From: Chthoniobacterales bacterium
GTDB lineage: Bacteria; Verrucomicrobiota; Verrucomicrobiia; Chthoniobacterales; UBA10450
Length of the DNA stretch: 55,274 nucleotides
Direction: 5' to 3'
Assembly (NCBI GenBank): GCA_013815325.1
Contig: JACDGM010000011.1
Span: 1-55,274 of the forward strand
Each line of letters starts with the position of its first letter. Positions within the stretch are counted from its first letter, which is position 1. Positions 1-55,274 of this stretch are shown here, piece after piece. The notes under the pieces were generated by a model, which searched no databases, was not told the origin of the DNA, and saw only the letters and a list, made by a program, of their open reading frames with translations. Position numbers and translations under genes: made by a program.

Positions 1-162
1 AGTCGGCGTGGGAGTCGCCGTCGGAGTAGGAGTCGGAGTTGCCGTTGGCGTTGGAGTAGCGCTTGGCGTTGGCGTGGGAGTGGCGGTCGGCGTTGGGGTT
101 GGCGTGGGAGTAGCGGTCGGAGTTGGTGTGGGAGTAACGCTTGGGGTCGGCGTCGGCGTGCC
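1..162. repeat. Hexanucleotide-type microsatellite encoding the Thr-Pro linker
   Basis: The first ~160 bases are a degenerate tandem array of GTCGGN/GTNGGN units. On the minus strand it reads ACNCCN and encodes (TP)n with occasional Ala, Ser and Val. The left end is cut by the window. Such arrays expand and contract readily, so linker length may vary between strains. Confidence 0.8.
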
Positions 163-717
163 GGAGTTCGGTGTGATTTCAATCGCGCAGAACTTCGCGT
201 TGTTCACACTCGCAGTCGCCACGATGTTAAGTATTCCATCCGTAACGGTAACTGAGAAGCTTCGCTGGAGCGCGGCTTTCGACCCAGCCACCGCCCAAAT
301 GTCTAAATCCTGCAGCACCGTTTGATTCTCCAGGCTGATACTGAAAACCCGCTGTCCCGCCGCATTGAAGTACATCTCTGCAAGGTCCAGCGTCACCGTG
401 TAAGTGCCATTGCTTACAGGTATGCTATAAGTCAGTTTGCTCGCATAACGCTCGGATTGGTACAGCTTCTGATCTGGTGTTCCCGAGACAGGTTGCGTGT
501 ACGTTTTGACGGCGCCTCCCGCGAAATCAATATCCGCTGCCCAAGCCTGCCCCAGGCTATCAGTGTAGGCCGGCCCGCCGCAGTTAATCCTAACTGTAGA
601 TAAGGTTTGCGCCATCGCAGCGGGTGTCATGGCCGCTGCAAAAAGGAAAAATAGCGGTGCAAACCAATGGCGCAGAAATCGATCAATCTTTACAGCGTGA
701 GTGTGCGTTGTGTTCAT
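1..717 (-). CDS. Secreted malectin-domain protein with Thr-Pro repeat linker (C-terminus beyond window)
   Basis: Open from an ATG at 717 to the window edge (239 codons, no stop). Residues 1-37 form a signal peptide with a hydrophobic core and a likely cleavage after AMAQ. Residues about 40-180 match a malectin-like carbohydrate-binding fold: VRINCGGPAYTD near the start, then DIDFAGG, and a YTVTLDLAEMYF strand. From about residue 185 the chain becomes a (Thr-Pro)n-rich linker that runs off the edge, so another domain probably follows. Malectin domains bind glycans, which fits an extracellular protein next to a polysaccharide locus; the ligand is inferred. No clear Shine-Dalgarno sequence precedes the ATG. 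Confidence 0.8.
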   Translation of the reverse strand, partial: MNTTHTHAVKIDRFLRHWFAPLFFLFAAAMTPAAMAQTLSTVRINCGGPAYTDSLGQAWAADIDFAGGAVKTYTQPVSGTPDQKLYQSERYASKLTYSIPVSNGTYTVTLDLAEMYFNAAGQRVFSISLENQTVLQDLDIWAVAGSKAALQRSFSVTVTDGILNIVATASVNNAKFCAIEITPNSGTPTPTPSVTPTPTPTATPTPTPTPTATPTPTPSATPTPTATPTPTPTATPTPT

Positions 718-906
718 CGATTTTGTCGGGGTGGAAACTGTTCTATTCAATACAGGGGAAAATTGCAATCAACTTCGGAGAAATCTGCTGAAAAACTGGT
801 TGCGCTACACTCAATGAAACGCAATTGCCCCTATTTTTGGTTGTGGGCATTCCTTGTCACCAGCACAACGGACTAGAGCATAACGCGAACGGGTTAGGGC
901 GGGCGC

Positions 907-948
907 CTCGGGTCAGCCGTGAGAAGACGGAAACCCGGCTGCTCCGAG
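907..948 (-). terminator. Strong hairpin 15 bp after the VPDSG-CTERM gene
   Basis: Arms CTCGG (907-911) and CCGAG (944-948) enclose a second helix, CAGCCG (914-919) with CGGCTG (936-941), around a 16-nt loop. It begins 15 bp beyond the stop of the gene at 963-1667, the usual place for a terminator. No T-run follows on the minus strand, so it may be a processing or Rho-associated structure. The rest of the 245-bp gap (718-962) shows nothing else I recognise. Confidence 0.35.
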
Positions 949-962
949 AAAGCCGCTCTCCT

Positions 963-1667
963 CTAGACGCGCCAGGCCCTCAAGCCAATGGTGAACACGA
1001 CCCCCGTTCCAAGAAGAAACAGTGTACTGCCGGAGTCGGGGACAATGTTCCGCGGAATCCCAGGGCCGATACCGAAGACGCCGCGAGCGTCGGAGATCAG
1101 CGTGAACTCTCCTTCGATGATATGAATCGATGGGTTATTAACGTCCGGGAAGGACAAGTCATAATGAATGCCGTAGAAGTCGAACGGCCTGGGCAAATCC
1201 CTATTGGGCGTGCCGTCCTCGTCCTTGAGAAGTGGAAACAGGCCGAGCGCCATCGAGCCATCACTACCCGACGCGCTTCCCGTAATTCCAAATCCAGGAA
1301 TAGCGTTGCCTTGCGCATCGACCAGGTAACCGGTCCCCCCGAGAAAACCCAGGAAGCTCGAAGCGTTCGTTTGCAGTTTGATGAACGCGTCGAACGTAAA
1401 CGACGTGATGCTGAATAACCGGACGAATTCATTATTAGAGAACGAGAAGTCGATCGACATGGTCTGGCCGCTCAATCGTGTGCCATTAAGTTCCCCGAAG
1501 GATGACGAAGGAGTTTGGGATGTAATCGTATGGGGAGGTCCCAGATCAACTTCGATCGGGCTGGCGTTCGCCGATCTGGCGAACGAAATAAGCAGGGCTG
1601 CAAAGATAACTGTCCGTGCCCGACCCAGTAATATTAGCGCTTCCGTGAATTTGGACTTCATAAACAT
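963..1667 (-). CDS. VPDSG-CTERM sorting-domain secreted protein
   Basis: Protein of 234 aa using ATG 1667 (MFMKSKF), where a signal peptide begins; a TTG at 1733 would only add 22 unlikely residues. It has an N-terminal signal peptide ending near SANA, then a beta-rich low-complexity body with no family I recognise. The C-terminal tail is IVPDSGSTLFLLGTG plus a hydrophobic stretch and a basic end (RAWRV). That three-part tail is the VPDSG variant of the PEP-CTERM signal, known from Verrucomicrobia-type bacteria and processed by a dedicated exosortase, which is not in this window. Position at the end of the polysaccharide locus fits the usual pairing of PEP-CTERM proteins with exopolysaccharide genes. 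Confidence 0.85.
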   Translation of the reverse strand: MFMKSKFTEALILLGRARTVIFAALLISFARSANASPIEVDLGPPHTITSQTPSSSFGELNGTRLSGQTMSIDFSFSNNEFVRLFSITSFTFDAFIKLQTNASSFLGFLGGTGYLVDAQGNAIPGFGITGSASGSDGSMALGLFPLLKDEDGTPNRDLPRPFDFYGIHYDLSFPDVNNPSIHIIEGEFTLISDARGVFGIGPGIPRNIVPDSGSTLFLLGTGVVFTIGLRAWRV

Positions 1668-1740
1668 GGTGAGGGTCTTCGTTTTTTGCGGAATTGCTAT
1701 GTCCGAGAGTAAAATAAAGATTCCCGTTGGCAAGGATTAT

Positions 1741-2601
1741 TTATTCTCCCCACTCGCCCCGAGATTGATCCAAAGCAGCGGACGCTGCCAAACCGTGGCG
1801 TCCGACGGCTGCATTCGTTTGCGCCGCTAAGTCAGCCTCCCGCGGATAGAAAAGAAACTTTGCATAGAGGTAGCCCAGCCCCTCTTCGATTATTTCTTGT
1901 GCACCCTCACTGTAGTACCACCACTGCCTGGCATCGAAATCCGGGCTGTGAACGGAAATCACGCCGATGTCCACGTCTGGGCCGAGCGCTTCCTCGAAGA
2001 GCAGGCGGCTGCGGCGGGCGTGAGCGCCCTCGGTCACGATGTTGAGGCCGCGCACTTGCACATCATGTTCGCGAAACCAATGCTTCAAAGCCACCGCAGA
2101 ACTGTAGGTCCTATCCCGGCCGATGACGCGGCTGGGAACCATCTGCAACGCTCCGCTCGGGATTCCTCCGTCCCTGAGCAGGTCTGCCCCGACACTGGCG
2201 GCAGTCTGAAAATCATTAACATAGCCCCCCTTTCCAACTACTGGACCACCAGTTGCGAAAACCCGCTGGTAGTGTCCGGTTCTATACTCATCGACAGCTG
2301 CCCGGATCGCATAGGGGTGGACCCAGCCTTCAACCACCAGGATGTTACTAGCGACTCGATCCGTCGCAGCAAGAAACGGATAGATATTGGAAACCAACGC
2401 GGCAATAGTTAACGCGGCCGTCAGGAGAAGGATAAGCCAACCACCGCCTGATAATCCCCAACGCTCCTTGCGAGTGAGAATCCCCCAAAACCGACGCGGC
2501 GGAGAATCGAGAGCGAACGCTGAAATCTCATGACTGCCGAACTTCTCGGGCTCCTCAGCCGAGGCACCGGGCCGCCTGACATGGTGTTCGGAGCTTTGCA
2601 T
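1741..2601 (-). CDS. YdcF/ElyC-like (DUF218) membrane-anchored protein
   Basis: Protein of 286 aa. One transmembrane helix lies at about residues 54-75 (WLILLLTAALTIAALVSNIYPF). After it comes a DUF218-type Rossmann-like domain: ILVVEGWVHPYAIRAAVDEY, then FATGGPV, then a HARRSRLLFEEAL segment. ElyC/SanA/YdcF family members act in envelope and lipid-carrier-linked processes, though their chemistry is poorly defined. It lies 46 bp after the glycosyltransferase gene and is probably cotranscribed. The start is an ATG followed by a polar cytoplasmic segment of about 45 residues. Substrate unknown. Confidence 0.7.
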   Translation of the reverse strand: MQSSEHHVRRPGASAEEPEKFGSHEISAFALDSPPRRFWGILTRKERWGLSGGGWLILLLTAALTIAALVSNIYPFLAATDRVASNILVVEGWVHPYAIRAAVDEYRTGHYQRVFATGGPVVGKGGYVNDFQTAASVGADLLRDGGIPSGALQMVPSRVIGRDRTYSSAVALKHWFREHDVQVRGLNIVTEGAHARRSRLLFEEALGPDVDIGVISVHSPDFDARQWWYYSEGAQEIIEEGLGYLYAKFLFYPREADLAAQTNAAVGRHGLAASAALDQSRGEWGE

Positions 2602-2647
2602 CAGCTAATCGCTAAAACCCTCGAAAGTGCATTCTTTGGTCCCAACA

Positions 2648-3952
2648 TCAGCGGGCCAGCCCCAGGTAAACCGCCTTCGTTATTGCGGCGACTTTACTCC
2701 ATGAGTAGCGTTCGTTCGCAAACTCCTTGATACGCGACCGGTGGAGATCGAGTTCACCAAACATAGCACTAGCAAAATAGCGGCGGATAGTCACGGCCAG
2801 ATCGCATGAATCCTTCGGTCTGCACACAAAGCCGGTTCTGCCTTCAACAATTTCCTCCTTTAACGAACCCACATCCGTAACCACAGCGGGCAAGCCAAAG
2901 TTATACCCGAGAAATAACACGCCACTCTGAAAAATTTCCGTGTAAGGAAGGATTAAGACATCAGCCGCCTTAAAATATATCTCCGTCTCTTCATCGGGAA
3001 TATACTCGATTCTCTCGACTATTCGCTCGCCACTCCCGCTGTCAATGATCGCCTTTTTGACTTCCTTCCAGTAAGCCCCGGACCATTTCGGCTTGCCAGC
3101 GATGATAAGCCGATAAGTATCATCGCTCCGCGCGAGGTCTTTAAAAGCGGCAACTAGATACTCCAGTCCCTTGTAGGGTGCGATCTGTCCAAAGAAAAGA
3201 AGGGTTTTGTCGTCGGCATCAATCCCAATCCTCTGTTTTGCCTCTCTGCTCGAAAGGCACGTCTCGCGGGTGGTCTTGTTAATTCCGAACGGGATCACGC
3301 TGACCTTTTCCTCGGCAAGCTCGAAACCCACGACTAGTTCTTTCTTCATCTTTTCAGTATGAACAAAAATGTGATTGCTGAGACGGTATTGGATTGTCAG
3401 TGAAAACCGGTTTGCCCATGAATCGTTCGCATCGCGTTGTCCCGCGTTTATGTTATGAGCGGTCAAGACGACCCATTTCCCTAGCAGTCTGTAATAGACC
3501 ATCAGCACCGTGCGGTCGAAGAATTCGAATTTGTTGTTCCACAAGAGGTGAAATATTTCAGCTTTGGTGGACGCGGCAAAGAGGAGCAACTTGATGTAGT
3601 ACTTCGTAATTCTGGTGATCTTCGTAACCGGTCTAGCATCGGCAGACTGATCTCCTCGTAGATTGAGGAACTTCACGTCTGGATTATCGAGAAGCTCTGG
3701 GACGCTCAGCGCGTCGCTGCCTACAATCTCCACTAACAGTCTTTCGGCGGTGAGAGCCCTTGTGAGGCCAAGCACGTAGGGTTTGTCGCCGCCGCCAGTC
3801 AGCAAAGAGACATTAAATCGCGCTAATTGTTGAGAGTTGGGAGTTGAAACTGCCGACCCGCACGAAAGTCGCTTCTCCTCCACTAATTTCCTTCGTTGGT
3901 CAGCTTGCGCAGAAGCTGTCTCTATCTCATAGCTCATTTGGTGATAATTCAT
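2648..3952 (-). CDS. Glycosyltransferase family 4 (GT-B)
   Basis: Protein of 434 aa. The C-terminal half carries the GT4 nucleotide-sugar domain: LLFFGQIAPYKGLEYLVAAF, then IAGKPK, YIPDEETEIYFKAADVLILPY and the E-x7-E-like segment FQSGVLFLGYNFGLPAVVTDVG. The N-terminal half holds the acceptor-side Rossmann domain (FNVSLLTGGGDKPYVLGL). The family moves a sugar from an NDP-sugar to a growing lipid-linked glycan on the cytoplasmic face, usually with retention. The start overlaps the end of the upstream GT9 gene by 26 bp, indicating translational coupling. Donor and acceptor cannot be read from sequence. Confidence 0.85.
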   Translation of the reverse strand: MNYHQMSYEIETASAQADQRRKLVEEKRLSCGSAVSTPNSQQLARFNVSLLTGGGDKPYVLGLTRALTAERLLVEIVGSDALSVPELLDNPDVKFLNLRGDQSADARPVTKITRITKYYIKLLLFAASTKAEIFHLLWNNKFEFFDRTVLMVYYRLLGKWVVLTAHNINAGQRDANDSWANRFSLTIQYRLSNHIFVHTEKMKKELVVGFELAEEKVSVIPFGINKTTRETCLSSREAKQRIGIDADDKTLLFFGQIAPYKGLEYLVAAFKDLARSDDTYRLIIAGKPKWSGAYWKEVKKAIIDSGSGERIVERIEYIPDEETEIYFKAADVLILPYTEIFQSGVLFLGYNFGLPAVVTDVGSLKEEIVEGRTGFVCRPKDSCDLAVTIRRYFASAMFGELDLHRSRIKEFANERYSWSKVAAITKAVYLGLAR

Positions 3953-4859
3953 CGCCCATCGGCACGGCAGACTCCAACTGGGCCATCACGGCATCCAGGA
4001 CCTCTTCGACGTTTATAGCCGTTGTCGCCCGCTCGTCGTACCCGCGTTGGTAAAAGAATTCACCCAGCAAAGGAGAAACCACCTTCACGAGCAAGCCATA
4101 CTCGAAAATCTCCCACGGGCTTGTGCAGGTAAACAGGGAGACGCAGGGCCTTCCCGATCCCATTGCCAGATGCATAGGAAGGCTATCCCCACCCACAATG
4201 CAACGATGCTGACGGACATCGGCCAGGTGCTCAAGAATAGACAATCGCTTCGGAAGGACGTTTACCGTCAACCCTCTATCTTGAAGCTCCTTCTTCAATT
4301 CATCGTAATAAGCCCACTTTTTCATGGGCCAGACCGGGCCGGCATCCGCCGCAATCGCCACATCCCCTGAAAGTCCTGTTTCGACTGCTTTGGGCAGTAA
4401 GTATTTCTCGCCGTCGAAGCGCAATCCGAGACCTTCGAAGATTAAATCCTGATAGGTCCGACGGTTAAGAAACTTTAGCCCATCAGCCCGTACTCGGCCG
4501 TGAGAGCTGATCAGGCTGAGATCGAACCAACCACTTGAGTCGTCTGTGTATTTCAAGGTAGAGTCGACCGCGGCATACGCTCCGAACCAGGTGCCGACCG
4601 TGAACTTTTGCAGAAACGAAGCGACTTCCAATGTGTCTTCGAGGTTTATAATCAAGTCGTATTTGCGCTCTGGAATAGAATTCCGCCGCTCCCATGAGAA
4701 ACACTCAACGTCCCCTAATCCGTCGAGGAGAAATGTATTTTTCGCCTCGGTCAGCCAAACGATTTGGCCACCTAGGCGCCTGATTAGGGGCGTGGTGCGA
4801 ACGACGTCTCCGGTAGCGCCGAGTTTAGAGATCAGTACATTCAAAAAAAATCTCTTCAA
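3927..4859 (-). CDS. Glycosyltransferase family 9 (heptosyltransferase-like)
   Basis: Protein of 310 aa. It opens with LISKLGATGDVVRTTPLIRRL, the typical start of GT9/heptosyltransferase proteins. Later come DAGPVWPMKKWAYYDEL (the GxxWPxKxW-type motif) and GGDSLPMHLAMGSGRPCVSLF (the GxDSGxxHxA-type motif). The family transfers heptose or related sugars to lipopolysaccharide core or similar glycans. There is no ATG near the N-terminus; the reading frame begins at TTG 4859, directly followed by a run of eight T residues, so the start is uncertain. It is 26 bp downstream of the flippase stop. Confidence 0.75.
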   Translation of the reverse strand: MKRFFLNVLISKLGATGDVVRTTPLIRRLGGQIVWLTEAKNTFLLDGLGDVECFSWERRNSIPERKYDLIINLEDTLEVASFLQKFTVGTWFGAYAAVDSTLKYTDDSSGWFDLSLISSHGRVRADGLKFLNRRTYQDLIFEGLGLRFDGEKYLLPKAVETGLSGDVAIAADAGPVWPMKKWAYYDELKKELQDRGLTVNVLPKRLSILEHLADVRQHRCIVGGDSLPMHLAMGSGRPCVSLFTCTSPWEIFEYGLLVKVVSPLLGEFFYQRGYDERATTAINVEEVLDAVMAQLESAVPMGDELSPNEL

Positions 4860-4885
4860 TGAGAACGCGTGGAAGTACGGTCAGC

Positions 4886-6409
4886 CTAACGACGGCGCAG
4901 TGCGAGAAGGGCTAGTTTGTCGTCTTCGTCCAACCCCAATGTCCAGAATGCCATCATCGCAGTGAGCAAGAAGACGGGGCCTGCCAGAGAGATGATCCAA
5001 TATGGGCCGAAGCCGACCTGGAAAAGCCATATGCGAACGAAGTAACTGAAGAGCGCGCCAGCGACGACTGCGGTGACACCTTTGAGGTATTTCAAGGTAT
5101 AGGGTTGCAGGCCAAAGAGAACATGAACCTCGAGTAGCTTGATCGCGTTAATCAGGGCAATGCTGATCCCCGTGGCTATAGCCGCCCCCATTTTCCCCAT
5201 CCTTGGGATAAGAAACAGATTCAAGAGAAAGTTGATTGCCACCATCGAAACGGTGTTAACCACCTCCAGCTTCTGGCGGCCGCTCATGGACAAGATTTGA
5301 CCAGTGGGACCGGAGACGGCGTTAGCCAGTTGGCCAAGCGAAAGAACCAGCACAACCGCCGCGCCAGTTTCGAACCCCTTTCCAAAAACCCGCAGCAACT
5401 CCACCCGCAATATCGTGATCAGGGCAAAAAGCAGGAGCCCGGAATAACAGGTCCATTTGGTTACGGTGCCGAATAATTCCGATGTTGACGCAGTGTCGCG
5501 CATTTCGGCCCAGTGCGCCCAGAAAGGCCCAACAATGGGAAGGAGAATTTCTAGTCCGACAATGACGAAGGCGGAGATCCTGACTGCCACAGCATAGATA
5601 CCGACTTCTTTGGGATCCACGAAGTGTCCCAACATAATGGTGTCCATTTGTCCGAGGAGAAGGTAACCAAGGCCGACGAAAAACAGTGGCATCGAGAGCG
5701 AAATATAGCCTTGGAAAGTCCCACGCGATCTGCCCCGATCGCTTGGAACGTGGCGCAACAAGAACCAGCCGAGAGCGAGAACAGCCAGGATTACCGATAG
5801 TGAGCGCGCAACGATGGCACCGTAGACACCCGTTCGCGTTACGGCCACGGCAATAAGAACAACCAAGAAAACCGCCGGTGTGAGGATGTTGGTAACCTTT
5901 GAAGCAAAATCAACCCTCTTGATCGCGGCCAAGGCGCCACCGAGAAAACGGGCCAGGGCAAAAAACGGTAGATAAATGCAAAACGCTCGCACCACCCCCT
6001 GCATTTCTTGGGCATGAAAGTACGAATTCGCGAGAGTCGGGGCGAATAGCAGCAACAGTGTGACAAAGAAAAGCGAAATGGCCATCACCACTCCGGACCC
6101 CTGAAATAGCAACAACCGGCGCCCACCTTGGCCTTTCTCCTCGAGCAGCGGCAAATATCGCATCAGCGCCTTGTCGAGCCCTAGAATGCAGAAGCTCGTC
6201 ACTAACTGCACCAGGACAAAACCGAGTTGATACGCTCCCAGACCGCTGGGACCAAGTGTTCTCGAGAGCAAGATATTACTGGCGAGGCCGAGCACCAGTA
6301 GGGCACCGCGGCTGACCAGTACGGTTGCGCCTTGGCGGCTTACCTTTGGCAGGATAGATTCGGTGCCAGTCGACTTAGAATTCACAGATGAATTGTCGGT
6401 TTTTACCAT
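4886..6409 (-). CDS. Wzx-type polysaccharide flippase (MOP superfamily)
   Basis: Protein of 507 aa from ATG 6409; a GTG at 6427 gives six more residues. It shows about 12-14 hydrophobic helices, starting with GATVLVSRGALLVLGLASNILL, and the family-typical LGPSGLGAYQLGF early loop. The MOP/Wzx family flips undecaprenyl-linked repeat units from the inner to the outer leaflet of the cytoplasmic membrane. With the ligase/polymerase at 23308-24705 and the Wzc-like protein at 27236-29524 it implies a Wzy-type pathway. Its TAG stop lies within the only copy of the GCCTAACGA motif in the left half (4884-4892). Confidence 0.88.
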   Translation of the reverse strand: MVKTDNSSVNSKSTGTESILPKVSRQGATVLVSRGALLVLGLASNILLSRTLGPSGLGAYQLGFVLVQLVTSFCILGLDKALMRYLPLLEEKGQGGRRLLLFQGSGVVMAISLFFVTLLLLFAPTLANSYFHAQEMQGVVRAFCIYLPFFALARFLGGALAAIKRVDFASKVTNILTPAVFLVVLIAVAVTRTGVYGAIVARSLSVILAVLALGWFLLRHVPSDRGRSRGTFQGYISLSMPLFFVGLGYLLLGQMDTIMLGHFVDPKEVGIYAVAVRISAFVIVGLEILLPIVGPFWAHWAEMRDTASTSELFGTVTKWTCYSGLLLFALITILRVELLRVFGKGFETGAAVVLVLSLGQLANAVSGPTGQILSMSGRQKLEVVNTVSMVAINFLLNLFLIPRMGKMGAAIATGISIALINAIKLLEVHVLFGLQPYTLKYLKGVTAVVAGALFSYFVRIWLFQVGFGPYWIISLAGPVFLLTAMMAFWTLGLDEDDKLALLALRRR

Positions 6410-6452
6410 TAGATATTCTCGGGTCACGACTGATATAGAGCCTTGTCAGCTT

Positions 6453-7421
6453 CTATGATGGGTAAAAATCCTCTTCCGGAAGGTTATTCTTTGACAGCAG
6501 TGCCCTTTGTAGCTGTTGCCAACGCAACCACATTTTCACATCAAGCATTGCATGATAACTCTCGTAAGCCAGTCTTTCGGGCAGCGAGAGCATCGCTCGG
6601 TTCACTTCCTTTAAGATCTTCCAGTTTAGCCGCGTTTTCCCCCGGATCACCCGCATCTCGTCCACCCAGTTAGAAACCTGTCCTTCCAGTAGGTCATTAA
6701 GGCGTTCGGTGGGCTCCAATAATTGGTCCGCCATGTACCAGTGCATTAGCTCCGGTATATCACGATCGCGTTTCACCAAGCTGTTAGTCGACCAAACCTT
6801 CGTTTTCGCCAATCCTTTAGGAAGGCTCCAAGGAGTCGACGCGTCAATGTGTTTCAAGATGCCGTCAACGAAGGATTGCGGATCAGCGCGCAGCTGGTCA
6901 AAAAAACCAATGTGCAGCGCGTCCCGCCCGAATGCACCGGACCATGCCTTCACAATTCGGACGTAATCCGAGGACAATCGGCTGCGAGGGCGTTCGAATT
7001 GACGTAGAAGCTCTAGGGAGCCCACCTGACAAATATCTCTCCCCCGTAAATGTCCAAACGAGTAGAGCGTCTGCGACCACATCCGCTCGATCGGATGACG
7101 CAATGTTACGATAATGCGAAGACTGGGCAGCACCTTCGCAATTTGTCGAACCTGCCAGCCCTTTAGCCGGGCGTAGCCCGGGGAAATTTCTCCTCGAACC
7201 GGTCTTAATGCGCCGCCATCGCCGGTCCGAAAAAGTGCTTCATACCAATCCAGATCGTGACGCATCATTCGATGCATAAAGAAAAAGTCGACTTCCTTAA
7301 ACTCACTCACCTGGATATCCGGGTGACATTTGAGAACCTCGTAAAGCCAGGTAGAACCACAGCGCATGGAACCGATACCCACGAATGTAGGTGGTGAACT
7401 GCGATCCAAACAGCGCTTCAT
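6453..7421 (-). CDS. Sulfotransferase (PAPS-dependent) 1
   Basis: Protein of 322 aa from ATG 7421; the longer frame starts at TTG 7448. The 5'-phosphosulfate-binding loop GSMRCGSTW is at residues 17-25. The 3'-phosphate-binding segment RHPIERMWSQTLYS starts at 108. These are the two PAPS-binding signatures of carbohydrate sulfotransferases. The overall shape (P-loop, EFKEVDFFF acidic segment, LRHP) resembles the heparan-sulfate N/O-sulfotransferase group. It would sulfate a sugar hydroxyl or amine of the polysaccharide precursor; the position is unknown. It sits between the flippase and a second sulfotransferase. Confidence 0.85.
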   Translation of the reverse strand: MKRCLDRSSPPTFVGIGSMRCGSTWLYEVLKCHPDIQVSEFKEVDFFFMHRMMRHDLDWYEALFRTGDGGALRPVRGEISPGYARLKGWQVRQIAKVLPSLRIIVTLRHPIERMWSQTLYSFGHLRGRDICQVGSLELLRQFERPRSRLSSDYVRIVKAWSGAFGRDALHIGFFDQLRADPQSFVDGILKHIDASTPWSLPKGLAKTKVWSTNSLVKRDRDIPELMHWYMADQLLEPTERLNDLLEGQVSNWVDEMRVIRGKTRLNWKILKEVNRAMLSLPERLAYESYHAMLDVKMWLRWQQLQRALLSKNNLPEEDFYPS

Positions 7422-7534
7422 AGACAAACTCGTTCCCTCGATATTCAAGAAAAACTAAGCAGGAAGGCTGCCCCCGGAAGAAACGGAACTAAATAAATCG
7501 CGCTTGTCACGCGACGACTGGAACTGAGCGCCTC

Positions 7535-8497
7535 TCAGGTTTTGCGATTCGGCCACGGCGCCTCGATTCCCAGCATCTTCTTCAATCGAGCCGCTTCCTC
7601 CCCGTAGTATCGGCTAAGAAAGTCCTCGGTCGAGCGAGAGATTAGGACTTCATTGCGATTTGTGACGTTCATCTTTCTGTAGATGACATTTACCTTAGCG
7701 CCGACCTGTCCCAAGATGGACCGTAACCCGACGCGATTCCGCACCAGCCGACGAGCCTTCTGCTTGGCTTCGTAATACACCTGGTTTAGACGCGGACTTC
7801 GCATCTTGACCCCTTGGTTCGTCACCTCAAACCGGTAATCGCGAAAATAGCGCCAGTCGATGCCTGCCCATTGGCAAATTGAAACCATGAACAAACGCGC
7901 ATCGCACTTTAGTTCCTCATAAAAGGCGACGTAGATCGCAGACCTGTCGAACACCTCCAGAAACCGACTGAGGTAAGTGGAGTAGCGTCCGTGCTGTAGT
8001 GCTCGATAAGCCGGATGGCAGTAGCCACGCGAAGAATAGGCGCCGGAGCCCGTCCTTTGCAAATTGACGTATTGATCGAAAGTCATGGCTTGAGGTATTT
8101 CGTTGATTTGCTTTCCGAACTGATAAAAGGAAAGCAGCCTGGAAATCGGCTCCCGCAGAAAGAAGATTAAGCGAACATTCGGCAGCGTCTCGCGGATAAG
8201 GCGTGGGGCATTTGGTGAGTAGAGATAATCCGGTGTCGCCTCTAAACTCCAAGCCTCTCCTCTCGGTTCCTTTGCGAAATCGAAGAAAGAAAGGTACTCG
8301 CCGGGACCATCCTTATAGTAGCGCTTTGCGGATGGCAGCGGATAGTCGGCATCGAGAAAAAATCGTGTCTCCTTAGCCTCGGTCGCGCAAATCTGTGGAT
8401 GACCGGCGAGGTAGTTAAAGACGGAAGTCGTTCCGGCTTTGCTTGTGCCTCCAATGATGAGAAACCTTCGATCTGAAAAATCCGTAGGTATGCTCAT
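7535..8497 (-). CDS. Sulfotransferase (PAPS-dependent) 2
   Basis: Protein of 320 aa. The PAPS 5'-loop is GTSKAGTTSV (residues 17-26). The 3'-phosphate signature is LREPISRLLSFY (114-125), with a KETRFF segment between them that is common in N-/O-sulfotransferases acting on glycosaminoglycans. It is only distantly similar to the neighbouring sulfotransferase (6453-7421), so it is a separate activity rather than a recent tandem copy. The ATG start at 8497 is 72 bp after the asparagine-synthase-like gene. The acceptor cannot be deduced. Confidence 0.85.
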   Translation of the reverse strand: MSIPTDFSDRRFLIIGGTSKAGTTSVFNYLAGHPQICATEAKETRFFLDADYPLPSAKRYYKDGPGEYLSFFDFAKEPRGEAWSLEATPDYLYSPNAPRLIRETLPNVRLIFFLREPISRLLSFYQFGKQINEIPQAMTFDQYVNLQRTGSGAYSSRGYCHPAYRALQHGRYSTYLSRFLEVFDRSAIYVAFYEELKCDARLFMVSICQWAGIDWRYFRDYRFEVTNQGVKMRSPRLNQVYYEAKQKARRLVRNRVGLRSILGQVGAKVNVIYRKMNVTNRNEVLISRSTEDFLSRYYGEEAARLKKMLGIEAPWPNRKT

Positions 8498-8569
8498 TTA
8501 TTTGTCACGCTATTTCTCCCCTCTGCTGAGGAAAACGGGCGGACGCTGATTCGATGCTGCGCGAAGACG

Positions 8570-10441
8570 CTATACCGCGACAGCATCTCTTGGAGAATCG
8601 TCTATACCTTCCGGCATTCTCGCAAGATCCCGAAAAAGAAGTCGCTCGACGGCTTCCAATGTTAGAACTGCGTTAATAGCCGAGATATAGTTTCCATATC
8701 CTTGGGTATGGGCTTTGGCCATATGCCCGACAAATCCCGCCCTCCAGAAAGGACTATGCTGAGCACTCGAATCAGTTAGAACGCGAAGCACGTATGGAGC
8801 GAGCTCATTTCGGAACCAACTCCTGTAATGAAGAAATTTATGACGATTCAGAAGTTTTACCGGCGCGTCGAGCGCATCGACGACGGGGCTAAACCGCGAG
8901 AACCAATGAGGCATTCCGTCGTTATGATAGTAATCGAGCTTGAAACCTGCCTCGCGGAAGAGCCACAGGAGATTACGAGGAAACGGAGCGCCTTTATCCT
9001 CAACCCGCCGGTCAGTTGGAACCTTGCCAAGCAGCGCATTGTTATCTCTGATCAGCCTCAAAGCGGCTTGCGGAGACTTGCGAAGGGCAGTGGGCGCTTG
9101 GTAGGCCAGCGCGACGATCTCGTTGTCGAGATAGGGACTTCGCAAGACAACTTGGGAGCGGTTTGCCGCCATGCTGCCAAACAGGTTCCAGGGAATGTTT
9201 CGGAACGCGGCCGAGGTGATCGGGTGGACCTGCTCGGCGGCGAAGTCACAAACGGAGGCTTCGACCACCTTTTGGAACTCGGGGTCGAGAAGCGAGGGAA
9301 CGGGCAGTGCGGGCTTGAAGGTGGATACTCCCCTCAAAATTTCGCTTCCGAACAGTCCGGTCAGACGGACAGGAGCTAACTGCCGGGCCTGGCGATTAAA
9401 ATAGATTTCGTGCGCGCCCGTCACCCCAAAGCAGCCATCGGTGACGTAGACAGTTCGATCCGCGTGCGAAGCAAAATCCGAGAAAAAATCGGGACCGAAA
9501 CGCAGGAGGTGGTGCTCGAGACCGCACACCCTGGCCACTTGAGCAGCGATCCGGTCATCATATGTTTCTCCGGTCTGCCCAGTGAAGGTATAGGAAACAG
9601 GTCTATCAATATTTTCAGGTTCGCACGCCAGAATCATGCGCGTATCGAGCCCGCCGGTCAGAGCAATGCCGAGCGATGAATCGGTTTCGAAATAGCGCGG
9701 CAGAATTCGCTTCAATGTCTCGTCTAACTGATATTGGAAAGAGTCAGCCGAAAGACTGGGGAGCGATTCCCAGGTTTCGCTTTGGAAGTAGCGCTCTTTT
9801 TTACAACTCCGATCCCGGAAACTCCAGCGTGAACCTCCCGGCATGATTTGGATCCCACGGAAAAGCGTTCGCCATTCGAGGGTGCACCCGAAGGTGAGAA
9901 ATTGCGCCACACCCTCTGGGTCAAACTCCCTGAGGCTTGGCAATACGCGCAGCAGCGCCTTTGCCTCGCTGGCGAAGAAAAACGCATCCTCCGTTTCATG
10001 CCAGTAGATTCGTTCAGTTCCGTAGCGGTCGTTGAAGAGGAATGCCTTGCCTTGCTTCTTATCAATGACAAGGCCGCTGAACAGGCCATTCAGTTTCTCG
10101 AACATCTGCTGGCCTTGTTCCTCAAAGAGGTGGGTCAGCCATGCGCCACCCGTTTTGTCCCCATTGGGCGACTGACTCCGAAAGTCCCTCTGTGCTGCCG
10201 AATCGAAAAAGCATTCTCCAGATAACAAAATCGTGACGTCACCGTTTCCGCTACGGAACGGTTGCGCCGAAGCGAATGCATCCCTGTGGGCTACCCATCC
10301 AGCGTAGACACCAAGATCAGGCGCTGAATATATGCCGGAGGTATAGAACTGCTCACGTGCCAGTGTCTCGAGCATCGTCTTAGCAATCCTCTGGCACTGA
10401 GCCGCCGGATTGTGACTAATTATTCCGACTATACCAGGCAT
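8570..10441 (-). CDS. Asparagine-synthase-like protein lacking the glutaminase cysteine
   Basis: Protein of 623 aa with two-domain AsnB architecture. The N-terminal Ntn-type domain starts MPGIVGIIS. Active class II amidotransferases have Cys at position 2; here it is Pro, and the HRGPD motif is also absent. The C-terminal ATP-pyrophosphatase domain is recognisable by LTGGLDTRMIL (TGGLD at 262-266, canonical SGGLDS). It may therefore adenylate a carboxylate and use free ammonia or another amine, as beta-lactam synthetases and lasso-peptide cyclases do; this is inference. Exosortase/polysaccharide loci often carry AsnB homologues. It lies 48 bp downstream of the tRNA-like gene. Confidence 0.75.
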   Translation of the reverse strand: MPGIVGIISHNPAAQCQRIAKTMLETLAREQFYTSGIYSAPDLGVYAGWVAHRDAFASAQPFRSGNGDVTILLSGECFFDSAAQRDFRSQSPNGDKTGGAWLTHLFEEQGQQMFEKLNGLFSGLVIDKKQGKAFLFNDRYGTERIYWHETEDAFFFASEAKALLRVLPSLREFDPEGVAQFLTFGCTLEWRTLFRGIQIMPGGSRWSFRDRSCKKERYFQSETWESLPSLSADSFQYQLDETLKRILPRYFETDSSLGIALTGGLDTRMILACEPENIDRPVSYTFTGQTGETYDDRIAAQVARVCGLEHHLLRFGPDFFSDFASHADRTVYVTDGCFGVTGAHEIYFNRQARQLAPVRLTGLFGSEILRGVSTFKPALPVPSLLDPEFQKVVEASVCDFAAEQVHPITSAAFRNIPWNLFGSMAANRSQVVLRSPYLDNEIVALAYQAPTALRKSPQAALRLIRDNNALLGKVPTDRRVEDKGAPFPRNLLWLFREAGFKLDYYHNDGMPHWFSRFSPVVDALDAPVKLLNRHKFLHYRSWFRNELAPYVLRVLTDSSAQHSPFWRAGFVGHMAKAHTQGYGNYISAINAVLTLEAVERLLFRDLARMPEGIDDSPRDAVAV

Positions 10442-10489
10442 ATTTATCGGTTAGAAGGGAGTGAACAGTAATTCGCCGCGCGTGCGGAT

Positions 10490-10584
10490 TGGCGGAGAGG
10501 GGAAGGATTCGAACCTCCGATGCGTTTTCAGACCGCATAACAACCTTTTCAGGTTGTTGCCTTAAACCGCTCAGCCACCTCTCC
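10490..10584 (-). tRNA. tRNA-Ser-like gene (class II) with abnormal anticodon arm, possibly a pseudo-tRNA
   Basis: A 95-nt cloverleaf-like sequence on the minus strand. Acceptor arms are GGAGAGG (10584-10578) and CCTCTCC, followed by GCCA with an encoded CCA. It has a Ser-type D-arm (GCTGAGCGGTTTAAGGC), a long variable arm ATGCG...CGCAT and a T-arm with TTCGAAT. Two defects are visible. The anticodon helix AACAACC/GGTTGTT pairs perfectly around a six-base TGAAAA, so no seven-base loop with U33 forms. There is also one extra base between T-stem and acceptor. Read with minimal repair the loop would be CTGAAAA (GAA, Phe) rather than a serine anticodon such as GGA. Function is doubtful. Confidence 0.6.
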
Positions 10585-10626
10585 AGAAAAAAATTGCTCG
10601 TCAGTTAAGATCGTCGGCTACCGCTT

Positions 10627-11628
10627 TCAACTCAGTGCAGAGTCGAATGCGGGCGTTTCCTCGACGCACCGAAAAATCGGATGAGTTTTCGGGTTGTAAC
10701 CTAACTGGCTCATACTTCGCGCAGTAAGCCCCAAGATAATCAAATTGTCAACAGGGGTGATGACTCTCTTCCACCTCACCGCCGCGGCCGAATCGAACGC
10801 CTTCTGCTGCCTGCCGGTCAGACTCGATGGTTGATGCTCATGCCGGCCGTTTTGCGGTTCGAGCATCTCCTCCGCGAAATCTATTCCGATAAAATCGCAC
10901 AGCGCGACCAGTGTCTTTTTCGGATCTGCCAGCAAATCTTCGTACCGAAAAAGCCGGTAGTTTTCCATTGCTTTTGATTGCTGATGCACTCGTGCGCTCA
11001 GTCGATATTGGCTTATGACCAATCCGAGCGCCGCTTTGCGGATGGCCCAAGCTAGCCGGGGGTGGGCTGCCACCCTGCTCGCCGTGCCCGAGGGGTCGTT
11101 CGATTTTGACATCGCGAGCGCACGTGGATCCCGGGTGATGTGGACTATCCTGCAATTTGGAAACCACTGCACCAGTGCTGAAATATGGCGCACATCAACC
11201 GGAAACTTTACGCATGCTCTGGTGCAGCCACCAAACCGAACAAGTTCTTCGAGTAAAATCCTGGCGATCGAGCCAACCGTGCGGTCGGATTCCTTGATAC
11301 GGTTGCCGATTGCTTTTCCTAGCTGGGGATTATCGACCCAGTCCATGCCTTTGAATCGCCACATTGCCCCGCCTAGACCGGGAACCGATTGCTTTAAAAA
11401 GCACAACTTGACCAGCTGATCCACGTTTTTGTCATCCGCGAGATTCCCCACCTGAGTGCGCAGGAGATATCGGAAGTCTTTTTGCCGCGCAGGCCCAAGG
11501 AAGCGAGCCTCCGGCAGGCGCAGCACGCCTGGTGACATGGCTATGAGATTGTGCCACAAAGTGCTGCCGGCTCGGTGAGGTCCAACAATGAATACTGGAT
11601 CATTCATAACAGCAAAGCTCTGGGTCAC
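10627..11628 (-). CDS. Sulfotransferase family protein 3
   Basis: Protein of 333 aa. The PAPS P-loop is GPHRAGSTL (residues 16-24) and the 3'-phosphate signature ITRDPRALAMS is at about 164-174. The signatures place it in the broader Sulfotransfer_3-type group, different from the two sulfotransferases downstream. Two starts are possible: GTG 11628, which overlaps the upstream TAG by one base (TAGTG, reinitiation geometry), or ATG 11607, which puts the P-loop closer to the N-terminus as is usual. It is cotranscribed with the GNAT gene. The substrate is unknown. Confidence 0.8.
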   Translation of the reverse strand: MTQSFAVMNDPVFIVGPHRAGSTLWHNLIAMSPGVLRLPEARFLGPARQKDFRYLLRTQVGNLADDKNVDQLVKLCFLKQSVPGLGGAMWRFKGMDWVDNPQLGKAIGNRIKESDRTVGSIARILLEELVRFGGCTRACVKFPVDVRHISALVQWFPNCRIVHITRDPRALAMSKSNDPSGTASRVAAHPRLAWAIRKAALGLVISQYRLSARVHQQSKAMENYRLFRYEDLLADPKKTLVALCDFIGIDFAEEMLEPQNGRHEHQPSSLTGRQQKAFDSAAAVRWKRVITPVDNLIILGLTARSMSQLGYNPKTHPIFRCVEETPAFDSALS

Positions 11629-12623
11629 TAAGAGGCACCAGGGTGAGAAAGGCTCACTGGCTGCTTCTCAAATGAAGCCGCTAAATGCGCCGAACCGCGC
11701 CGCGCGAGTTTGCGCACGTACCACTTTGTCCTCAAGGTCAGCAACCACACCATGACTTGCTCGGGAATTACCGCTTTGGAGCCATTGTGAAGCCCAAGAG
11801 CCAAAGCGAGTTTCCCTAACAACGTTACTGGCACGAAGTATTGAGGCACCGGAAATTTTTCGAAGCCGACGCTCTCTTGAAACTTCCCGTGATCTCCCCG
11901 ACGCCACAAAGTGTAAGTGAAAAAGGGGATATTCCGTTCGGCGCAAATCTCTACCACTTTGGCAATCATCCCGTTCGTCGGCGACTTGTCACGATGAACG
12001 GTCTTGTCAAGAATCAGCGTCACCATGGCGTAACGGTCAGCCACCACGAACTTGATAAAGCCGATCAATTCTTTGCTATGATAGGCGGCGACGAAAATCG
12101 CCTCGTCCAAGTCAACGGAGAGTTCAGCCTTAACCGTCTCGAAATCTTTGCCATAGTGTCGGAATGGCTTGCCGCGCCTGACTGGAGATTGATTGTAGAT
12201 CTCTACCACTCCGCGCACGAACTCGTCGTTAAATTCAATCTGCTCGATCACAACTCCCAACTTCTGCGCTTTGCGCATCTTGTTACGAGCCCGGAACCGG
12301 ATTTGCTTGTCCCACCAATGCTTATAGGTCGTAATCGGTATGGCAGCGACGGGTTGCCACTCCTTATAATATGAATACTTGGCGTCGGTTTCAGGTATCC
12401 TCTGCCAAAATTTCAGCAGATCGATTCGGATCGGACATCGCTTAAGGGCGGCAAGAACGTCCGCTGGATTTTCTACGTCTTCCTGCCACTCATCTTTGAG
12501 ACTGGCCGTCCGCAAAAGTTTTCCTGAGATCAGATACGTCTTGTCGTGGATGCGAACAGCTTCCACGCTTACAGGCAAACCCTTCGGATAGATTGTCTCC
12601 TTGATGATCGTCGTCTCACTCAT
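11628..12623 (-). CDS. GNAT/FemAB-like acyltransferase
   Basis: Protein of 331 aa. The central part looks like an acyl-CoA N-acyltransferase fold: FRARNKMRKAQKLGVVIEQ (the basic segment typical of FemAB-like proteins), a VEIYNQSPVRRGKPF segment, then ELIGFIKFVVADRYAMVTLIL strands and a GHG-free acetyl-CoA region. Proteins of this type attach acyl or aminoacyl groups to sugar amines. The gene lies 3 bp after the asparagine synthase stop, so the two are tightly coupled. Amide formation on an amino sugar or uronic acid is a plausible joint role, but that is inference. Specific family not certain. Confidence 0.6.
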   Translation of the reverse strand: MSETTIIKETIYPKGLPVSVEAVRIHDKTYLISGKLLRTASLKDEWQEDVENPADVLAALKRCPIRIDLLKFWQRIPETDAKYSYYKEWQPVAAIPITTYKHWWDKQIRFRARNKMRKAQKLGVVIEQIEFNDEFVRGVVEIYNQSPVRRGKPFRHYGKDFETVKAELSVDLDEAIFVAAYHSKELIGFIKFVVADRYAMVTLILDKTVHRDKSPTNGMIAKVVEICAERNIPFFTYTLWRRGDHGKFQESVGFEKFPVPQYFVPVTLLGKLALALGLHNGSKAVIPEQVMVWLLTLRTKWYVRKLARRGSAHLAASFEKQPVSLSHPGAS

Positions 12624-12626
12624 GGG

Positions 12627-14528
12627 TCAAGCCGCTCCAGCAGCTAAAGTCTTATGTTTCGATTGTATTCCACGCAGCCACTGCTCCAGCATCACAAGGC
12701 TGAACAAAAGCTTGTGGTTGTCTTGTTGGCCCGACTGATGGGCTTTAAGCAATTTTCGAACCGGCTCCGGCTTCAAGAGCTCGAACATCATCGATCCATC
12801 ATCCATCAGAATTTCCTGGAGCTCCCCTCCCGCGGTGGCATCAAACCAATCGTCGACGACGTTCACGGCAAAACCGCGCTTCTTGCGGTGCATGATCTTT
12901 GGAGGAAGAAATTTCTCGCACACGCGCCGATGAAGCCATTTTCGGCTGCCATGGCGGACCTTAAAAGTCGCGTCCAGGCGCTGAGCATACTCCACCACCG
13001 TCCGGTCGAGATATGGCACGCGCGCCTCAAGGCTATGCGCCATCGAGAGCTTGTCCGCATACATCAATAATTCATCGGGCAAGGAGGACCGGATTTCAAT
13101 GAGTTGAAAGCCCCCGAGCTCATCCAAATGTTCCATCTGCGGGAGAAGCGTGCGCCAGTAATCAACCAGCTCCATAGGTTCGCTTTCAGGCAAAGCATCT
13201 TCGCGGAAAAGAGCTTTGATTTCATCGCCGGGCGCGATTGAGAACACATGCTGGTAGCGCTGCAGGCGATCGTCTATGCCGAGCGAATGGATTCCGCGCT
13301 TGAGCGTCTCGTTGCGCGGCAGACGCGTCATGGCGCTACCGAGCGGTGAGCGCAGCGACCGGGGCAGCGCTCGCCACCATCCGCCATAATGCACGCCGAG
13401 GTGCCGCTTGTACCCACCGAAAAGCTCGTCAGGGCCTTGACCAATCAGAACCACTTTCACGTCCTGGCGAGCACGTTGCGAAATGAAATACATCGGGACA
13501 ACCGAGGAGCTCGCCACCGGTTCTTCGAGTGACTCAACGATGCGAGGAAGGGCGGTCACAAACTCGCGCTGGTCGAGTTGAACGGTTATGTGGCGGGCGC
13601 CGAGCAGTCTGGCTGTCTCAGCGGCGTCAGATAGTTCATCATCCTTGTAGGAGTTTCCGTAACCAATGGTGTAAGCCGGCCAGGGGCCACCCTGCTCGTT
13701 CATCAAGGCCAGGAGCAGACCGGAATCAAGGCCGCCGCTGAGAAGGAGGCCGACAGGCACATCACTGAGCAGGTGGCGTTTTACCGCGGCGCGATAAAGC
13801 TCAAGTAGTTCCTCGATCGCTTCCGCCTCACCCTGTTTACCGGCGAACGGAACCGGCGCATAGTTATACCAGCGTTCTCTCCGGCATTCTCCCTCCTCCA
13901 CTATCAGCATCGAACCGGGCGCAAGTTTGCGAATTCCGCGGAAAATCGTCAGTGGCGAGGGCGTGTAGCGGAAACGCAGGAACAGATCGAGCGCCACCGA
14001 ATCCACTTCCGGGCTAGCCTTATCCGCGGCGACCACCGCGCGGACCTCCGATCCGAAAGTTAGGACGCCTGCGGTAATACGATAATAGACGAGCTTGATT
14101 CCCATGGCGTCGCGGGCAACCACCAGCCGTTTCTTCCGTACATCCCAGATGGCCAGTCCGAACATGCCATTGAGACGATTGAAGACATCGGTCCCCCACT
14201 CCTTGTAGCCGTGCACGATTACCTCGGTATCGGAAGCAGTGCGAAAGTGGCAACCAAGCTGTTGCAGCTGCTCACGCAGTTCCTTGTAATTGTATATCTC
14301 ACCGTTGAAGATGACGCTAACACTCTGCTCCGCATCGAACATCGGCTGGTGTCCACCGGCCAGATCGATGATGGAAAGCCTTCGGAAACCGAGACCGATA
14401 GAACCCGAGACGAAGTAGCCTTCGTCGTCGGGTCCGCGATGAGCTATCGACTGCGCCATTCGCCGGATGGTCGTCGCTTCGACGGGCGCGTGGTTTCCAA
14501 AGTTAAGCTGGCCGCAGATGCCACACAT
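12627..14528 (-). CDS. asnB: Asparagine synthase, glutamine-hydrolysing type
   Basis: Protein of 633 aa, normal length for AsnB. Cys2 follows the start (MCGICG), and HRGPDDEG (30-37), FNGEIYNY and SDTEV complete the class II glutaminase site. The synthetase domain has SGGLDS (264-269) for AMP binding. So, unlike the gene at 8570-10441, it should hydrolyse glutamine and amidate an acyl-adenylate. In exosortase-linked polysaccharide clusters homologues are annotated as XrtA-system amidotransferases, and the real acceptor may be a uronic acid of the glycan rather than aspartate. It follows the toroid-protein gene with a 2-bp gap. Confidence 0.85.
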   Translation of the reverse strand: MCGICGQLNFGNHAPVEATTIRRMAQSIAHRGPDDEGYFVSGSIGLGFRRLSIIDLAGGHQPMFDAEQSVSVIFNGEIYNYKELREQLQQLGCHFRTASDTEVIVHGYKEWGTDVFNRLNGMFGLAIWDVRKKRLVVARDAMGIKLVYYRITAGVLTFGSEVRAVVAADKASPEVDSVALDLFLRFRYTPSPLTIFRGIRKLAPGSMLIVEEGECRRERWYNYAPVPFAGKQGEAEAIEELLELYRAAVKRHLLSDVPVGLLLSGGLDSGLLLALMNEQGGPWPAYTIGYGNSYKDDELSDAAETARLLGARHITVQLDQREFVTALPRIVESLEEPVASSSVVPMYFISQRARQDVKVVLIGQGPDELFGGYKRHLGVHYGGWWRALPRSLRSPLGSAMTRLPRNETLKRGIHSLGIDDRLQRYQHVFSIAPGDEIKALFREDALPESEPMELVDYWRTLLPQMEHLDELGGFQLIEIRSSLPDELLMYADKLSMAHSLEARVPYLDRTVVEYAQRLDATFKVRHGSRKWLHRRVCEKFLPPKIMHRKKRGFAVNVVDDWFDATAGGELQEILMDDGSMMFELLKPEPVRKLLKAHQSGQQDNHKLLFSLVMLEQWLRGIQSKHKTLAAGAA

Positions 14529-14530
14529 GC

Positions 14531-15859
14531 TTAAGGAAGTTGAGGGCTGAGAGTTGAGAGCTGAGAGTTTGAAGCACCAGGCCCCACCCGTTGTTCGCGG
14601 AGGTAAAACGCCAGACTCCGAAAGATTTGCGATTGGCCCCAGCGATGCATTGGCACGTTATCCCAACCGAGATGGAGGCGGCGGGAACGGAAGGAGCCGT
14701 CCACCCTGACCCATCGATTCAAGATTCCCTGGACTACTCTCTCAAGCGTCGCATTCATTTCCGGGAAACTGCGCCGCAGCAATAAGCAAAGGTTGATGCA
14801 CTCAGCGCAGTCGTAGAGCTCACATTTGTAGACGGTGAGCCTAGGCGCTTTCGAGAATGGCTTCGGCATCCCATCCTCATAGAAAAGGTTGCGCAGATAG
14901 TAGTCGACCGCTTTGACGAGCGCTGCGGCAATCGCATCATCGCCAGTGAGACGGTGAATCTTCGCCAGCCCTTTCATGACAAAGCAGGTATGAAAATGAT
15001 CAACGAAATCGCGCACCCCGTCGACAGCATAAGGCCACGATCCATCCTCGTTTTGAGTTTCGAGGACAAAGCTTAGATTCCTTTGCGCGATCTCAAGATA
15101 ATCATCATTCGAGAAGAGCTGGGAGGCACTGGTCAGCAGAAAGGCTCTGTAGGCAGCCGAGTTGATCACTCCACCCTTATCGAAGGGGGTATAGGATGAG
15201 CTGCTCCCGTGCTCGGAAGTCTTATAGCTTTTGATGTCGTAAGCAACATGGCGGGCAATTGAGGCAAGGATTTCCTTCCATTCCGGTCGCGCCTCCAACT
15301 CATACATCTGCAGAAACGCCTCATAAGCGTAAGGAGTCGTTGTGATCAGCGGAGTTTCCCGTTTCATCAAGCCTCCGCGGGTGACCCAGTCGAAGGGGTA
15401 CCCCCAGCAATACTCCTGGAAATCTGGACAACGCGTCGCCTTTAGAATGTCCAGAAAATGAACGGCGCGATCAAAATAGTGCCTATCCCCCGTCGCTTGA
15501 TAAAGACAGGCGAATCCCATCGCGTAATGGGCGTCAGCGATCGGCAATCGAATCCGGCGGTGAAAAAGGCGGCGCGCCGCCGGCAGGAAAGCCTCGCAAA
15601 AGATGATAGGCGCAACCGCAGCGGTGCCGATCAAACCGGCATTGTAGTAAAGCGATTTCGCGCGACGACCGATGGAGCCAATAAAGAAGCTCTGATGATC
15701 CCACGAGGTCTCGCCGTGACGATTTAACCAGCGGGCAAAATTGTTAAGCGCGCCAGCAAGCTGGTTTTCCAACGCTGTCTCGGACTTCTGTGATTGGCCG
15801 CCCCGCCCCCGCCGGCTCGACTCATCCACCGTCTCACTTGCTTCTGCGTTTACACCCAT
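14531..15859 (-). CDS. Alpha/alpha-toroid protein (glycosidase- or epimerase-like), polysaccharide locus
   Basis: Protein of 442 aa without signal peptide. It consists of repeated helical hairpins with the motif ..YxxALxxLxxxTGDxxYxxxA.. (for example GFACLYQATGDRHYFDRAVHFL and AYEAFLQMYELEARPEWKEILAS), and a LETQNEDGSWPYAVDG segment like those of toroid enzymes and terpenoid-cyclase-fold proteins. This fold includes polysaccharide lyases, unsaturated glucuronyl hydrolases and the C-terminal domain of glucuronyl C5-epimerases. I cannot assign a catalytic residue set. Context (overlap of 10 bp with the deacetylase gene, 2 bp to asnB) suggests cytoplasmic modification of the glycan precursor. 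Confidence 0.55.
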   Translation of the reverse strand: MGVNAEASETVDESSRRGRGGQSQKSETALENQLAGALNNFARWLNRHGETSWDHQSFFIGSIGRRAKSLYYNAGLIGTAAVAPIIFCEAFLPAARRLFHRRIRLPIADAHYAMGFACLYQATGDRHYFDRAVHFLDILKATRCPDFQEYCWGYPFDWVTRGGLMKRETPLITTTPYAYEAFLQMYELEARPEWKEILASIARHVAYDIKSYKTSEHGSSSSYTPFDKGGVINSAAYRAFLLTSASQLFSNDDYLEIAQRNLSFVLETQNEDGSWPYAVDGVRDFVDHFHTCFVMKGLAKIHRLTGDDAIAAALVKAVDYYLRNLFYEDGMPKPFSKAPRLTVYKCELYDCAECINLCLLLRRSFPEMNATLERVVQGILNRWVRVDGSFRSRRLHLGWDNVPMHRWGQSQIFRSLAFYLREQRVGPGASNSQLSTLSPQLP

Positions 15860-17706
15860 TCGTCATCCTTTTTACCCAGCGCCGCAGTGAAGAGCACCTT
15901 ACCCTTGGTCACGTAATTATCGCGCACCTCACAAAGATAACGTCGGAGCATGATGCGCGCCTCCGAGCGGGCGCCATTCCATTCTTCCCGGCCTATTTCC
16001 GGCTTCTTAAAAATGACTTTTACCAGCGCGCTTTCGCCTGCTTTGAGCCGTGTCCCGAATGAAACCCCTTGCTCTGTTGCGTTCCAGTCGACCGACTGCG
16101 AGCCCACATGAATCTCCTGGATGGAAGAAGGCGCGGACTCCTCCCGGTTCACAGTGAAATCTTCTTCCTCGCCGGAGCAATTCTCAAGTAGCAGCTCCGT
16201 GGCAAACATTTCCACCTCGACCGCACCCTCAGATGGCCTGCGCTGACGATAGCTCCGGCGCACAACTTCGGTGAGATTGCGCCACACCGGCGCCACTTTG
16301 GAGGCGTTTAATCTATCTATAAAGTCAATCAGACGCCGGCAATGATCGCGACACGAATCGTGATGAATAACAAGGAGGACCGGCTTGCCCAGGAGCGCGT
16401 CGAAGGCAAAGTTTTCGATCCCCTCCCATGGATAACGCCGGGTAAAGAGCGGAAAATCACCGTACTTCATCACCGCCACGTTCCAGACATCGGAGATCGT
16501 AATCGGGAGCGGAGGTTCGTCTGCGCTGATGGTATCATTGTTCACTGCCGCAATCAGCTCGCTCTGCTTCAGCGCGGCCATGGCCGCTGCCGAAAAGACT
16601 CCTTGGGGAAAAACCATCACGCGGTCGTGGTGGATCCCTGAGCGCCTCTCATGCTCGGCCATTCGCGCCACCGCTCGTCTGATCCTGGCCGACGACTGCT
16701 GCACGTTTTCGCTCCCGAATTCCGCACGGGTATGGTCGCAGCCATGCACTGAAATCGAGTAGGATTCGGAGTTATCCAAAAATAGACGGACAACGTCCGG
16801 ATTACTTCTTCGCCAGTTCCAGGGAATGAAGGCAATATTGGCGGAAAAATGGTGACGCTTCATCAAGGACAGCAGCTCGCTGAAATCGACAAAGCCGTGT
16901 GACCGTTTCAGCAGCGGATCGTCGATGATGAGGCAGGCAGTTACTTCCGCCGGCTGCCAGCAGCTGAGTGCGAACGCCCACTTCACATATAAGGCGATGG
17001 GTATCGCCGTGAGAGCATGCTCGCGAATGTCGAAAATGCCGCGGGCGAGTTCTGCGTCCAGATCAACGATCTGGCTCGAAGTGGAAAGAAAGAGAGCAAT
17101 GTCGCGGTGACGCGCGAGAACGAAGGCCGACTGCTCATTCAATGAGATGATGCTCCTGATTCCGCGGCCAAATGGACCACTCAGAAGCGCAGTAGGCGAG
17201 GACGAGGCCTTGACACGGACTCCAGCCATGACTCCGCACAGTTCAGCATCGTCGCTGACAAGAAAATGCATTTGGGCCTTGCTGCCGTTACCTGCGTCGC
17301 CCGAGACCAGAACCCGACCACTGCCAAGGAGGTTTGCCAGCTTCTGCAGGGATGTTTCGTCTTCAGCGGAGTAGATGAAGGCAGAGTGCACGTTCTCCTG
17401 CCAACGGCGTGTCAGCTCCGGCGAATTCTCCAATTGCCTAACGAGCTCGAGGTAGGTCTCGGATGAACAGAACACCCGAATAGTGCGGGATGTCTGACCG
17501 CCGCCGAGGAACTCGTCGAACGGTTGCACAGACCAGGGAACTCCAAAGAAGTCCAGCAATTTGCCGATGTTCCTTTCGGCGCTCGACAATTCGCCCCGGC
17601 TTAGCAGTAATCCTTGTTCTGTCACAGTTGACTTATTCTTCTGCTTTAGCTCCCTCAAGGGTAAGCTCTTCAACAAAGCTGAGCGGCTTCTATTGTCCGG
17701 TGGCAA
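15850..17706 (-). CDS. Polysaccharide deacetylase-like (NodB homology) protein
   Basis: Protein of 618 aa. A NodB-type core begins at about residue 255: LIIDDPLL (D262-D263), then HGCDHT (H321, H325), matching the metal-binding D/H-x3-H motifs of family 4 carbohydrate esterases, with a later VIHHDSCRDH segment. Flanking N-terminal (about 250 aa) and C-terminal (about 120 aa, beta-rich) regions have no family I recognise. It would remove N-acetyl groups from the glycan, which could expose amines for sulfation or acylation. There is no ATG near the start; TTG 17706 overlaps the GT2 gene by 17 bp, and GTG 17625 is an alternative. Confidence 0.7.
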   Translation of the reverse strand: MPPDNRSRSALLKSLPLRELKQKNKSTVTEQGLLLSRGELSSAERNIGKLLDFFGVPWSVQPFDEFLGGGQTSRTIRVFCSSETYLELVRQLENSPELTRRWQENVHSAFIYSAEDETSLQKLANLLGSGRVLVSGDAGNGSKAQMHFLVSDDAELCGVMAGVRVKASSSPTALLSGPFGRGIRSIISLNEQSAFVLARHRDIALFLSTSSQIVDLDAELARGIFDIREHALTAIPIALYVKWAFALSCWQPAEVTACLIIDDPLLKRSHGFVDFSELLSLMKRHHFSANIAFIPWNWRRSNPDVVRLFLDNSESYSISVHGCDHTRAEFGSENVQQSSARIRRAVARMAEHERRSGIHHDRVMVFPQGVFSAAAMAALKQSELIAAVNNDTISADEPPLPITISDVWNVAVMKYGDFPLFTRRYPWEGIENFAFDALLGKPVLLVIHHDSCRDHCRRLIDFIDRLNASKVAPVWRNLTEVVRRSYRQRRPSEGAVEVEMFATELLLENCSGEEEDFTVNREESAPSSIQEIHVGSQSVDWNATEQGVSFGTRLKAGESALVKVIFKKPEIGREEWNGARSEARIMLRRYLCEVRDNYVTKGKVLFTAALGKKDDEWV

Positions 17707-18598
17707 CGCGGAAGTTATCGATCTTCCGGCGTGAGAGGAGCGCGCGGAAGATGCCGCGCAGCTTCAGCATTTGCTCTCGCCTGTGAAAGCGCATCAATTC
17801 GGGGGAAACCGGCCTTTCCACCCGGCGCAAAGCGGCCCAAGAATACCCGGCCAAAAGAGTAATGCCGCCCACCAAAAACGGCCGTTTCGTGCTGCGGTAG
17901 CAAACCCGAAACAGCTGCCAGAGCGGAGAACCACCTAAATAATAATCCTTTTCGCCGTAGGAAAACAGCGCGCCCACACCTCCCTTTTCTGCCGTTCCCA
18001 TCGGCCGATAATGATGGTAGCGCTTCTCCGGGAAAGACCGCGTTCTCCATCCCTTCATCCGCGCGGTCGTGACTGCGATCCAATCCACTCCGCCAGCGGG
18101 ATTCGGAACATAGCCGCCTATGTCCTGGAAGCATTCGCGGCGAAAGAGTTGGCACTGCCCAGCGACATGCCGCTCACCTTCGAAACTATCCTCAGCTGAA
18201 TCATAGCCTGCTTCGGTAAACGGAGTGCCCACCACTCCCAGGCTCGGATCGCTGGATAGCTGTCGCAGAAGAAATTCAAAATGATCCGGTTCGAAGGAGA
18301 TATCCGCGTCTAAATTTCCGACAACATCAAAATCGAAGGCCTGAGCTGCGGCCCAGCCCGCCTCAAACGAGTAAACCTTCCCCGCGAAACTGCGGTCGGG
18401 GCGGCGCGGGCGGCGGATTAACTCAATCCATGCAAATCTGCGTGCGAAGCTCTCGACGATCTCCGCCGTCCGATCAGTCGAGCCATCATCGACAATAAAC
18501 CAGCGTTCCGGTGCTACTGTCTGCGCAACCGCAGAAGTAAGAGTCTTCTCTATGAAAGCCGCCTCGTTCCGGGCGGCAGTGATAAGGACGTATTTCAT
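17690..18598 (-). CDS. Glycosyltransferase family 2 (GT-A)
   Basis: Protein of 302 aa. It has the classic GT2 start VLITAARNEAAFIEKTL, then VDDGSTDRTAEI and the metal-binding DxD region NLDADISF near residue 97. A later GGVDWIAVTTARMKGW segment corresponds to the acceptor side. The C-terminus carries one hydrophobic stretch (FLVGGITLLAGYSWAAL), suggesting membrane association. It adds one sugar to the polyprenyl-linked unit with inversion. It stands 187 bp after the nucleoside-hydrolase-like gene, and that gap shows no other feature. Confidence 0.88.
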   Translation of the reverse strand: MKYVLITAARNEAAFIEKTLTSAVAQTVAPERWFIVDDGSTDRTAEIVESFARRFAWIELIRRPRRPDRSFAGKVYSFEAGWAAAQAFDFDVVGNLDADISFEPDHFEFLLRQLSSDPSLGVVGTPFTEAGYDSAEDSFEGERHVAGQCQLFRRECFQDIGGYVPNPAGGVDWIAVTTARMKGWRTRSFPEKRYHHYRPMGTAEKGGVGALFSYGEKDYYLGGSPLWQLFRVCYRSTKRPFLVGGITLLAGYSWAALRRVERPVSPELMRFHRREQMLKLRGIFRALLSRRKIDNFRVATGQ

Positions 18599-18785
18599 CG
18601 GACGATATGTATCATGTCGTCTGAAACTTGTAGCTATAGCCGTATTGCACCACGACTTTCCACTTCAATGGTGCGCTACTTTCTCTTGTGTTCAAAGCCC
18701 TGGCGTGCAATATCGTCCCGCCGGCATCCGGAGGTTCAGGCATGATCGCTTTTGCGAAAATCGAAGAACCCTCGATGAGGTTCCG

Positions 18786-19610
18786 CTATGGGCCGGGAAG
18801 GATCTTTAGATCTGAAGGAGCGTTCGGCGGGGAGGCTTCGAGCATGGTTTTTACCTTGTCGGGGGTCGCATTGTCGTCACCGGTCAGAGCATAATACGTC
18901 ATACCTGCGTCGGAGCAGTCGAATTTGCTCTTTGCGGCCACCTGCCCCCTGTCCCAAAGCCATTTGAGCTTCGGTTGAGTGGCATCGTCCAGCCAGCTAT
19001 AGGTCGCGTAATCCCCATTGATGTTGGCGTTCTGGTCTTTGATATGGATGAGAGTTGCCCCCAAGACACCGAGGTCGGGCCAGTCGTAGAGAGTTCCTGT
19101 TAGGCCTTCACCAGGACCGAATGACTTGGAGTGGACGTCGTTCCACTCGGAGTGCGAAATCACAACGACAAACTGCCGGGCTGACTGCTTAGACGCCGCC
19201 AGAGCCATTCCTATCGTCTGCATCGGGCCGGCGGCGATGATGGTCAAAGGATTGGCCGCCGTCGAGTCGTTAATCGCCTGCGCAAGATGAGCAACGGCCG
19301 CATTCACATCTGTGCGGGCATTAAAAAAAACCGAAGAATCAAAGCCGGCCCAGCTTTTCGCGGTGTTGACAGTTGCACTTACTGTTTCATCCGCCTCCTG
19401 GGCGCTGACTGTCTGCCAAAAGTGATCGTTATAGTCCAGATGGACAAGGTTTGGAGCATTACCGCTAGCGCTGAGCATGGCCAGCGAGACGGGCAGGGCG
19501 CAGATATCGTCCCGGTCGTGTATGTTACCATCACAGGAGTAAGCATACCGGGGTCCTGCAAAAATCGTCGGCGAGAGCAATAAAACCGTCAGACAAATTA
19601 TCTTGTTCAT
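18786..19610 (-). CDS. Secreted nucleoside-hydrolase-like protein
   Basis: Protein of 274 aa from ATG 19610 (MNKIICLTVLL); a TTG five codons upstream is less likely. Residues 1-18 form a signal peptide. The N-terminal SCDGNIHDRDDICALP (DGNxHDxDD) resembles the calcium-binding Asp cluster of the nucleoside-hydrolase fold. LVHLDYNDHF and LTIIAAGPMQTIG follow the same fold pattern. The reaction is unknown; exported members of this kind are found near polysaccharide genes. The chain ends NAPSDLKILPGP, resembling the first strand of a fibronectin type III domain, very like the end of its neighbour. Confidence 0.6.
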   Translation of the reverse strand: MNKIICLTVLLLSPTIFAGPRYAYSCDGNIHDRDDICALPVSLAMLSASGNAPNLVHLDYNDHFWQTVSAQEADETVSATVNTAKSWAGFDSSVFFNARTDVNAAVAHLAQAINDSTAANPLTIIAAGPMQTIGMALAASKQSARQFVVVISHSEWNDVHSKSFGPGEGLTGTLYDWPDLGVLGATLIHIKDQNANINGDYATYSWLDDATQPKLKWLWDRGQVAAKSKFDCSDAGMTYYALTGDDNATPDKVKTMLEASPPNAPSDLKILPGP

Positions 19611-19685
19611 AGAAATTCGGACCAATTTTGGCCAAAAACCGCCAATCTCAGTGGACCTTAGGCGTACCGCACTCTAACGTCCTCC

Positions 19686-21542
19686 TCAAGGCTTGATCTG
19701 AAGATTTTCCGGGGCGCTGGGTTGGCCGTCCGCGGGCGCGGTGAGCGGGTGCGGGTAGGTGTAAGGCGTGTATGGAGTAGTTCCGTTCGCCCCGATGCCG
19801 GGGTAACTGTTGGTCGCTCTCGTGTAGGACTGCGCCGGATAGCCGACGTCTTGTGTGGCAATGGCGCGCTCACTCAGGCTGAAATAGTCCCGTCCCGATT
19901 TTAAGCTAAGGTTGCTGCTCGCGTTGTCTGTATTGAAGTTAAGATACCCGTTAGGTGTGTCGGTGTTGTTCCAGGCATAGCAAGGCTCCAATGGATAGCC
20001 GGCCTGCGGATAGGTTGCCTTGGCACCGGTGGTTCCTGGATAAGTATATGTAGTGTAGCTGTCCTGGCCGGTGACGGTGTTGAGTAAATTACCTTTTCCT
20101 TGCCCCGGCTGTCCATAAGCTGCAATCACCTTGCGGATTTCATAGTGATTCCCAACCGCCCACTCTGCGCTAAAATTACCGTAAGTGCCACTGCCTATTT
20201 CTGCGGTAAGTTCCAGTGTCTTCCCATTGATGGACGCAACAGAGGCGTGTTTATATTTCCAACCGGCATCGAATGAGGATCCAGCCGCAGGATCGTCCAG
20301 GTTGTTGACGGAGTAGATTGCGCCGTCCGTCACATCAATCAGATTGAAGTTTACCCGGTTATTGTCCGTAATACTGCTGACTTTATCCGAGCTTACTCCC
20401 GTTACCGTTCCGGTGTAAATCGGTGATCCACCTGCGTTGTTGTCATAACGATCAGTCCCGTCTGCCCCGCCCCAGTTCGATTCCGTTCGTGACTGGCGAT
20501 AAGTATAAAATGATACGCCCTTGGTCAAGCCAGTGCTCTTATTGTTGAAGTATAAAATACTCCCACTACGATGTTGTCCGAACTGCCTATCGGTCACGAA
20601 ATAGTTGTTGTAAATCTCTGCCTGTTTGATTCCTGGGTCGGCCTCGCCTTCCATGCCGTGCGTGGCCATGCCGCCGCCACCATTAATCGTGCAGTGCCGG
20701 AAGACGACACGCGCTCCCTGCAGGTTGTCGCAGATGTTTGTGTTACCCGGAACGGTGAAGTTACAATCCTCGAAGAACCAGAACTTATCCGTCCCCCAAT
20801 AGGGATCGTCCGCCCAACTGCCAAAGCCTTTCGCCGCCAGATAGGACTTGGGCAAGGGATCGCCGGTCGCGGGATTGACATTCGGCGTCCAAGTTTCCAT
20901 TTTGATTTTTACAGGATAAGACTGATAAGCTCCAGTGTTGGTGATCTGGGTAATGTGATCCGCTACTCCCAGGCAACTATTGGCAACGAACGCCAACCCC
21001 TGCAGGTGATCCCAGGTCATGTGATCGAGCCGGACCCGGCTCACACATCCGCTAACATATGGAGCGGGAGCGTCTGTGGCGTGGGTGACGCCAGTTAGAG
21101 CGATGAAAGGTTTGTCGGAAGCAAGTGCAGTGCCGTTCTGGTTCTGGGACGTGATCTTCATCCCGCTCAGGCGAAACGAATAGTCCGGCGCACTCGATTC
21201 ATGGGTTAACGAGATGTCGAAAAGCGGAATGTTGTTTGTGCGCGGCAGGTTTTCGGTGATAACGGTCGAACTCTCGCCCGCACCTATAATCTGGATATTT
21301 TTGATAATCGTCAGAGTCGTAATCCAAGTTGCGCTCCCCGCCGGCACCATCACCGTATCACCATCGTTCGCCAACGCGACGGCTGCACCGACGTCGGTGC
21401 GAGAGGCGCTCTTGGCGTTGATCACGGCGGCGTCAGTGTGAGCCGAGCCAAACAAGAGCATACCCGCGACGAGCCAGGCCCCGCTGCGCGGCCTGGCGGA
21501 TAGGAATTGACTGGATATTGCGGAAATCATCGGGCTTATCAT
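19686..21542 (-). CDS. Secreted right-handed beta-helix (pectate-lyase-like) protein 1
   Basis: Protein of 618 aa from ATG 21542 (MISPMISAISS); the frame stays open to TTG 21626 and another ATG lies at 21530. A signal peptide ends near HTDAA. The body shows the parallel beta-helix signature DVGAAVALANDGDTVMVPAGSATW, followed by NIQIIGAGESSTVI, and short strand repeats such as RVRLDHMTW and ARVVFRHCTINGGG. The family includes pectate and alginate lyases and epimerases; the catalytic residues are not evident. It is paralogous to the next gene, with 93 bp between its start and that gene's stop. It ends PSAPENLQIKP. Confidence 0.8.
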   Translation of the reverse strand: MISPMISAISSQFLSARPRSGAWLVAGMLLFGSAHTDAAVINAKSASRTDVGAAVALANDGDTVMVPAGSATWITTLTIIKNIQIIGAGESSTVITENLPRTNNIPLFDISLTHESSAPDYSFRLSGMKITSQNQNGTALASDKPFIALTGVTHATDAPAPYVSGCVSRVRLDHMTWDHLQGLAFVANSCLGVADHITQITNTGAYQSYPVKIKMETWTPNVNPATGDPLPKSYLAAKGFGSWADDPYWGTDKFWFFEDCNFTVPGNTNICDNLQGARVVFRHCTINGGGGMATHGMEGEADPGIKQAEIYNNYFVTDRQFGQHRSGSILYFNNKSTGLTKGVSFYTYRQSRTESNWGGADGTDRYDNNAGGSPIYTGTVTGVSSDKVSSITDNNRVNFNLIDVTDGAIYSVNNLDDPAAGSSFDAGWKYKHASVASINGKTLELTAEIGSGTYGNFSAEWAVGNHYEIRKVIAAYGQPGQGKGNLLNTVTGQDSYTTYTYPGTTGAKATYPQAGYPLEPCYAWNNTDTPNGYLNFNTDNASSNLSLKSGRDYFSLSERAIATQDVGYPAQSYTRATNSYPGIGANGTTPYTPYTYPHPLTAPADGQPSAPENLQIKP

Positions 21543-21635
21543 CGTATACCAGAAGCAGCCCTCGTACCAAAAAACAAGTGATGATTGTCCCGCGCCGCGC
21601 ATTATTCGGGATTGAACCTCCTCCAAGCCCGTGCG

Positions 21636-23363
21636 CTAACGCGACCGCGCCTCGGGCGCTGAAGCAGCACTTACCAGAGGATGCGGATAGATGAAAGGCT
21701 TGTAGCCAGACTTCGGGGTTCCGTTGAAAAAGTCCCGCCCCTCTTCGATGCACGGTTCCGTGGAGGAAAGATTTACAGCAGCGCCACTTCCCAGTTTATT
21801 GTTCCATGAATAGCAGGGCTCCGAGACCTCATGGGGCCACTTTGCAGGTCGGCCCGGTAACCCCGTAAGCAGATCTCCCCTCCCCAATCCCGGCTGATCG
21901 AGTGCATGGGCCACTTTCCAGATCTCGTAGGTGTCACCAGTATTGAACGTTAGCGGCCTTCCAGTACCGCCGAACGCCGGAGCTTTGTGATTACGCGGAC
22001 TGCCCATGAGTGAATGGGCCGTATTTGAAATAATCAGTGCCGGAACTTTGTCTATCATGTTGGTTGCGGCAGCTTCGAAAGTTTTATTCCTAACAATATA
22101 AACGGCTCCGGGTTGATACCATTGGTTATGTTCCCAGTTTTTGGTCGCATCGGTCAAAACGGTTGCCCCACTGGCTCCGGTGTGTGTGCCGGTTGCCCAA
22201 TATCCAGTAGCTCCGTTGGGAGCGTTATCGTCGTATGGATTCTCGCCGTTGCAGTACCCCCAGTGCTGTGGGTAAGCGAAAAGACGATACACCTGCAGGA
22301 CGTGGCCTCTTTCTGCATCATTCCAGGTGTTATCATGAGTTATGATACAGCCGCTTCGAATCTGCTCCGCCGGGGCACCGTCGTCATTCCGATACGTGTT
22401 GTTGTATTCCTCCACCTGCTTCCCCCCGCGCCCGCTTGCCTCCGTCCCGTGCATCGACAAACCGCAGTTATGAAATTGATTGTGACGGACCACAAAGCGG
22501 GCGCCCTCATAAGCATCGATGGCCTTTTTCTTCCCGATGTTTTCGAAAACGTTATCTTCTATAAAGACAAATTTTTCGGAACCCCAGAACGGATCATCTG
22601 CCCACGAACCATTTCCGTGGTCCTTCCCGCCCCAGGTTTGATGGCTGATGTGCATCGGTTGCCTGCCGTTGAGGTTGAATCGGCAATGATCAATCACGCC
22701 CCACAGAAAACCGCTCACTCCCAAGCTAAGTCCGGGTAGTTGATCGAAGGTGCAATGGTCAATTCTAAATGCATGGGAATTTCCATCGACTCGGATTTCC
22801 CCGTTAAAATTTCCCCGCTGTTCGCCATTGCCCCGGAAGGTGAATCCGGTCAGCCGAAAGGGAAGATCCCTTTCCAAATTTGCAAGAATGAGGGACCCCG
22901 CTCGCTTGTGGCCGCGCGCTCTCGCTACGCCGCTCACTTCGCCTCCCTTTGCTCCGCGTATTTTCCGCTCTTTCTCGGGACGCGAAGACTGGCGCGGGGC
23001 AGGGCGACCCCTTTCCGAATCCCCGGCTTGATCGCTCTGTCCATGTGGAATCCCATCCACGATAACTGTCGCCGCCTCACCAGCGCCCTGCAGTGTGATG
23101 TTGTTAACGATATTCAGCGGCGATACCCAGGTTGCGGTTCCTGCCGGAACCGTCACGGTGTCACCGTCTTTCGCGTTGACGACAGCTGATTCGACATCTG
23201 GGAAGGAAACGCTTTTGGCGGCAATGGTGGCGGCCTGAGCCTGACCGAACACAATGCCAGTGGCGAGCGGGAACAGGACTGCCGCCACGTAACCCGGCCC
23301 ACGCAATTTACGCAGCTGCACGCGCAGCATAAGCCAGTTCCGGTTCTCTAAACGATTTGTCAT
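21636..23363 (-). CDS. Secreted right-handed beta-helix protein 2, with in-frame insert
   Basis: Protein of 575 aa, or 564 aa from ATG 23330. The signal peptide ends near GQAQA. The core SFPDVESAVVNAKDGDTVTVPAGTATW and GAGEAATVIVDGIP align with its neighbour, and beta-helix turns such as FRIDHCTFDQLPG and VIDHCRFNLNG follow. Residues about 107-157 are a very basic stretch with no counterpart in the paralogue, described separately. It overlaps the end of the O-antigen ligase gene by up to 56 bp. Likely exported, acting on or binding the polysaccharide; no enzyme class can be assigned. Confidence 0.78.
   Translation of the reverse strand: MTNRLENRNWLMLRVQLRKLRGPGYVAAVLFPLATGIVFGQAQAATIAAKSVSFPDVESAVVNAKDGDTVTVPAGTATWVSPLNIVNNITLQGAGEAATVIVDGIPHGQSDQAGDSERGRPAPRQSSRPEKERKIRGAKGGEVSGVARARGHKRAGSLILANLERDLPFRLTGFTFRGNGEQRGNFNGEIRVDGNSHAFRIDHCTFDQLPGLSLGVSGFLWGVIDHCRFNLNGRQPMHISHQTWGGKDHGNGSWADDPFWGSEKFVFIEDNVFENIGKKKAIDAYEGARFVVRHNQFHNCGLSMHGTEASGRGGKQVEEYNNTYRNDDGAPAEQIRSGCIITHDNTWNDAERGHVLQVYRLFAYPQHWGYCNGENPYDDNAPNGATGYWATGTHTGASGATVLTDATKNWEHNQWYQPGAVYIVRNKTFEAAATNMIDKVPALIISNTAHSLMGSPRNHKAPAFGGTGRPLTFNTGDTYEIWKVAHALDQPGLGRGDLLTGLPGRPAKWPHEVSEPCYSWNNKLGSGAAVNLSSTEPCIEEGRDFFNGTPKSGYKPFIYPHPLVSAASAPEARSR
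22893..23045 (-). repeat. Probable in-frame mobile repeat inside the beta-helix gene
   Basis: About 150 bp that keep the frame open but encode an Arg/Lys/Gly-rich peptide (for example RPEKERKIRGAKGGEVSG) in a secreted beta-helix protein. The paralogue at 19686-21542 has only about 20 unrelated residues here. The DNA is more GC-rich than its surroundings and contains short inverted segments. It resembles palindromic repeats that colonise coding genes, but family membership cannot be shown from one copy. Boundaries are approximate. Confidence 0.5.
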
Positions 23364-24705
23364 CTTCCAGAGAATCGGAAGAGAAAAGTAATCTACGCCC
23401 AGGATAATTCAGGGCTATGAGGTAAAAGAAAAACAATACCGTACTGAGTCCTTTAAAACCTGCCTCGGTCCAGTTATGAGCGACAATTGCAACCAGACAC
23501 CCCATTGCCACGCGCCCCCACTCGAAATCCCGCACCAGGTCCTGAACGCACTTTCGGAACGTCACAAGAATGACCCCTATTAGAATAAAAAGGCCGATTA
23601 TCCCAAGGTTTAGATATGTTTCGAGATATCCATTGTGAGCCTGCGTGGGATGCCAGCGAAACTCAGGCATTGCCCAAATTGTCTGCAGCCGGTCACCCAA
23701 CCAGTAACTCTCATACCCTGCACCGAAGATGGGGTTTCGGTCGGTTTCCAAAAGAACCTGCCAGAGGCGGCCCCGTCCCTCGATAGTACTCTCATGGCCG
23801 GAAAGGCTCACTATTGTCCCATACAGATCGAAAGTCAGTTGAGCCGCGACCGCGACGATACACACTGCCACCGCATAGTATCCGATCATCCGCTTGTCGA
23901 CGCAGCGGATTCCCAATCCTAAAATGACGGCAGCCGCGAGAAGAAAACAACCCGTGGACGTTCCACTGTGCGCCTTCCACAAATTATAGGCGATCATCAA
24001 CAGTAGGATTGCCAGAACCCGTAATTCATTGCGACGAGCAGCGCTCTTTTGCGTTCGCCAGATTTGCAGGCAACGCCAGAAAAGAAATATGCCGAAGAGG
24101 AGACAAATGGCACCCAGTTCGTTTTTGCCTCCGGCGATCCCGACATTGGTCATCATGCCCCATTCGTCACTCTTACGACCAAGAGCCGGATAGTATTTCA
24201 TCCAAAGAATCGAGATCGGGAAAAGGATGAAGGCGCACCTTTTTATGAGCCCGACCAGCGCTTCCCTAGGATCGGGTTCGGTAAAGATAATCAGAATCAT
24301 GATTGGATGACCAAGTATTTTAATCCAACGCTTGAACGACGTAAAAGGGACATCAGACCAAAAAATAGCGAGGAAACAATAGAGTAGAAACAAGGCGAGC
24401 CACGGATTTCCTCGGATTACAACAGCTAAGTCGACTCTTCTTTTGCTCAGGACATAAAGAGCTGAGGCGATCAGAGCAAAAAAAACCAAGGCATCAACCG
24501 GACTGCCCTCTTCGGCGGAGACAGCGCCAAGCATAGGCAAGCCCACGATCACCAGCCATTGAGTCACGGGTATCGAGGCAATGATAAGCAGCCAAAGAAT
24601 CGGCAGCCAGATAGCCCAGGTCACGTCCGGTTTTTCGCGAAAATCCCGCCTGAAAAGGAAGGCGATAAATCCCAGTGTAAGAATCAATGCTAGCGTTGGT
24701 GGCAT
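23308..24705 (-). CDS. O-antigen ligase / Wzy-type polymerase family membrane protein
   Basis: Protein of 465 aa with about 11-12 transmembrane helices. A large periplasmic loop near residues 330-370 has the family signature: GRGRLWQVLLETDRNPIFGAGYESYW followed by WHPTQAHNGYLETYLNLGIIG, with the conserved His in AHNGY. These proteins either polymerise undecaprenyl-linked units or ligate glycan to an acceptor. As it is the only such protein in the window, it is probably the polymerase partner of the flippase. It starts at ATG 24705, 49 bp after the deacetylase-glycosyltransferase fusion. Confidence 0.85.
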   Translation of the reverse strand: MPPTLALILTLGFIAFLFRRDFREKPDVTWAIWLPILWLLIIASIPVTQWLVIVGLPMLGAVSAEEGSPVDALVFFALIASALYVLSKRRVDLAVVIRGNPWLALFLLYCFLAIFWSDVPFTSFKRWIKILGHPIMILIIFTEPDPREALVGLIKRCAFILFPISILWMKYYPALGRKSDEWGMMTNVGIAGGKNELGAICLLFGIFLFWRCLQIWRTQKSAARRNELRVLAILLLMIAYNLWKAHSGTSTGCFLLAAAVILGLGIRCVDKRMIGYYAVAVCIVAVAAQLTFDLYGTIVSLSGHESTIEGRGRLWQVLLETDRNPIFGAGYESYWLGDRLQTIWAMPEFRWHPTQAHNGYLETYLNLGIIGLFILIGVILVTFRKCVQDLVRDFEWGRVAMGCLVAIVAHNWTEAGFKGLSTVLFFFYLIALNYPGRRLLFSSDSLEDDKSFREPELAYAARAAA

Positions 24706-24754
24706 TTGCGCAGGTTTCCAGCTTCTAAGCGGTCGTCAATCGAACCGCAATTGC

Positions 24755-27073
24755 TCAGACAAGGTCCGCGAAGGCGTTGAGCAGGTTGGCCTTCTCGGAT
24801 TTCCATGTGTGACGCTGGTAAATCTCTTGACCGCGTTTTGTGATCTGTCCCACTTCGTGCGGGTGGAAATAGGTATATCTTATCTTCTCCGCCAGATCGA
24901 GCACGTTGCCCAGTTCAAAATAAATAATTTCCTCCTCGTCAAAGTAATCCTGAATGCCGCGCGCGCGGGGCGCGATCACTGGTCTTCCAAGGGCGAGACA
25001 TTCGAAAATGCGGGTAGGTGTATTCAGCTCCGTGAACTTGTTGTGATGGTTGGGAATGACGCCTACATCACAATGCTGAATCGCATCCACGATGCCTTCA
25101 AGGTCCTTCGCGCCGAGATAGCGGACAGCCGGCGCGAGACCGCGCTTTGCGACGGATGTCATGACTTCGTCGAAAAAGTCTGTGGGTTTGCCGCATACAT
25201 GCAGTATTGCTGTGGGAACCTCGCGTCTCACAAGTTCGAGAGCATCGATGGCCAGATCCAGGCCGTTGCGCCGCAGAAGTGATCCGTGGTAGAGAACGAC
25301 GAAAGGCTTCTCCGGGCTGGAGCCCGTGCTAGTGGCCGCGGGACTCTGGAAAGGAAAGATGCGTTCATCAGGGGCGTTGAGGACGACGGTAATTTTTCCC
25401 GGTGAACAGCTACGGGAACTAAAAAGTTTCTTAAAGGTCTGACTCACGGTGACAACATGATCAGAGAAAGCAATACTCCCCTTCTCCATCAGCCGAAGCG
25501 CGCGGACGTTCGTGCTTTGCTCGGAGAGCTCAAAGATGGCCTCCATCAACTCCGGCATCGGATCATGAAGATCAAGAACGATCTTGGCGCCGAGTAACTT
25601 CGGGACTAAAGCACTGAAAACGAGAATATCCGGCATGTTATGCACATGAACGAAATCGTAGCGCCGAAAGAGCGAGCGGCCAGCAAGATAGCCCAGGCAG
25701 ACGCCGATAAAGGCAGAATATTGCCATGCATAGCTAATCTTGCCGCGACGGCGGCGCTTTAAAGGTATGCGCAAAATCTTAACTCCGTTTACCTCTTCGC
25801 GCCGGGATTCTCCAGCATCCTCCTGGAGGCAGATGAGGTCGATGGTCATACCCTGCTGCGCGAGAGCCTCAGCCGCCCGTCGCGGGCGTGGATCAGCGGG
25901 ATAGTGGGAGAAAAGAAGGACAGCTCCACGTTTGCCGCGCAGCCGATCCCATGCAGCCGGCTCAGCCGGCTCAATGTCCTGAAACGCTTCTCCAGATCTT
26001 CCGTTGTCGAGGTATGGATGTGCGAAGTCGCCATTTGGCGGAACGATAACTGACGACGAGATCGCTGCAGAGCCGCTGCGCCGGGCTGGCGTCGGAGGTG
26101 TGGGCCAGGCGCCGCGAACGACTCCCGCGGCTGCGGTCCGGCGTTCCGAGATATACGCGGCAGCATCTCTCGGCAAGGCCGGCCAAAACTCCCCGGCGTA
26201 TTTGTCGCTAATGTAACGCAAGAGCTGTTTGTATAACTCTACCGGATACTGCATGGGCCTGCGGGCAGCTTGACTGAAATACATGTAGTCAGGGTGGGTA
26301 TTTACAAGAACCATTCCGCCATGGGCAGCGACCCAATCCAGTTTTCGCATCCATATCTCTGGAGTGCTTTCGCGCAGGAGAAGGAAGAGAGTAGAATCCT
26401 GCGGCAAGGTATAAGGCAGTTCGACATAACCTTCGGGTTTAGAGGCGTCGTACCCATTGGTTCCGTGCAGGCGCGGTACGAGGAAGGGGAAGATCGTGTG
26501 GCGCCCGTCCGGCTGCGGTTCAAACGGATCGGTGTCGAAAGTGGACAGGTCGTACTTAATCTCCAGCTCATGAAGCCAGGCGAGGTTGTGCAACATGAAA
26601 CCGGAGCGAAAGCCACACGCTCCCCACTCCCTCAGGTATCCATTGATACGCGCCGCCCTCCGCGCGAAGTCCCGCCGGGAACTGTACAATTGTCCATCGT
26701 GTTTGAGATCATGCACCGCCACTTCGAATCCATCGCGCACGAGCGCGACGCGCATTCCCGCCGAAACACGGTACTCTCCTTCGGGGATAAAATTGAAGGA
26801 GGAACGGAATCCCAGGTCGCGTTCGATTTGCGCGAGCTCGCCGCACTTTTCGAGGCCTCCAGACCCTTCCACGTCATGGGTCAAGACTAACCCAAATTTG
26901 CGCCCATCCGGCCATCCCGGCCATCCATCCGGCGCCATCTCGGAGCCGGGCATAATCGGCCAAACTTCTCCAACCCGCTTGCGCAAACGCCGGGACAGAC
27001 CACCGCGAACAGTGGTTCTGAGGGCACGCGGAATGAACGGCTTAAGATTGTAATAGATCGTGTTCCGTAACAT
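24755..27073 (-). CDS. Fusion of NodB-like polysaccharide deacetylase and GT4 glycosyltransferase
   Basis: Protein of 772 aa with two enzyme domains. Residues about 55-315 resemble a polysaccharide deacetylase: LTHDVEG (D67) and AVHDLKHDG (H121, H125), then NTHPDYM near residue 280. After a linker, residues about 380-772 form a GT-B glycosyltransferase: LLFSHYPADPRPRRAAEAL, VHVHNMPDILVFSALVPKLLG, then VLYHGSLLRRNGLDLAIDAL and FTELNTPTRIFECLALGRPVI. A single chain may add a sugar and then deacetylate it, or the N-terminal part may have a related hydrolase role. No frame break separates the domains. A 162-bp gap without features precedes it (27074-27235). Confidence 0.8.
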   Translation of the reverse strand: MLRNTIYYNLKPFIPRALRTTVRGGLSRRLRKRVGEVWPIMPGSEMAPDGWPGWPDGRKFGLVLTHDVEGSGGLEKCGELAQIERDLGFRSSFNFIPEGEYRVSAGMRVALVRDGFEVAVHDLKHDGQLYSSRRDFARRAARINGYLREWGACGFRSGFMLHNLAWLHELEIKYDLSTFDTDPFEPQPDGRHTIFPFLVPRLHGTNGYDASKPEGYVELPYTLPQDSTLFLLLRESTPEIWMRKLDWVAAHGGMVLVNTHPDYMYFSQAARRPMQYPVELYKQLLRYISDKYAGEFWPALPRDAAAYISERRTAAAGVVRGAWPTPPTPARRSGSAAISSSVIVPPNGDFAHPYLDNGRSGEAFQDIEPAEPAAWDRLRGKRGAVLLFSHYPADPRPRRAAEALAQQGMTIDLICLQEDAGESRREEVNGVKILRIPLKRRRRGKISYAWQYSAFIGVCLGYLAGRSLFRRYDFVHVHNMPDILVFSALVPKLLGAKIVLDLHDPMPELMEAIFELSEQSTNVRALRLMEKGSIAFSDHVVTVSQTFKKLFSSRSCSPGKITVVLNAPDERIFPFQSPAATSTGSSPEKPFVVLYHGSLLRRNGLDLAIDALELVRREVPTAILHVCGKPTDFFDEVMTSVAKRGLAPAVRYLGAKDLEGIVDAIQHCDVGVIPNHHNKFTELNTPTRIFECLALGRPVIAPRARGIQDYFDEEEIIYFELGNVLDLAEKIRYTYFHPHEVGQITKRGQEIYQRHTWKSEKANLLNAFADLV

Positions 27074-27235
27074 AGATCGTTAAGAGGGCTGCCCGGGCAC
27101 ACCGAACGCCGCGAAAGAGCTATGTAGAGGATGTGGCCGCCGCTTCGCCGGCTACAGGTCCTGTCAGGCGGAGAGGCATCCGTCGGTCACACATAAGCAG
27201 GGCGAAAAGCTGCGTGCCAGTAGTCATCCGCCTTA

Positions 27236-29524
27236 TTAGATCTCGTTGTCGAGCGACTTGGGAATATAGGAGCGAGTCCTATTGAGGACGACTGAGACGT
27301 TGTTCCGTTCGCTCATCAATTTGGCATAGCCGCGCTTGACGACCTCGCGGCTGCTCTTTTCGGCTTCGACCACCAACAGGAGCTTATCCATAAACGCTGC
27401 CATCCCCCAGCTCTGACTGGTGGAAGTGAGCGGAGGCATATCGAAGATGATATAATCGAAGTCACTCGCCTTGAGATTGGGCATAAGGTCAAAGAACTTC
27501 TTTAAGCCTAATTGCGCCAAGCCGCCTTGACCGTTTCCGACGCTGGCGAGATAAAGGTTCTCGGCGACAGGATCAATCGGATTGGGCGGCTGAAGCGCGG
27601 CGGTAAGCGAGTAGGCGGGCTTGCCTTTGAAGAATGGATGCACATCCCCCGGCCCGAGGTTGACATCGACGAGAAGGACCTTGCCCTCATCAGTTTCCGA
27701 AAGTGCGGCCGCCAGACCAGCGGCGAGAGTCGAGGTGCCCGCGCCCTTCGAGAAGCTGGTCACGCCTACGAGCTTCGGCTTGTGCGTCATGTGGTTGAGC
27801 TCAAAGTAAAGGCCAATGCGGTCTCGAATGGACTCGGCGTACCTCCGGATGAAGTGACCGGCGTCCCAAGGCGCAATGGTTCCCCGCTGCGAACGCACGA
27901 CGAGGCTGCCGTTATCCGATCCATTAGTCTTGGGCAGCACAAGATGACCATTCGACGAAGCATCGGGAATCGAAAGCAGAAGCGAAGTATGCAACTGCGC
28001 CTCAAGCTGGCTCGGTCTCTTGACTGTGTGGCTAAGAACCAAGTCACGCAAGAGAGCCAGGGCGAGGCCAAGCCCCAAACCGCCAACCGCAAGACCAAGG
28101 GTTAACTTATCCCGAAAGGTAGTGACCATTGCCGGCGGTGTAGGTCTTTGCACCGCGCTGATATTCGGAATCTTCGAGGGATCCAAGGCCTCATCGACAC
28201 GCGCTTTTTCCAAGGTATTCTCGAAATACTTATAGTTAGTTTCTTCCAGCTCCTTCTTGCGCTCGAGGTCCCCAATCTCCGGAGAAAGATCGGAAAGTTG
28301 GCCCATCCGGCCGCGCGTCTCCTGCACACGGCTTCTTAGAGCCTCCGTCTTCGCCTCCATCCCAGCGAGACGGGCCGATTCAGTCACTACCTCTGCCCCG
28401 CCCTCAGATCCCTTGCTGGCGGCGCGGGCCGGCAGATCAGGATATTTCTTCTCGAGCGACTCTTTGTCGTTTTGTAAATCCCGAATTTGCGTTTGAGTTA
28501 CTTGCACCATCACGCTCCCGGGCGTGTATTTGGTGAGAAGTTCGCCTTTCGACTTTTCCAACTGGGCTAAGCGGGCCACGAGGGCTTGATACTGTTGCAT
28601 AGTTCGCTCGGAGGGCTGCTCTTTAGCTGAAGCCGCTGGAGATGGCCCTTGCACGCCACCAGCGCTCGTAGTGTTTGAACCGGCACCGACACTGGCGGGA
28701 GAAGAGTCGGCCGACGGAAGAGGGAGGTGCATTTCTTTGACCCGCGCCCGCTGTTCCGCCAGATCGGCTTCAGCTGCATGCAACTGGTCTTCGGTCTTGG
28801 CGAGTTCGGCACTGAGCGTGGTGGTCCCGTCGGTCAGCGAAACTATTCCAACCTTTGCCCGAAGATTTTTCAACGCGTCTTCAGTCTGGCTCAAACGCGC
28901 CCGCACCTGATCGGTTTGTTGGGTGACAAAGTCGAATGCGCCTGCCGAACGATGCACTTCAAGATGTTTGACGAAGTAACGATTGAGCAGTTCGTTCAAA
29001 ACAAGGGGCGCCAATTCCGGATCCTTACTTTGATAAGTCACAAGGATGATGTTGCTCCCTTTCGTCGCTGTCGCCACCAATCCTGCTGAGACCGTCGCAG
29101 CCGCGGCCTCTTTCGAAGGCGCGGTCGCCGATCTGGGAAGGAGGCGTTTCGGTCCAAGTGCCTCGGCCACCTGAACCGCGAGATCCCAGCTGGTCAGAAT
29201 TGCAATTTCGGAGCCGATGATAGAGTCAGTATTTTTTGAGTTCGCAGTCGAATTGGTCGAGCCATCGATAGAATCGACCGAGCTGCGGTCAAGAACGTAG
29301 CGGACCAGCAGTCTCGCGCTGGATTCGTAATGCGGGGGAGAGAGAAAGTAGGCGGCGGCAGCGGCGATTAAACCCAGAAGGCTGAAGATGAGAATCATCT
29401 TCTTGTGCCGGAAGAGGGCGAAGAGAATATCGTTGAGACCCAAGCCAGGCGGCGGAGAAGGAGCCAGCGCCGGTCGCGGCGGAGCTTGTTGCCAGAGTGG
29501 CGCTGGCGTGATCGTGTGTTCCAT
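27236..29524 (-). CDS. Wzc/GumC-like chain-length protein with degenerate kinase domain
   Basis: Protein of 762 aa. The Wzz domain has a first transmembrane helix at about 42-61 and the second at about 474-493, with a long coiled-coil periplasmic region between (about 200-460). The cytoplasmic part resembles a bacterial tyrosine kinase/ParA ATPase, but the P-loop reads SKGAGTST (592-599): the Walker-A lysine expected before S/T is Thr. Walker A' is LLVDVN (617-622), the later Asp motif YIIFDMPPL. The usual Tyr-rich C-terminal tail is missing (it ends SYIPKSLDNEI). It probably controls chain length and export without normal autophosphorylation. Confidence 0.82.
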   Translation of the reverse strand: MEHTITPAPLWQQAPPRPALAPSPPPGLGLNDILFALFRHKKMILIFSLLGLIAAAAAYFLSPPHYESSARLLVRYVLDRSSVDSIDGSTNSTANSKNTDSIIGSEIAILTSWDLAVQVAEALGPKRLLPRSATAPSKEAAAATVSAGLVATATKGSNIILVTYQSKDPELAPLVLNELLNRYFVKHLEVHRSAGAFDFVTQQTDQVRARLSQTEDALKNLRAKVGIVSLTDGTTTLSAELAKTEDQLHAAEADLAEQRARVKEMHLPLPSADSSPASVGAGSNTTSAGGVQGPSPAASAKEQPSERTMQQYQALVARLAQLEKSKGELLTKYTPGSVMVQVTQTQIRDLQNDKESLEKKYPDLPARAASKGSEGGAEVVTESARLAGMEAKTEALRSRVQETRGRMGQLSDLSPEIGDLERKKELEETNYKYFENTLEKARVDEALDPSKIPNISAVQRPTPPAMVTTFRDKLTLGLAVGGLGLGLALALLRDLVLSHTVKRPSQLEAQLHTSLLLSIPDASSNGHLVLPKTNGSDNGSLVVRSQRGTIAPWDAGHFIRRYAESIRDRIGLYFELNHMTHKPKLVGVTSFSKGAGTSTLAAGLAAALSETDEGKVLLVDVNLGPGDVHPFFKGKPAYSLTAALQPPNPIDPVAENLYLASVGNGQGGLAQLGLKKFFDLMPNLKASDFDYIIFDMPPLTSTSQSWGMAAFMDKLLLVVEAEKSSREVVKRGYAKLMSERNNVSVVLNRTRSYIPKSLDNEI

Positions 29525-29525
29525 A

Positions 29526-30641
29526 TTAGTCGAGATGCGGGTAGAGCAGGGTACCAGCGAGCCGGTTCAACGCTGGAGGCATGTTAGCGAAAAGCATATT
29601 GTGCGCCCCCCGCAAACGATCTTTCGTCGCGGCCCACTGCCCGGAGGCGGTGTTCCATCTGACGTATCTTATCACCTCTTCGGCAGATCCCCAGCCTAAT
29701 TTAAACCTCCGCAAACCTTCGTCAGCGAGCGACGTGCGTCCGAAGTGCAAAGACTCGCAAGCGCCGCGCGCGAGGAAGCGGATCGCCTCCCACATGACAA
29801 GGTTGTTGGCCCGGAGCTCGTGCGCGGCTGGGTCTGACGCTCCGTACTTGTAAAGCGCCATGCGACCGAATCGAAAAAAAATCGCGGCGGCGACACATCG
29901 CTTTTCGAGAGTTGCCTGAACGACAAAACCAATTCCCGTGCGAATGGCCTCGTCGTAAAGATTGCGAAAAAAAGAGAACGGCTGTGGCGGGAGACCATGC
30001 TGCCGACGAGTGTGCACATGCAGGCGGTAAAAATCGCGGACTGATTGCATACTCTGAGAGACCTGCACGCTCAGCTTGCTCTTTTCCGCCTTTCGGATCG
30101 CCCGCCGCACCGGACTCGAGAAGCCCGCGAATAGGGCGTCGGGGTCTTGCATCAATTTCAAGCTATGGCTGAGATATTGGATGGCTGGATCGATCACCAT
30201 GTCGAGAGACCGTGGGTCCCGGAGCTCGAAATGTTTCCAGGCATGTTCCGAAGCCAAGGCCGATAGTATGGAAAGGACATAGCTGTTATCACCCTTCTGA
30301 AAGAGAAGCGGAGAGCAGAAGTCACTAAAGGGAAGGGACACACCGCGACGACCGGTGAAAGCACTGTTTACTTCCATCATCGGGACGAGCGCTTGCAGCT
30401 CCTGAGAGCTGGAAAAGGAGAGATAGAATGGCTTATGTCCGTAAGTCCTGGTCAGTGTTCTCGCCCACGCAGAGGAGTGAAAGAAGGTCGCCTCAGGGTG
30501 GGAAAGAACCAGTTGATCCCACTCAGAATCGAGAGACGGATCGAGGAACTTGACTTCCCCATCTGCCTTGGGAGCCGCCTTCTGGGGCCCGTTCGTTTTC
30601 GTCCCCGGCATCGCGGGAGGATATTTCACAACTGCCTTCAT
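29526..30641 (-). CDS. FemAB-type protein of exosortase/PEP-CTERM-associated polysaccharide loci
   Basis: Protein of 371 aa. It has the FemAB/GNAT arrangement seen in the PEP-CTERM-associated family: WDQLVLSHPEATFFHSSAWARTL near the start, VSLPFSDFCSPLL, then RRAIRKAEKSKLSVQV, FYRLHVHTRRQHGLPPQPFSFF and FGRTSLADEGLRRFKLGWGS. Members are thought to add an amino-acid or acyl group to a glycan or lipid-linked intermediate; no substrate is established. Only 1 bp separates its stop from the Wzc-like start. It is an independent hint, beside the VPDSG tail, that the host has an exosortase system. Confidence 0.8.
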   Translation of the reverse strand: MKAVVKYPPAMPGTKTNGPQKAAPKADGEVKFLDPSLDSEWDQLVLSHPEATFFHSSAWARTLTRTYGHKPFYLSFSSSQELQALVPMMEVNSAFTGRRGVSLPFSDFCSPLLFQKGDNSYVLSILSALASEHAWKHFELRDPRSLDMVIDPAIQYLSHSLKLMQDPDALFAGFSSPVRRAIRKAEKSKLSVQVSQSMQSVRDFYRLHVHTRRQHGLPPQPFSFFRNLYDEAIRTGIGFVVQATLEKRCVAAAIFFRFGRMALYKYGASDPAAHELRANNLVMWEAIRFLARGACESLHFGRTSLADEGLRRFKLGWGSAEEVIRYVRWNTASGQWAATKDRLRGAHNMLFANMPPALNRLAGTLLYPHLD

Positions 30642-30656
30642 TGCAGTCTCGGCTTG

Positions 30657-31799
30657 TCAGATTCGTTCTGCTCTTTTAAACGTCATGCCGACGCTAAGGC
30701 ACTCCTTTACCGCATCCGTCACCCGCTGCACCTGTGCGCCCGTCAACTCCGGAAACATAGGCAGAGAGATGAATTCGTCGCAGAGTGTCTCAGAGACCGG
30801 AAACGCTCCCGCCTGATATCCCAGGTCGCGGTAAGCCTCCTGGAGGTGGACCGGAACGGGATAATGGATGCCGCACCCGATGCCTTGCTCTTCCAACATT
30901 CGCAGCATTTCATCCCGTTCCTGCACCCGGATCGGATAGAGGTGATAAATGTGTTTACCGTAGCGCGCCTCGACTGGGCTCACGATTTCTTCCACTCCCT
31001 GAAATGCTTCATCATATTGAGAAGCGTGCGCGCGGCGCCGCTGGTTGGCCTGGTCGAGACGAGGTAACTTCACCTGAAGAACTGCCGCCTGGATGCCATC
31101 CATGCGGCAATTCCAACCGACCATCGCGTGGTGATATTTTTTACTCTGACCATGGTCGCGCAGAATTCGAATAGCCTCCTGCAACTTATTGTCGTTAGTC
31201 ACGACAGCGCCCGCCTCGCCAAATGCACCGAGATTCTTTCCCGGATAGAAACTAAAACAACCGGCGTGGCCCATCGTGCCTGCCTTGCGTCCCTTGTATT
31301 CCGTTCCGTGCGCCTGGGCCGCATCTTCGATCACATAGAGGTCATGCTCGCGCGCGAAAGCCAAGATCGGATCCATGTCTGCAGCTTGCCCAAAAAGGTG
31401 GACCGGGATAATCGCCTTCGTGCTGCTCGTGCGCGCCTCCTCAAGTAGAGCAGGCGCCATCGTATAGGTGTCTTCGTCGACGTCGACGAAGACTGGCTTG
31501 GCTCCCGTGTAAGTGATCGCCTCAGCTGTAGCCATAAAGGTGTTCGGAACCGTAATGACCTCATCGCCCGGTCCGATCCCGCAGGCCAATAAGGCCAGCC
31601 AGAGTGCCTCTGTCCCGCTGCCAAGTCCTATGGCGTATCGGGAGCCGCAGAAGCGGGCGAATTCGTTTTCGAATTGGGTCACGATCGGCCCCCCGGCAAA
31701 GGCTCCGCTATCGATGACTTCGCCGATTGCCTGATCAAACTCAGCCCGCAGCGGGGCATGCTGTGCGTTAAGATCGAGAAATGGTACTTTTTCTTGCAT
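30657..31799 (-). CDS. DegT/DnrJ/EryC1/StrS-family sugar aminotransferase (WlbC/WbpE-like)
   Basis: Protein of 380 aa from ATG 31799 (MQEKVPFLDL), the usual start of the family. The PLP-binding lysine is K188 in SFYPGKNLGAFGEAG, and LGSGTEALWLAL and EDAAQAHGTEY are also diagnostic. These enzymes transfer an amino group from glutamate to a keto sugar nucleotide. With the acetyltransferase and the oxidoreductase just upstream it forms the set that makes UDP-2,3-diacetamido-2,3-dideoxy-glucuronate, where this enzyme aminates C3. It overlaps the acetyltransferase gene by 32 bp. Confidence 0.88.
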   Translation of the reverse strand: MQEKVPFLDLNAQHAPLRAEFDQAIGEVIDSGAFAGGPIVTQFENEFARFCGSRYAIGLGSGTEALWLALLACGIGPGDEVITVPNTFMATAEAITYTGAKPVFVDVDEDTYTMAPALLEEARTSSTKAIIPVHLFGQAADMDPILAFAREHDLYVIEDAAQAHGTEYKGRKAGTMGHAGCFSFYPGKNLGAFGEAGAVVTNDNKLQEAIRILRDHGQSKKYHHAMVGWNCRMDGIQAAVLQVKLPRLDQANQRRRAHASQYDEAFQGVEEIVSPVEARYGKHIYHLYPIRVQERDEMLRMLEEQGIGCGIHYPVPVHLQEAYRDLGYQAGAFPVSETLCDEFISLPMFPELTGAQVQRVTDAVKECLSVGMTFKRAERI

Positions 31800-32292
31800 A
31801 ACTGTTACCGGAACTTCGAATGATCCTTGCCGGATTGCCAGCAACGGTGGCGCGAGCTGGCACATCCTTGGTCACGACACTTCCCGCCCCGACGAGAGCG
31901 CCTTCCCCCACCGTGATCCCTCCTAAAATGGTCGCCCCTGACCCGATGGAGGCGCGGCTTTCAATCCGCGTTTTGAGGCATTCCCAGTCTGCCTCAGTCT
32001 GGATGTTTCCATCCTCCGTAGTGGCCTTGGGAAAATGGTCGTTAATGAATGTGACCCCGTGTCCCACAAAGACCTCGTCTTCGATCGTGACACCCTCGCA
32101 TATAAACGTGTGACTCGAGATCTTGCAGCGCGCGCCGATTTTCGTGCCTTTCTGGATCTCTACAAAGGTGCCGATTCGCGTCTCGTCGCCGATCTCACAG
32201 CCATAAAGATTAACAAAGCCGCGCAGGCGCACATCACGCCCCAATTTCACATCAGGCGCAATCAACTGCGGAAGCGAAACTCCTTCGTTCAT
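31768..32292 (-). CDS. Left-handed beta-helix N-acetyltransferase (WlbB/WbpD-like)
   Basis: Protein of 174 aa built of hexapeptide repeats ([LIV]-G-x4), for example IGDETRIGTFVEI, ISSHTFICEGVTIEDEVFVGHGVTFIND and GGITVGEGALVGAGSVVTKDV. The HGVTFINDHFP loop with its His is typical of the UDP-3-amino-uronate acetyltransferase group. Length matches WbpD/WlbB. It should acetylate the 3-amino group made by the aminotransferase. The ATG overlaps the oxidoreductase stop by 4 bp (ATGA). Confidence 0.85.
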   Translation of the reverse strand: MNEGVSLPQLIAPDVKLGRDVRLRGFVNLYGCEIGDETRIGTFVEIQKGTKIGARCKISSHTFICEGVTIEDEVFVGHGVTFINDHFPKATTEDGNIQTEADWECLKTRIESRASIGSGATILGGITVGEGALVGAGSVVTKDVPARATVAGNPARIIRSSGNSYARKSTISRS

Positions 32293-33383
32293 GCCGCGGC
32301 CGAGGGATTCGACAGGACAACGATCGGCGGGATGCGCCCGGATGGAGAATCGGTTGTTTTGTCCCGCGAAAATTTAACCGGTGCGCCGTTCGCTTTCAGC
32401 GAGGTAGAAGCCGCTTCGAGGATACGAACCATCTCAAGTCCCGCCTGGCCTCCGCTCGCGGGCTCAGTCCCACTTTCGATGCAGTCGAGAAAGTGTTCAC
32501 ACTCGGTTTTGAGAGGCTCTTCTTGTTTGAGATAGGGAATATAGCTATCTCCGTAATGGTAGGAGTAGTGAAACTCAGCGAACGTATCGTAGTGTGGCGG
32601 CCCCTCGACTCGAACGTCATAGACCCGGATTTTTTCGTGGGTTTGTAGGTCGTCGTAAACGATCATGCGCCGGGTGCCGACAATCGTCATCTCCCTGACC
32701 TTTCTCGGTTCGAGCCAACTGCTTTGAATCGTGGCAAAGCGCTGCTGGCTGAAAGAGAGCGACATGTTTGTTACATCCTCTATCCCCGGGGTAACATGAG
32801 CGTTACCCGAGCAGTTCACCGAGACTGGAAATTCTCCAAGAATGTTGAGGATAATCGAGATGTCATGGGGAGCGAGATCCCAAGCTACGTTGATGTCTTG
32901 TTGAAAAAGCCCCAAGTTGAGACGCCGCGAATTAATGTAGCGGATTTGGCCAATGTCGCCGGTGCGGATAAGCTGTGTGATCTTACGCACCGGCGCAGAG
33001 TAGAGGAAGGTATGGCCGATCATTAATACCAAGCCGTTACGGTCTGCGATTTCGCACAATTCCTCGCATTCCGCGGAGGAGGAGGCCATCGGCTTTTCAA
33101 TGAAGGTGTGTTTGCCAGCCAGCAGACTTGCTTTGGCCAAAGGGAAGTGGTGCTTCACCGGGGTGGCAATGACCACGGCGTCCAGTCCGGGGATCCGGAG
33201 GAATCGCGTAAAATCAGTCAGGCCCGCAACGTCTGGATATAACCCCAGAAGATGCTTCAAGCGGCCCTCATTCAGATCACACATCGCTTTAACTTTGCAA
33301 TTCGGGAGCGCTGAAAAGTTGCGAATGAGATTCGGCCCCCAGTAGCCGCAGCCGACAATGCCGAGCGAGATTGGCGCGTTCAT
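32289..33383 (-). CDS. Gfo/Idh/MocA oxidoreductase (WlbA/WbpB-like)
   Basis: Protein of 364 aa. The start is set by the ATGA overlap with the preceding sugar transferase gene (ATG 33383), giving MNAPISLGIVGCGYWGPNLIRNF with the NAD-binding GxGxxG. EKPMASSSAECEEL and the AWDLAPHDISIIL region are family-typical. WlbA/WbpB oxidises C3 of UDP-GlcNAc-uronate and passes the 3-keto product to the aminotransferase. The UDP-GlcNAc 6-dehydrogenase (WbpA) needed upstream is not in the window. It overlaps the acetyltransferase by 4 bp. Confidence 0.85.
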   Translation of the reverse strand: MNAPISLGIVGCGYWGPNLIRNFSALPNCKVKAMCDLNEGRLKHLLGLYPDVAGLTDFTRFLRIPGLDAVVIATPVKHHFPLAKASLLAGKHTFIEKPMASSSAECEELCEIADRNGLVLMIGHTFLYSAPVRKITQLIRTGDIGQIRYINSRRLNLGLFQQDINVAWDLAPHDISIILNILGEFPVSVNCSGNAHVTPGIEDVTNMSLSFSQQRFATIQSSWLEPRKVREMTIVGTRRMIVYDDLQTHEKIRVYDVRVEGPPHYDTFAEFHYSYHYGDSYIPYLKQEEPLKTECEHFLDCIESGTEPASGGQAGLEMVRILEAASTSLKANGAPVKFSRDKTTDSPSGRIPPIVVLSNPSAAA

Positions 33384-34408
33384 ATCCGCTCGCCAAGCCT
33401 CTCGAAGCTGGGGGTATGACAAGCAACGGTTTCGCCTGAAGCCTTGCCGCTCCTTGCCCGGACGGCGTCAGAAGACTCCCGAGTTTGGCGGAGAATCGCT
33501 GGAAAGGTTTTCCAAATAATTCCCAGATCGAGCGAGAGGGACCTATTCTCCACGTAGAAAATATCCATCGCGATCATCTCGCTGAATGTTGTGCTGTTCT
33601 TACCATTAACCTGCCATAAGCCGGTGAGTCCGGGCGGCGCATTCACTCGGGCGCGGTGCTCGGGCCGATAGCGCTGATATTCAACCACCGTGCAAGGTCG
33701 CGGGCCGACGAGGCTCATGTCGCCACGAAGAACGTTGAACAATTGTGGCAGCTCATCCAGGCCCGTCGCGCGAAGAAAGCGCCCGCAGGGGATTAGACGT
33801 GGGTCCGAAGCGTCCAGTTTCGTCATCGGCGAGTCCGCCATCATTAGTTGCTCGACGTATTGCTCATGCGCGTGCGTCTCAGCGTTTACATGCATGCTCC
33901 GAAACTTGAAAATCATGAATTCCTTCCCTCGGAAACCAATCCGGCGCTGCCGGTAAAACGCCGGGCCCCGAGAAGCAACTTTTATCAAACCTGTAACCAG
34001 CGCCATCAGCGGTAGCCAAATCGGGGCCGTGCAGAGCAGAATTCCGAGATCCACAACTCGCTTCGATCGAGGGAGCCGGGTCTCGAAGACCAGCATGGCT
34101 GCAGCTCCGGCACCGTTGTTCGAAGGAGTATCCGAACCGTCCGCGAAACCCGATGCGCCCGGCGTTGCTACCCCATCATTCTCGCGCTCGGCTCGGAAAT
34201 GCTTGAGGACAGCTTCTTGAAGAATAACCGGAACCTTGGTTTCAGTGATTTCTGCTACGCTGCTCGGCGCTCTTATTTCGCCTGCCGAGACGGCGTCGAA
34301 TTCGCGAGGGCGGAGTGCCAGAACCCGGAGCGCACCGCGCCATCGAGGCAAGCGACCGCCCGTGGTCGATTGCCCCGATTTGGAGGCAAGACGTGATTTC
34401 TTTATCAT
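33380..34408 (-). CDS. Polyprenyl-phosphate phosphoglycosyl transferase (initiating sugar transferase)
   Basis: Protein of 342 aa. Residues about 120-325 are a bacterial sugar transferase domain: RSKRVVDLGILLCTAPIWLPLMALV membrane segment, FYRQRRIGFRGKEFMIFKFRSM, then GLDELPQLFNVLRGDMSLVGPRP and GLTGLWQVNGKN. This is the monotopic catalytic core found in PglC and WcaJ, which moves a sugar-phosphate to undecaprenyl phosphate, the first step of repeat-unit assembly. The ~110-residue N-terminal part lacks the four helices of WcaJ and is of unknown role. It is the first gene of the 34-kb unidirectional locus. Confidence 0.88.
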   Translation of the reverse strand: MIKKSRLASKSGQSTTGGRLPRWRGALRVLALRPREFDAVSAGEIRAPSSVAEITETKVPVILQEAVLKHFRAERENDGVATPGASGFADGSDTPSNNGAGAAAMLVFETRLPRSKRVVDLGILLCTAPIWLPLMALVTGLIKVASRGPAFYRQRRIGFRGKEFMIFKFRSMHVNAETHAHEQYVEQLMMADSPMTKLDASDPRLIPCGRFLRATGLDELPQLFNVLRGDMSLVGPRPCTVVEYQRYRPEHRARVNAPPGLTGLWQVNGKNSTTFSEMIAMDIFYVENRSLSLDLGIIWKTFPAILRQTRESSDAVRARSGKASGETVACHTPSFERLGERI

Positions 34409-35099
34409 TTTTTGTTACTCGAACCAGCCTTTGTTCAGGACCGGTATAATTTCCAGATTTAATAGAAACTCTATTTCGATCTGTATTGTCAACACAATCC
34501 GAGTAGTCAGAGCCGAACGGAAGCAATCTCCGCACCGCGTGGTGCAACAACTTCTTCTCACGTCACGTGCTGTCCTCGGCGGTCGCTCTGCATGCTGGTT
34601 CTTTTAGAGGCGGGGACTGAGATTTTCATTTTATGCGCAGGGGCAGCCAGCAAGGACGAACCGAAGGGGAGTTGCGTATATACCGCATAATCGGACCTCT
34701 AACCAGCTATGGACTGGGAATTTTCGTTACACTTGTGTTACGCGTATGGCTTCACGAATGCAGCGAGCCTCATTTGACGGAGCGCACCTGACATTATTCG
34801 TTACCGAGCGGTTTGGATTTTTCCGAGAAGCCGCGCGACGCAGAGTTGGCGTCGTTAGAGCGCTGAAGGCCCCGACTTCTTGACAACGCAGCGGGATTTC
34901 CGCTCCGCTCCAATCAGCCGACTGACGACCTGCTCCAAATTTGACGCTTCAACGCGCACGAGGAGGACGCAAAGCCAGTCGCATCAGCGCCAGCATCGAC
35001 TCCCACGCCAATGAAGATGCTGCCTCTTGTTTGCCCTACCAAGAGGGCAGTCCAATCGGCCGACGGGCACGGAGGAGCCGGCCGGTGCAAATCGAAATC
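34409..35099. other. 691-bp intergenic region between the polysaccharide locus and ftsZ
   Basis: There is no convincing gene in either strand. A minus-strand TTGACA (complement of 34488-34493) lies upstream of the first polysaccharide gene and may be a -35 element, but no -10 sits at the expected 17 bp, so a promoter is only suspected. TTAGAGG (34605-34611) is matched by CCTCTAA (34696-34702). The block separates two regions that differ in base composition and in content of the GCCTAACGA motif. Confidence 0.5.
35020..35050 (-). terminator. Candidate terminator after ftsZ
   Basis: Fifty bases after the ftsZ stop the minus strand can form CTGC-C-CTCTTG with CAAGAG-GCAG (10 bp, one bulged C) around a 10-nt loop. 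Downstream bases are only mildly T-rich (CATCTTCATT). This is the first strong hairpin after the last dcw gene. Confidence 0.35.
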
Positions 35100-36572
35100 T
35101 TATTTCACCCGTACGTTCTTGCGCAAATAGGTCGGCACGTCGAGGTCCTGTCCTTCCACGATGGTCGGTTCGCTTTTTTCGAAGCGCCCCCGTGTGACCG
35201 ATTCGAACTGCATCACTTCCTGACGCGCCTGCACAAGCGGGTCCTTCCGCGCGCTCGCCGCTTTTGCCGGCGCGGGTTCAGGTGCAACCGCTGGTTCTTT
35301 TGGCAGCGGAGGTCGCTTTTCTTTGCGCACAGGCGGAGGCGGAGGGACGACCAAGATTGGGTCGGGCTCAGGTTCAGCTGTGACTTCGTCGGCCGCGCGC
35401 GCGGGGGGCGCGGCAAAATCGATTTGCGTCACATTCGCCGGCTCTGCGATCGGGCTGGAGTATTCAATCGCTGGCGGAGCGGGAAGCGGCTCCGGCGCGG
35501 GCGGAACGACGGCCTGCGGCGGTTCAACAAAAGGCGCTGCTGTCGCCGCGACTGCCCCTCGGCGTTGCCACGCCGAAACAGGCATTGGCTCCTCTCTCGA
35601 ACCAATGGAACTGATCAGCGTCACGCTCAGACGATTCCCCATTTTCCCATCAACTGCCGTGCCAAAAAGAATCTGGGTGTGATCTTCAACGTGCCGCCCG
35701 AGCTCCCGCATCACGATCTCGACTTCGGTCAGCGTCATCCCGGGCCCGCCGGAAATTTGCACGAGCACGTGCCGCGCGTCGGTCAGCATTTTGCCGCGGT
35801 CCATCAGCGGATTTTTTAGCGCGAGCGCGAGCGCCTCGTGAGCGCGGTTGTCGCTGTCCGATTCGCCGAAACCGAAGAGGCAGCGGCTGTCCTGGCTGCG
35901 CAGGGCGGAGAGCAATTCATCGAAACCGATCTGGATCAAGCCACGCCGCCTAACGACGCTGACGATCGCGCGCACGCTCTGGCTGATCGTCAGATCGGCG
36001 ACGGCAAAGGCCTGGTGAATGCCGGCCTTCGGTAAAACCATGTCGCCCATCCGATCGTTTTCGAAACAGACAACGGCATCGGCAAGTTGCTGCAGTTCGC
36101 GCAAGGCTTCCTGCGCTTGCGCGCCACGCCGTTTGCCTTCAAACGCAAACGGCAACGTGGCAAAGGCCACGACCAGCGCGCCGCTCTCCCGCGCCATCTG
36201 CACCACGCATGGCGCCGCGCCCGAGCCGGTCCCTCCGCCGAGACCGGCGCAGACGAAAACCATCCGCGCGCCCTGCAGCGTCTCGCGAATTTCGTCAGCT
36301 GATTCGTTAGCCGCATTGAAGCCCAGCTCCGGATCGCCGCCCGCGCCCAACCCCCGCGTGACGGCGCGGCCGAGCTGCACTTTTAGCGTCGCAACGGAAC
36401 TGGCGAGTGACTGCACATCAGTGTTCGCGGCGATGAGATCGACCCGCTCCAGCCCATCCAGGACGATGCGGTCGAGCGCGTTCGAGCCGGCGCCTCCCAC
36501 GCCGATAATCTTAATCGCGAGATCGTCTGCCTGTTTTTCCGGCAGACTGTAGTTGCGGCTGAGCTGGATCAT
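35100..36572 (-). CDS. ftsZ: Cell division protein FtsZ
   Basis: Protein of 490 aa, longer than the usual ~380 because of a Pro/Ala-rich linker at about residues 325-470. The GTPase core has IIGVGGAGSNALD, the tubulin signature GGGTGSG (112-118) and FAFEGKRR. The C-terminal peptide DLDVPTYLRKNVRVK matches the conserved tail that binds FtsA/ZipA-type partners. FtsZ polymerises into the division ring. Two copies of the GCCTAACGA nonamer fill the region just upstream of the ATG, where no Shine-Dalgarno is visible. It is the last gene of the dcw cluster. Confidence 0.97.
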   Translation of the reverse strand: MIQLSRNYSLPEKQADDLAIKIIGVGGAGSNALDRIVLDGLERVDLIAANTDVQSLASSVATLKVQLGRAVTRGLGAGGDPELGFNAANESADEIRETLQGARMVFVCAGLGGGTGSGAAPCVVQMARESGALVVAFATLPFAFEGKRRGAQAQEALRELQQLADAVVCFENDRMGDMVLPKAGIHQAFAVADLTISQSVRAIVSVVRRRGLIQIGFDELLSALRSQDSRCLFGFGESDSDNRAHEALALALKNPLMDRGKMLTDARHVLVQISGGPGMTLTEVEIVMRELGRHVEDHTQILFGTAVDGKMGNRLSVTLISSIGSREEPMPVSAWQRRGAVAATAAPFVEPPQAVVPPAPEPLPAPPAIEYSSPIAEPANVTQIDFAAPPARAADEVTAEPEPDPILVVPPPPPVRKEKRPPLPKEPAVAPEPAPAKAASARKDPLVQARQEVMQFESVTRGRFEKSEPTIVEGQDLDVPTYLRKNVRVK

Positions 36573-36640
36573 TTCGTTAGGCTTTCGTTAGGCAAAATGG
36601 AGGGCGAAGTCGCGGAAACACCCGCGGATGCGAAAAAAAT

Positions 36641-36760
36641 GTCATCCCGAGCCGCGCCGACGGCGAGGGACCGCACGGGCGTCGTGCGGGTGCGCGTGGC
36701 AGAGCGACGCCAAAGCTGGATCGAGAGGTCCTTCGCCGCGCTGCGCCCGCTCAGGATGAC
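36641..36760. repeat. Inverted-repeat element, ftsA-ftsZ junction
   Basis: A 120-bp element with ends GTCATCCCGAG and CTCAGGATGAC and internal GAGGGACC/GGTCCTTCG arms. It is of the same family as the elements at 40141, 43703 and 47117. In the transcript it would fold into a long imperfect hairpin between ftsA and ftsZ. Confidence 0.7.
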
Positions 36761-36792
36761 AGAGTTTGTTGCTGTCGATATTGTCGTTAGGC

Positions 36793-38004
36793 TCATCGCA
36801 TTCCGGAAAAGAGCTTCCCGAAAATCCCCCTGATTCCACGGCGCGGCTGGCGATCGCCCTGCACGGCCTGGGCGTACTTGATCAAGCCAATGGCGGCGGC
36901 AAACTGCGGGTTTTCAAATGCACTCGTTAGGCCAGACATGCTACGCGCATGCGTGACGCGCGCCGGAATTCCAAAAACATCTTCCGCCAGATTATCGATC
37001 CCGTTGATCTGGCTGCAGCCGCCGGTGATGAAAATACCTTCGCCGAGATAATCAAGGAACGGCTCCTCTTCGAGTTTGCGCTTCAGCAGCTCGAAGGTTT
37101 CGCGCAGCCGCATGTGGATGATGGTGTTGAGGATCTCGCGCTCCACCTCTTTCCCCGCGAAACCGGAGTCGTCTTTCAGGAGCACGGTCTCGCCCGGAAG
37201 ACAGTTGCCGAGCACGGTGCTGCCCTCCTCGATCTTGAGCTTTTCCGCGCGCGTCATCGGGATGCGCAGCCCCATCGAGATGTCGTTCGTGATGTGATCG
37301 CCGCCAACCGCGAAGACGCCGCTCTGCTTCACTGCGCCATCGACGTAGAGCACGTAATCGGTCGTGCCGCCGCCGATGTCGATGACGAGCGCGCCGAGGC
37401 TTTTCTGATTCGGGGTGAGCACGACCTGCGCAGAAGCGAAGGCGGTGAAGACCACATCCTCGACATCGAGCGGCAGCTCTTTGACGCAGCGGATCGTGTT
37501 CTGGATGCGCGTGCGCACCCCGTGAATAATGTGAAAATCGGCCTCCAATTTTTGGCCTAACATTCCCGCAGGATTGAGGACGCCGTTCTGCCCATCGACG
37601 TGATAATGCTGGATGATCGAGTGGAGAAAAGCGTTCTGCGTCGGGATGCTGACCTCGCGCGCGTTGATTTTTACATCCTCGATATCCTGCTCATCGATCT
37701 CATCGCGCTCATCGGGAAGCGCGACGCAACCGCGGTTATTGAAGCTCTGAACGTGCGCCCCGGTGATGCCGATATAGACGCTCCGAATCATGATGTCGCT
37801 TTTCTCTTCGGCATCGACGACCGCTTCGTGCACGCATTTCATCGCCGTCTCAAAATCGACAATCTCGCCTTTGCGCACGCCGCGTGAGGGCGCCTGGCCG
37901 ACGCCCAGGATCTTGATCGTGCCATCGGGCCGGCTCTCACCGACGACGACGCAGATCTTCGAAGTGCCAATTTCCAGACCGACCATCAAATTGCTGCTAG
38001 CCAT
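36793..38004 (-). CDS. ftsA: Cell division protein FtsA
   Basis: Protein of 403 aa, normal length. Actin-fold ATPase with GLEIGTSKICVVVGE at the start (phosphate 1), IDIGGGTTDYVLY near residue 205 (phosphate 2) and GIFITGGCSQINGI (adenosine). The C-terminal amphipathic helix GIRGIFGKLFSGMR is the membrane-targeting sequence. FtsA tethers FtsZ filaments to the membrane. It overlaps ftsQ by 8 bp. A nonamer copy (36784-36792) follows directly after its stop codon. Confidence 0.96.
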   Translation of the reverse strand: MASSNLMVGLEIGTSKICVVVGESRPDGTIKILGVGQAPSRGVRKGEIVDFETAMKCVHEAVVDAEEKSDIMIRSVYIGITGAHVQSFNNRGCVALPDERDEIDEQDIEDVKINAREVSIPTQNAFLHSIIQHYHVDGQNGVLNPAGMLGQKLEADFHIIHGVRTRIQNTIRCVKELPLDVEDVVFTAFASAQVVLTPNQKSLGALVIDIGGGTTDYVLYVDGAVKQSGVFAVGGDHITNDISMGLRIPMTRAEKLKIEEGSTVLGNCLPGETVLLKDDSGFAGKEVEREILNTIIHMRLRETFELLKRKLEEEPFLDYLGEGIFITGGCSQINGIDNLAEDVFGIPARVTHARSMSGLTSAFENPQFAAAIGLIKYAQAVQGDRQPRRGIRGIFGKLFSGMR

Positions 38005-39199
38005 TACCGCCGCTTCCTTGGTTAAAACGCTGAAGTGGAATCGCCTTCCGCACCGGCAAGGGCGCGGCAGAACGAGAGTGAAATTTGTGCACGCCGGGGC
38101 TCACGAGGGTGGCTTTCGGAATCGTCCGCTCGAGCGCCTTCGCACGCCGAACCTCCCGCTGGTGCGCCACGGCCGGCGCTGCTTTCGGCGTCTCGGCAGC
38201 CGGCGTTTCTTTCGCTTTAGGCTCGGATTTTTCCGCCGCGACCGACTCGGGCACATCGCCATCGTCCTGCAGCTCAGAAATAATTTCGGCCGCGGGCTTG
38301 GTGAAGGTCACCGGAATGTTGCGCGCGACGAGGAGATTCACGGTGCTGATCTGGCGATGGGAGTCGTCGGCATAAACGAGCAACTGCTCGAGCCGCTGCA
38401 TCTGTTGCTCCAGATCGTCGAAGGCAAACATCACTTCCGTGTGATTCTTGTCCGCCACGAGCAGGCAATACCCTTTCGAAACATCGACATCGCGAATCTG
38501 AAAACGCGTCTGCATAAAACTCGTCGTCGTTAGGCGGAGAAGCGCGAGTGCGGTCTTCGCTTCGAGCGAGGTCACCATTTTCCCCGGCACGAGCGCCTCG
38601 CTCGAACAGCCCGCGATCAAGGGCAGCGCCAGGTAGTCGGGCAGCAATTTTTTCTCCTTCATGAGGATGCCGCGCGCGTCCACGAGAAAGGCGGCATCGG
38701 AAGCGAAGGGATCGGCCACCGCTTTTTCGCTCGTGATCCAGGCGATCGGTTTGCGCTCTGTGATGTGGATGTCGATCTCGTTAGGCATGCGCCTTTCCAC
38801 CTGCACCTCATCCACCTGCGGAAGCTGCTGCAGCCGGTCGTGGACCTGCGCGAGGTTTATCGAAAAAATGTTCAGTCCTTCGGCAAGCTCGGCCGTGCGC
38901 AAGACCTGCTCGCGCGTCAGCGTCCCATCAGTCTGTACCGCGAGGGTGCTCAAGCCATAATCAAGATTCTCGAAAAAGAAGCGGTTCAACCCTTCGCGGA
39001 TCCCGAAATAAAGACCGGCGCAAATGGCCACGCCGAGGACGACCTTGGAAATGAGGACGAGGACGCGGCGGTTGCGATGATGCGACGCGCGCCGGGAGCG
39101 CACCCGCACGTCGAGTAGATGCTGCTGCCGGCGCTGACGCGAACTGGAAAGCCTTTGATTGCGCGGACGCGGCTGATCCTTTTCCTTGGTCGCGCTCAT
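37997..39199 (-). CDS. ftsQ: Cell division protein FtsQ
   Basis: Protein of 400 aa from ATG 39199, fixed by the ATGA overlap with ddl; the longer frame to 39247 is not needed. It has a basic cytoplasmic N-terminus, a transmembrane helix at about 46-67, then a POTRA domain (LSTLAVQTDGTLTREQVLRTAELAEGLNIF) and the FtsQ beta domain (VERRMPNEIDIHITERKPIAWI). The C-terminal ~90 residues are an Ala/Pro/Lys-rich tail, longer than in E. coli FtsQ (276 aa). It links cytoplasmic ring and septal synthases. Confidence 0.88.
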   Translation of the reverse strand: MSATKEKDQPRPRNQRLSSSRQRRQQHLLDVRVRSRRASHHRNRRVLVLISKVVLGVAICAGLYFGIREGLNRFFFENLDYGLSTLAVQTDGTLTREQVLRTAELAEGLNIFSINLAQVHDRLQQLPQVDEVQVERRMPNEIDIHITERKPIAWITSEKAVADPFASDAAFLVDARGILMKEKKLLPDYLALPLIAGCSSEALVPGKMVTSLEAKTALALLRLTTTSFMQTRFQIRDVDVSKGYCLLVADKNHTEVMFAFDDLEQQMQRLEQLLVYADDSHRQISTVNLLVARNIPVTFTKPAAEIISELQDDGDVPESVAAEKSEPKAKETPAAETPKAAPAVAHQREVRRAKALERTIPKATLVSPGVHKFHSRSAAPLPVRKAIPLQRFNQGSGGNG

Positions 39200-40122
39200 T
39201 TTTTTTCGGGTCGCGCCGCGAGCGAGAGCTCGATGATGCGCGCACAAAGTTGCGGATAGGAAATGCCTGCGACGGCCGCCGCGTCGGGCAGCAGACTGGT
39301 CTCGGTCATGCCGGGGATGGTGTTGAGCTCGAGAACGAACGGCTCGTCCGCGGGCGAAAGCATCACGTCGACCCGGGAATAAACCTGGAGGCCGAGGGCG
39401 CGATTGGCGCGCAAGGCGAGCTCTTGAATTGTGCTCGTTAGGGCAGGAGAGATGGCGGCGGGGCAGACATGCTGCGCGCCGCCGCCGCCCTGCGGATTGA
39501 GAAACGGATACTTGTCGTTGAAATCGTAAAATCCGCTCTTCGGAATGATCTCGAGAATAGGCAGGGCAAGGTCGCCCAGGACGCCGATGGTGAGCTCGCG
39601 ACCGGCGATGAACTGCTCGATCAATAATTCACGGTCGTGCTGGGCCGCCGCGGCGAGCGCGCCGGCCAGCTCCGCCTTCTCCCTAACGATTTGAATCCCA
39701 ACGGTCGAACCGTCCCGGGGCGGTTTTACAACCAAAGGCAAAGCCATCGATGGCCGCGCTCCAGCCCGAATCACTTCGGACTCCGGAGTGGAAACGCCGT
39801 ATTCGCGAAATTTCTGCTTGGACAGGATCTTGTCGAAGGCAAGTCGGCTCTCTTTGATACCGTCGCCAGTGTAAGCGACGCCACGATTTTCGAGAATTTG
39901 CTGGAGTTGGCCGTCCTCGCCGAAGGTTCCGTGAATCGCGAGAAACGCGATGTCGACCTGGTCGGGCAGATCTAAGTCCGGTCCCCGCACATCTACTTCC
40001 GTGACTTCCGCGCCTAACGACACCAAAGCCTTTGCCACGCCGGCGCCGGTCGCGAGCGAAACTTTCCTCTCCGAACCCGGCCCCCCCATGAGCACCACAA
40101 TATATTTCCCACGGAGGTTCAT
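39196..40122 (-). CDS. ddl: D-alanine--D-alanine ligase
   Basis: Protein of 308 aa, family-typical. ATP-grasp enzyme with the N-terminal GGPGSERKVSLATG, YTGDGIKESRLAFDKILSK, VVKPPRDGSTVGIQIV and the C-terminal metal site VLELNTIPGMTETSLLP. It joins two D-Ala for use by MurF. A Shine-Dalgarno-like GGAGG lies about 10 bases upstream of ATG 40122. The stop overlaps ftsQ (ATGA). Confidence 0.96.
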   Translation of the reverse strand: MNLRGKYIVVLMGGPGSERKVSLATGAGVAKALVSLGAEVTEVDVRGPDLDLPDQVDIAFLAIHGTFGEDGQLQQILENRGVAYTGDGIKESRLAFDKILSKQKFREYGVSTPESEVIRAGARPSMALPLVVKPPRDGSTVGIQIVREKAELAGALAAAAQHDRELLIEQFIAGRELTIGVLGDLALPILEIIPKSGFYDFNDKYPFLNPQGGGGAQHVCPAAISPALTSTIQELALRANRALGLQVYSRVDVMLSPADEPFVLELNTIPGMTETSLLPDAAAVAGISYPQLCARIIELSLAARPEKK

Positions 40123-40140
40123 CGGCGCGCTCCCTCCTTT

Positions 40141-40261
40141 GTCATGCTGAGCCGCGAAGACGGCGAAGGACCTCGCATCTGCAATGCACGCGTTCTCGCG
40201 ACGGAAACGCCGCCATTCCAGTTGTGGGGTCCTTCGCCGCGCTGGGCCGGCTCAGGATGAC
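40141..40261. repeat. Inverted-repeat element, murCB-ddl junction
   Basis: A 121-bp element, ends GTCATGCTGAG and CTCAGGATGAC, with inner GAAGGACCTCG and GGTCCTTCG arms. Same family as the one at 36641. It fills nearly the whole gap between the murC-murB stop and the ddl start. Confidence 0.7.
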
Positions 40262-40279
40262 AAAGCTGGTGTGTCGGCG

Positions 40280-42583
40280 TCAGCACGCTTCCTCCCCCAC
40301 GATTTGCACTTCGGTTTCCAACTCGATTCCGCGCTTTTCACGCGCCGTGGTCTTGATTCTGTCGATCAACTCCAGCATCTCGACCGCCGTCGCGCCCCCA
40401 TCATTCACGATAAAATTTCCATGCACCTTCGAGACCCGCGCGTCCCCCACCCGCGCATCTTTTAACCCCAGCTCGTCGACCAATTTTCCCGCCGGACAGG
40501 TCGCCGGATTCCTGAAAATACAGCCGGCGCTCCTCGCGCTCGGTTGCGTGCCGCGCCGTTTTTCCTGCGACTCGTCCAGCCGCCTAACGATTTCTTCAGC
40601 GCTCGATTTTTCCCCGCGAAAAACCGCCGAAACGGCAAAGTTAACATCGAGCGACGGGACGTGCCGGTAGTGGACTTCCAATTCGTTAGGCGCCTTCTCA
40701 TGCGCGACCCCATCCTCATCGAGGTAACGCACCCGCACCACTTGATCGAAAATCTGCATGCCCATGGCGCCGGCGTTCATCCGCAAGCCGCCACCCACTT
40801 CGCCGGGAATTCCTTCCATCCATTCCAAACCGCCAATCCCCGCCGCTCTTCCAGCGTAGGCGATCTGCTTCAATTTCACACCGACGCCCGCGGTCACTTC
40901 CAGGCCCGATGTTGCAATCGTTTCGAAATCGCCGCCGCTTGGATGCACAACCACGCCGCGAATGCCGCCGTCGCGCACGAGCAGATTCGAGCCGCGGCCA
41001 ATGACGAAAAGCGGCAGAGTTTCCCGCCGGCAAAACCGAATCACTTCCGCGAAGGCCGCTTCGCTCCGCGGCTCCACCCAAAATTGCGCCGGACCCCCGA
41101 CGCGCAAGGTCGTGTGTTTCGCAAGCGGCTCGGAAAGCCGTGCCTCCCCTTCCGCGCCGACAATCTCCTTCAGCCTCTCCAGGATAACCAACTCGGCCGC
41201 CAGTTTCGCCAGTTGCTCGTGAATATTGCCCGCGCCGAGACTGAGCACGAGATCGCCCTCCGCCAGAATCCGCCCGAGGTCGCCATGCAGCTGCTCGAGC
41301 CTCGGTTGGTAAGCGACGTTTTGATGTCCGTGCTGCAAAATTTCATCGACGATCGTCTGGCCACTGATTCCGGGCAGCGCCGCTTCGCTCGCCGGATAGA
41401 TGTCGGTCACGAAGATGTAATCGGTCTCGTCGAAGGCGGAGCCGAACTCACGGCGGAGGGCTTTGGTGCGGGAATAACGATGCGGCTGGAACATCGTCAG
41501 CACGCGATTGCGCCCGGCGGACCTGGCCGTCGCGAGGGTCGCGCGAATCTCGGTCGGATGATGCGCGTAATCGTCGACCAGGAGAAAACGATCACTTTGG
41601 TACTTGATCTCGAAACGCCGTCGCGCGTGCCGAAAATTGCCTAACGACTTCGCGACTTTCTCGAAAGGCACGCCCAGTTCCGTCGCCAGTGCGATGACGC
41701 CGAGCGCGTTGCTCACATTATGTTTCCCGGGGACGTTGAGCGTCGCTTCGCCCAGCTTTTCTTTGTCCCGCTCCACGCAAAAGGTCGCCGCAAAATCGTG
41801 CAGCTCGAGTCCGCTGACGCGGTAGCGCGCGCTTTCGCCGAAGCCGTAAGAGATCGCCTTCGCGCGCGCGCCGCAGATCCGGGCCGCGTGCGCGTCGTCG
41901 GCGCAATAGAAAACGGTGCCGCTAGTTTGCGCGAGCAGCTTGACAAAGACGGTCTCGATCGCGGCCAGGTCCGCGTAGAAGTCGAGATGCTCTTCCTCGA
42001 CGTTGAGGATAAGGGCGTGCTCCGGGTGGAAAAGTTGCAGGGTGCCGTCGCTCTCGTCGCCTTCCGCGACGAAATATTCGCCTAACGAGTCCCAGTGCGC
42101 GTTGCTCCCGAGGATTGGAATTTCCGCGCCGACGTAATGCGACGGATGCAGTTGCCCACCACGTAAGACGTGCGCTGCCATCGCCGCGGTCGTCGTCTTG
42201 CCGTGCATCCCTGCGATGACGATCCCGCGTTTGCCGAGCATGATCGCGGCGAGCGCTTCGGCGCGGCGAATCGCCGGGCCCCCGCGTGCCCTTGCATCAA
42301 TCAAGATCGAGTTGTCTTCCTTGATCGCCGACGAATAGATGACCAGCTCCGCGTCCGCCGCATCCTCGACGCAATGGGGTGAAAAGGCGCGGAGCCCGAG
42401 CTGTGAGAGACGTTCGGTCTCGAGGGTGCGCACTTTGTCGGAACCGCGCACGTCGTGCCCGAGCTCGAGCAGGAGGGCGGCGATCCCGCTCATCCCGCTC
42501 CCGGCGACGCCGATCAAATGGATGGCGTGCCGCTCCTGTGTGAGGAAACGCTGGAGATCGAGATCAGGCCGCGACGGCATCAT
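40280..42583 (-). CDS. murC/murB: Fused UDP-MurNAc--L-alanine ligase / UDP-enolpyruvyl-GlcNAc reductase (MurC-MurB)
   Basis: Protein of 767 aa. Residues 1 to about 465 are MurC: HLIGVAGSGMSGIAALLLELG and the ATP loop GMHGKTTT (125-132). From about residue 475 to the end it is MurB: LAKHTTLRVGGPAQFWVEP, the FAD site FVIGRGSNLLVRDGG and the catalytic region SAGCIFRNP, where a Cys replaces the usual Ser proton donor of SAGSxF; such Cys variants exist in other MurBs. MurB makes UDP-MurNAc and MurC adds L-Ala, so two consecutive steps are in one chain. The start (ATG 42583) overlaps murG by 20 bp. Confidence 0.95.
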   Translation of the reverse strand: MMPSRPDLDLQRFLTQERHAIHLIGVAGSGMSGIAALLLELGHDVRGSDKVRTLETERLSQLGLRAFSPHCVEDAADAELVIYSSAIKEDNSILIDARARGGPAIRRAEALAAIMLGKRGIVIAGMHGKTTTAAMAAHVLRGGQLHPSHYVGAEIPILGSNAHWDSLGEYFVAEGDESDGTLQLFHPEHALILNVEEEHLDFYADLAAIETVFVKLLAQTSGTVFYCADDAHAARICGARAKAISYGFGESARYRVSGLELHDFAATFCVERDKEKLGEATLNVPGKHNVSNALGVIALATELGVPFEKVAKSLGNFRHARRRFEIKYQSDRFLLVDDYAHHPTEIRATLATARSAGRNRVLTMFQPHRYSRTKALRREFGSAFDETDYIFVTDIYPASEAALPGISGQTIVDEILQHGHQNVAYQPRLEQLHGDLGRILAEGDLVLSLGAGNIHEQLAKLAAELVILERLKEIVGAEGEARLSEPLAKHTTLRVGGPAQFWVEPRSEAAFAEVIRFCRRETLPLFVIGRGSNLLVRDGGIRGVVVHPSGGDFETIATSGLEVTAGVGVKLKQIAYAGRAAGIGGLEWMEGIPGEVGGGLRMNAGAMGMQIFDQVVRVRYLDEDGVAHEKAPNELEVHYRHVPSLDVNFAVSAVFRGEKSSAEEIVRRLDESQEKRRGTQPSARSAGCIFRNPATCPAGKLVDELGLKDARVGDARVSKVHGNFIVNDGGATAVEMLELIDRIKTTAREKRGIELETEVQIVGEEAC

Positions 42584-43667
42584 GCGGATGACTGTACTTT
42601 TCCATTGTATCCACGATTAAACTGGCCGCGTTTTTGGGCGCGAGCGTCGCGGCCGCCGCCGACATTTTGCGCAGCGTCGCCGGATCACTCAAAAGCTGTT
42701 GAATTTTTTTCCCAAGCAGATCGTCGGCCAGCTCGGCTTCCTTGAGCAGGACCGCGGCATTCGCCCTAACGAATATCTCGGCGTTGCGCGTCTGGTGATC
42801 GTCGGCCGCGTAGGGATACGGGACGAGCAGCGAGGGCAATGCGAACGCGGCCAACTCGGCCAGACTCGCCGCGCCGGAGCGCGTGATCGCGAAATCCGCT
42901 GCGCTGTAAACTTCCTCCATCCGATGATGAAAGGCGGCGACGTGCGCGGGGGTTTTCTCGCGCCGGTAATTATCCTCAAGCAAGCGCGCGTCGCGGTTAC
43001 CGGTAAGGTGAATCACCTGCAAGGCTACGCCTTGCAGTGCGGGCAGCGCCTTGATCATCGCCTGATTAATCCCGCTCGCGCCCTGGCTCCCGCCCATCAC
43101 GAGGAGCGTCGGCACGTCCGGACGCAAACCCAGCCTAACGAGCGCCTCGGCGCGATCCATCCGGCGCAGAGTGGAGCGGATCGGCGTGCCCGTCCACTCC
43201 GTCCGGATCTTCGGAAAAAAAGTGGCGCACTCTTTAAAGCCGAGGAGAACGGCGCGGACAAAGCGCGCGGCATGCCGGTTGGCTTTGCCGGGGTAGGCGT
43301 TCGATTCGTGAATGAAAGTCGTGCTCCCGTGCATCCGCCCGGCGAGGACCGGCGCGCTCGAGGTGAACCCTCCCATCCCGAGGATAACTTGCGGACGAAA
43401 ACTGCGGTAAATGCCGCGGCAGAGCGCGAGGCTGTCGTTGAATCGCCTAACGAACCCTAAAATGGCGGGCGAGAAAGGCGATGGGAGCGCGACGATCGGC
43501 AGTTTCTCGAAGCGAAAATCCGGGTGCCCGGTGACCGCGAGGGTGTCGATCTCTTTCTCGGAAATAAAAACGAGAACCTCATGCCCGCGATCGCGCAGCA
43601 CCTCGGCCACGGCCAGGCCTGGGAAGAGGTGTCCGCCGGTTCCGCCACATGCAATCACGACGTTCAT
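42564..43667 (-). CDS. murG: UDP-GlcNAc--undecaprenyl-PP-MurNAc-pentapeptide GlcNAc transferase (lipid II synthase)
   Basis: Protein of 367 aa from ATG 43667, supported by a good Shine-Dalgarno (GGAGG, 7-nt spacing); the open frame to 43745 runs into the repeat element. The GT28 signatures are VIACGGTGGHLFPGLAVAE near the start and LVMGGSQGASGIN, plus SGAASLAELAAFALPSLLVPYPYAADDHQ for UDP-GlcNAc. It acts on the inner face of the membrane and makes lipid II. It follows ftsW as in most dcw clusters. Confidence 0.96.
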   Translation of the reverse strand: MNVVIACGGTGGHLFPGLAVAEVLRDRGHEVLVFISEKEIDTLAVTGHPDFRFEKLPIVALPSPFSPAILGFVRRFNDSLALCRGIYRSFRPQVILGMGGFTSSAPVLAGRMHGSTTFIHESNAYPGKANRHAARFVRAVLLGFKECATFFPKIRTEWTGTPIRSTLRRMDRAEALVRLGLRPDVPTLLVMGGSQGASGINQAMIKALPALQGVALQVIHLTGNRDARLLEDNYRREKTPAHVAAFHHRMEEVYSAADFAITRSGAASLAELAAFALPSLLVPYPYAADDHQTRNAEIFVRANAAVLLKEAELADDLLGKKIQQLLSDPATLRKMSAAAATLAPKNAASLIVDTMEKYSHPHDAVAA

Positions 43668-43702
43668 GATTTCGCCTCCGAAATCGCCGGGCCCTTCCAC
43701 CC

Positions 43703-43831
43703 TGTCATCTCGAGCGGAACGCAGCGGAGTCGAGGGACCTCGCAAGCGTAGTCCGACGCTGCCTGCGAAGGCGACGTCGCGCGTGGCGTGCGAGGTCCCT
43801 CGACTCCGCCTTCGGCTCCGCTCGGGATGAC
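43703..43831. repeat. Inverted-repeat element, ftsW-murG junction
   Basis: A 129-bp element: GTCATCTCGAGCGGAACGCA and its near-complement ending CGCTCGGGATGAC, with GAGGGACCTCGC and GCGAGGTCCCTCG as inner arms. It is almost palindromic along its length, the best-preserved member of the family here. Confidence 0.75.
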
Positions 43832-43845
43832 AGTTGATAGCGTCA

Positions 43846-44982
43846 TCAGATTCGCGGCGTGACTCGCACGCGCACGGGGATTTGTTTCTTTGCCGCGACC
43901 GGCTCGAGCACGCCTTGGCGGTAGATATTCAAGAGCACCCCGACAGCGAAAAGCGCGACGATGAGATTCGAGCCGCCGTAGCTGATGAAAGGCAGGGGCA
44001 TGCCTTTGTTAGGCAGGAGCGAGGTGACCACGCCGATGTTGATCGCCGCCTGCCAGGCGAGGAGTGAGACGATTCCGCTCGCGAGGAGCAAGCCGAAGCG
44101 ATCCCTGGCGTGCAGCGCGATCGTTAGGCCCGAGACGATTACGAGGACGAAGAGGAAAACCACGAGCAGACTGAAACGCAGCCCCAGCTCTTCGCCGACA
44201 ATGGGAAAGATGAAATCCGTGTGGGCGTAGGGCAGGTAGAGCATTTTCTGCCGGCCGTTGCCGAGACCGAGGCCGGAGATGCCGCCGCTCCCCCACGCGA
44301 TCAGGGCCTGCATTTGCTGGAGCCCGGCGTCCTGTTTAAACTGCTCGGGATGGAGAAACGCGGTCAGCCGCGCCATTCGTTCCGAGATGTGGGTGGCGAG
44401 AAAAAGAATCCCGCCGATTCCGCCTAACGAGAGCGCGCCGAGGAGCGCGAGATTGGTCCCGGCGATGAACATGACGACGAAAGTGGTCGCCCCGAGGAGC
44501 GCGGTCGTGCCGAGATCGACCTCGGTCACGATCAGGGACACGAGCAGCCCGATGATGGCCAGCGGAAGAATGAAACCGCGCCAAATCCGGGCGCTCTCTT
44601 TTTCAAAACGCGAGAACCAGAAGGCGAGAAAGAAGACGGCCGCGAGCTTGGCAAACTCCGAAGGCTGCGCGCTCCAGCCGTGATAAATGATCCAGCGGTG
44701 CGAGCCGTTTTTCGCCGGCAGAAAAAAACAGACGGCGAGCGCGAGCAACGCGATCCCGAACCAAATCGCCCAGGTGCGTTGCCAAAAATGATAGTCGATC
44801 AGTGCCGCGGCGCAGCAGAACGCGAGGCCGATGCCGAGCCAGACCGCGTGTTTCTTGATGAAGAAAAGGGAGTCGCCGCGGCTGTCGCGCGCGAAGGCGC
44901 CCGTGCTGTAAATGATAACCGCGCCGATCGCGAGGAGCCCGAGAACCGCGAGAAATAAGATGTAAGCGCTCTTCCGATGCAT
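43846..44982 (-). CDS. ftsW: Peptidoglycan glycosyltransferase FtsW
   Basis: Protein of 378 aa, SEDS family, about 10 transmembrane helices. Diagnostic segments are SGGISGLGLGNGRQKMLYLPYAHTDFIFPIVGEELG and, near the end, LLPNKGMPLPFISYGGSNLIV. FtsW polymerises lipid II at the septum with its partner FtsI, encoded in the same cluster. A nonamer copy (44991-44999) sits in the leader just before ATG 44982. Its 3' side abuts the inverted repeat at 43703. Confidence 0.96.
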   Translation of the reverse strand: MHRKSAYILFLAVLGLLAIGAVIIYSTGAFARDSRGDSLFFIKKHAVWLGIGLAFCCAAALIDYHFWQRTWAIWFGIALLALAVCFFLPAKNGSHRWIIYHGWSAQPSEFAKLAAVFFLAFWFSRFEKESARIWRGFILPLAIIGLLVSLIVTEVDLGTTALLGATTFVVMFIAGTNLALLGALSLGGIGGILFLATHISERMARLTAFLHPEQFKQDAGLQQMQALIAWGSGGISGLGLGNGRQKMLYLPYAHTDFIFPIVGEELGLRFSLLVVFLFVLVIVSGLTIALHARDRFGLLLASGIVSLLAWQAAINIGVVTSLLPNKGMPLPFISYGGSNLIVALFAVGVLLNIYRQGVLEPVAAKKQIPVRVRVTPRI

Positions 44983-45031
44983 TGGGTAGTTCGTTAGGCG
45001 ATTTCACTCCCCGAGCGGAAGCTCCTGCTTC

Positions 45032-45181
45032 CGCCCCGGAGGGACATGCTTCCGCATGCCCAGTTTGTTTCGGACCTCGCGGAAACGTAGCGGCAACGCT
45101 CCCCAGAACGATCCTGGACATGCGGACTCGCCACGGCGTAGCCCGTCCTCGACGGAGGCGGGAGCATGTCCCTCCGGGGCG
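45032..45181. repeat. 150-bp element with 19-bp perfect terminal inverted repeats
   Basis: CGCCCCGGAGGGACATGCT at 45032-45050 is exactly repeated in inverse at 45163-45181. Inner arms TCCGCATG (from 45051) and CATGCGGA add to the symmetry. It looks like a MITE-type non-coding element between the LysM gene and ftsW, and differs in sequence from the GTCATCC family. Confidence 0.75.
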
Positions 45182-45210
45182 TTTCGAAACTCTCTCGCTT
45201 TTTCGCCATG

Positions 45211-45771
45211 CTAGTCGGGCTTGGATTTGGACGAAGTCGTTCGCTCCGGGATGCGCAGCTTCTGGTTAATCTGCAATTTGCGCGGGTCGGTGATCTGATT
45301 CAGCTCGAGCAGATCCGCTTCGGAGACTTTCAAGCGTCGCGCGATCGTGACCGGATTATCGTGTTTCGCGACGGTGTAGATTTTGCCGGAATCTTTTACG
45401 GTGTTCTTTCCCGGCTCAACGTTTTTCAGCGCCGGCTTCGGCACGGGCAGCACCGGGACTTGGGCGGTGTCGTTAGGCGCGCTTGGCTTCGAAGCCGCGA
45501 TCGGCGGTGCGGAAGCTTCGCTTGCGGCGACTGCGGGAGCGACCGTTTCGGGCGCGGCGCTCTCCCGCGTTTTGATGGTGTTGAAGGCGACGATACCCGC
45601 CACCGCCACGACATGGAGAAAAAGCACAATGAGGAGCGCGCGCGACAACTTCATGTTCGGCTCCGCCATCTGTTCGTAATCCATTTCGCCGGTAAATCCG
45701 GGCGATCGCGAGGGCCGCGCGGTCGCGGCGCTGAGCTTCTTTTTTCGTATGAGGATGGTGGGTATTTTCAT
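45211..45771 (-). CDS. Membrane-anchored LysM-domain protein in the dcw cluster
   Basis: Protein of 186 aa from ATG 45771, set by the ATGA overlap with the murD stop; the frame open to 45945 lies inside murD. It has a basic N-terminus, one transmembrane helix (ALLIVLFLHVVAVAGIVAF), an Ala/Pro-rich linker and a C-terminal LysM domain (YTVAKHDNPVTIARRLKV, LLELNQITDPRKLQINQKLRIPE). LysM binds N-acetylglucosamine in peptidoglycan. Position between murD and ftsW suggests a periplasmic division factor that contacts the wall; its partner is unknown. Confidence 0.85.
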   Translation of the reverse strand: MKIPTILIRKKKLSAATARPSRSPGFTGEMDYEQMAEPNMKLSRALLIVLFLHVVAVAGIVAFNTIKTRESAAPETVAPAVAASEASAPPIAASKPSAPNDTAQVPVLPVPKPALKNVEPGKNTVKDSGKIYTVAKHDNPVTIARRLKVSEADLLELNQITDPRKLQINQKLRIPERTTSSKSKPD

Positions 45772-47102
45772 AGAGATGAGTCGGGCAGGCCCCGGACCAG
45801 GGCGCGGAATTGATCGCCGCGGTCGGCATAGCTTTTGAACATGTCGAAGGAAGAAGTGCCGGGGGAGAAAAGGACGGTTTCGCCCTTTTGCGCGACCGCG
45901 TGGGCGCTCTCGACGGCTGCGCCTAACGAATTCGCCACTTCGCATTCCGTCGCCGATTTCCAGTCTTCCGCAACGCGCCCGGCGATTTCGCCGATGAGAA
46001 TGGCGACCCGCACTTTTTCCCTCACGAGCGGCGCGATGGAGTCGAAGGCGAAGCCCTTGTCCTTCCCCCCGGCAATGAGCACAATCGGCTTGGTCGCGCT
46101 GAGGAGCGCTTTTTCGAGCGCGTCGAGATTGGTTGCCTTCGAGTCGTTGACGTAATCGATCCCGCCGATTTCGCGGATGAATTCCAAGCGATGCAACTGC
46201 GCGCGGTAGGCGCAGAGCGGCGGGACCATCTCGCCAAAGGACAGGCCGCGGACGCGGCCGACGGCGAGCGCGGCCATCATGTTCTCGGCATTATGCGGCC
46301 CGGAAAGATGCGCTTCCGAAAGCTGCAGAACCGGCTCCTGCCGATAGACGATCCAGCCGTCGCCTAACGAGAAGTCGCCGTCGTTCGTCCAGGCGCTAAA
46401 GGTCGTGATGCGCGGCGCGATTGCCGGGAGATTTTCCGAGACGTTGACCACAGCAGTGTCGTCAGCGGTTTGGTTTTTGAAGATGCGCAGCTTCCCTTCG
46501 CGGTATTCGCGGATTGAGGGATAACGATCAAGATGGTCGGGCGCGAAGTTGAGCCAGACGCTGATCTCGGGATGAAATTCGCGAATCGTCTCGAGCTGGA
46601 AGGAGCTGACTTCGACGGTGAGAACATCGAGATCATCACGCTCGCGCGCGGCTTCCACGAGCGGCTTGCCGATGTTGCCGCAGGCGACCGTGCGCTGGCC
46701 GCAAGCGTTGAGCATTTGCGAGATCAATTCGGTGGTCGTCGTCTTGCCGTTGGTGCCGGTGATGCCGATCACGGGGACGCGGCAGAATTGCCAGCCCAAC
46801 TCCAGTTCGCCAATCGCCGGGATGTTTTTCCGAGAGAAATTCCGGGCCAGAGGCAACTCTGGATCGATCCCGGGACTGAGCACGCCGAGATCGTAAACGA
46901 CCGGATCTTCGTTCGCGGCCGGACCGCAAAGCAGGTAAACGCCTTTCGCGCGCAACGGGTCGAGGCCGACCAGTTTTTCCTCAGGCGCGCTGTCGAGCAT
47001 GGTGACGCGCGCGCCTTCTTCCGCGAGCAAAAGCGCGGCCGCTTTTCCGCTGCGGCCCGCGCCGAGGACCGCGACGTTTTTGTTGCGATAATCGGGCTTC
47101 AT
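45768..47102 (-). CDS. murD: UDP-MurNAc-L-alanine--D-glutamate ligase
   Basis: Protein of 444 aa, family length. Mur-ligase organisation: N-terminal Rossmann domain (NVAVLGAGRSGKAAALLLAEEG), central ATPase with GITGTNGKTTTTEL and C-terminal domain with YVNDSKATNLDALEKAL and AGGKDKG. It adds D-Glu to UDP-MurNAc-L-Ala in the cytoplasm. It is separated from mraY by an inverted-repeat element and overlaps the LysM gene by 4 bp. Confidence 0.96.
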   Translation of the reverse strand: MKPDYRNKNVAVLGAGRSGKAAALLLAEEGARVTMLDSAPEEKLVGLDPLRAKGVYLLCGPAANEDPVVYDLGVLSPGIDPELPLARNFSRKNIPAIGELELGWQFCRVPVIGITGTNGKTTTTELISQMLNACGQRTVACGNIGKPLVEAARERDDLDVLTVEVSSFQLETIREFHPEISVWLNFAPDHLDRYPSIREYREGKLRIFKNQTADDTAVVNVSENLPAIAPRITTFSAWTNDGDFSLGDGWIVYRQEPVLQLSEAHLSGPHNAENMMAALAVGRVRGLSFGEMVPPLCAYRAQLHRLEFIREIGGIDYVNDSKATNLDALEKALLSATKPIVLIAGGKDKGFAFDSIAPLVREKVRVAILIGEIAGRVAEDWKSATECEVANSLGAAVESAHAVAQKGETVLFSPGTSSFDMFKSYADRGDQFRALVRGLPDSSL

Positions 47103-47116
47103 CGCGGCCTTCTCCT

Positions 47117-47230
47117 GTCATCGCGAGCGCAGCGAGGGACCTCGCAGGTGTAGCTCGGCATCGTGCTCGAAAAGGGATGTCGAAAGACGCTTGCGATGTC
47201 CTTCGCCGCGCTGCGCCGGCTCAGGATGAC
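47117..47230. repeat. Inverted-repeat element, mraY-murD junction
   Basis: A 114-bp element from GTCATCGCGAGCGCAGCGAG to CGGCTCAGGATGAC with GAGGGACCTCGC and GATGTCCTTCG as inner arms. Same family as those at 36641, 40141 and 43703. It occupies almost the whole gap. Confidence 0.7.
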
Positions 47231-47250
47231 AACTGCTTTTGTTTGACGCC

Positions 47251-48351
47251 TCATCGCAATTTCAAAGTGGCGAGCCCGAGGAGCGCGAAGACGATCGAGA
47301 GAATCCAGAATCGGACGATGACGGTGTTTTCCTTCCAACCGCTCAGCTCGAAATGGTGATGGATCGGCGACATCGCGAAGAGTCGTTTGCCGGTGAGCTG
47401 GAAGCTGAGCACCTGCAGAATGACGGAGACCGCTTCGATTACGAAGACGCCGCCGACGACCGCGAGGAGCAATTCCTGTTTGCAACAAATCGCGACCACG
47501 CCGATGGCGCCGCCGATCGCGAGCGAACCGGTGTCGCCCATGAAAATTTTCGCCGGATGGCAGTTGAACCAAAGGAAGCCCAGACCCGCCCCGACGAGCG
47601 CCGCGCAGAAGATCGCGAGCTCACCCGAGTAGGTGTAAAACGGGACCTGCAAATATTGCGCGATGCGGAAATTGCCCGCCGCGTAGGAGAGCAGCGCGTA
47701 GGCAAAAGCGACCGTAATCGTGCAGCCGATGGCGAGCCCGTCGAGGCCGTCAGTGAGGTTGACTGCGTTCGAAGCGCCGACGAGCACGAGCGCGAAAAAG
47801 AAGAAGGTGAACACGCCCATGTTCACGATCACCGGCATCTTGAAAAACGGCAGGTAAAGCGAGCGCGCCTGCACTTCGATGAGCGGATTGAAAAGGAAAA
47901 ACGCGGTGACGAGCCCGGCCAGGATTACTTGGAAGACGAGCTTCAACCGTCCGCTGACGCCGTCCGATTTTTTCTTCGTGACCTTTAGGTAGTCATCGAC
48001 GAAGCCGAGCGCGCCGAGGTAAACCATGCAAAAGAGCGCGAGCCAAACGAAGGGATTATCCGGTCGCGCCCATATGACGGAGGCGATCACGACGGAGCCG
48101 ATGACGAGCACGCCGCCCATGGTGGGCGTGCCCTGTTTGCCGCCGTGCAGTTCGGCGAGACGCCGCACCTCCGACGCGCTCCGAATCGGCTGGCCGACTT
48201 TGAGCGAGATTAATTTCCGGATGACGTAGTTGCCGAAAAGGAGCGAAAGCGCAAAGGCGGTGACGGCCGCGAGGACAGCGCGGAAGGTGACGTAATAGAA
48301 GACGTTGAAGCCTTTGAAATCACCGGAGAGGCGATGTAGGAAATACATCAT
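47251..48351 (-). CDS. mraY: Phospho-N-acetylmuramoyl-pentapeptide-transferase
   Basis: Protein of 366 aa with about ten transmembrane helices. Signatures are KQGTPTMGGVLVIG, GFVDDYLKVTKKKSDG (the catalytic DDxxK region), NAVNLTDGLDGLAIG and FMGDTGSLAIGGAIG, then PIHHHFELSGWKENTVIVRFW at the end. It makes lipid I from UDP-MurNAc-pentapeptide and undecaprenyl phosphate. The start overlaps murF (ATGA). It is the only dcw gene in which I found no GCCTAACGA nonamer. Confidence 0.97.
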   Translation of the reverse strand: MMYFLHRLSGDFKGFNVFYYVTFRAVLAAVTAFALSLLFGNYVIRKLISLKVGQPIRSASEVRRLAELHGGKQGTPTMGGVLVIGSVVIASVIWARPDNPFVWLALFCMVYLGALGFVDDYLKVTKKKSDGVSGRLKLVFQVILAGLVTAFFLFNPLIEVQARSLYLPFFKMPVIVNMGVFTFFFFALVLVGASNAVNLTDGLDGLAIGCTITVAFAYALLSYAAGNFRIAQYLQVPFYTYSGELAIFCAALVGAGLGFLWFNCHPAKIFMGDTGSLAIGGAIGVVAICCKQELLLAVVGGVFVIEAVSVILQVLSFQLTGKRLFAMSPIHHHFELSGWKENTVIVRFWILSIVFALLGLATLKLR

Positions 48352-49739
48352 GAGGCGTAGCCGGCCTCGGTTTGACGTTTGGCGAATTCCTCCAGCACAC
48401 GCTCGGTCCGGGCGGCACGGCTGCCTTTGACGAGCACGAGATCACCCGGCTGCGCATCGCCGAGCGACTCGGCGGCTTCCTCCGCGGAAGAAACTTCGAC
48501 ACTATTCGTTAGGCCGGCGTCTTTCGCGGCGGCCGCGATCTCGCGGCCACCTTCGCCGAGCGCGATCAAGCGATCGATGCCTAAGGACGCCGCAGTTTCG
48601 CCGACCTCGCGGTGACCGAGCGCCGACTGCGCGCCCAGCTCCGCCATTTGCCCGAGGACGGCAATGCGCTGGCCATCGGTTTCCAGTTCCGCGAGCGTGC
48701 GCAAGGCAGCCTTCATTGATTCGGGATTGGCGTTGTAGCTGTCGTCAATGAATTGGACACCGCGGATGCTTATAATTTGGAGGCGTGCTTTCGTGAGAGG
48801 CGCGGAAGCAAGGCCCGCGGCGCAATCTTCGAGCGACACTCCGAGAATCCGGCCGGCGGCGACCGCGAGGAGCGCGTTCTGCACCATGTGCAGCCCGGGA
48901 ACGGGCAGGATCGCGTGACAGCGATGCGCGCCTTCCAAAATGCTGAACTCGGCGCCGTCCGCCGTTTGCACGATCTCACTCGCCTGCACCGCGCCGCGCT
49001 CGATGCCAGCAAAGACGATTCTGGCGGCGGTCCGCTCCGCGATGGCCGCGGCAAATTCGTCGCCGCTGTTCAAAACCAGGGTGCCGTTAGGGCCTAACGA
49101 CGCCGCGAGGTCGCCTTTCTCCTGCGCGATCGCGGCGCGCGAGCCCATGAACTCGACATGAGCGAGGCCGATGTTGGTGATGATGGCGATGTCCGCTCGC
49201 GCAAGCGCGGCGAGCGGTGCGATTTCGCCGGGGTGATTCATTCCGATCTCCCAGACCGCGACTTCGTCCTCCGCGTTCGCGCGCAACATTGTCTGGGGCA
49301 GGCCGACGTGATTGTTGAAATTGCCGTCGGTCTTGGTTACGCGAAATCGGCGCACGAGCACCGAAGCGGTAAAATCTTTCGTGCTCGTTTTGCCGTTGCT
49401 GCCGGTGATCGCGACGACTTTCAAGTCTAACGAGCGGCGATATTCTCCGGCGATCTGCTGAAAGGCAGCGAGGGTATCGGTGACGCGGAGAAGCGCGAAA
49501 TCGGACGGCGTTTTCCCGGTCCAGCCTTTCTCGACCAGAGCGCCCGCGGCGCCGCGTTCGGCGGCCTGGCTGACGAATCTGTGACCGTCGAAGTTTTCTC
49601 CGCGCAGCGCCACGAATAGGTCGCCTGCGCGCAGAGTTCTCGAGTCCGTACTCAGGTTGTCGATGAGCCGTGCGCCGTCGCCGTTTTGCCTAACGGCTCC
49701 GGCAAACTGCGCGATCTCGTCGAGAGCGAACGCGTCCAT
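48348..49739 (-). CDS. murF: UDP-MurNAc-tripeptide--D-alanyl-D-alanine ligase
   Basis: Protein of 463 aa. Mur-ligase fold with NLSTDSRTLRAGDLFVALRGENFDGH, ATP loop ITGSNGKTSTKDF, WEIGMNHPGEIAPLA and FIDDSYNANPESMKAAL. It adds the D-Ala-D-Ala made by Ddl. It overlaps mraY by 4 bp. A palindrome of the motif, CGTTAGG-G-CCTAACG, lies in the gene at 49085-49099. Confidence 0.96.
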   Translation of the reverse strand: MDAFALDEIAQFAGAVRQNGDGARLIDNLSTDSRTLRAGDLFVALRGENFDGHRFVSQAAERGAAGALVEKGWTGKTPSDFALLRVTDTLAAFQQIAGEYRRSLDLKVVAITGSNGKTSTKDFTASVLVRRFRVTKTDGNFNNHVGLPQTMLRANAEDEVAVWEIGMNHPGEIAPLAALARADIAIITNIGLAHVEFMGSRAAIAQEKGDLAASLGPNGTLVLNSGDEFAAAIAERTAARIVFAGIERGAVQASEIVQTADGAEFSILEGAHRCHAILPVPGLHMVQNALLAVAAGRILGVSLEDCAAGLASAPLTKARLQIISIRGVQFIDDSYNANPESMKAALRTLAELETDGQRIAVLGQMAELGAQSALGHREVGETAASLGIDRLIALGEGGREIAAAAKDAGLTNSVEVSSAEEAAESLGDAQPGDLVLVKGSRAARTERVLEEFAKRQTEAGYAS

Positions 49740-49757
49740 GGTTCAGCGGCGCCCACT

Positions 49758-49908
49758 CCGGGTAGCGCACACGTCTCGTGTGCTGGCGACGGTGTTCCAC
49801 CGTCGCGAACTTTTCTTACCGCGACGCGCGGAGTGACGGGGATGTCGTCCGGAAAGTTCGTTGCGGTGGAACACCGCAACCAGCACGCGAGACGCATGCG
49901 CTACCCGG
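49758..49908. repeat. 151-bp hairpin-like inverted repeat, murE-murF junction
   Basis: Outer arms CCGGGTAGCGCACACG.. (49758 on) and ..CATGCGCTACCCGG (to 49908) match at about 26 of 29 positions. Inner arms GGTGTTCCACCG and CGGTGGAACACC continue the pairing with GAACTTTTC/GGAAAGTTC. Its sequence is unrelated to the GTCATCC family, so it is a third element type in the operon. Confidence 0.75.
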
Positions 49909-49942
49909 GCGGTGCAATCGAGCGTCGTTTGCTGCTTCGCGG

Positions 49943-51424
49943 TCATTGAAATTCCAGCGGTCGGTTTTCGAGCGCACGTTGCGCCACTTGCAGGTCGTCG
50001 AAGGGCACGGTGTGATCGGCGAATTCCTGATAAGCCTCGTGACCTTTACCGGCGATGAGGACGATGTCGCGCGGCTGCGCGAGCGAGATGGCCCGCGTGA
50101 TTGCCTCGGCGCGGTCGGGCACGGCTTCGAAGTTGCCGGAGCGAAATCCTTTTTTCACCTCCTCGATGATGGCGAGCGGATCTTCCTTTCTCGGATTATC
50201 GGACGTGATGATGCTGTAGTCGGCGTTCTCGTCGGTGACGCGGCCCATGAGCGGACGCTTCTCCTGGTCGCGATCGCCGCCCGCGCCGAAGACGCAGATG
50301 AGGCGACGGGGCGACAGCTCGCGCAAAGTTTTGAGGACGTTAAGGAGCGCGTCGTCGGTGTGCGCATAATCGACAAAAATCTGGAACTGCCGCTTCGCCG
50401 GCACGGCCTCGAGGCGGCCCGGCACCTGCGGAGCTTTGCTCAGGCTGAGGACGGCGTCGCGCAGATTTATGCCTAACGAGACCGCGGCGGCGAGGGCGGC
50501 GAGTGCGTTGGCGACGTTGAAGCGGCCGATGAGCGGCACGCGCACGAGATAGCTGCGGCCACGAGCGTCGAGCTGAAAAGAAGTGCCGCCAAACTCCGTG
50601 CGGTAATTCGACGCGCGAAAATCGGCGCGCTGCGCGAGCCCGTAGGTCACGACCGGCGCGTCTTCTCCGAGGCGCTTCACCAGTTGTTCGCCATAACGGT
50701 CGTCCAGGTTGATGACGGAGACCGCTGTCTTCTTGTTAGGCTGATTCGTTAGGCCAGTGAAAAGTCCCGCCTTCGCCTCGAAGTAATCCTCCATCGTCCG
50801 ATGAAAATCGAGGTGGTCCTGGGTCAGGTTGGTGAAGATCGCGACGTCCCATTCGAGCCCGCGGGTGCGCTCCTGCGCGAGCGCATGTGACGAAACTTCC
50901 ATGACCGCGGCGTGGCAGCCGGCGTTGACCATCTGCGCGAGCAGTTCCTGCAAATCGGCTGACTCCGGGGTAGTGCGCGTCGCGGGCAAAACGCGTTCGC
51001 CGATCTGATAGCGGACGGTGCCGATCAAGCCGCTGCGCAAGCCGGCGCTTTCGCAAATGTGCTTGAGCAAAAACGAAGTCGTGGTCTTGCCGTTGGTGCC
51101 GGTGACACCAGCCATTTTCAGACGCAGCGCCGGTTTTTTGTAAAAGGCGAAGGCCAGGTCGGCGAGCGCGCGGCGGCTGTCGTCGACGACGAGACTGGTT
51201 GCGCGGGCATGCGTTTCCGGGTGTTCCACCACGATCGTCGTCGCGCCTCTCTCGATAGCCTGGTTGGTGAATTGGTGGCCATCAACTTTCGCCCCGCGAA
51301 CGGCGACGTAGAGGCCATTTTTTTGGACGCGGCGCGAGTCGTAATAAATGCCCTCGACCTCGCGATCGAGCAGACCGATGACCTGACGAATCGGGATGGC
51401 CGCGATGAGCGTTTTGAGCAGCAT
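49943..51424 (-). CDS. murE: UDP-MurNAc-L-alanyl-D-glutamate--2,6-diaminopimelate ligase
   Basis: Protein of 493 aa from ATG 51424 (MLLKTLIAAIP); an ATG at 51466 gives 14 more residues and a small ftsI overlap. Signatures are YYDSRRVQKNGLYVAVRG, ATP loop GVTGTNGKTTTSFL, TTPESADLQELL and ITSDNPRKEDP. DNPR is the specificity motif for meso-diaminopimelate, so the wall should be of the Gram-negative type. It adds the third residue of the stem peptide. Confidence 0.96.
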   Translation of the reverse strand: MLLKTLIAAIPIRQVIGLLDREVEGIYYDSRRVQKNGLYVAVRGAKVDGHQFTNQAIERGATTIVVEHPETHARATSLVVDDSRRALADLAFAFYKKPALRLKMAGVTGTNGKTTTSFLLKHICESAGLRSGLIGTVRYQIGERVLPATRTTPESADLQELLAQMVNAGCHAAVMEVSSHALAQERTRGLEWDVAIFTNLTQDHLDFHRTMEDYFEAKAGLFTGLTNQPNKKTAVSVINLDDRYGEQLVKRLGEDAPVVTYGLAQRADFRASNYRTEFGGTSFQLDARGRSYLVRVPLIGRFNVANALAALAAAVSLGINLRDAVLSLSKAPQVPGRLEAVPAKRQFQIFVDYAHTDDALLNVLKTLRELSPRRLICVFGAGGDRDQEKRPLMGRVTDENADYSIITSDNPRKEDPLAIIEEVKKGFRSGNFEAVPDRAEAITRAISLAQPRDIVLIAGKGHEAYQEFADHTVPFDDLQVAQRALENRPLEFQ

Positions 51425-51452
51425 GAGGTGTGGACACGCGCGACGCGGCGGC

Positions 51453-53213
51453 TCAGCGATGGGCATTGGTTAGGGCGACTCGTCCCGCCGCGACTTGCTT
51501 TCCAACTTCCTCATGCGGCTCAAGATCGAGGTAACGCGCGGCCTTCTCGGCGACGCGCGCGAAAATCGGACCGGCGACTTTGCCGCCGTAGTTTTCCTCG
51601 GCGGTTTTGGTGTGGGCGTCATCGAGCACGACGAGGCCGACAAAGGCCGGATTTTCCGAAGGAAGGAAGCCGGTGAAGGAGACGATTTCCTTCCCTTTTT
51701 CGTAGCCGCCCTTCGGGTCAACTTTCTGCGCCGTGCCTGTTTTTCCGGAGATGGTGAATCCGGGCACTGCGGCTTCCACGGCTGTCCCGCGCGCGCTCAC
51801 GACGCCGCGGAGAGCGAGCGCTACCTGCTCCGCCGCTTCCCTGGAAATGACTTGCCTAACGACGGCCGGCTGAAGGCGGCTCTTCACTTCGCCCTTCTCG
51901 TCCACGATCGATTTCACGATGCGCGGCGCGACCAGTTTTCCGCCGTTCGCGACTGTCGCCATGGCCAGGAGCATCTGCAGCGGCGTGACCGCGACTTCGT
52001 GGCCCATCGGGATGCGGGTTATGGAAATCTTGCTCCAGCTGCGCGGCGAATGCACCATCCCGCCGATCTCGCCCGGCAACTCGATCCCGGTGCGATCGCC
52101 AAAGCCGAAGGCGCGAATGTATTCGTAGAATTTCTGGTCGCCGAGCATGAGCGCGATTTTCGCCGCGCCGATGTTGCTCGATTTCACGAGCACATCCTGC
52201 ACGGGGAGCTCGCCGTAATATTTGTGATCGTGGAGATAGCGGCCGCCGTAAAGCCACGGCCCATTTTCGCAGAAGATCGGCGTGTCGAGCGTCACCTTAT
52301 GTTCGTTCAAGGCGGCGCTGACGGTGACGATCTTGAAAGTCGAACCCGGCTCCATCATGTCGATGACGGCGCGGTTTTTCATCTGCTCGGGCTGGGCCGT
52401 GGCGCGCTGATTGATGTCGAAATTCGGGCGGTTGGCCATGGCGAGGATCTCACCAGTCTGCGGGCGCATCAAAATAATCGTGGCCTTCTTCGGGGTGTAT
52501 TCGTGCATCGCGGCGTCGAGCTCGTTCTCGACGATGTTTTGCAAATTCAAATCAATCGTTAGGTGAACGTCGTCGCCATTATGCGGCGGTCGCTCCGTCC
52601 CGCGGTAAAGGACGATTTCTTTGCCGGTGCGATCGTGTTCGATCTCGCGAAAGCCGTCCTCGCCGTGCAGATAACGGTCCATCGAAGCCTCCACGCCCTG
52701 AATGCCGTGATGATCAAAATCGGAAAAACCGATGACGTGGCAAAGCATCGGCCCGTTCGGATACAGCCTAACAAGATCGCGCTCGAAACGAATTCCGCGC
52801 AGTTTTTTTTCGCTCAACTCTTTGCCTAACGAGACCGCGTCCGCTTCCGGAAGTGCGCGCTTCAGAACGATGTAACGGCGATCAGCCACAAGCTTTTCGG
52901 AAATCTCAGTGAGAGGAAGTTTCAGCGCGCTGGCTAGCAGCGGGACGAGCGTGTCGCGATCATTGATCAGGCTCGCGTCGGCCACCACATTCTCGACCGG
53001 GACATTCTGCGCGAGGATTTCGTTGTTCGTGTCGTAGATCGCACCGCGCTCCGCGTAGATGGCCTGCCGGGCGGTGTTTTTACTGGCGGCAAGCGCGGCG
53101 TAATAATCGTGTCGCACCATCTGGAGGTAAACGAGGCGAAAGGAAAAAAGGCTGAACAAGCCAGCGAAGCCGAGGCAAACGAGGGCGCAGCGGGTTCGGC
53201 CGTTCCACTTCAT
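51453..53213 (-). CDS. ftsI: Septal transpeptidase FtsI (PBP3, class B)
   Basis: Protein of 586 aa. A single N-terminal membrane helix (ALVCLGFAGLFSLFSFRLVYL) is followed by the pedestal domain with RGAIYDTNNEILAQN and the transpeptidase domain: SxxK S291-TF-K294, SxN S345-S-N347 and KTG at 491-493. All catalytic residues are present. It crosslinks septal peptidoglycan together with FtsW. It overlaps ftsL by 4 bp. Confidence 0.96.
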   Translation of the reverse strand: MKWNGRTRCALVCLGFAGLFSLFSFRLVYLQMVRHDYYAALAASKNTARQAIYAERGAIYDTNNEILAQNVPVENVVADASLINDRDTLVPLLASALKLPLTEISEKLVADRRYIVLKRALPEADAVSLGKELSEKKLRGIRFERDLVRLYPNGPMLCHVIGFSDFDHHGIQGVEASMDRYLHGEDGFREIEHDRTGKEIVLYRGTERPPHNGDDVHLTIDLNLQNIVENELDAAMHEYTPKKATIILMRPQTGEILAMANRPNFDINQRATAQPEQMKNRAVIDMMEPGSTFKIVTVSAALNEHKVTLDTPIFCENGPWLYGGRYLHDHKYYGELPVQDVLVKSSNIGAAKIALMLGDQKFYEYIRAFGFGDRTGIELPGEIGGMVHSPRSWSKISITRIPMGHEVAVTPLQMLLAMATVANGGKLVAPRIVKSIVDEKGEVKSRLQPAVVRQVISREAAEQVALALRGVVSARGTAVEAAVPGFTISGKTGTAQKVDPKGGYEKGKEIVSFTGFLPSENPAFVGLVVLDDAHTKTAEENYGGKVAGPIFARVAEKAARYLDLEPHEEVGKQVAAGRVALTNAHR

Positions 53214-53575
53214 CGGCGGCCTCGTTCGTTCGCCACCGCCTGGAGGCCTTCTTCGCTGAGCGGACGCAACGGCAGGTTCAGCCTAACGATGCTCTGCTCA
53301 GCTATCGGGATCATCTTGAGGTAGCCTTCCTGCAGGCGGCGCTGCAGGGCCGTGCGCGAGGTGAGCGCTGCAATCTGGACGCGCGCGTCCTCGCTTTGGG
53401 TCCGGACTTCCACCAGGTCGCGCTCGATCTTTTTGCGATCGGTCCCAAGGGTGTGCAACTGCACCGAGAGGTAGACGTAGCTCAGGCCGGTGGCCGCGAG
53501 GAAGATGAAGATCACGATCCAGCGCGCGAGCGAGGGCGCGTTGATTGAGTTGAATTTCTGGCGCCGGCGGTTCAT
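53210..53575 (-). CDS. ftsL: Cell division protein FtsL-like
   Basis: Protein of 121 aa with a short basic N-terminus, one transmembrane helix at about 18-37 (ARWIVIFIFLAATGLSYVYL) and a coiled-coil segment (TDRKKIERDLVEVRTQSEDARVQIAAL). Sequence is poorly conserved in the family; identity rests on topology, size and place between rsmH and ftsI, with ATGA overlaps on both sides. FtsL with FtsQ and FtsB activates FtsWI. Confidence 0.85.
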   Translation of the reverse strand: MNRRRQKFNSINAPSLARWIVIFIFLAATGLSYVYLSVQLHTLGTDRKKIERDLVEVRTQSEDARVQIAALTSRTALQRRLQEGYLKMIPIAEQSIVRLNLPLRPLSEEGLQAVANERGRR

Positions 53576-54498
53576 CCGATCCTTTCGGCGACACGCAGTT
53601 TGGCGCTGCGCGATCGCGGGTTAGCTCGTTGCTCGATCGCGTCCGGCTCGACCGGCTTCGTTGTGATCAACTCCAGTTCATGTTCTGGATTGGGCCGGCG
53701 CTCGGGCCATTCCGGCCGGTCCAGCCAGGCGCGGTTGCGATCGCGGAAGAAGTTTTTCACGATCCGATCTTCGAGCGAATGAAACGTGATGACGGCGATG
53801 CGGCTGCCGGGTTCGAGCCGCGCCGTGATCGCGCGCAATCCTTCTTCGAGGGCACCCAGCTCGTCGTTCACTTCCATTCGCAGCGCCTGAAAAATCTGCG
53901 TCGCGGGATGACGCCGCCCATGGCGGCCAATGATCTTTTCGATCGCTTTGGCGAACGCAATCGTCTCGCGAAAGGGCGTTTCCTTTCTCGCTTTCACGAT
54001 CTGACTGGCGACGCGCCGCGCGGCCGGCTCTTCACCCAGCTCGCGAAAAATGCGGGTCAGATCTTCTTCGGTGTAGCTGTTGACGACCTCTGCGGCGGTC
54101 AGCTCATGGCGTGGGTCCATCCGCATATCGAGTGGCCCGTTGCGTATAAGACTGAAGCCGCGATCGCCGTTCTCGAGCTGCCGCGAGGAAACGCCGAGGT
54201 CGAGAAGCGCGCCATCCACGCGCGCGATGCCGAGCCGGTCGAGGACCGCGCCGGCCTCGCGAAAATTCGCGCGCTGCAAAGTGACACGGCTTCCGAAGTT
54301 CGTTAGGCGGACGCGCGCGAACTCAAGCGCCTCGGGATCCTGATCGAAGGCGAGGACGTCGGCTCCAGCGCGCAAGATAGCTTCAGTATGACCGCCTCCG
54401 CCGCAGGTGCCGTCGAGAATGAGCGAGCCGGCGCGGGGCGCGAGCAGCTCGATGGTTTCGCGCACAAGAACCGGACGGTGATAGCTGAAATCCTCCAT
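53572..54498 (-). CDS. rsmH: 16S rRNA (cytosine(1402)-N(4))-methyltransferase RsmH (MraW)
   Basis: Protein of 308 aa from ATG 54498, which has a good Shine-Dalgarno (GGAGG, 8-nt spacing) and puts YHRPVLVRE near the N-terminus as in the family; the frame stays open to ATG 54582 without a ribosome site. Signatures are ILDGTCGGGGHTEAIL (SAM motif I), ALLDLGVSSRQLENGDRGFSL, and VITFHSLEDRIVKNFFRDR. It methylates C1402 of 16S rRNA. Second gene of the operon. Confidence 0.95.
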   Translation of the reverse strand: MEDFSYHRPVLVRETIELLAPRAGSLILDGTCGGGGHTEAILRAGADVLAFDQDPEALEFARVRLTNFGSRVTLQRANFREAGAVLDRLGIARVDGALLDLGVSSRQLENGDRGFSLIRNGPLDMRMDPRHELTAAEVVNSYTEEDLTRIFRELGEEPAARRVASQIVKARKETPFRETIAFAKAIEKIIGRHGRRHPATQIFQALRMEVNDELGALEEGLRAITARLEPGSRIAVITFHSLEDRIVKNFFRDRNRAWLDRPEWPERRPNPEHELELITTKPVEPDAIEQRANPRSRSAKLRVAERIG

Positions 54499-54588
54499 TT
54501 CCTGCGCCTCCTCCTTGATGATAGCCGACCCGGTTGAGAACCGGACTTCTCTCTCAAATAACGATGCGTCCATGACAGTCATCGCTCG

Positions 54589-55047
54589 CTATAAACCGAC
54601 AAGATTGGCCACATGCTGGTAGGTGGGATGTTCGTCCTGATGCGCACGTTTCCAGCGAGCGAGGTTCCAGATTTCGAAACGGCCGGCGCCGCCCACGAGC
54701 GCGACCTCGCCTTTCAAATCGAGTTGTTTGCATAGGTCATCGGGCAAAAGGAGGCGGCCCTGTTTGTCGGCGGAGCCGTGTTGCGCGCGGGCGTGGAGCT
54801 GGCGTTGGAAAACGCGCACGTCGCGGGCCGACAGCCCCGCGGCATTCGCGGCGGAAGCGCCTAGGCGACCGAATTCGTTAGGCGACATAACGAGCAGGCA
54901 TTGCAAATTCTGCTCGGGCACGAGAAGAAACTCCTCGACTCCACCATTGCGCCGCCAGCGCGATGGAATGGTCACACGATGTTTCTCGTCGATCTGATGC
55001 CGAAACTCTCCGGCGAAGAAAGTTTGAGATAACGAGGCAGAGTCCAT
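54589..55047 (-). CDS. mraZ: Transcriptional regulator MraZ
   Basis: Protein of 152 aa from ATG 55047. A GTG at 55089 would lie within the promoter -10 element, so the shorter start is preferred. It has two SpoVT/AbrB-like halves: FAGEFRHQIDEKHRVTIPSRWR and QHGSADKQGRLLLPDDLCKQL, each with the D-x3-R or D-x2-GR core. MraZ oligomers bind repeated boxes upstream of their own gene and repress the dcw operon. The matching repeats are visible directly upstream. Confidence 0.95.
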   Translation of the reverse strand: MDSASLSQTFFAGEFRHQIDEKHRVTIPSRWRRNGGVEEFLLVPEQNLQCLLVMSPNEFGRLGASAANAAGLSARDVRVFQRQLHARAQHGSADKQGRLLLPDDLCKQLDLKGEVALVGGAGRFEIWNLARWKRAHQDEHPTYQHVANLVGL

Positions 55048-55064
55048 GTTGAAAGGATCAGTAC

Positions 55065-55099
55065 TCCACACTAATCCACTTTCCTCCACTTTAAACCAC
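55065..55099 (-). promoter_or_regulatory. MraZ operator: three GTGGA boxes at 10-bp spacing, fourth degenerate
   Basis: On the minus strand GTGGA occurs at 55089-55085, 55079-55075 and 55069-55065 with five-base spacers, and GTGGT at 55099-55095 continues the register. Known MraZ boxes are short G-rich repeats (for example TGGGA with N5 spacers) with the same 10-bp period. The boxes begin at the -10 element and cover the expected transcription start, which fits repression by occlusion. Confidence 0.8.
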
Positions 55100-55118
55100 C
55101 ACGTTTTGTGCCGGTCAA
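55090..55118 (-). promoter_or_regulatory. Sigma-70-type promoter of the dcw operon
   Basis: Minus strand: -35 TTGACC (55118-55113), 17-bp spacer, -10 TTTAAA (55095-55090). The -35 matches the consensus at 5 of 6 positions, the -10 at 4 of 6. The expected start near 55083 leaves a leader of about 36 nt to ATG 55047. Confidence 0.6.
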
Positions 55119-55175
55119 TAAAATAAAAGCGTGTTTGCGTCGTTTTCTTGCGCTCGTAACTTTCCGCGCCCGCGT

Positions 55176-55274
55176 ATGTGTCGAACCCTATTCGCTCAAC
55201 TCGCGCCTGTGGCGTTACTCCTCATCGCGGGCCCGCTCTTCGCGCAATCAGCCGATGACGCCGTGCGCGTGACC
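55176..55274 (+). CDS. Start of a divergent secreted protein (truncated by window)
   Basis: ATG 55176 opens a frame of 33 codons to the window edge. The translation is a clear signal peptide: a short positive N-terminus (MCRTLFAQ), hydrophobic core PVALLLIAGPLF and a likely cleavage near FAQSA. It faces away from mraZ with 128 bp between the starts. Nothing can be said about the mature protein. No obvious ribosome-binding site. Confidence 0.6.
   Translation, partial: MCRTLFAQLAPVALLLIAGPLFAQSADDAVRVT

Follow-up and report, generated by a model that had tools for sequence, protein, structure and literature searches.

A nonamer adjoining ftsZ is one copy of a genome-wide, uptake-sequence-like DNA word in a Chthoniobacterales-type genome

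We analyzed a 55,274-nucleotide stretch of DNA (the window) from a genome, designated G000 here, that by kinship belongs to genus g1 of a Chthoniobacterales-type family (f1; Verrucomicrobiota). Pfam searches identified a minus-strand row of genes for FtsZ (FtsZ_C, 6e-20), FtsA (FtsA, 1e-34), an FtsQ-type POTRA protein, Ddl, and a MurC-MurB fusion, confirming the initial assignments of ftsZ and ftsA. The MurC and MurB domains of the fusion lie in a single 767-aa reading frame (40280-42583, minus strand). On the coding strand, the ftsZ leader is GCCTAACGA-AA-GCCTAACGA-A-ATG, in which the ATG occupies 36572-36570. The tandem nonamers just 5' of this start codon are plus-strand copies of TCGTTAGGC (motif A), and a further copy lies immediately past the ftsA stop; all three are located where a previous reading made from the sequence alone (the sequence-only reading) had placed them (Table 1). 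That reading was to be abandoned if ftsZ proved to have another start codon. However, all 27 related ftsZ loci (28 retrieved minus L036, from Tetrasphaera, which was set aside as an outlier) begin with ATGAT[CT] at the same residue, and the start at 36572 is therefore supported as secure by this comparison. Between ftsA and ftsZ there is also an intergenic element (36641-36760) whose ends are inverted (GTCATCCTGAG ... CTCGGGATGAC) and which resembles elements of the REP or MITE type. Similar ends were observed in the window at 40251, 43821, and 47220 and in the ftsZ leaders of L009, L011, L013, L014, L016, L017, and others, and they constitute the top k-mer of G117.

Two accounts of the ftsZ leader had been proposed in the sequence-only reading: a translational or RNA-level role for the nonamer, or an ftsZ translated without a Shine-Dalgarno (SD) sequence. 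The second was supported. The region from -18 to -5 is free of GGAG, GAGG, AGGA, and AAGG, and SD-like 4-mers were detected in 3 of the 27 related leaders (L026, L029, and L034). Exact motif A was found in four leaders (L009, L010, L011, and L013) and was absent from the other 23; AAGATCGA, the core of a second word (motif B, AAGATCGACA), occupied the same place in 7 of 27. Leaders free of the motif also lacked an SD (L014-L019, L021-L024, and others). Relatives with a normal SD and no motif had been named as evidence against the reading; instead, 24 of 27 ftsZ leaders had no SD, whether the motif was present or absent. The SD-less state of ftsZ has nothing to do with motif A.

We also quantified SD-like 4-mers genome-wide, upstream of starts called with our own simple gene caller rather than a standard one. 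In G000, they preceded 19.0% of called starts, compared to a background of 13.1%, a small but not nil excess (43 of 226 starts; p=0.0075). The corresponding values were 11.0% versus 14.2% in G146 and 13.7% versus 13.7% in G142. As a control, the same caller detected an SD at 23 of 41 E. coli K-12 starts (56%; background, 14.6%), compared to 69% with annotated starts, reflecting its poorer start placement. An SD-less ftsZ is normal in this group, and SD-like sites rise barely over background genome-wide. SD scarcity is known for some Verrucomicrobia, with Akkermansia and IMCC26134 given as cases in one account (PMC10783764).

The three copies near ftsZ and ftsA are unremarkable representatives of a word that recurs across the genome. 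The window contains 31 copies of motif A (0.30 expected; 0 of 100 shuffles reached that number), and the 4.15-Mb genome of G000 contains 2,754 (~660 per Mb), compared to 66 copies of the reversed control word. G146 carries 4,605 copies (~1,070 per Mb). Published densities of uptake signal sequences (USS) are given as 31 to 913 per Mb (PMC12616744). In a 292.5-kb sample of G000, consisting of the window and 17 further stretches with three all-N stretches left out, we counted 224 copies against 1.8 expected under a second-order Markov model, an excess of more than 100 times. The word is also sharply defined: these 224 exact copies compare to 170 over all 27 one-mismatch variants, and in G146 the counts were 142 exact and 69 one-mismatch. 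A search for flanking extension of the nonamer from -15 to +23 in the G000 sample returned background-like composition, with no consensus beyond the nine bases. A literature search found motif A nowhere described as an abundant word, the 20 listed of 83 papers containing its letters being unrelated by title, and returned no report of uptake sequences in Verrucomicrobia.

The distribution of copies within the window was strongly uneven, with 29 of 31 falling within 35100-55274 and 2 in the remainder (p=4e-11). Among 10 proteins scanned in the motif-poor left part, 3 matched no family and 7 did, the families being glycosyltransferases, a Polysacc_synt flippase, Wzz, a DegT aminotransferase, and two asparagine synthases. 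Most of these families belong to surface-polysaccharide synthesis. The stretch, a polysaccharide cluster, is foreign-looking.

Table 1. Genes, motif A copies, and the motif-poor stretch in the window
Feature	Position	Strand	Basis
Motif-poor stretch (35.1 kb, 2 copies; other 20.2 kb, 29 copies)	1..35099		Counts and protein scan
Motif A, motif-poor left part; overlaps stop of gene ending there	4884..4892	-	Exact match
Motif A, other copy in motif-poor left part	17436..17444	-	Exact match
ftsZ, ATG start, SD-less	35100..36572	-	Pfam, 27 related loci
Motif A inside ftsZ	35948..35956	-	Exact in 4/27 codon-mapped relatives
Motif A directly upstream of ftsZ ATG	36574..36582	+	Exact match
Motif A, tandem partner, 11-bp period	36585..36593	+	Exact in 4/5 near relatives (L009, L010, L011, L013)
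Motif A directly after ftsA stop (TGA)	36784..36792	+	Exact match
ftsA	36793..38004	-	Pfam
Motif A inside ftsA	36924..36932	+	Exact in 6/24 codon-mapped relatives, L030 among them
Motif A inside ftsQ	38527..38535	+	Exact match
Motif A inside ftsQ	38778..38786	+	Exact match
Motif A inside ddl	40012..40020	-	Exact in 13/19 codon-mapped relatives, B-type included
Motif A inside murC-murB fusion gene	40582..40590	-	Exact match
Motif A inside murC-murB fusion gene	40683..40691	+	Exact match
Motif A inside murC-murB fusion gene	41639..41647	-	Exact match
Motif A	42080..42088	-	Exact match
Motif A	43133..43141	-	Exact match
Motif A	43445..43453	-	Exact match
Motif A	44121..44129	+	Exact match
Motif A	44422..44430	-	Exact match
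Motif A	44991..44999	+	Exact match
Motif A	45470..45478	+	Exact match
Motif A	45921..45929	-	Exact match
Motif A	46362..46370	-	Exact match
Motif A	48506..48514	+	Exact match
Motif A	49092..49100	-	Exact match
Motif A	50471..50479	-	Exact match
Motif A	50746..50754	+	Exact match
Motif A	51854..51862	-	Exact match
Motif A	52824..52832	-	Exact match
Motif A	53281..53289	-	Exact match
Motif A	54300..54308	+	Exact match
Motif A	54875..54883	+	Exact match

Motif A copies are strand neutral. Neighbouring copies shared orientation in 169 of 343 pairs, as random, and copies inside G000 genes comprised 94 sense and 93 antisense. In the G000 sample, 187 of 224 copies lay inside genes, with a density of 0.75 per kb genic versus 0.63 intergenic; in G146, the respective densities were 0.99 and 1.32 per kb. 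Spacing was not even (coefficients of variation of 1.72 and 1.17). Because of a TAG on one of its strands and a TAA on the opposite one, motif A is barred from two of the six frames within genes, and these become usable at gene ends. The four stop-free frames were used equally inside called genes (50/44/46/47; p=0.94), and motif A consequently accounts for 13-14% of the TTA, CTA, and AGG codons present in the sampled G000 DNA. At gene ends, 44 copies fell in the interval from -15 to +14 around 351 stop codons (9.2 expected), a count in which some copies lie at a single site common to two called genes, and the word overlaps or supplies the stop codon at 24 listed gene ends. Enrichment in the 30 nt upstream of 351 called starts was weaker (17 copies versus 9.2 expected at uniform density; p=0.013). 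The copy past the ftsA stop and the pair in the ftsZ leader fit this picture of permissive sites.

Motif A is under constraint at the DNA level. Aligned motif sites were exactly kept in 177 of 247 cells, compared to 14.4% of 148,235 other 9-mer cells; these cells are sequence pairs, not independent events, drawn from five of the 27 relatives (L009-L013) compared among themselves and with the window. Where a motif site was absent from a near relative, the difference was mostly substitution at the same place rather than a gap.

We then surveyed 213 genomes of the order, 83 in f1 and 130 outside it. Motif A was hyperabundant in all five g1 genomes (1,410 to 4,605 copies), in G141 (2,147), and in G142 (1,802); other f1 genera carried 19 to 587 copies, and the 130 genomes outside f1 carried 0 to 30. 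Across 387 genomes of the phylum, none outside f1 exceeded 133 copies. Motif B, found through k-mer enrichment in G142 and G143, was hyperabundant in g2, g3, g4, g11, g12, g13, and g14, with 4,653 copies in G142, 760 in G143, 996 to 1,509 in four g13 genomes, 74 to 755 in g14, 715 in g2, 1,070 in g3, and 147 to 1,016 in g4. Its copy numbers were 19 to 29 in the g1 genomes and 0 to 46 in those outside f1. In none of the 130 non-f1 genomes was either motif hyperabundant. We looked for similar words in the order's other families, in samples of ~9-60 kb from each of nine genomes, an extent at which a weak word could escape, and found none. In G125 (genus g6; L080-L083), a clustered k-mer, GCCGCTACAG, was enriched, with 8 copies in 80 kb.

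The two dialects follow the family tree. An FtsZ tree (27 rows) grouped the A-rich loci with the window in one supported clade (100/100) and placed the B-rich loci on the other side together with the double-motif locus L030, which has a long branch. The 13 of 19 codon-mapped relatives that keep the ddl copy of motif A (40012) exactly include the B carriers L020, L030, and L034. Motif A therefore probably predates the A/B split, or at least this copy does. Both motifs occur in one genome, G142, in which motif B is sharp (97 exact versus 19 one-mismatch) and motif A is blurred (35 versus 54), the commonest variant being the C-to-T form TTGTTAGGC. We infer from this profile that motif A may be decaying in G142, with motif B replacing it.

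Known DNA uptake systems offer the closest comparison. USS and the DNA uptake sequences (DUS) are described as having a density of ~1 copy per kb, no orientation bias, a surplus of exact over one-mismatch copies, stability at homologous sites, variation between subclades, a preference for non-coding DNA, and somewhat even spacing (PMC1626085, Redfield et al.). The USS of Pasteurellaceae (Hin-USS, AAGTGCGGT; Apl-USS, ACAAGCGGT) is, like motif A, nine bases long and present roughly once per kb, with no orientation bias, an excess of exact copies, homologous-site stability, and two subclade dialects, according to the accounts in PMC1626085, PMC12616744, and PMC3630211. In contrast to this USS, motif A occurs in another phylum and has no flanking consensus, no clear non-coding preference, and no even spacing, and motifs A and B are unrelated words, not variants of one. 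With the DUS of Neisseriaceae (GCCGTCTGAA and dialects), motif A shares the absence of a flanking motif and usable frames that are limited by stop codons. DUS dialects are likewise reported to follow clades, with two dialects in the S. muelleri genome, comparable to G142 (PMC3630211, Frye et al.). Unlike DUS, motif A is not arranged in inverted, terminator-like pairs, and no counterpart of the receptor ComP was identified here. Even spacing and inverted pairs are typical properties of these systems and not their functional definition. Exact copies outnumbered one-mismatch copies in G000 and G146 but not for motif A in G142.

Competence and pilus machinery is present in these genomes. Intact ComEC was found in 5 of 5 g1 genomes and ComEC in 196 of the 213 genomes surveyed across the order; DprA and PilB/PilT-type (T2SSE) ATPases were each found in 8 of 8 genomes tested. 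These are necessary parts, yet their presence does not follow the motif: ComEC occurs in most motif-free genomes, and DprA and the pilus ATPases also occur in G117 and G125, so the machinery is non-discriminating. A search for a receptor returned 11 to 17 pilin-type genes per genome. One candidate, a short pilin of ~134 aa found in 38 of 83 f1 genomes, was rejected, since it was found in none of the 35 genomes of g14, a motif B genus, yet in 9 of 11 g5 genomes, in which neither motif is hyperabundant. In G000, two tandem short pilins (L139, 725-1132 and 1592-1999) are 94% identical, and this family has five copies in G142.

In its density, sharpness of consensus, strand neutrality, stability of sites, and dialects within the family, motif A agrees with DUS and USS, and it may best be read as a genome-wide DNA tag that works in the same way and is read by an uptake receptor. 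We assign this reading a probability of roughly 0.6, weighed chiefly against a word read inside the cell. A type IV pilus or competence receptor would bind motif A preferentially on extracellular DNA, and DNA from close kin would be taken up more readily and then recombined. Uptake bias and recombination would together create and maintain exact copies wherever protein coding permits. The copies before ftsZ and after ftsA would sit at a tolerant leader and gene end, with no part in translation start, and motif B would have the same role in sister genera, presumably having displaced motif A in some lineages. DUS and USS are defined as a class by raised DNA binding and uptake in competent cells; we accordingly describe motif A as uptake-sequence-like and do not claim membership in that class.

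The intracellular alternative is a HIP1-like or nucleoid-type word, recognized by a methylase, a nucleoid-structuring protein, or a repair protein and having no uptake role. The HIP1 word of cyanobacteria is palindromic and, as with motif A, hyperabundant and mostly genic. The roughly equal density of motif A within and between genes and the failure of ComEC to follow the motif both favor such a word. Nevertheless, we consider it unlikely, given that motif A is non-palindromic, 9-10 bp long, nearly invariant, and without flanking consensus, that it alternates with an unrelated word among sister genera, and that the polysaccharide cluster is without it. A restriction-modification site or other self-marking methylation site is improbable: self tags can be methylated, but restriction sites are usually avoided in genomes, and a non-palindromic 9-mer at more than 100 times expectation does not resemble them. 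A Chi- or KOPS-like polar signal, acting in recombination or chromosome segregation, would likewise be short, abundant, and genome-wide, but a 75% strand bias would place 62.5% of neighbours in the same orientation (p=4e-7 against); the random orientation observed speaks against polarity and leaves this reading very improbable. Scarcely credible is an RNA or translational element standing in for the ftsZ SD, the part of the sequence-only reading that did not hold. In the window, L010, and L013, two copies adjoin the start codon, and there is mild enrichment before starts, but this role is disfavored by the equality of sense and antisense copies, the location of most copies in genes, and the relatives whose ftsZ lacks motif and SD alike. 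Least credible of all are integron attC-type core sites (GCCTAAC/GTTAGGC), which we take the inner seven bases of motif A to resemble: attC sites form arrays of paired inverted repeats, and they are disfavored by mostly single, in-gene copies with randomly oriented neighbours (112 same, 48 and 48 opposite). Terminator pairs were likewise rejected, as inverted pairs were not in excess.

We give about even odds to the broader proposal that f1, an uncultivated family, has its own uptake-sequence system based on two unrelated tags, the third to originate independently and lying outside Proteobacteria, with G142 in mid-switch between the tags. A 2025 paper describes self-specific uptake tags as reported only from two proteobacterial families, Neisseriaceae and Pasteurellaceae (PMC12616744). 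If the proposal is true, tagged, kin-biased DNA exchange arose again, in soil Verrucomicrobiota known mostly from metagenomes, and the presence of both tags within one genome would provide a natural case for studying dialect replacement. Short words at leaders and gene ends in these genomes should then not be taken as regulatory sites. Motif B also forms direct doublets with a 15-bp period in G142, four in 60 kb (L070, 10839 and 16389; L071, 14450 and 19945). At L030, a motif B doublet adjoins the ftsZ start, and the last A of the motif is the A of the ATG.
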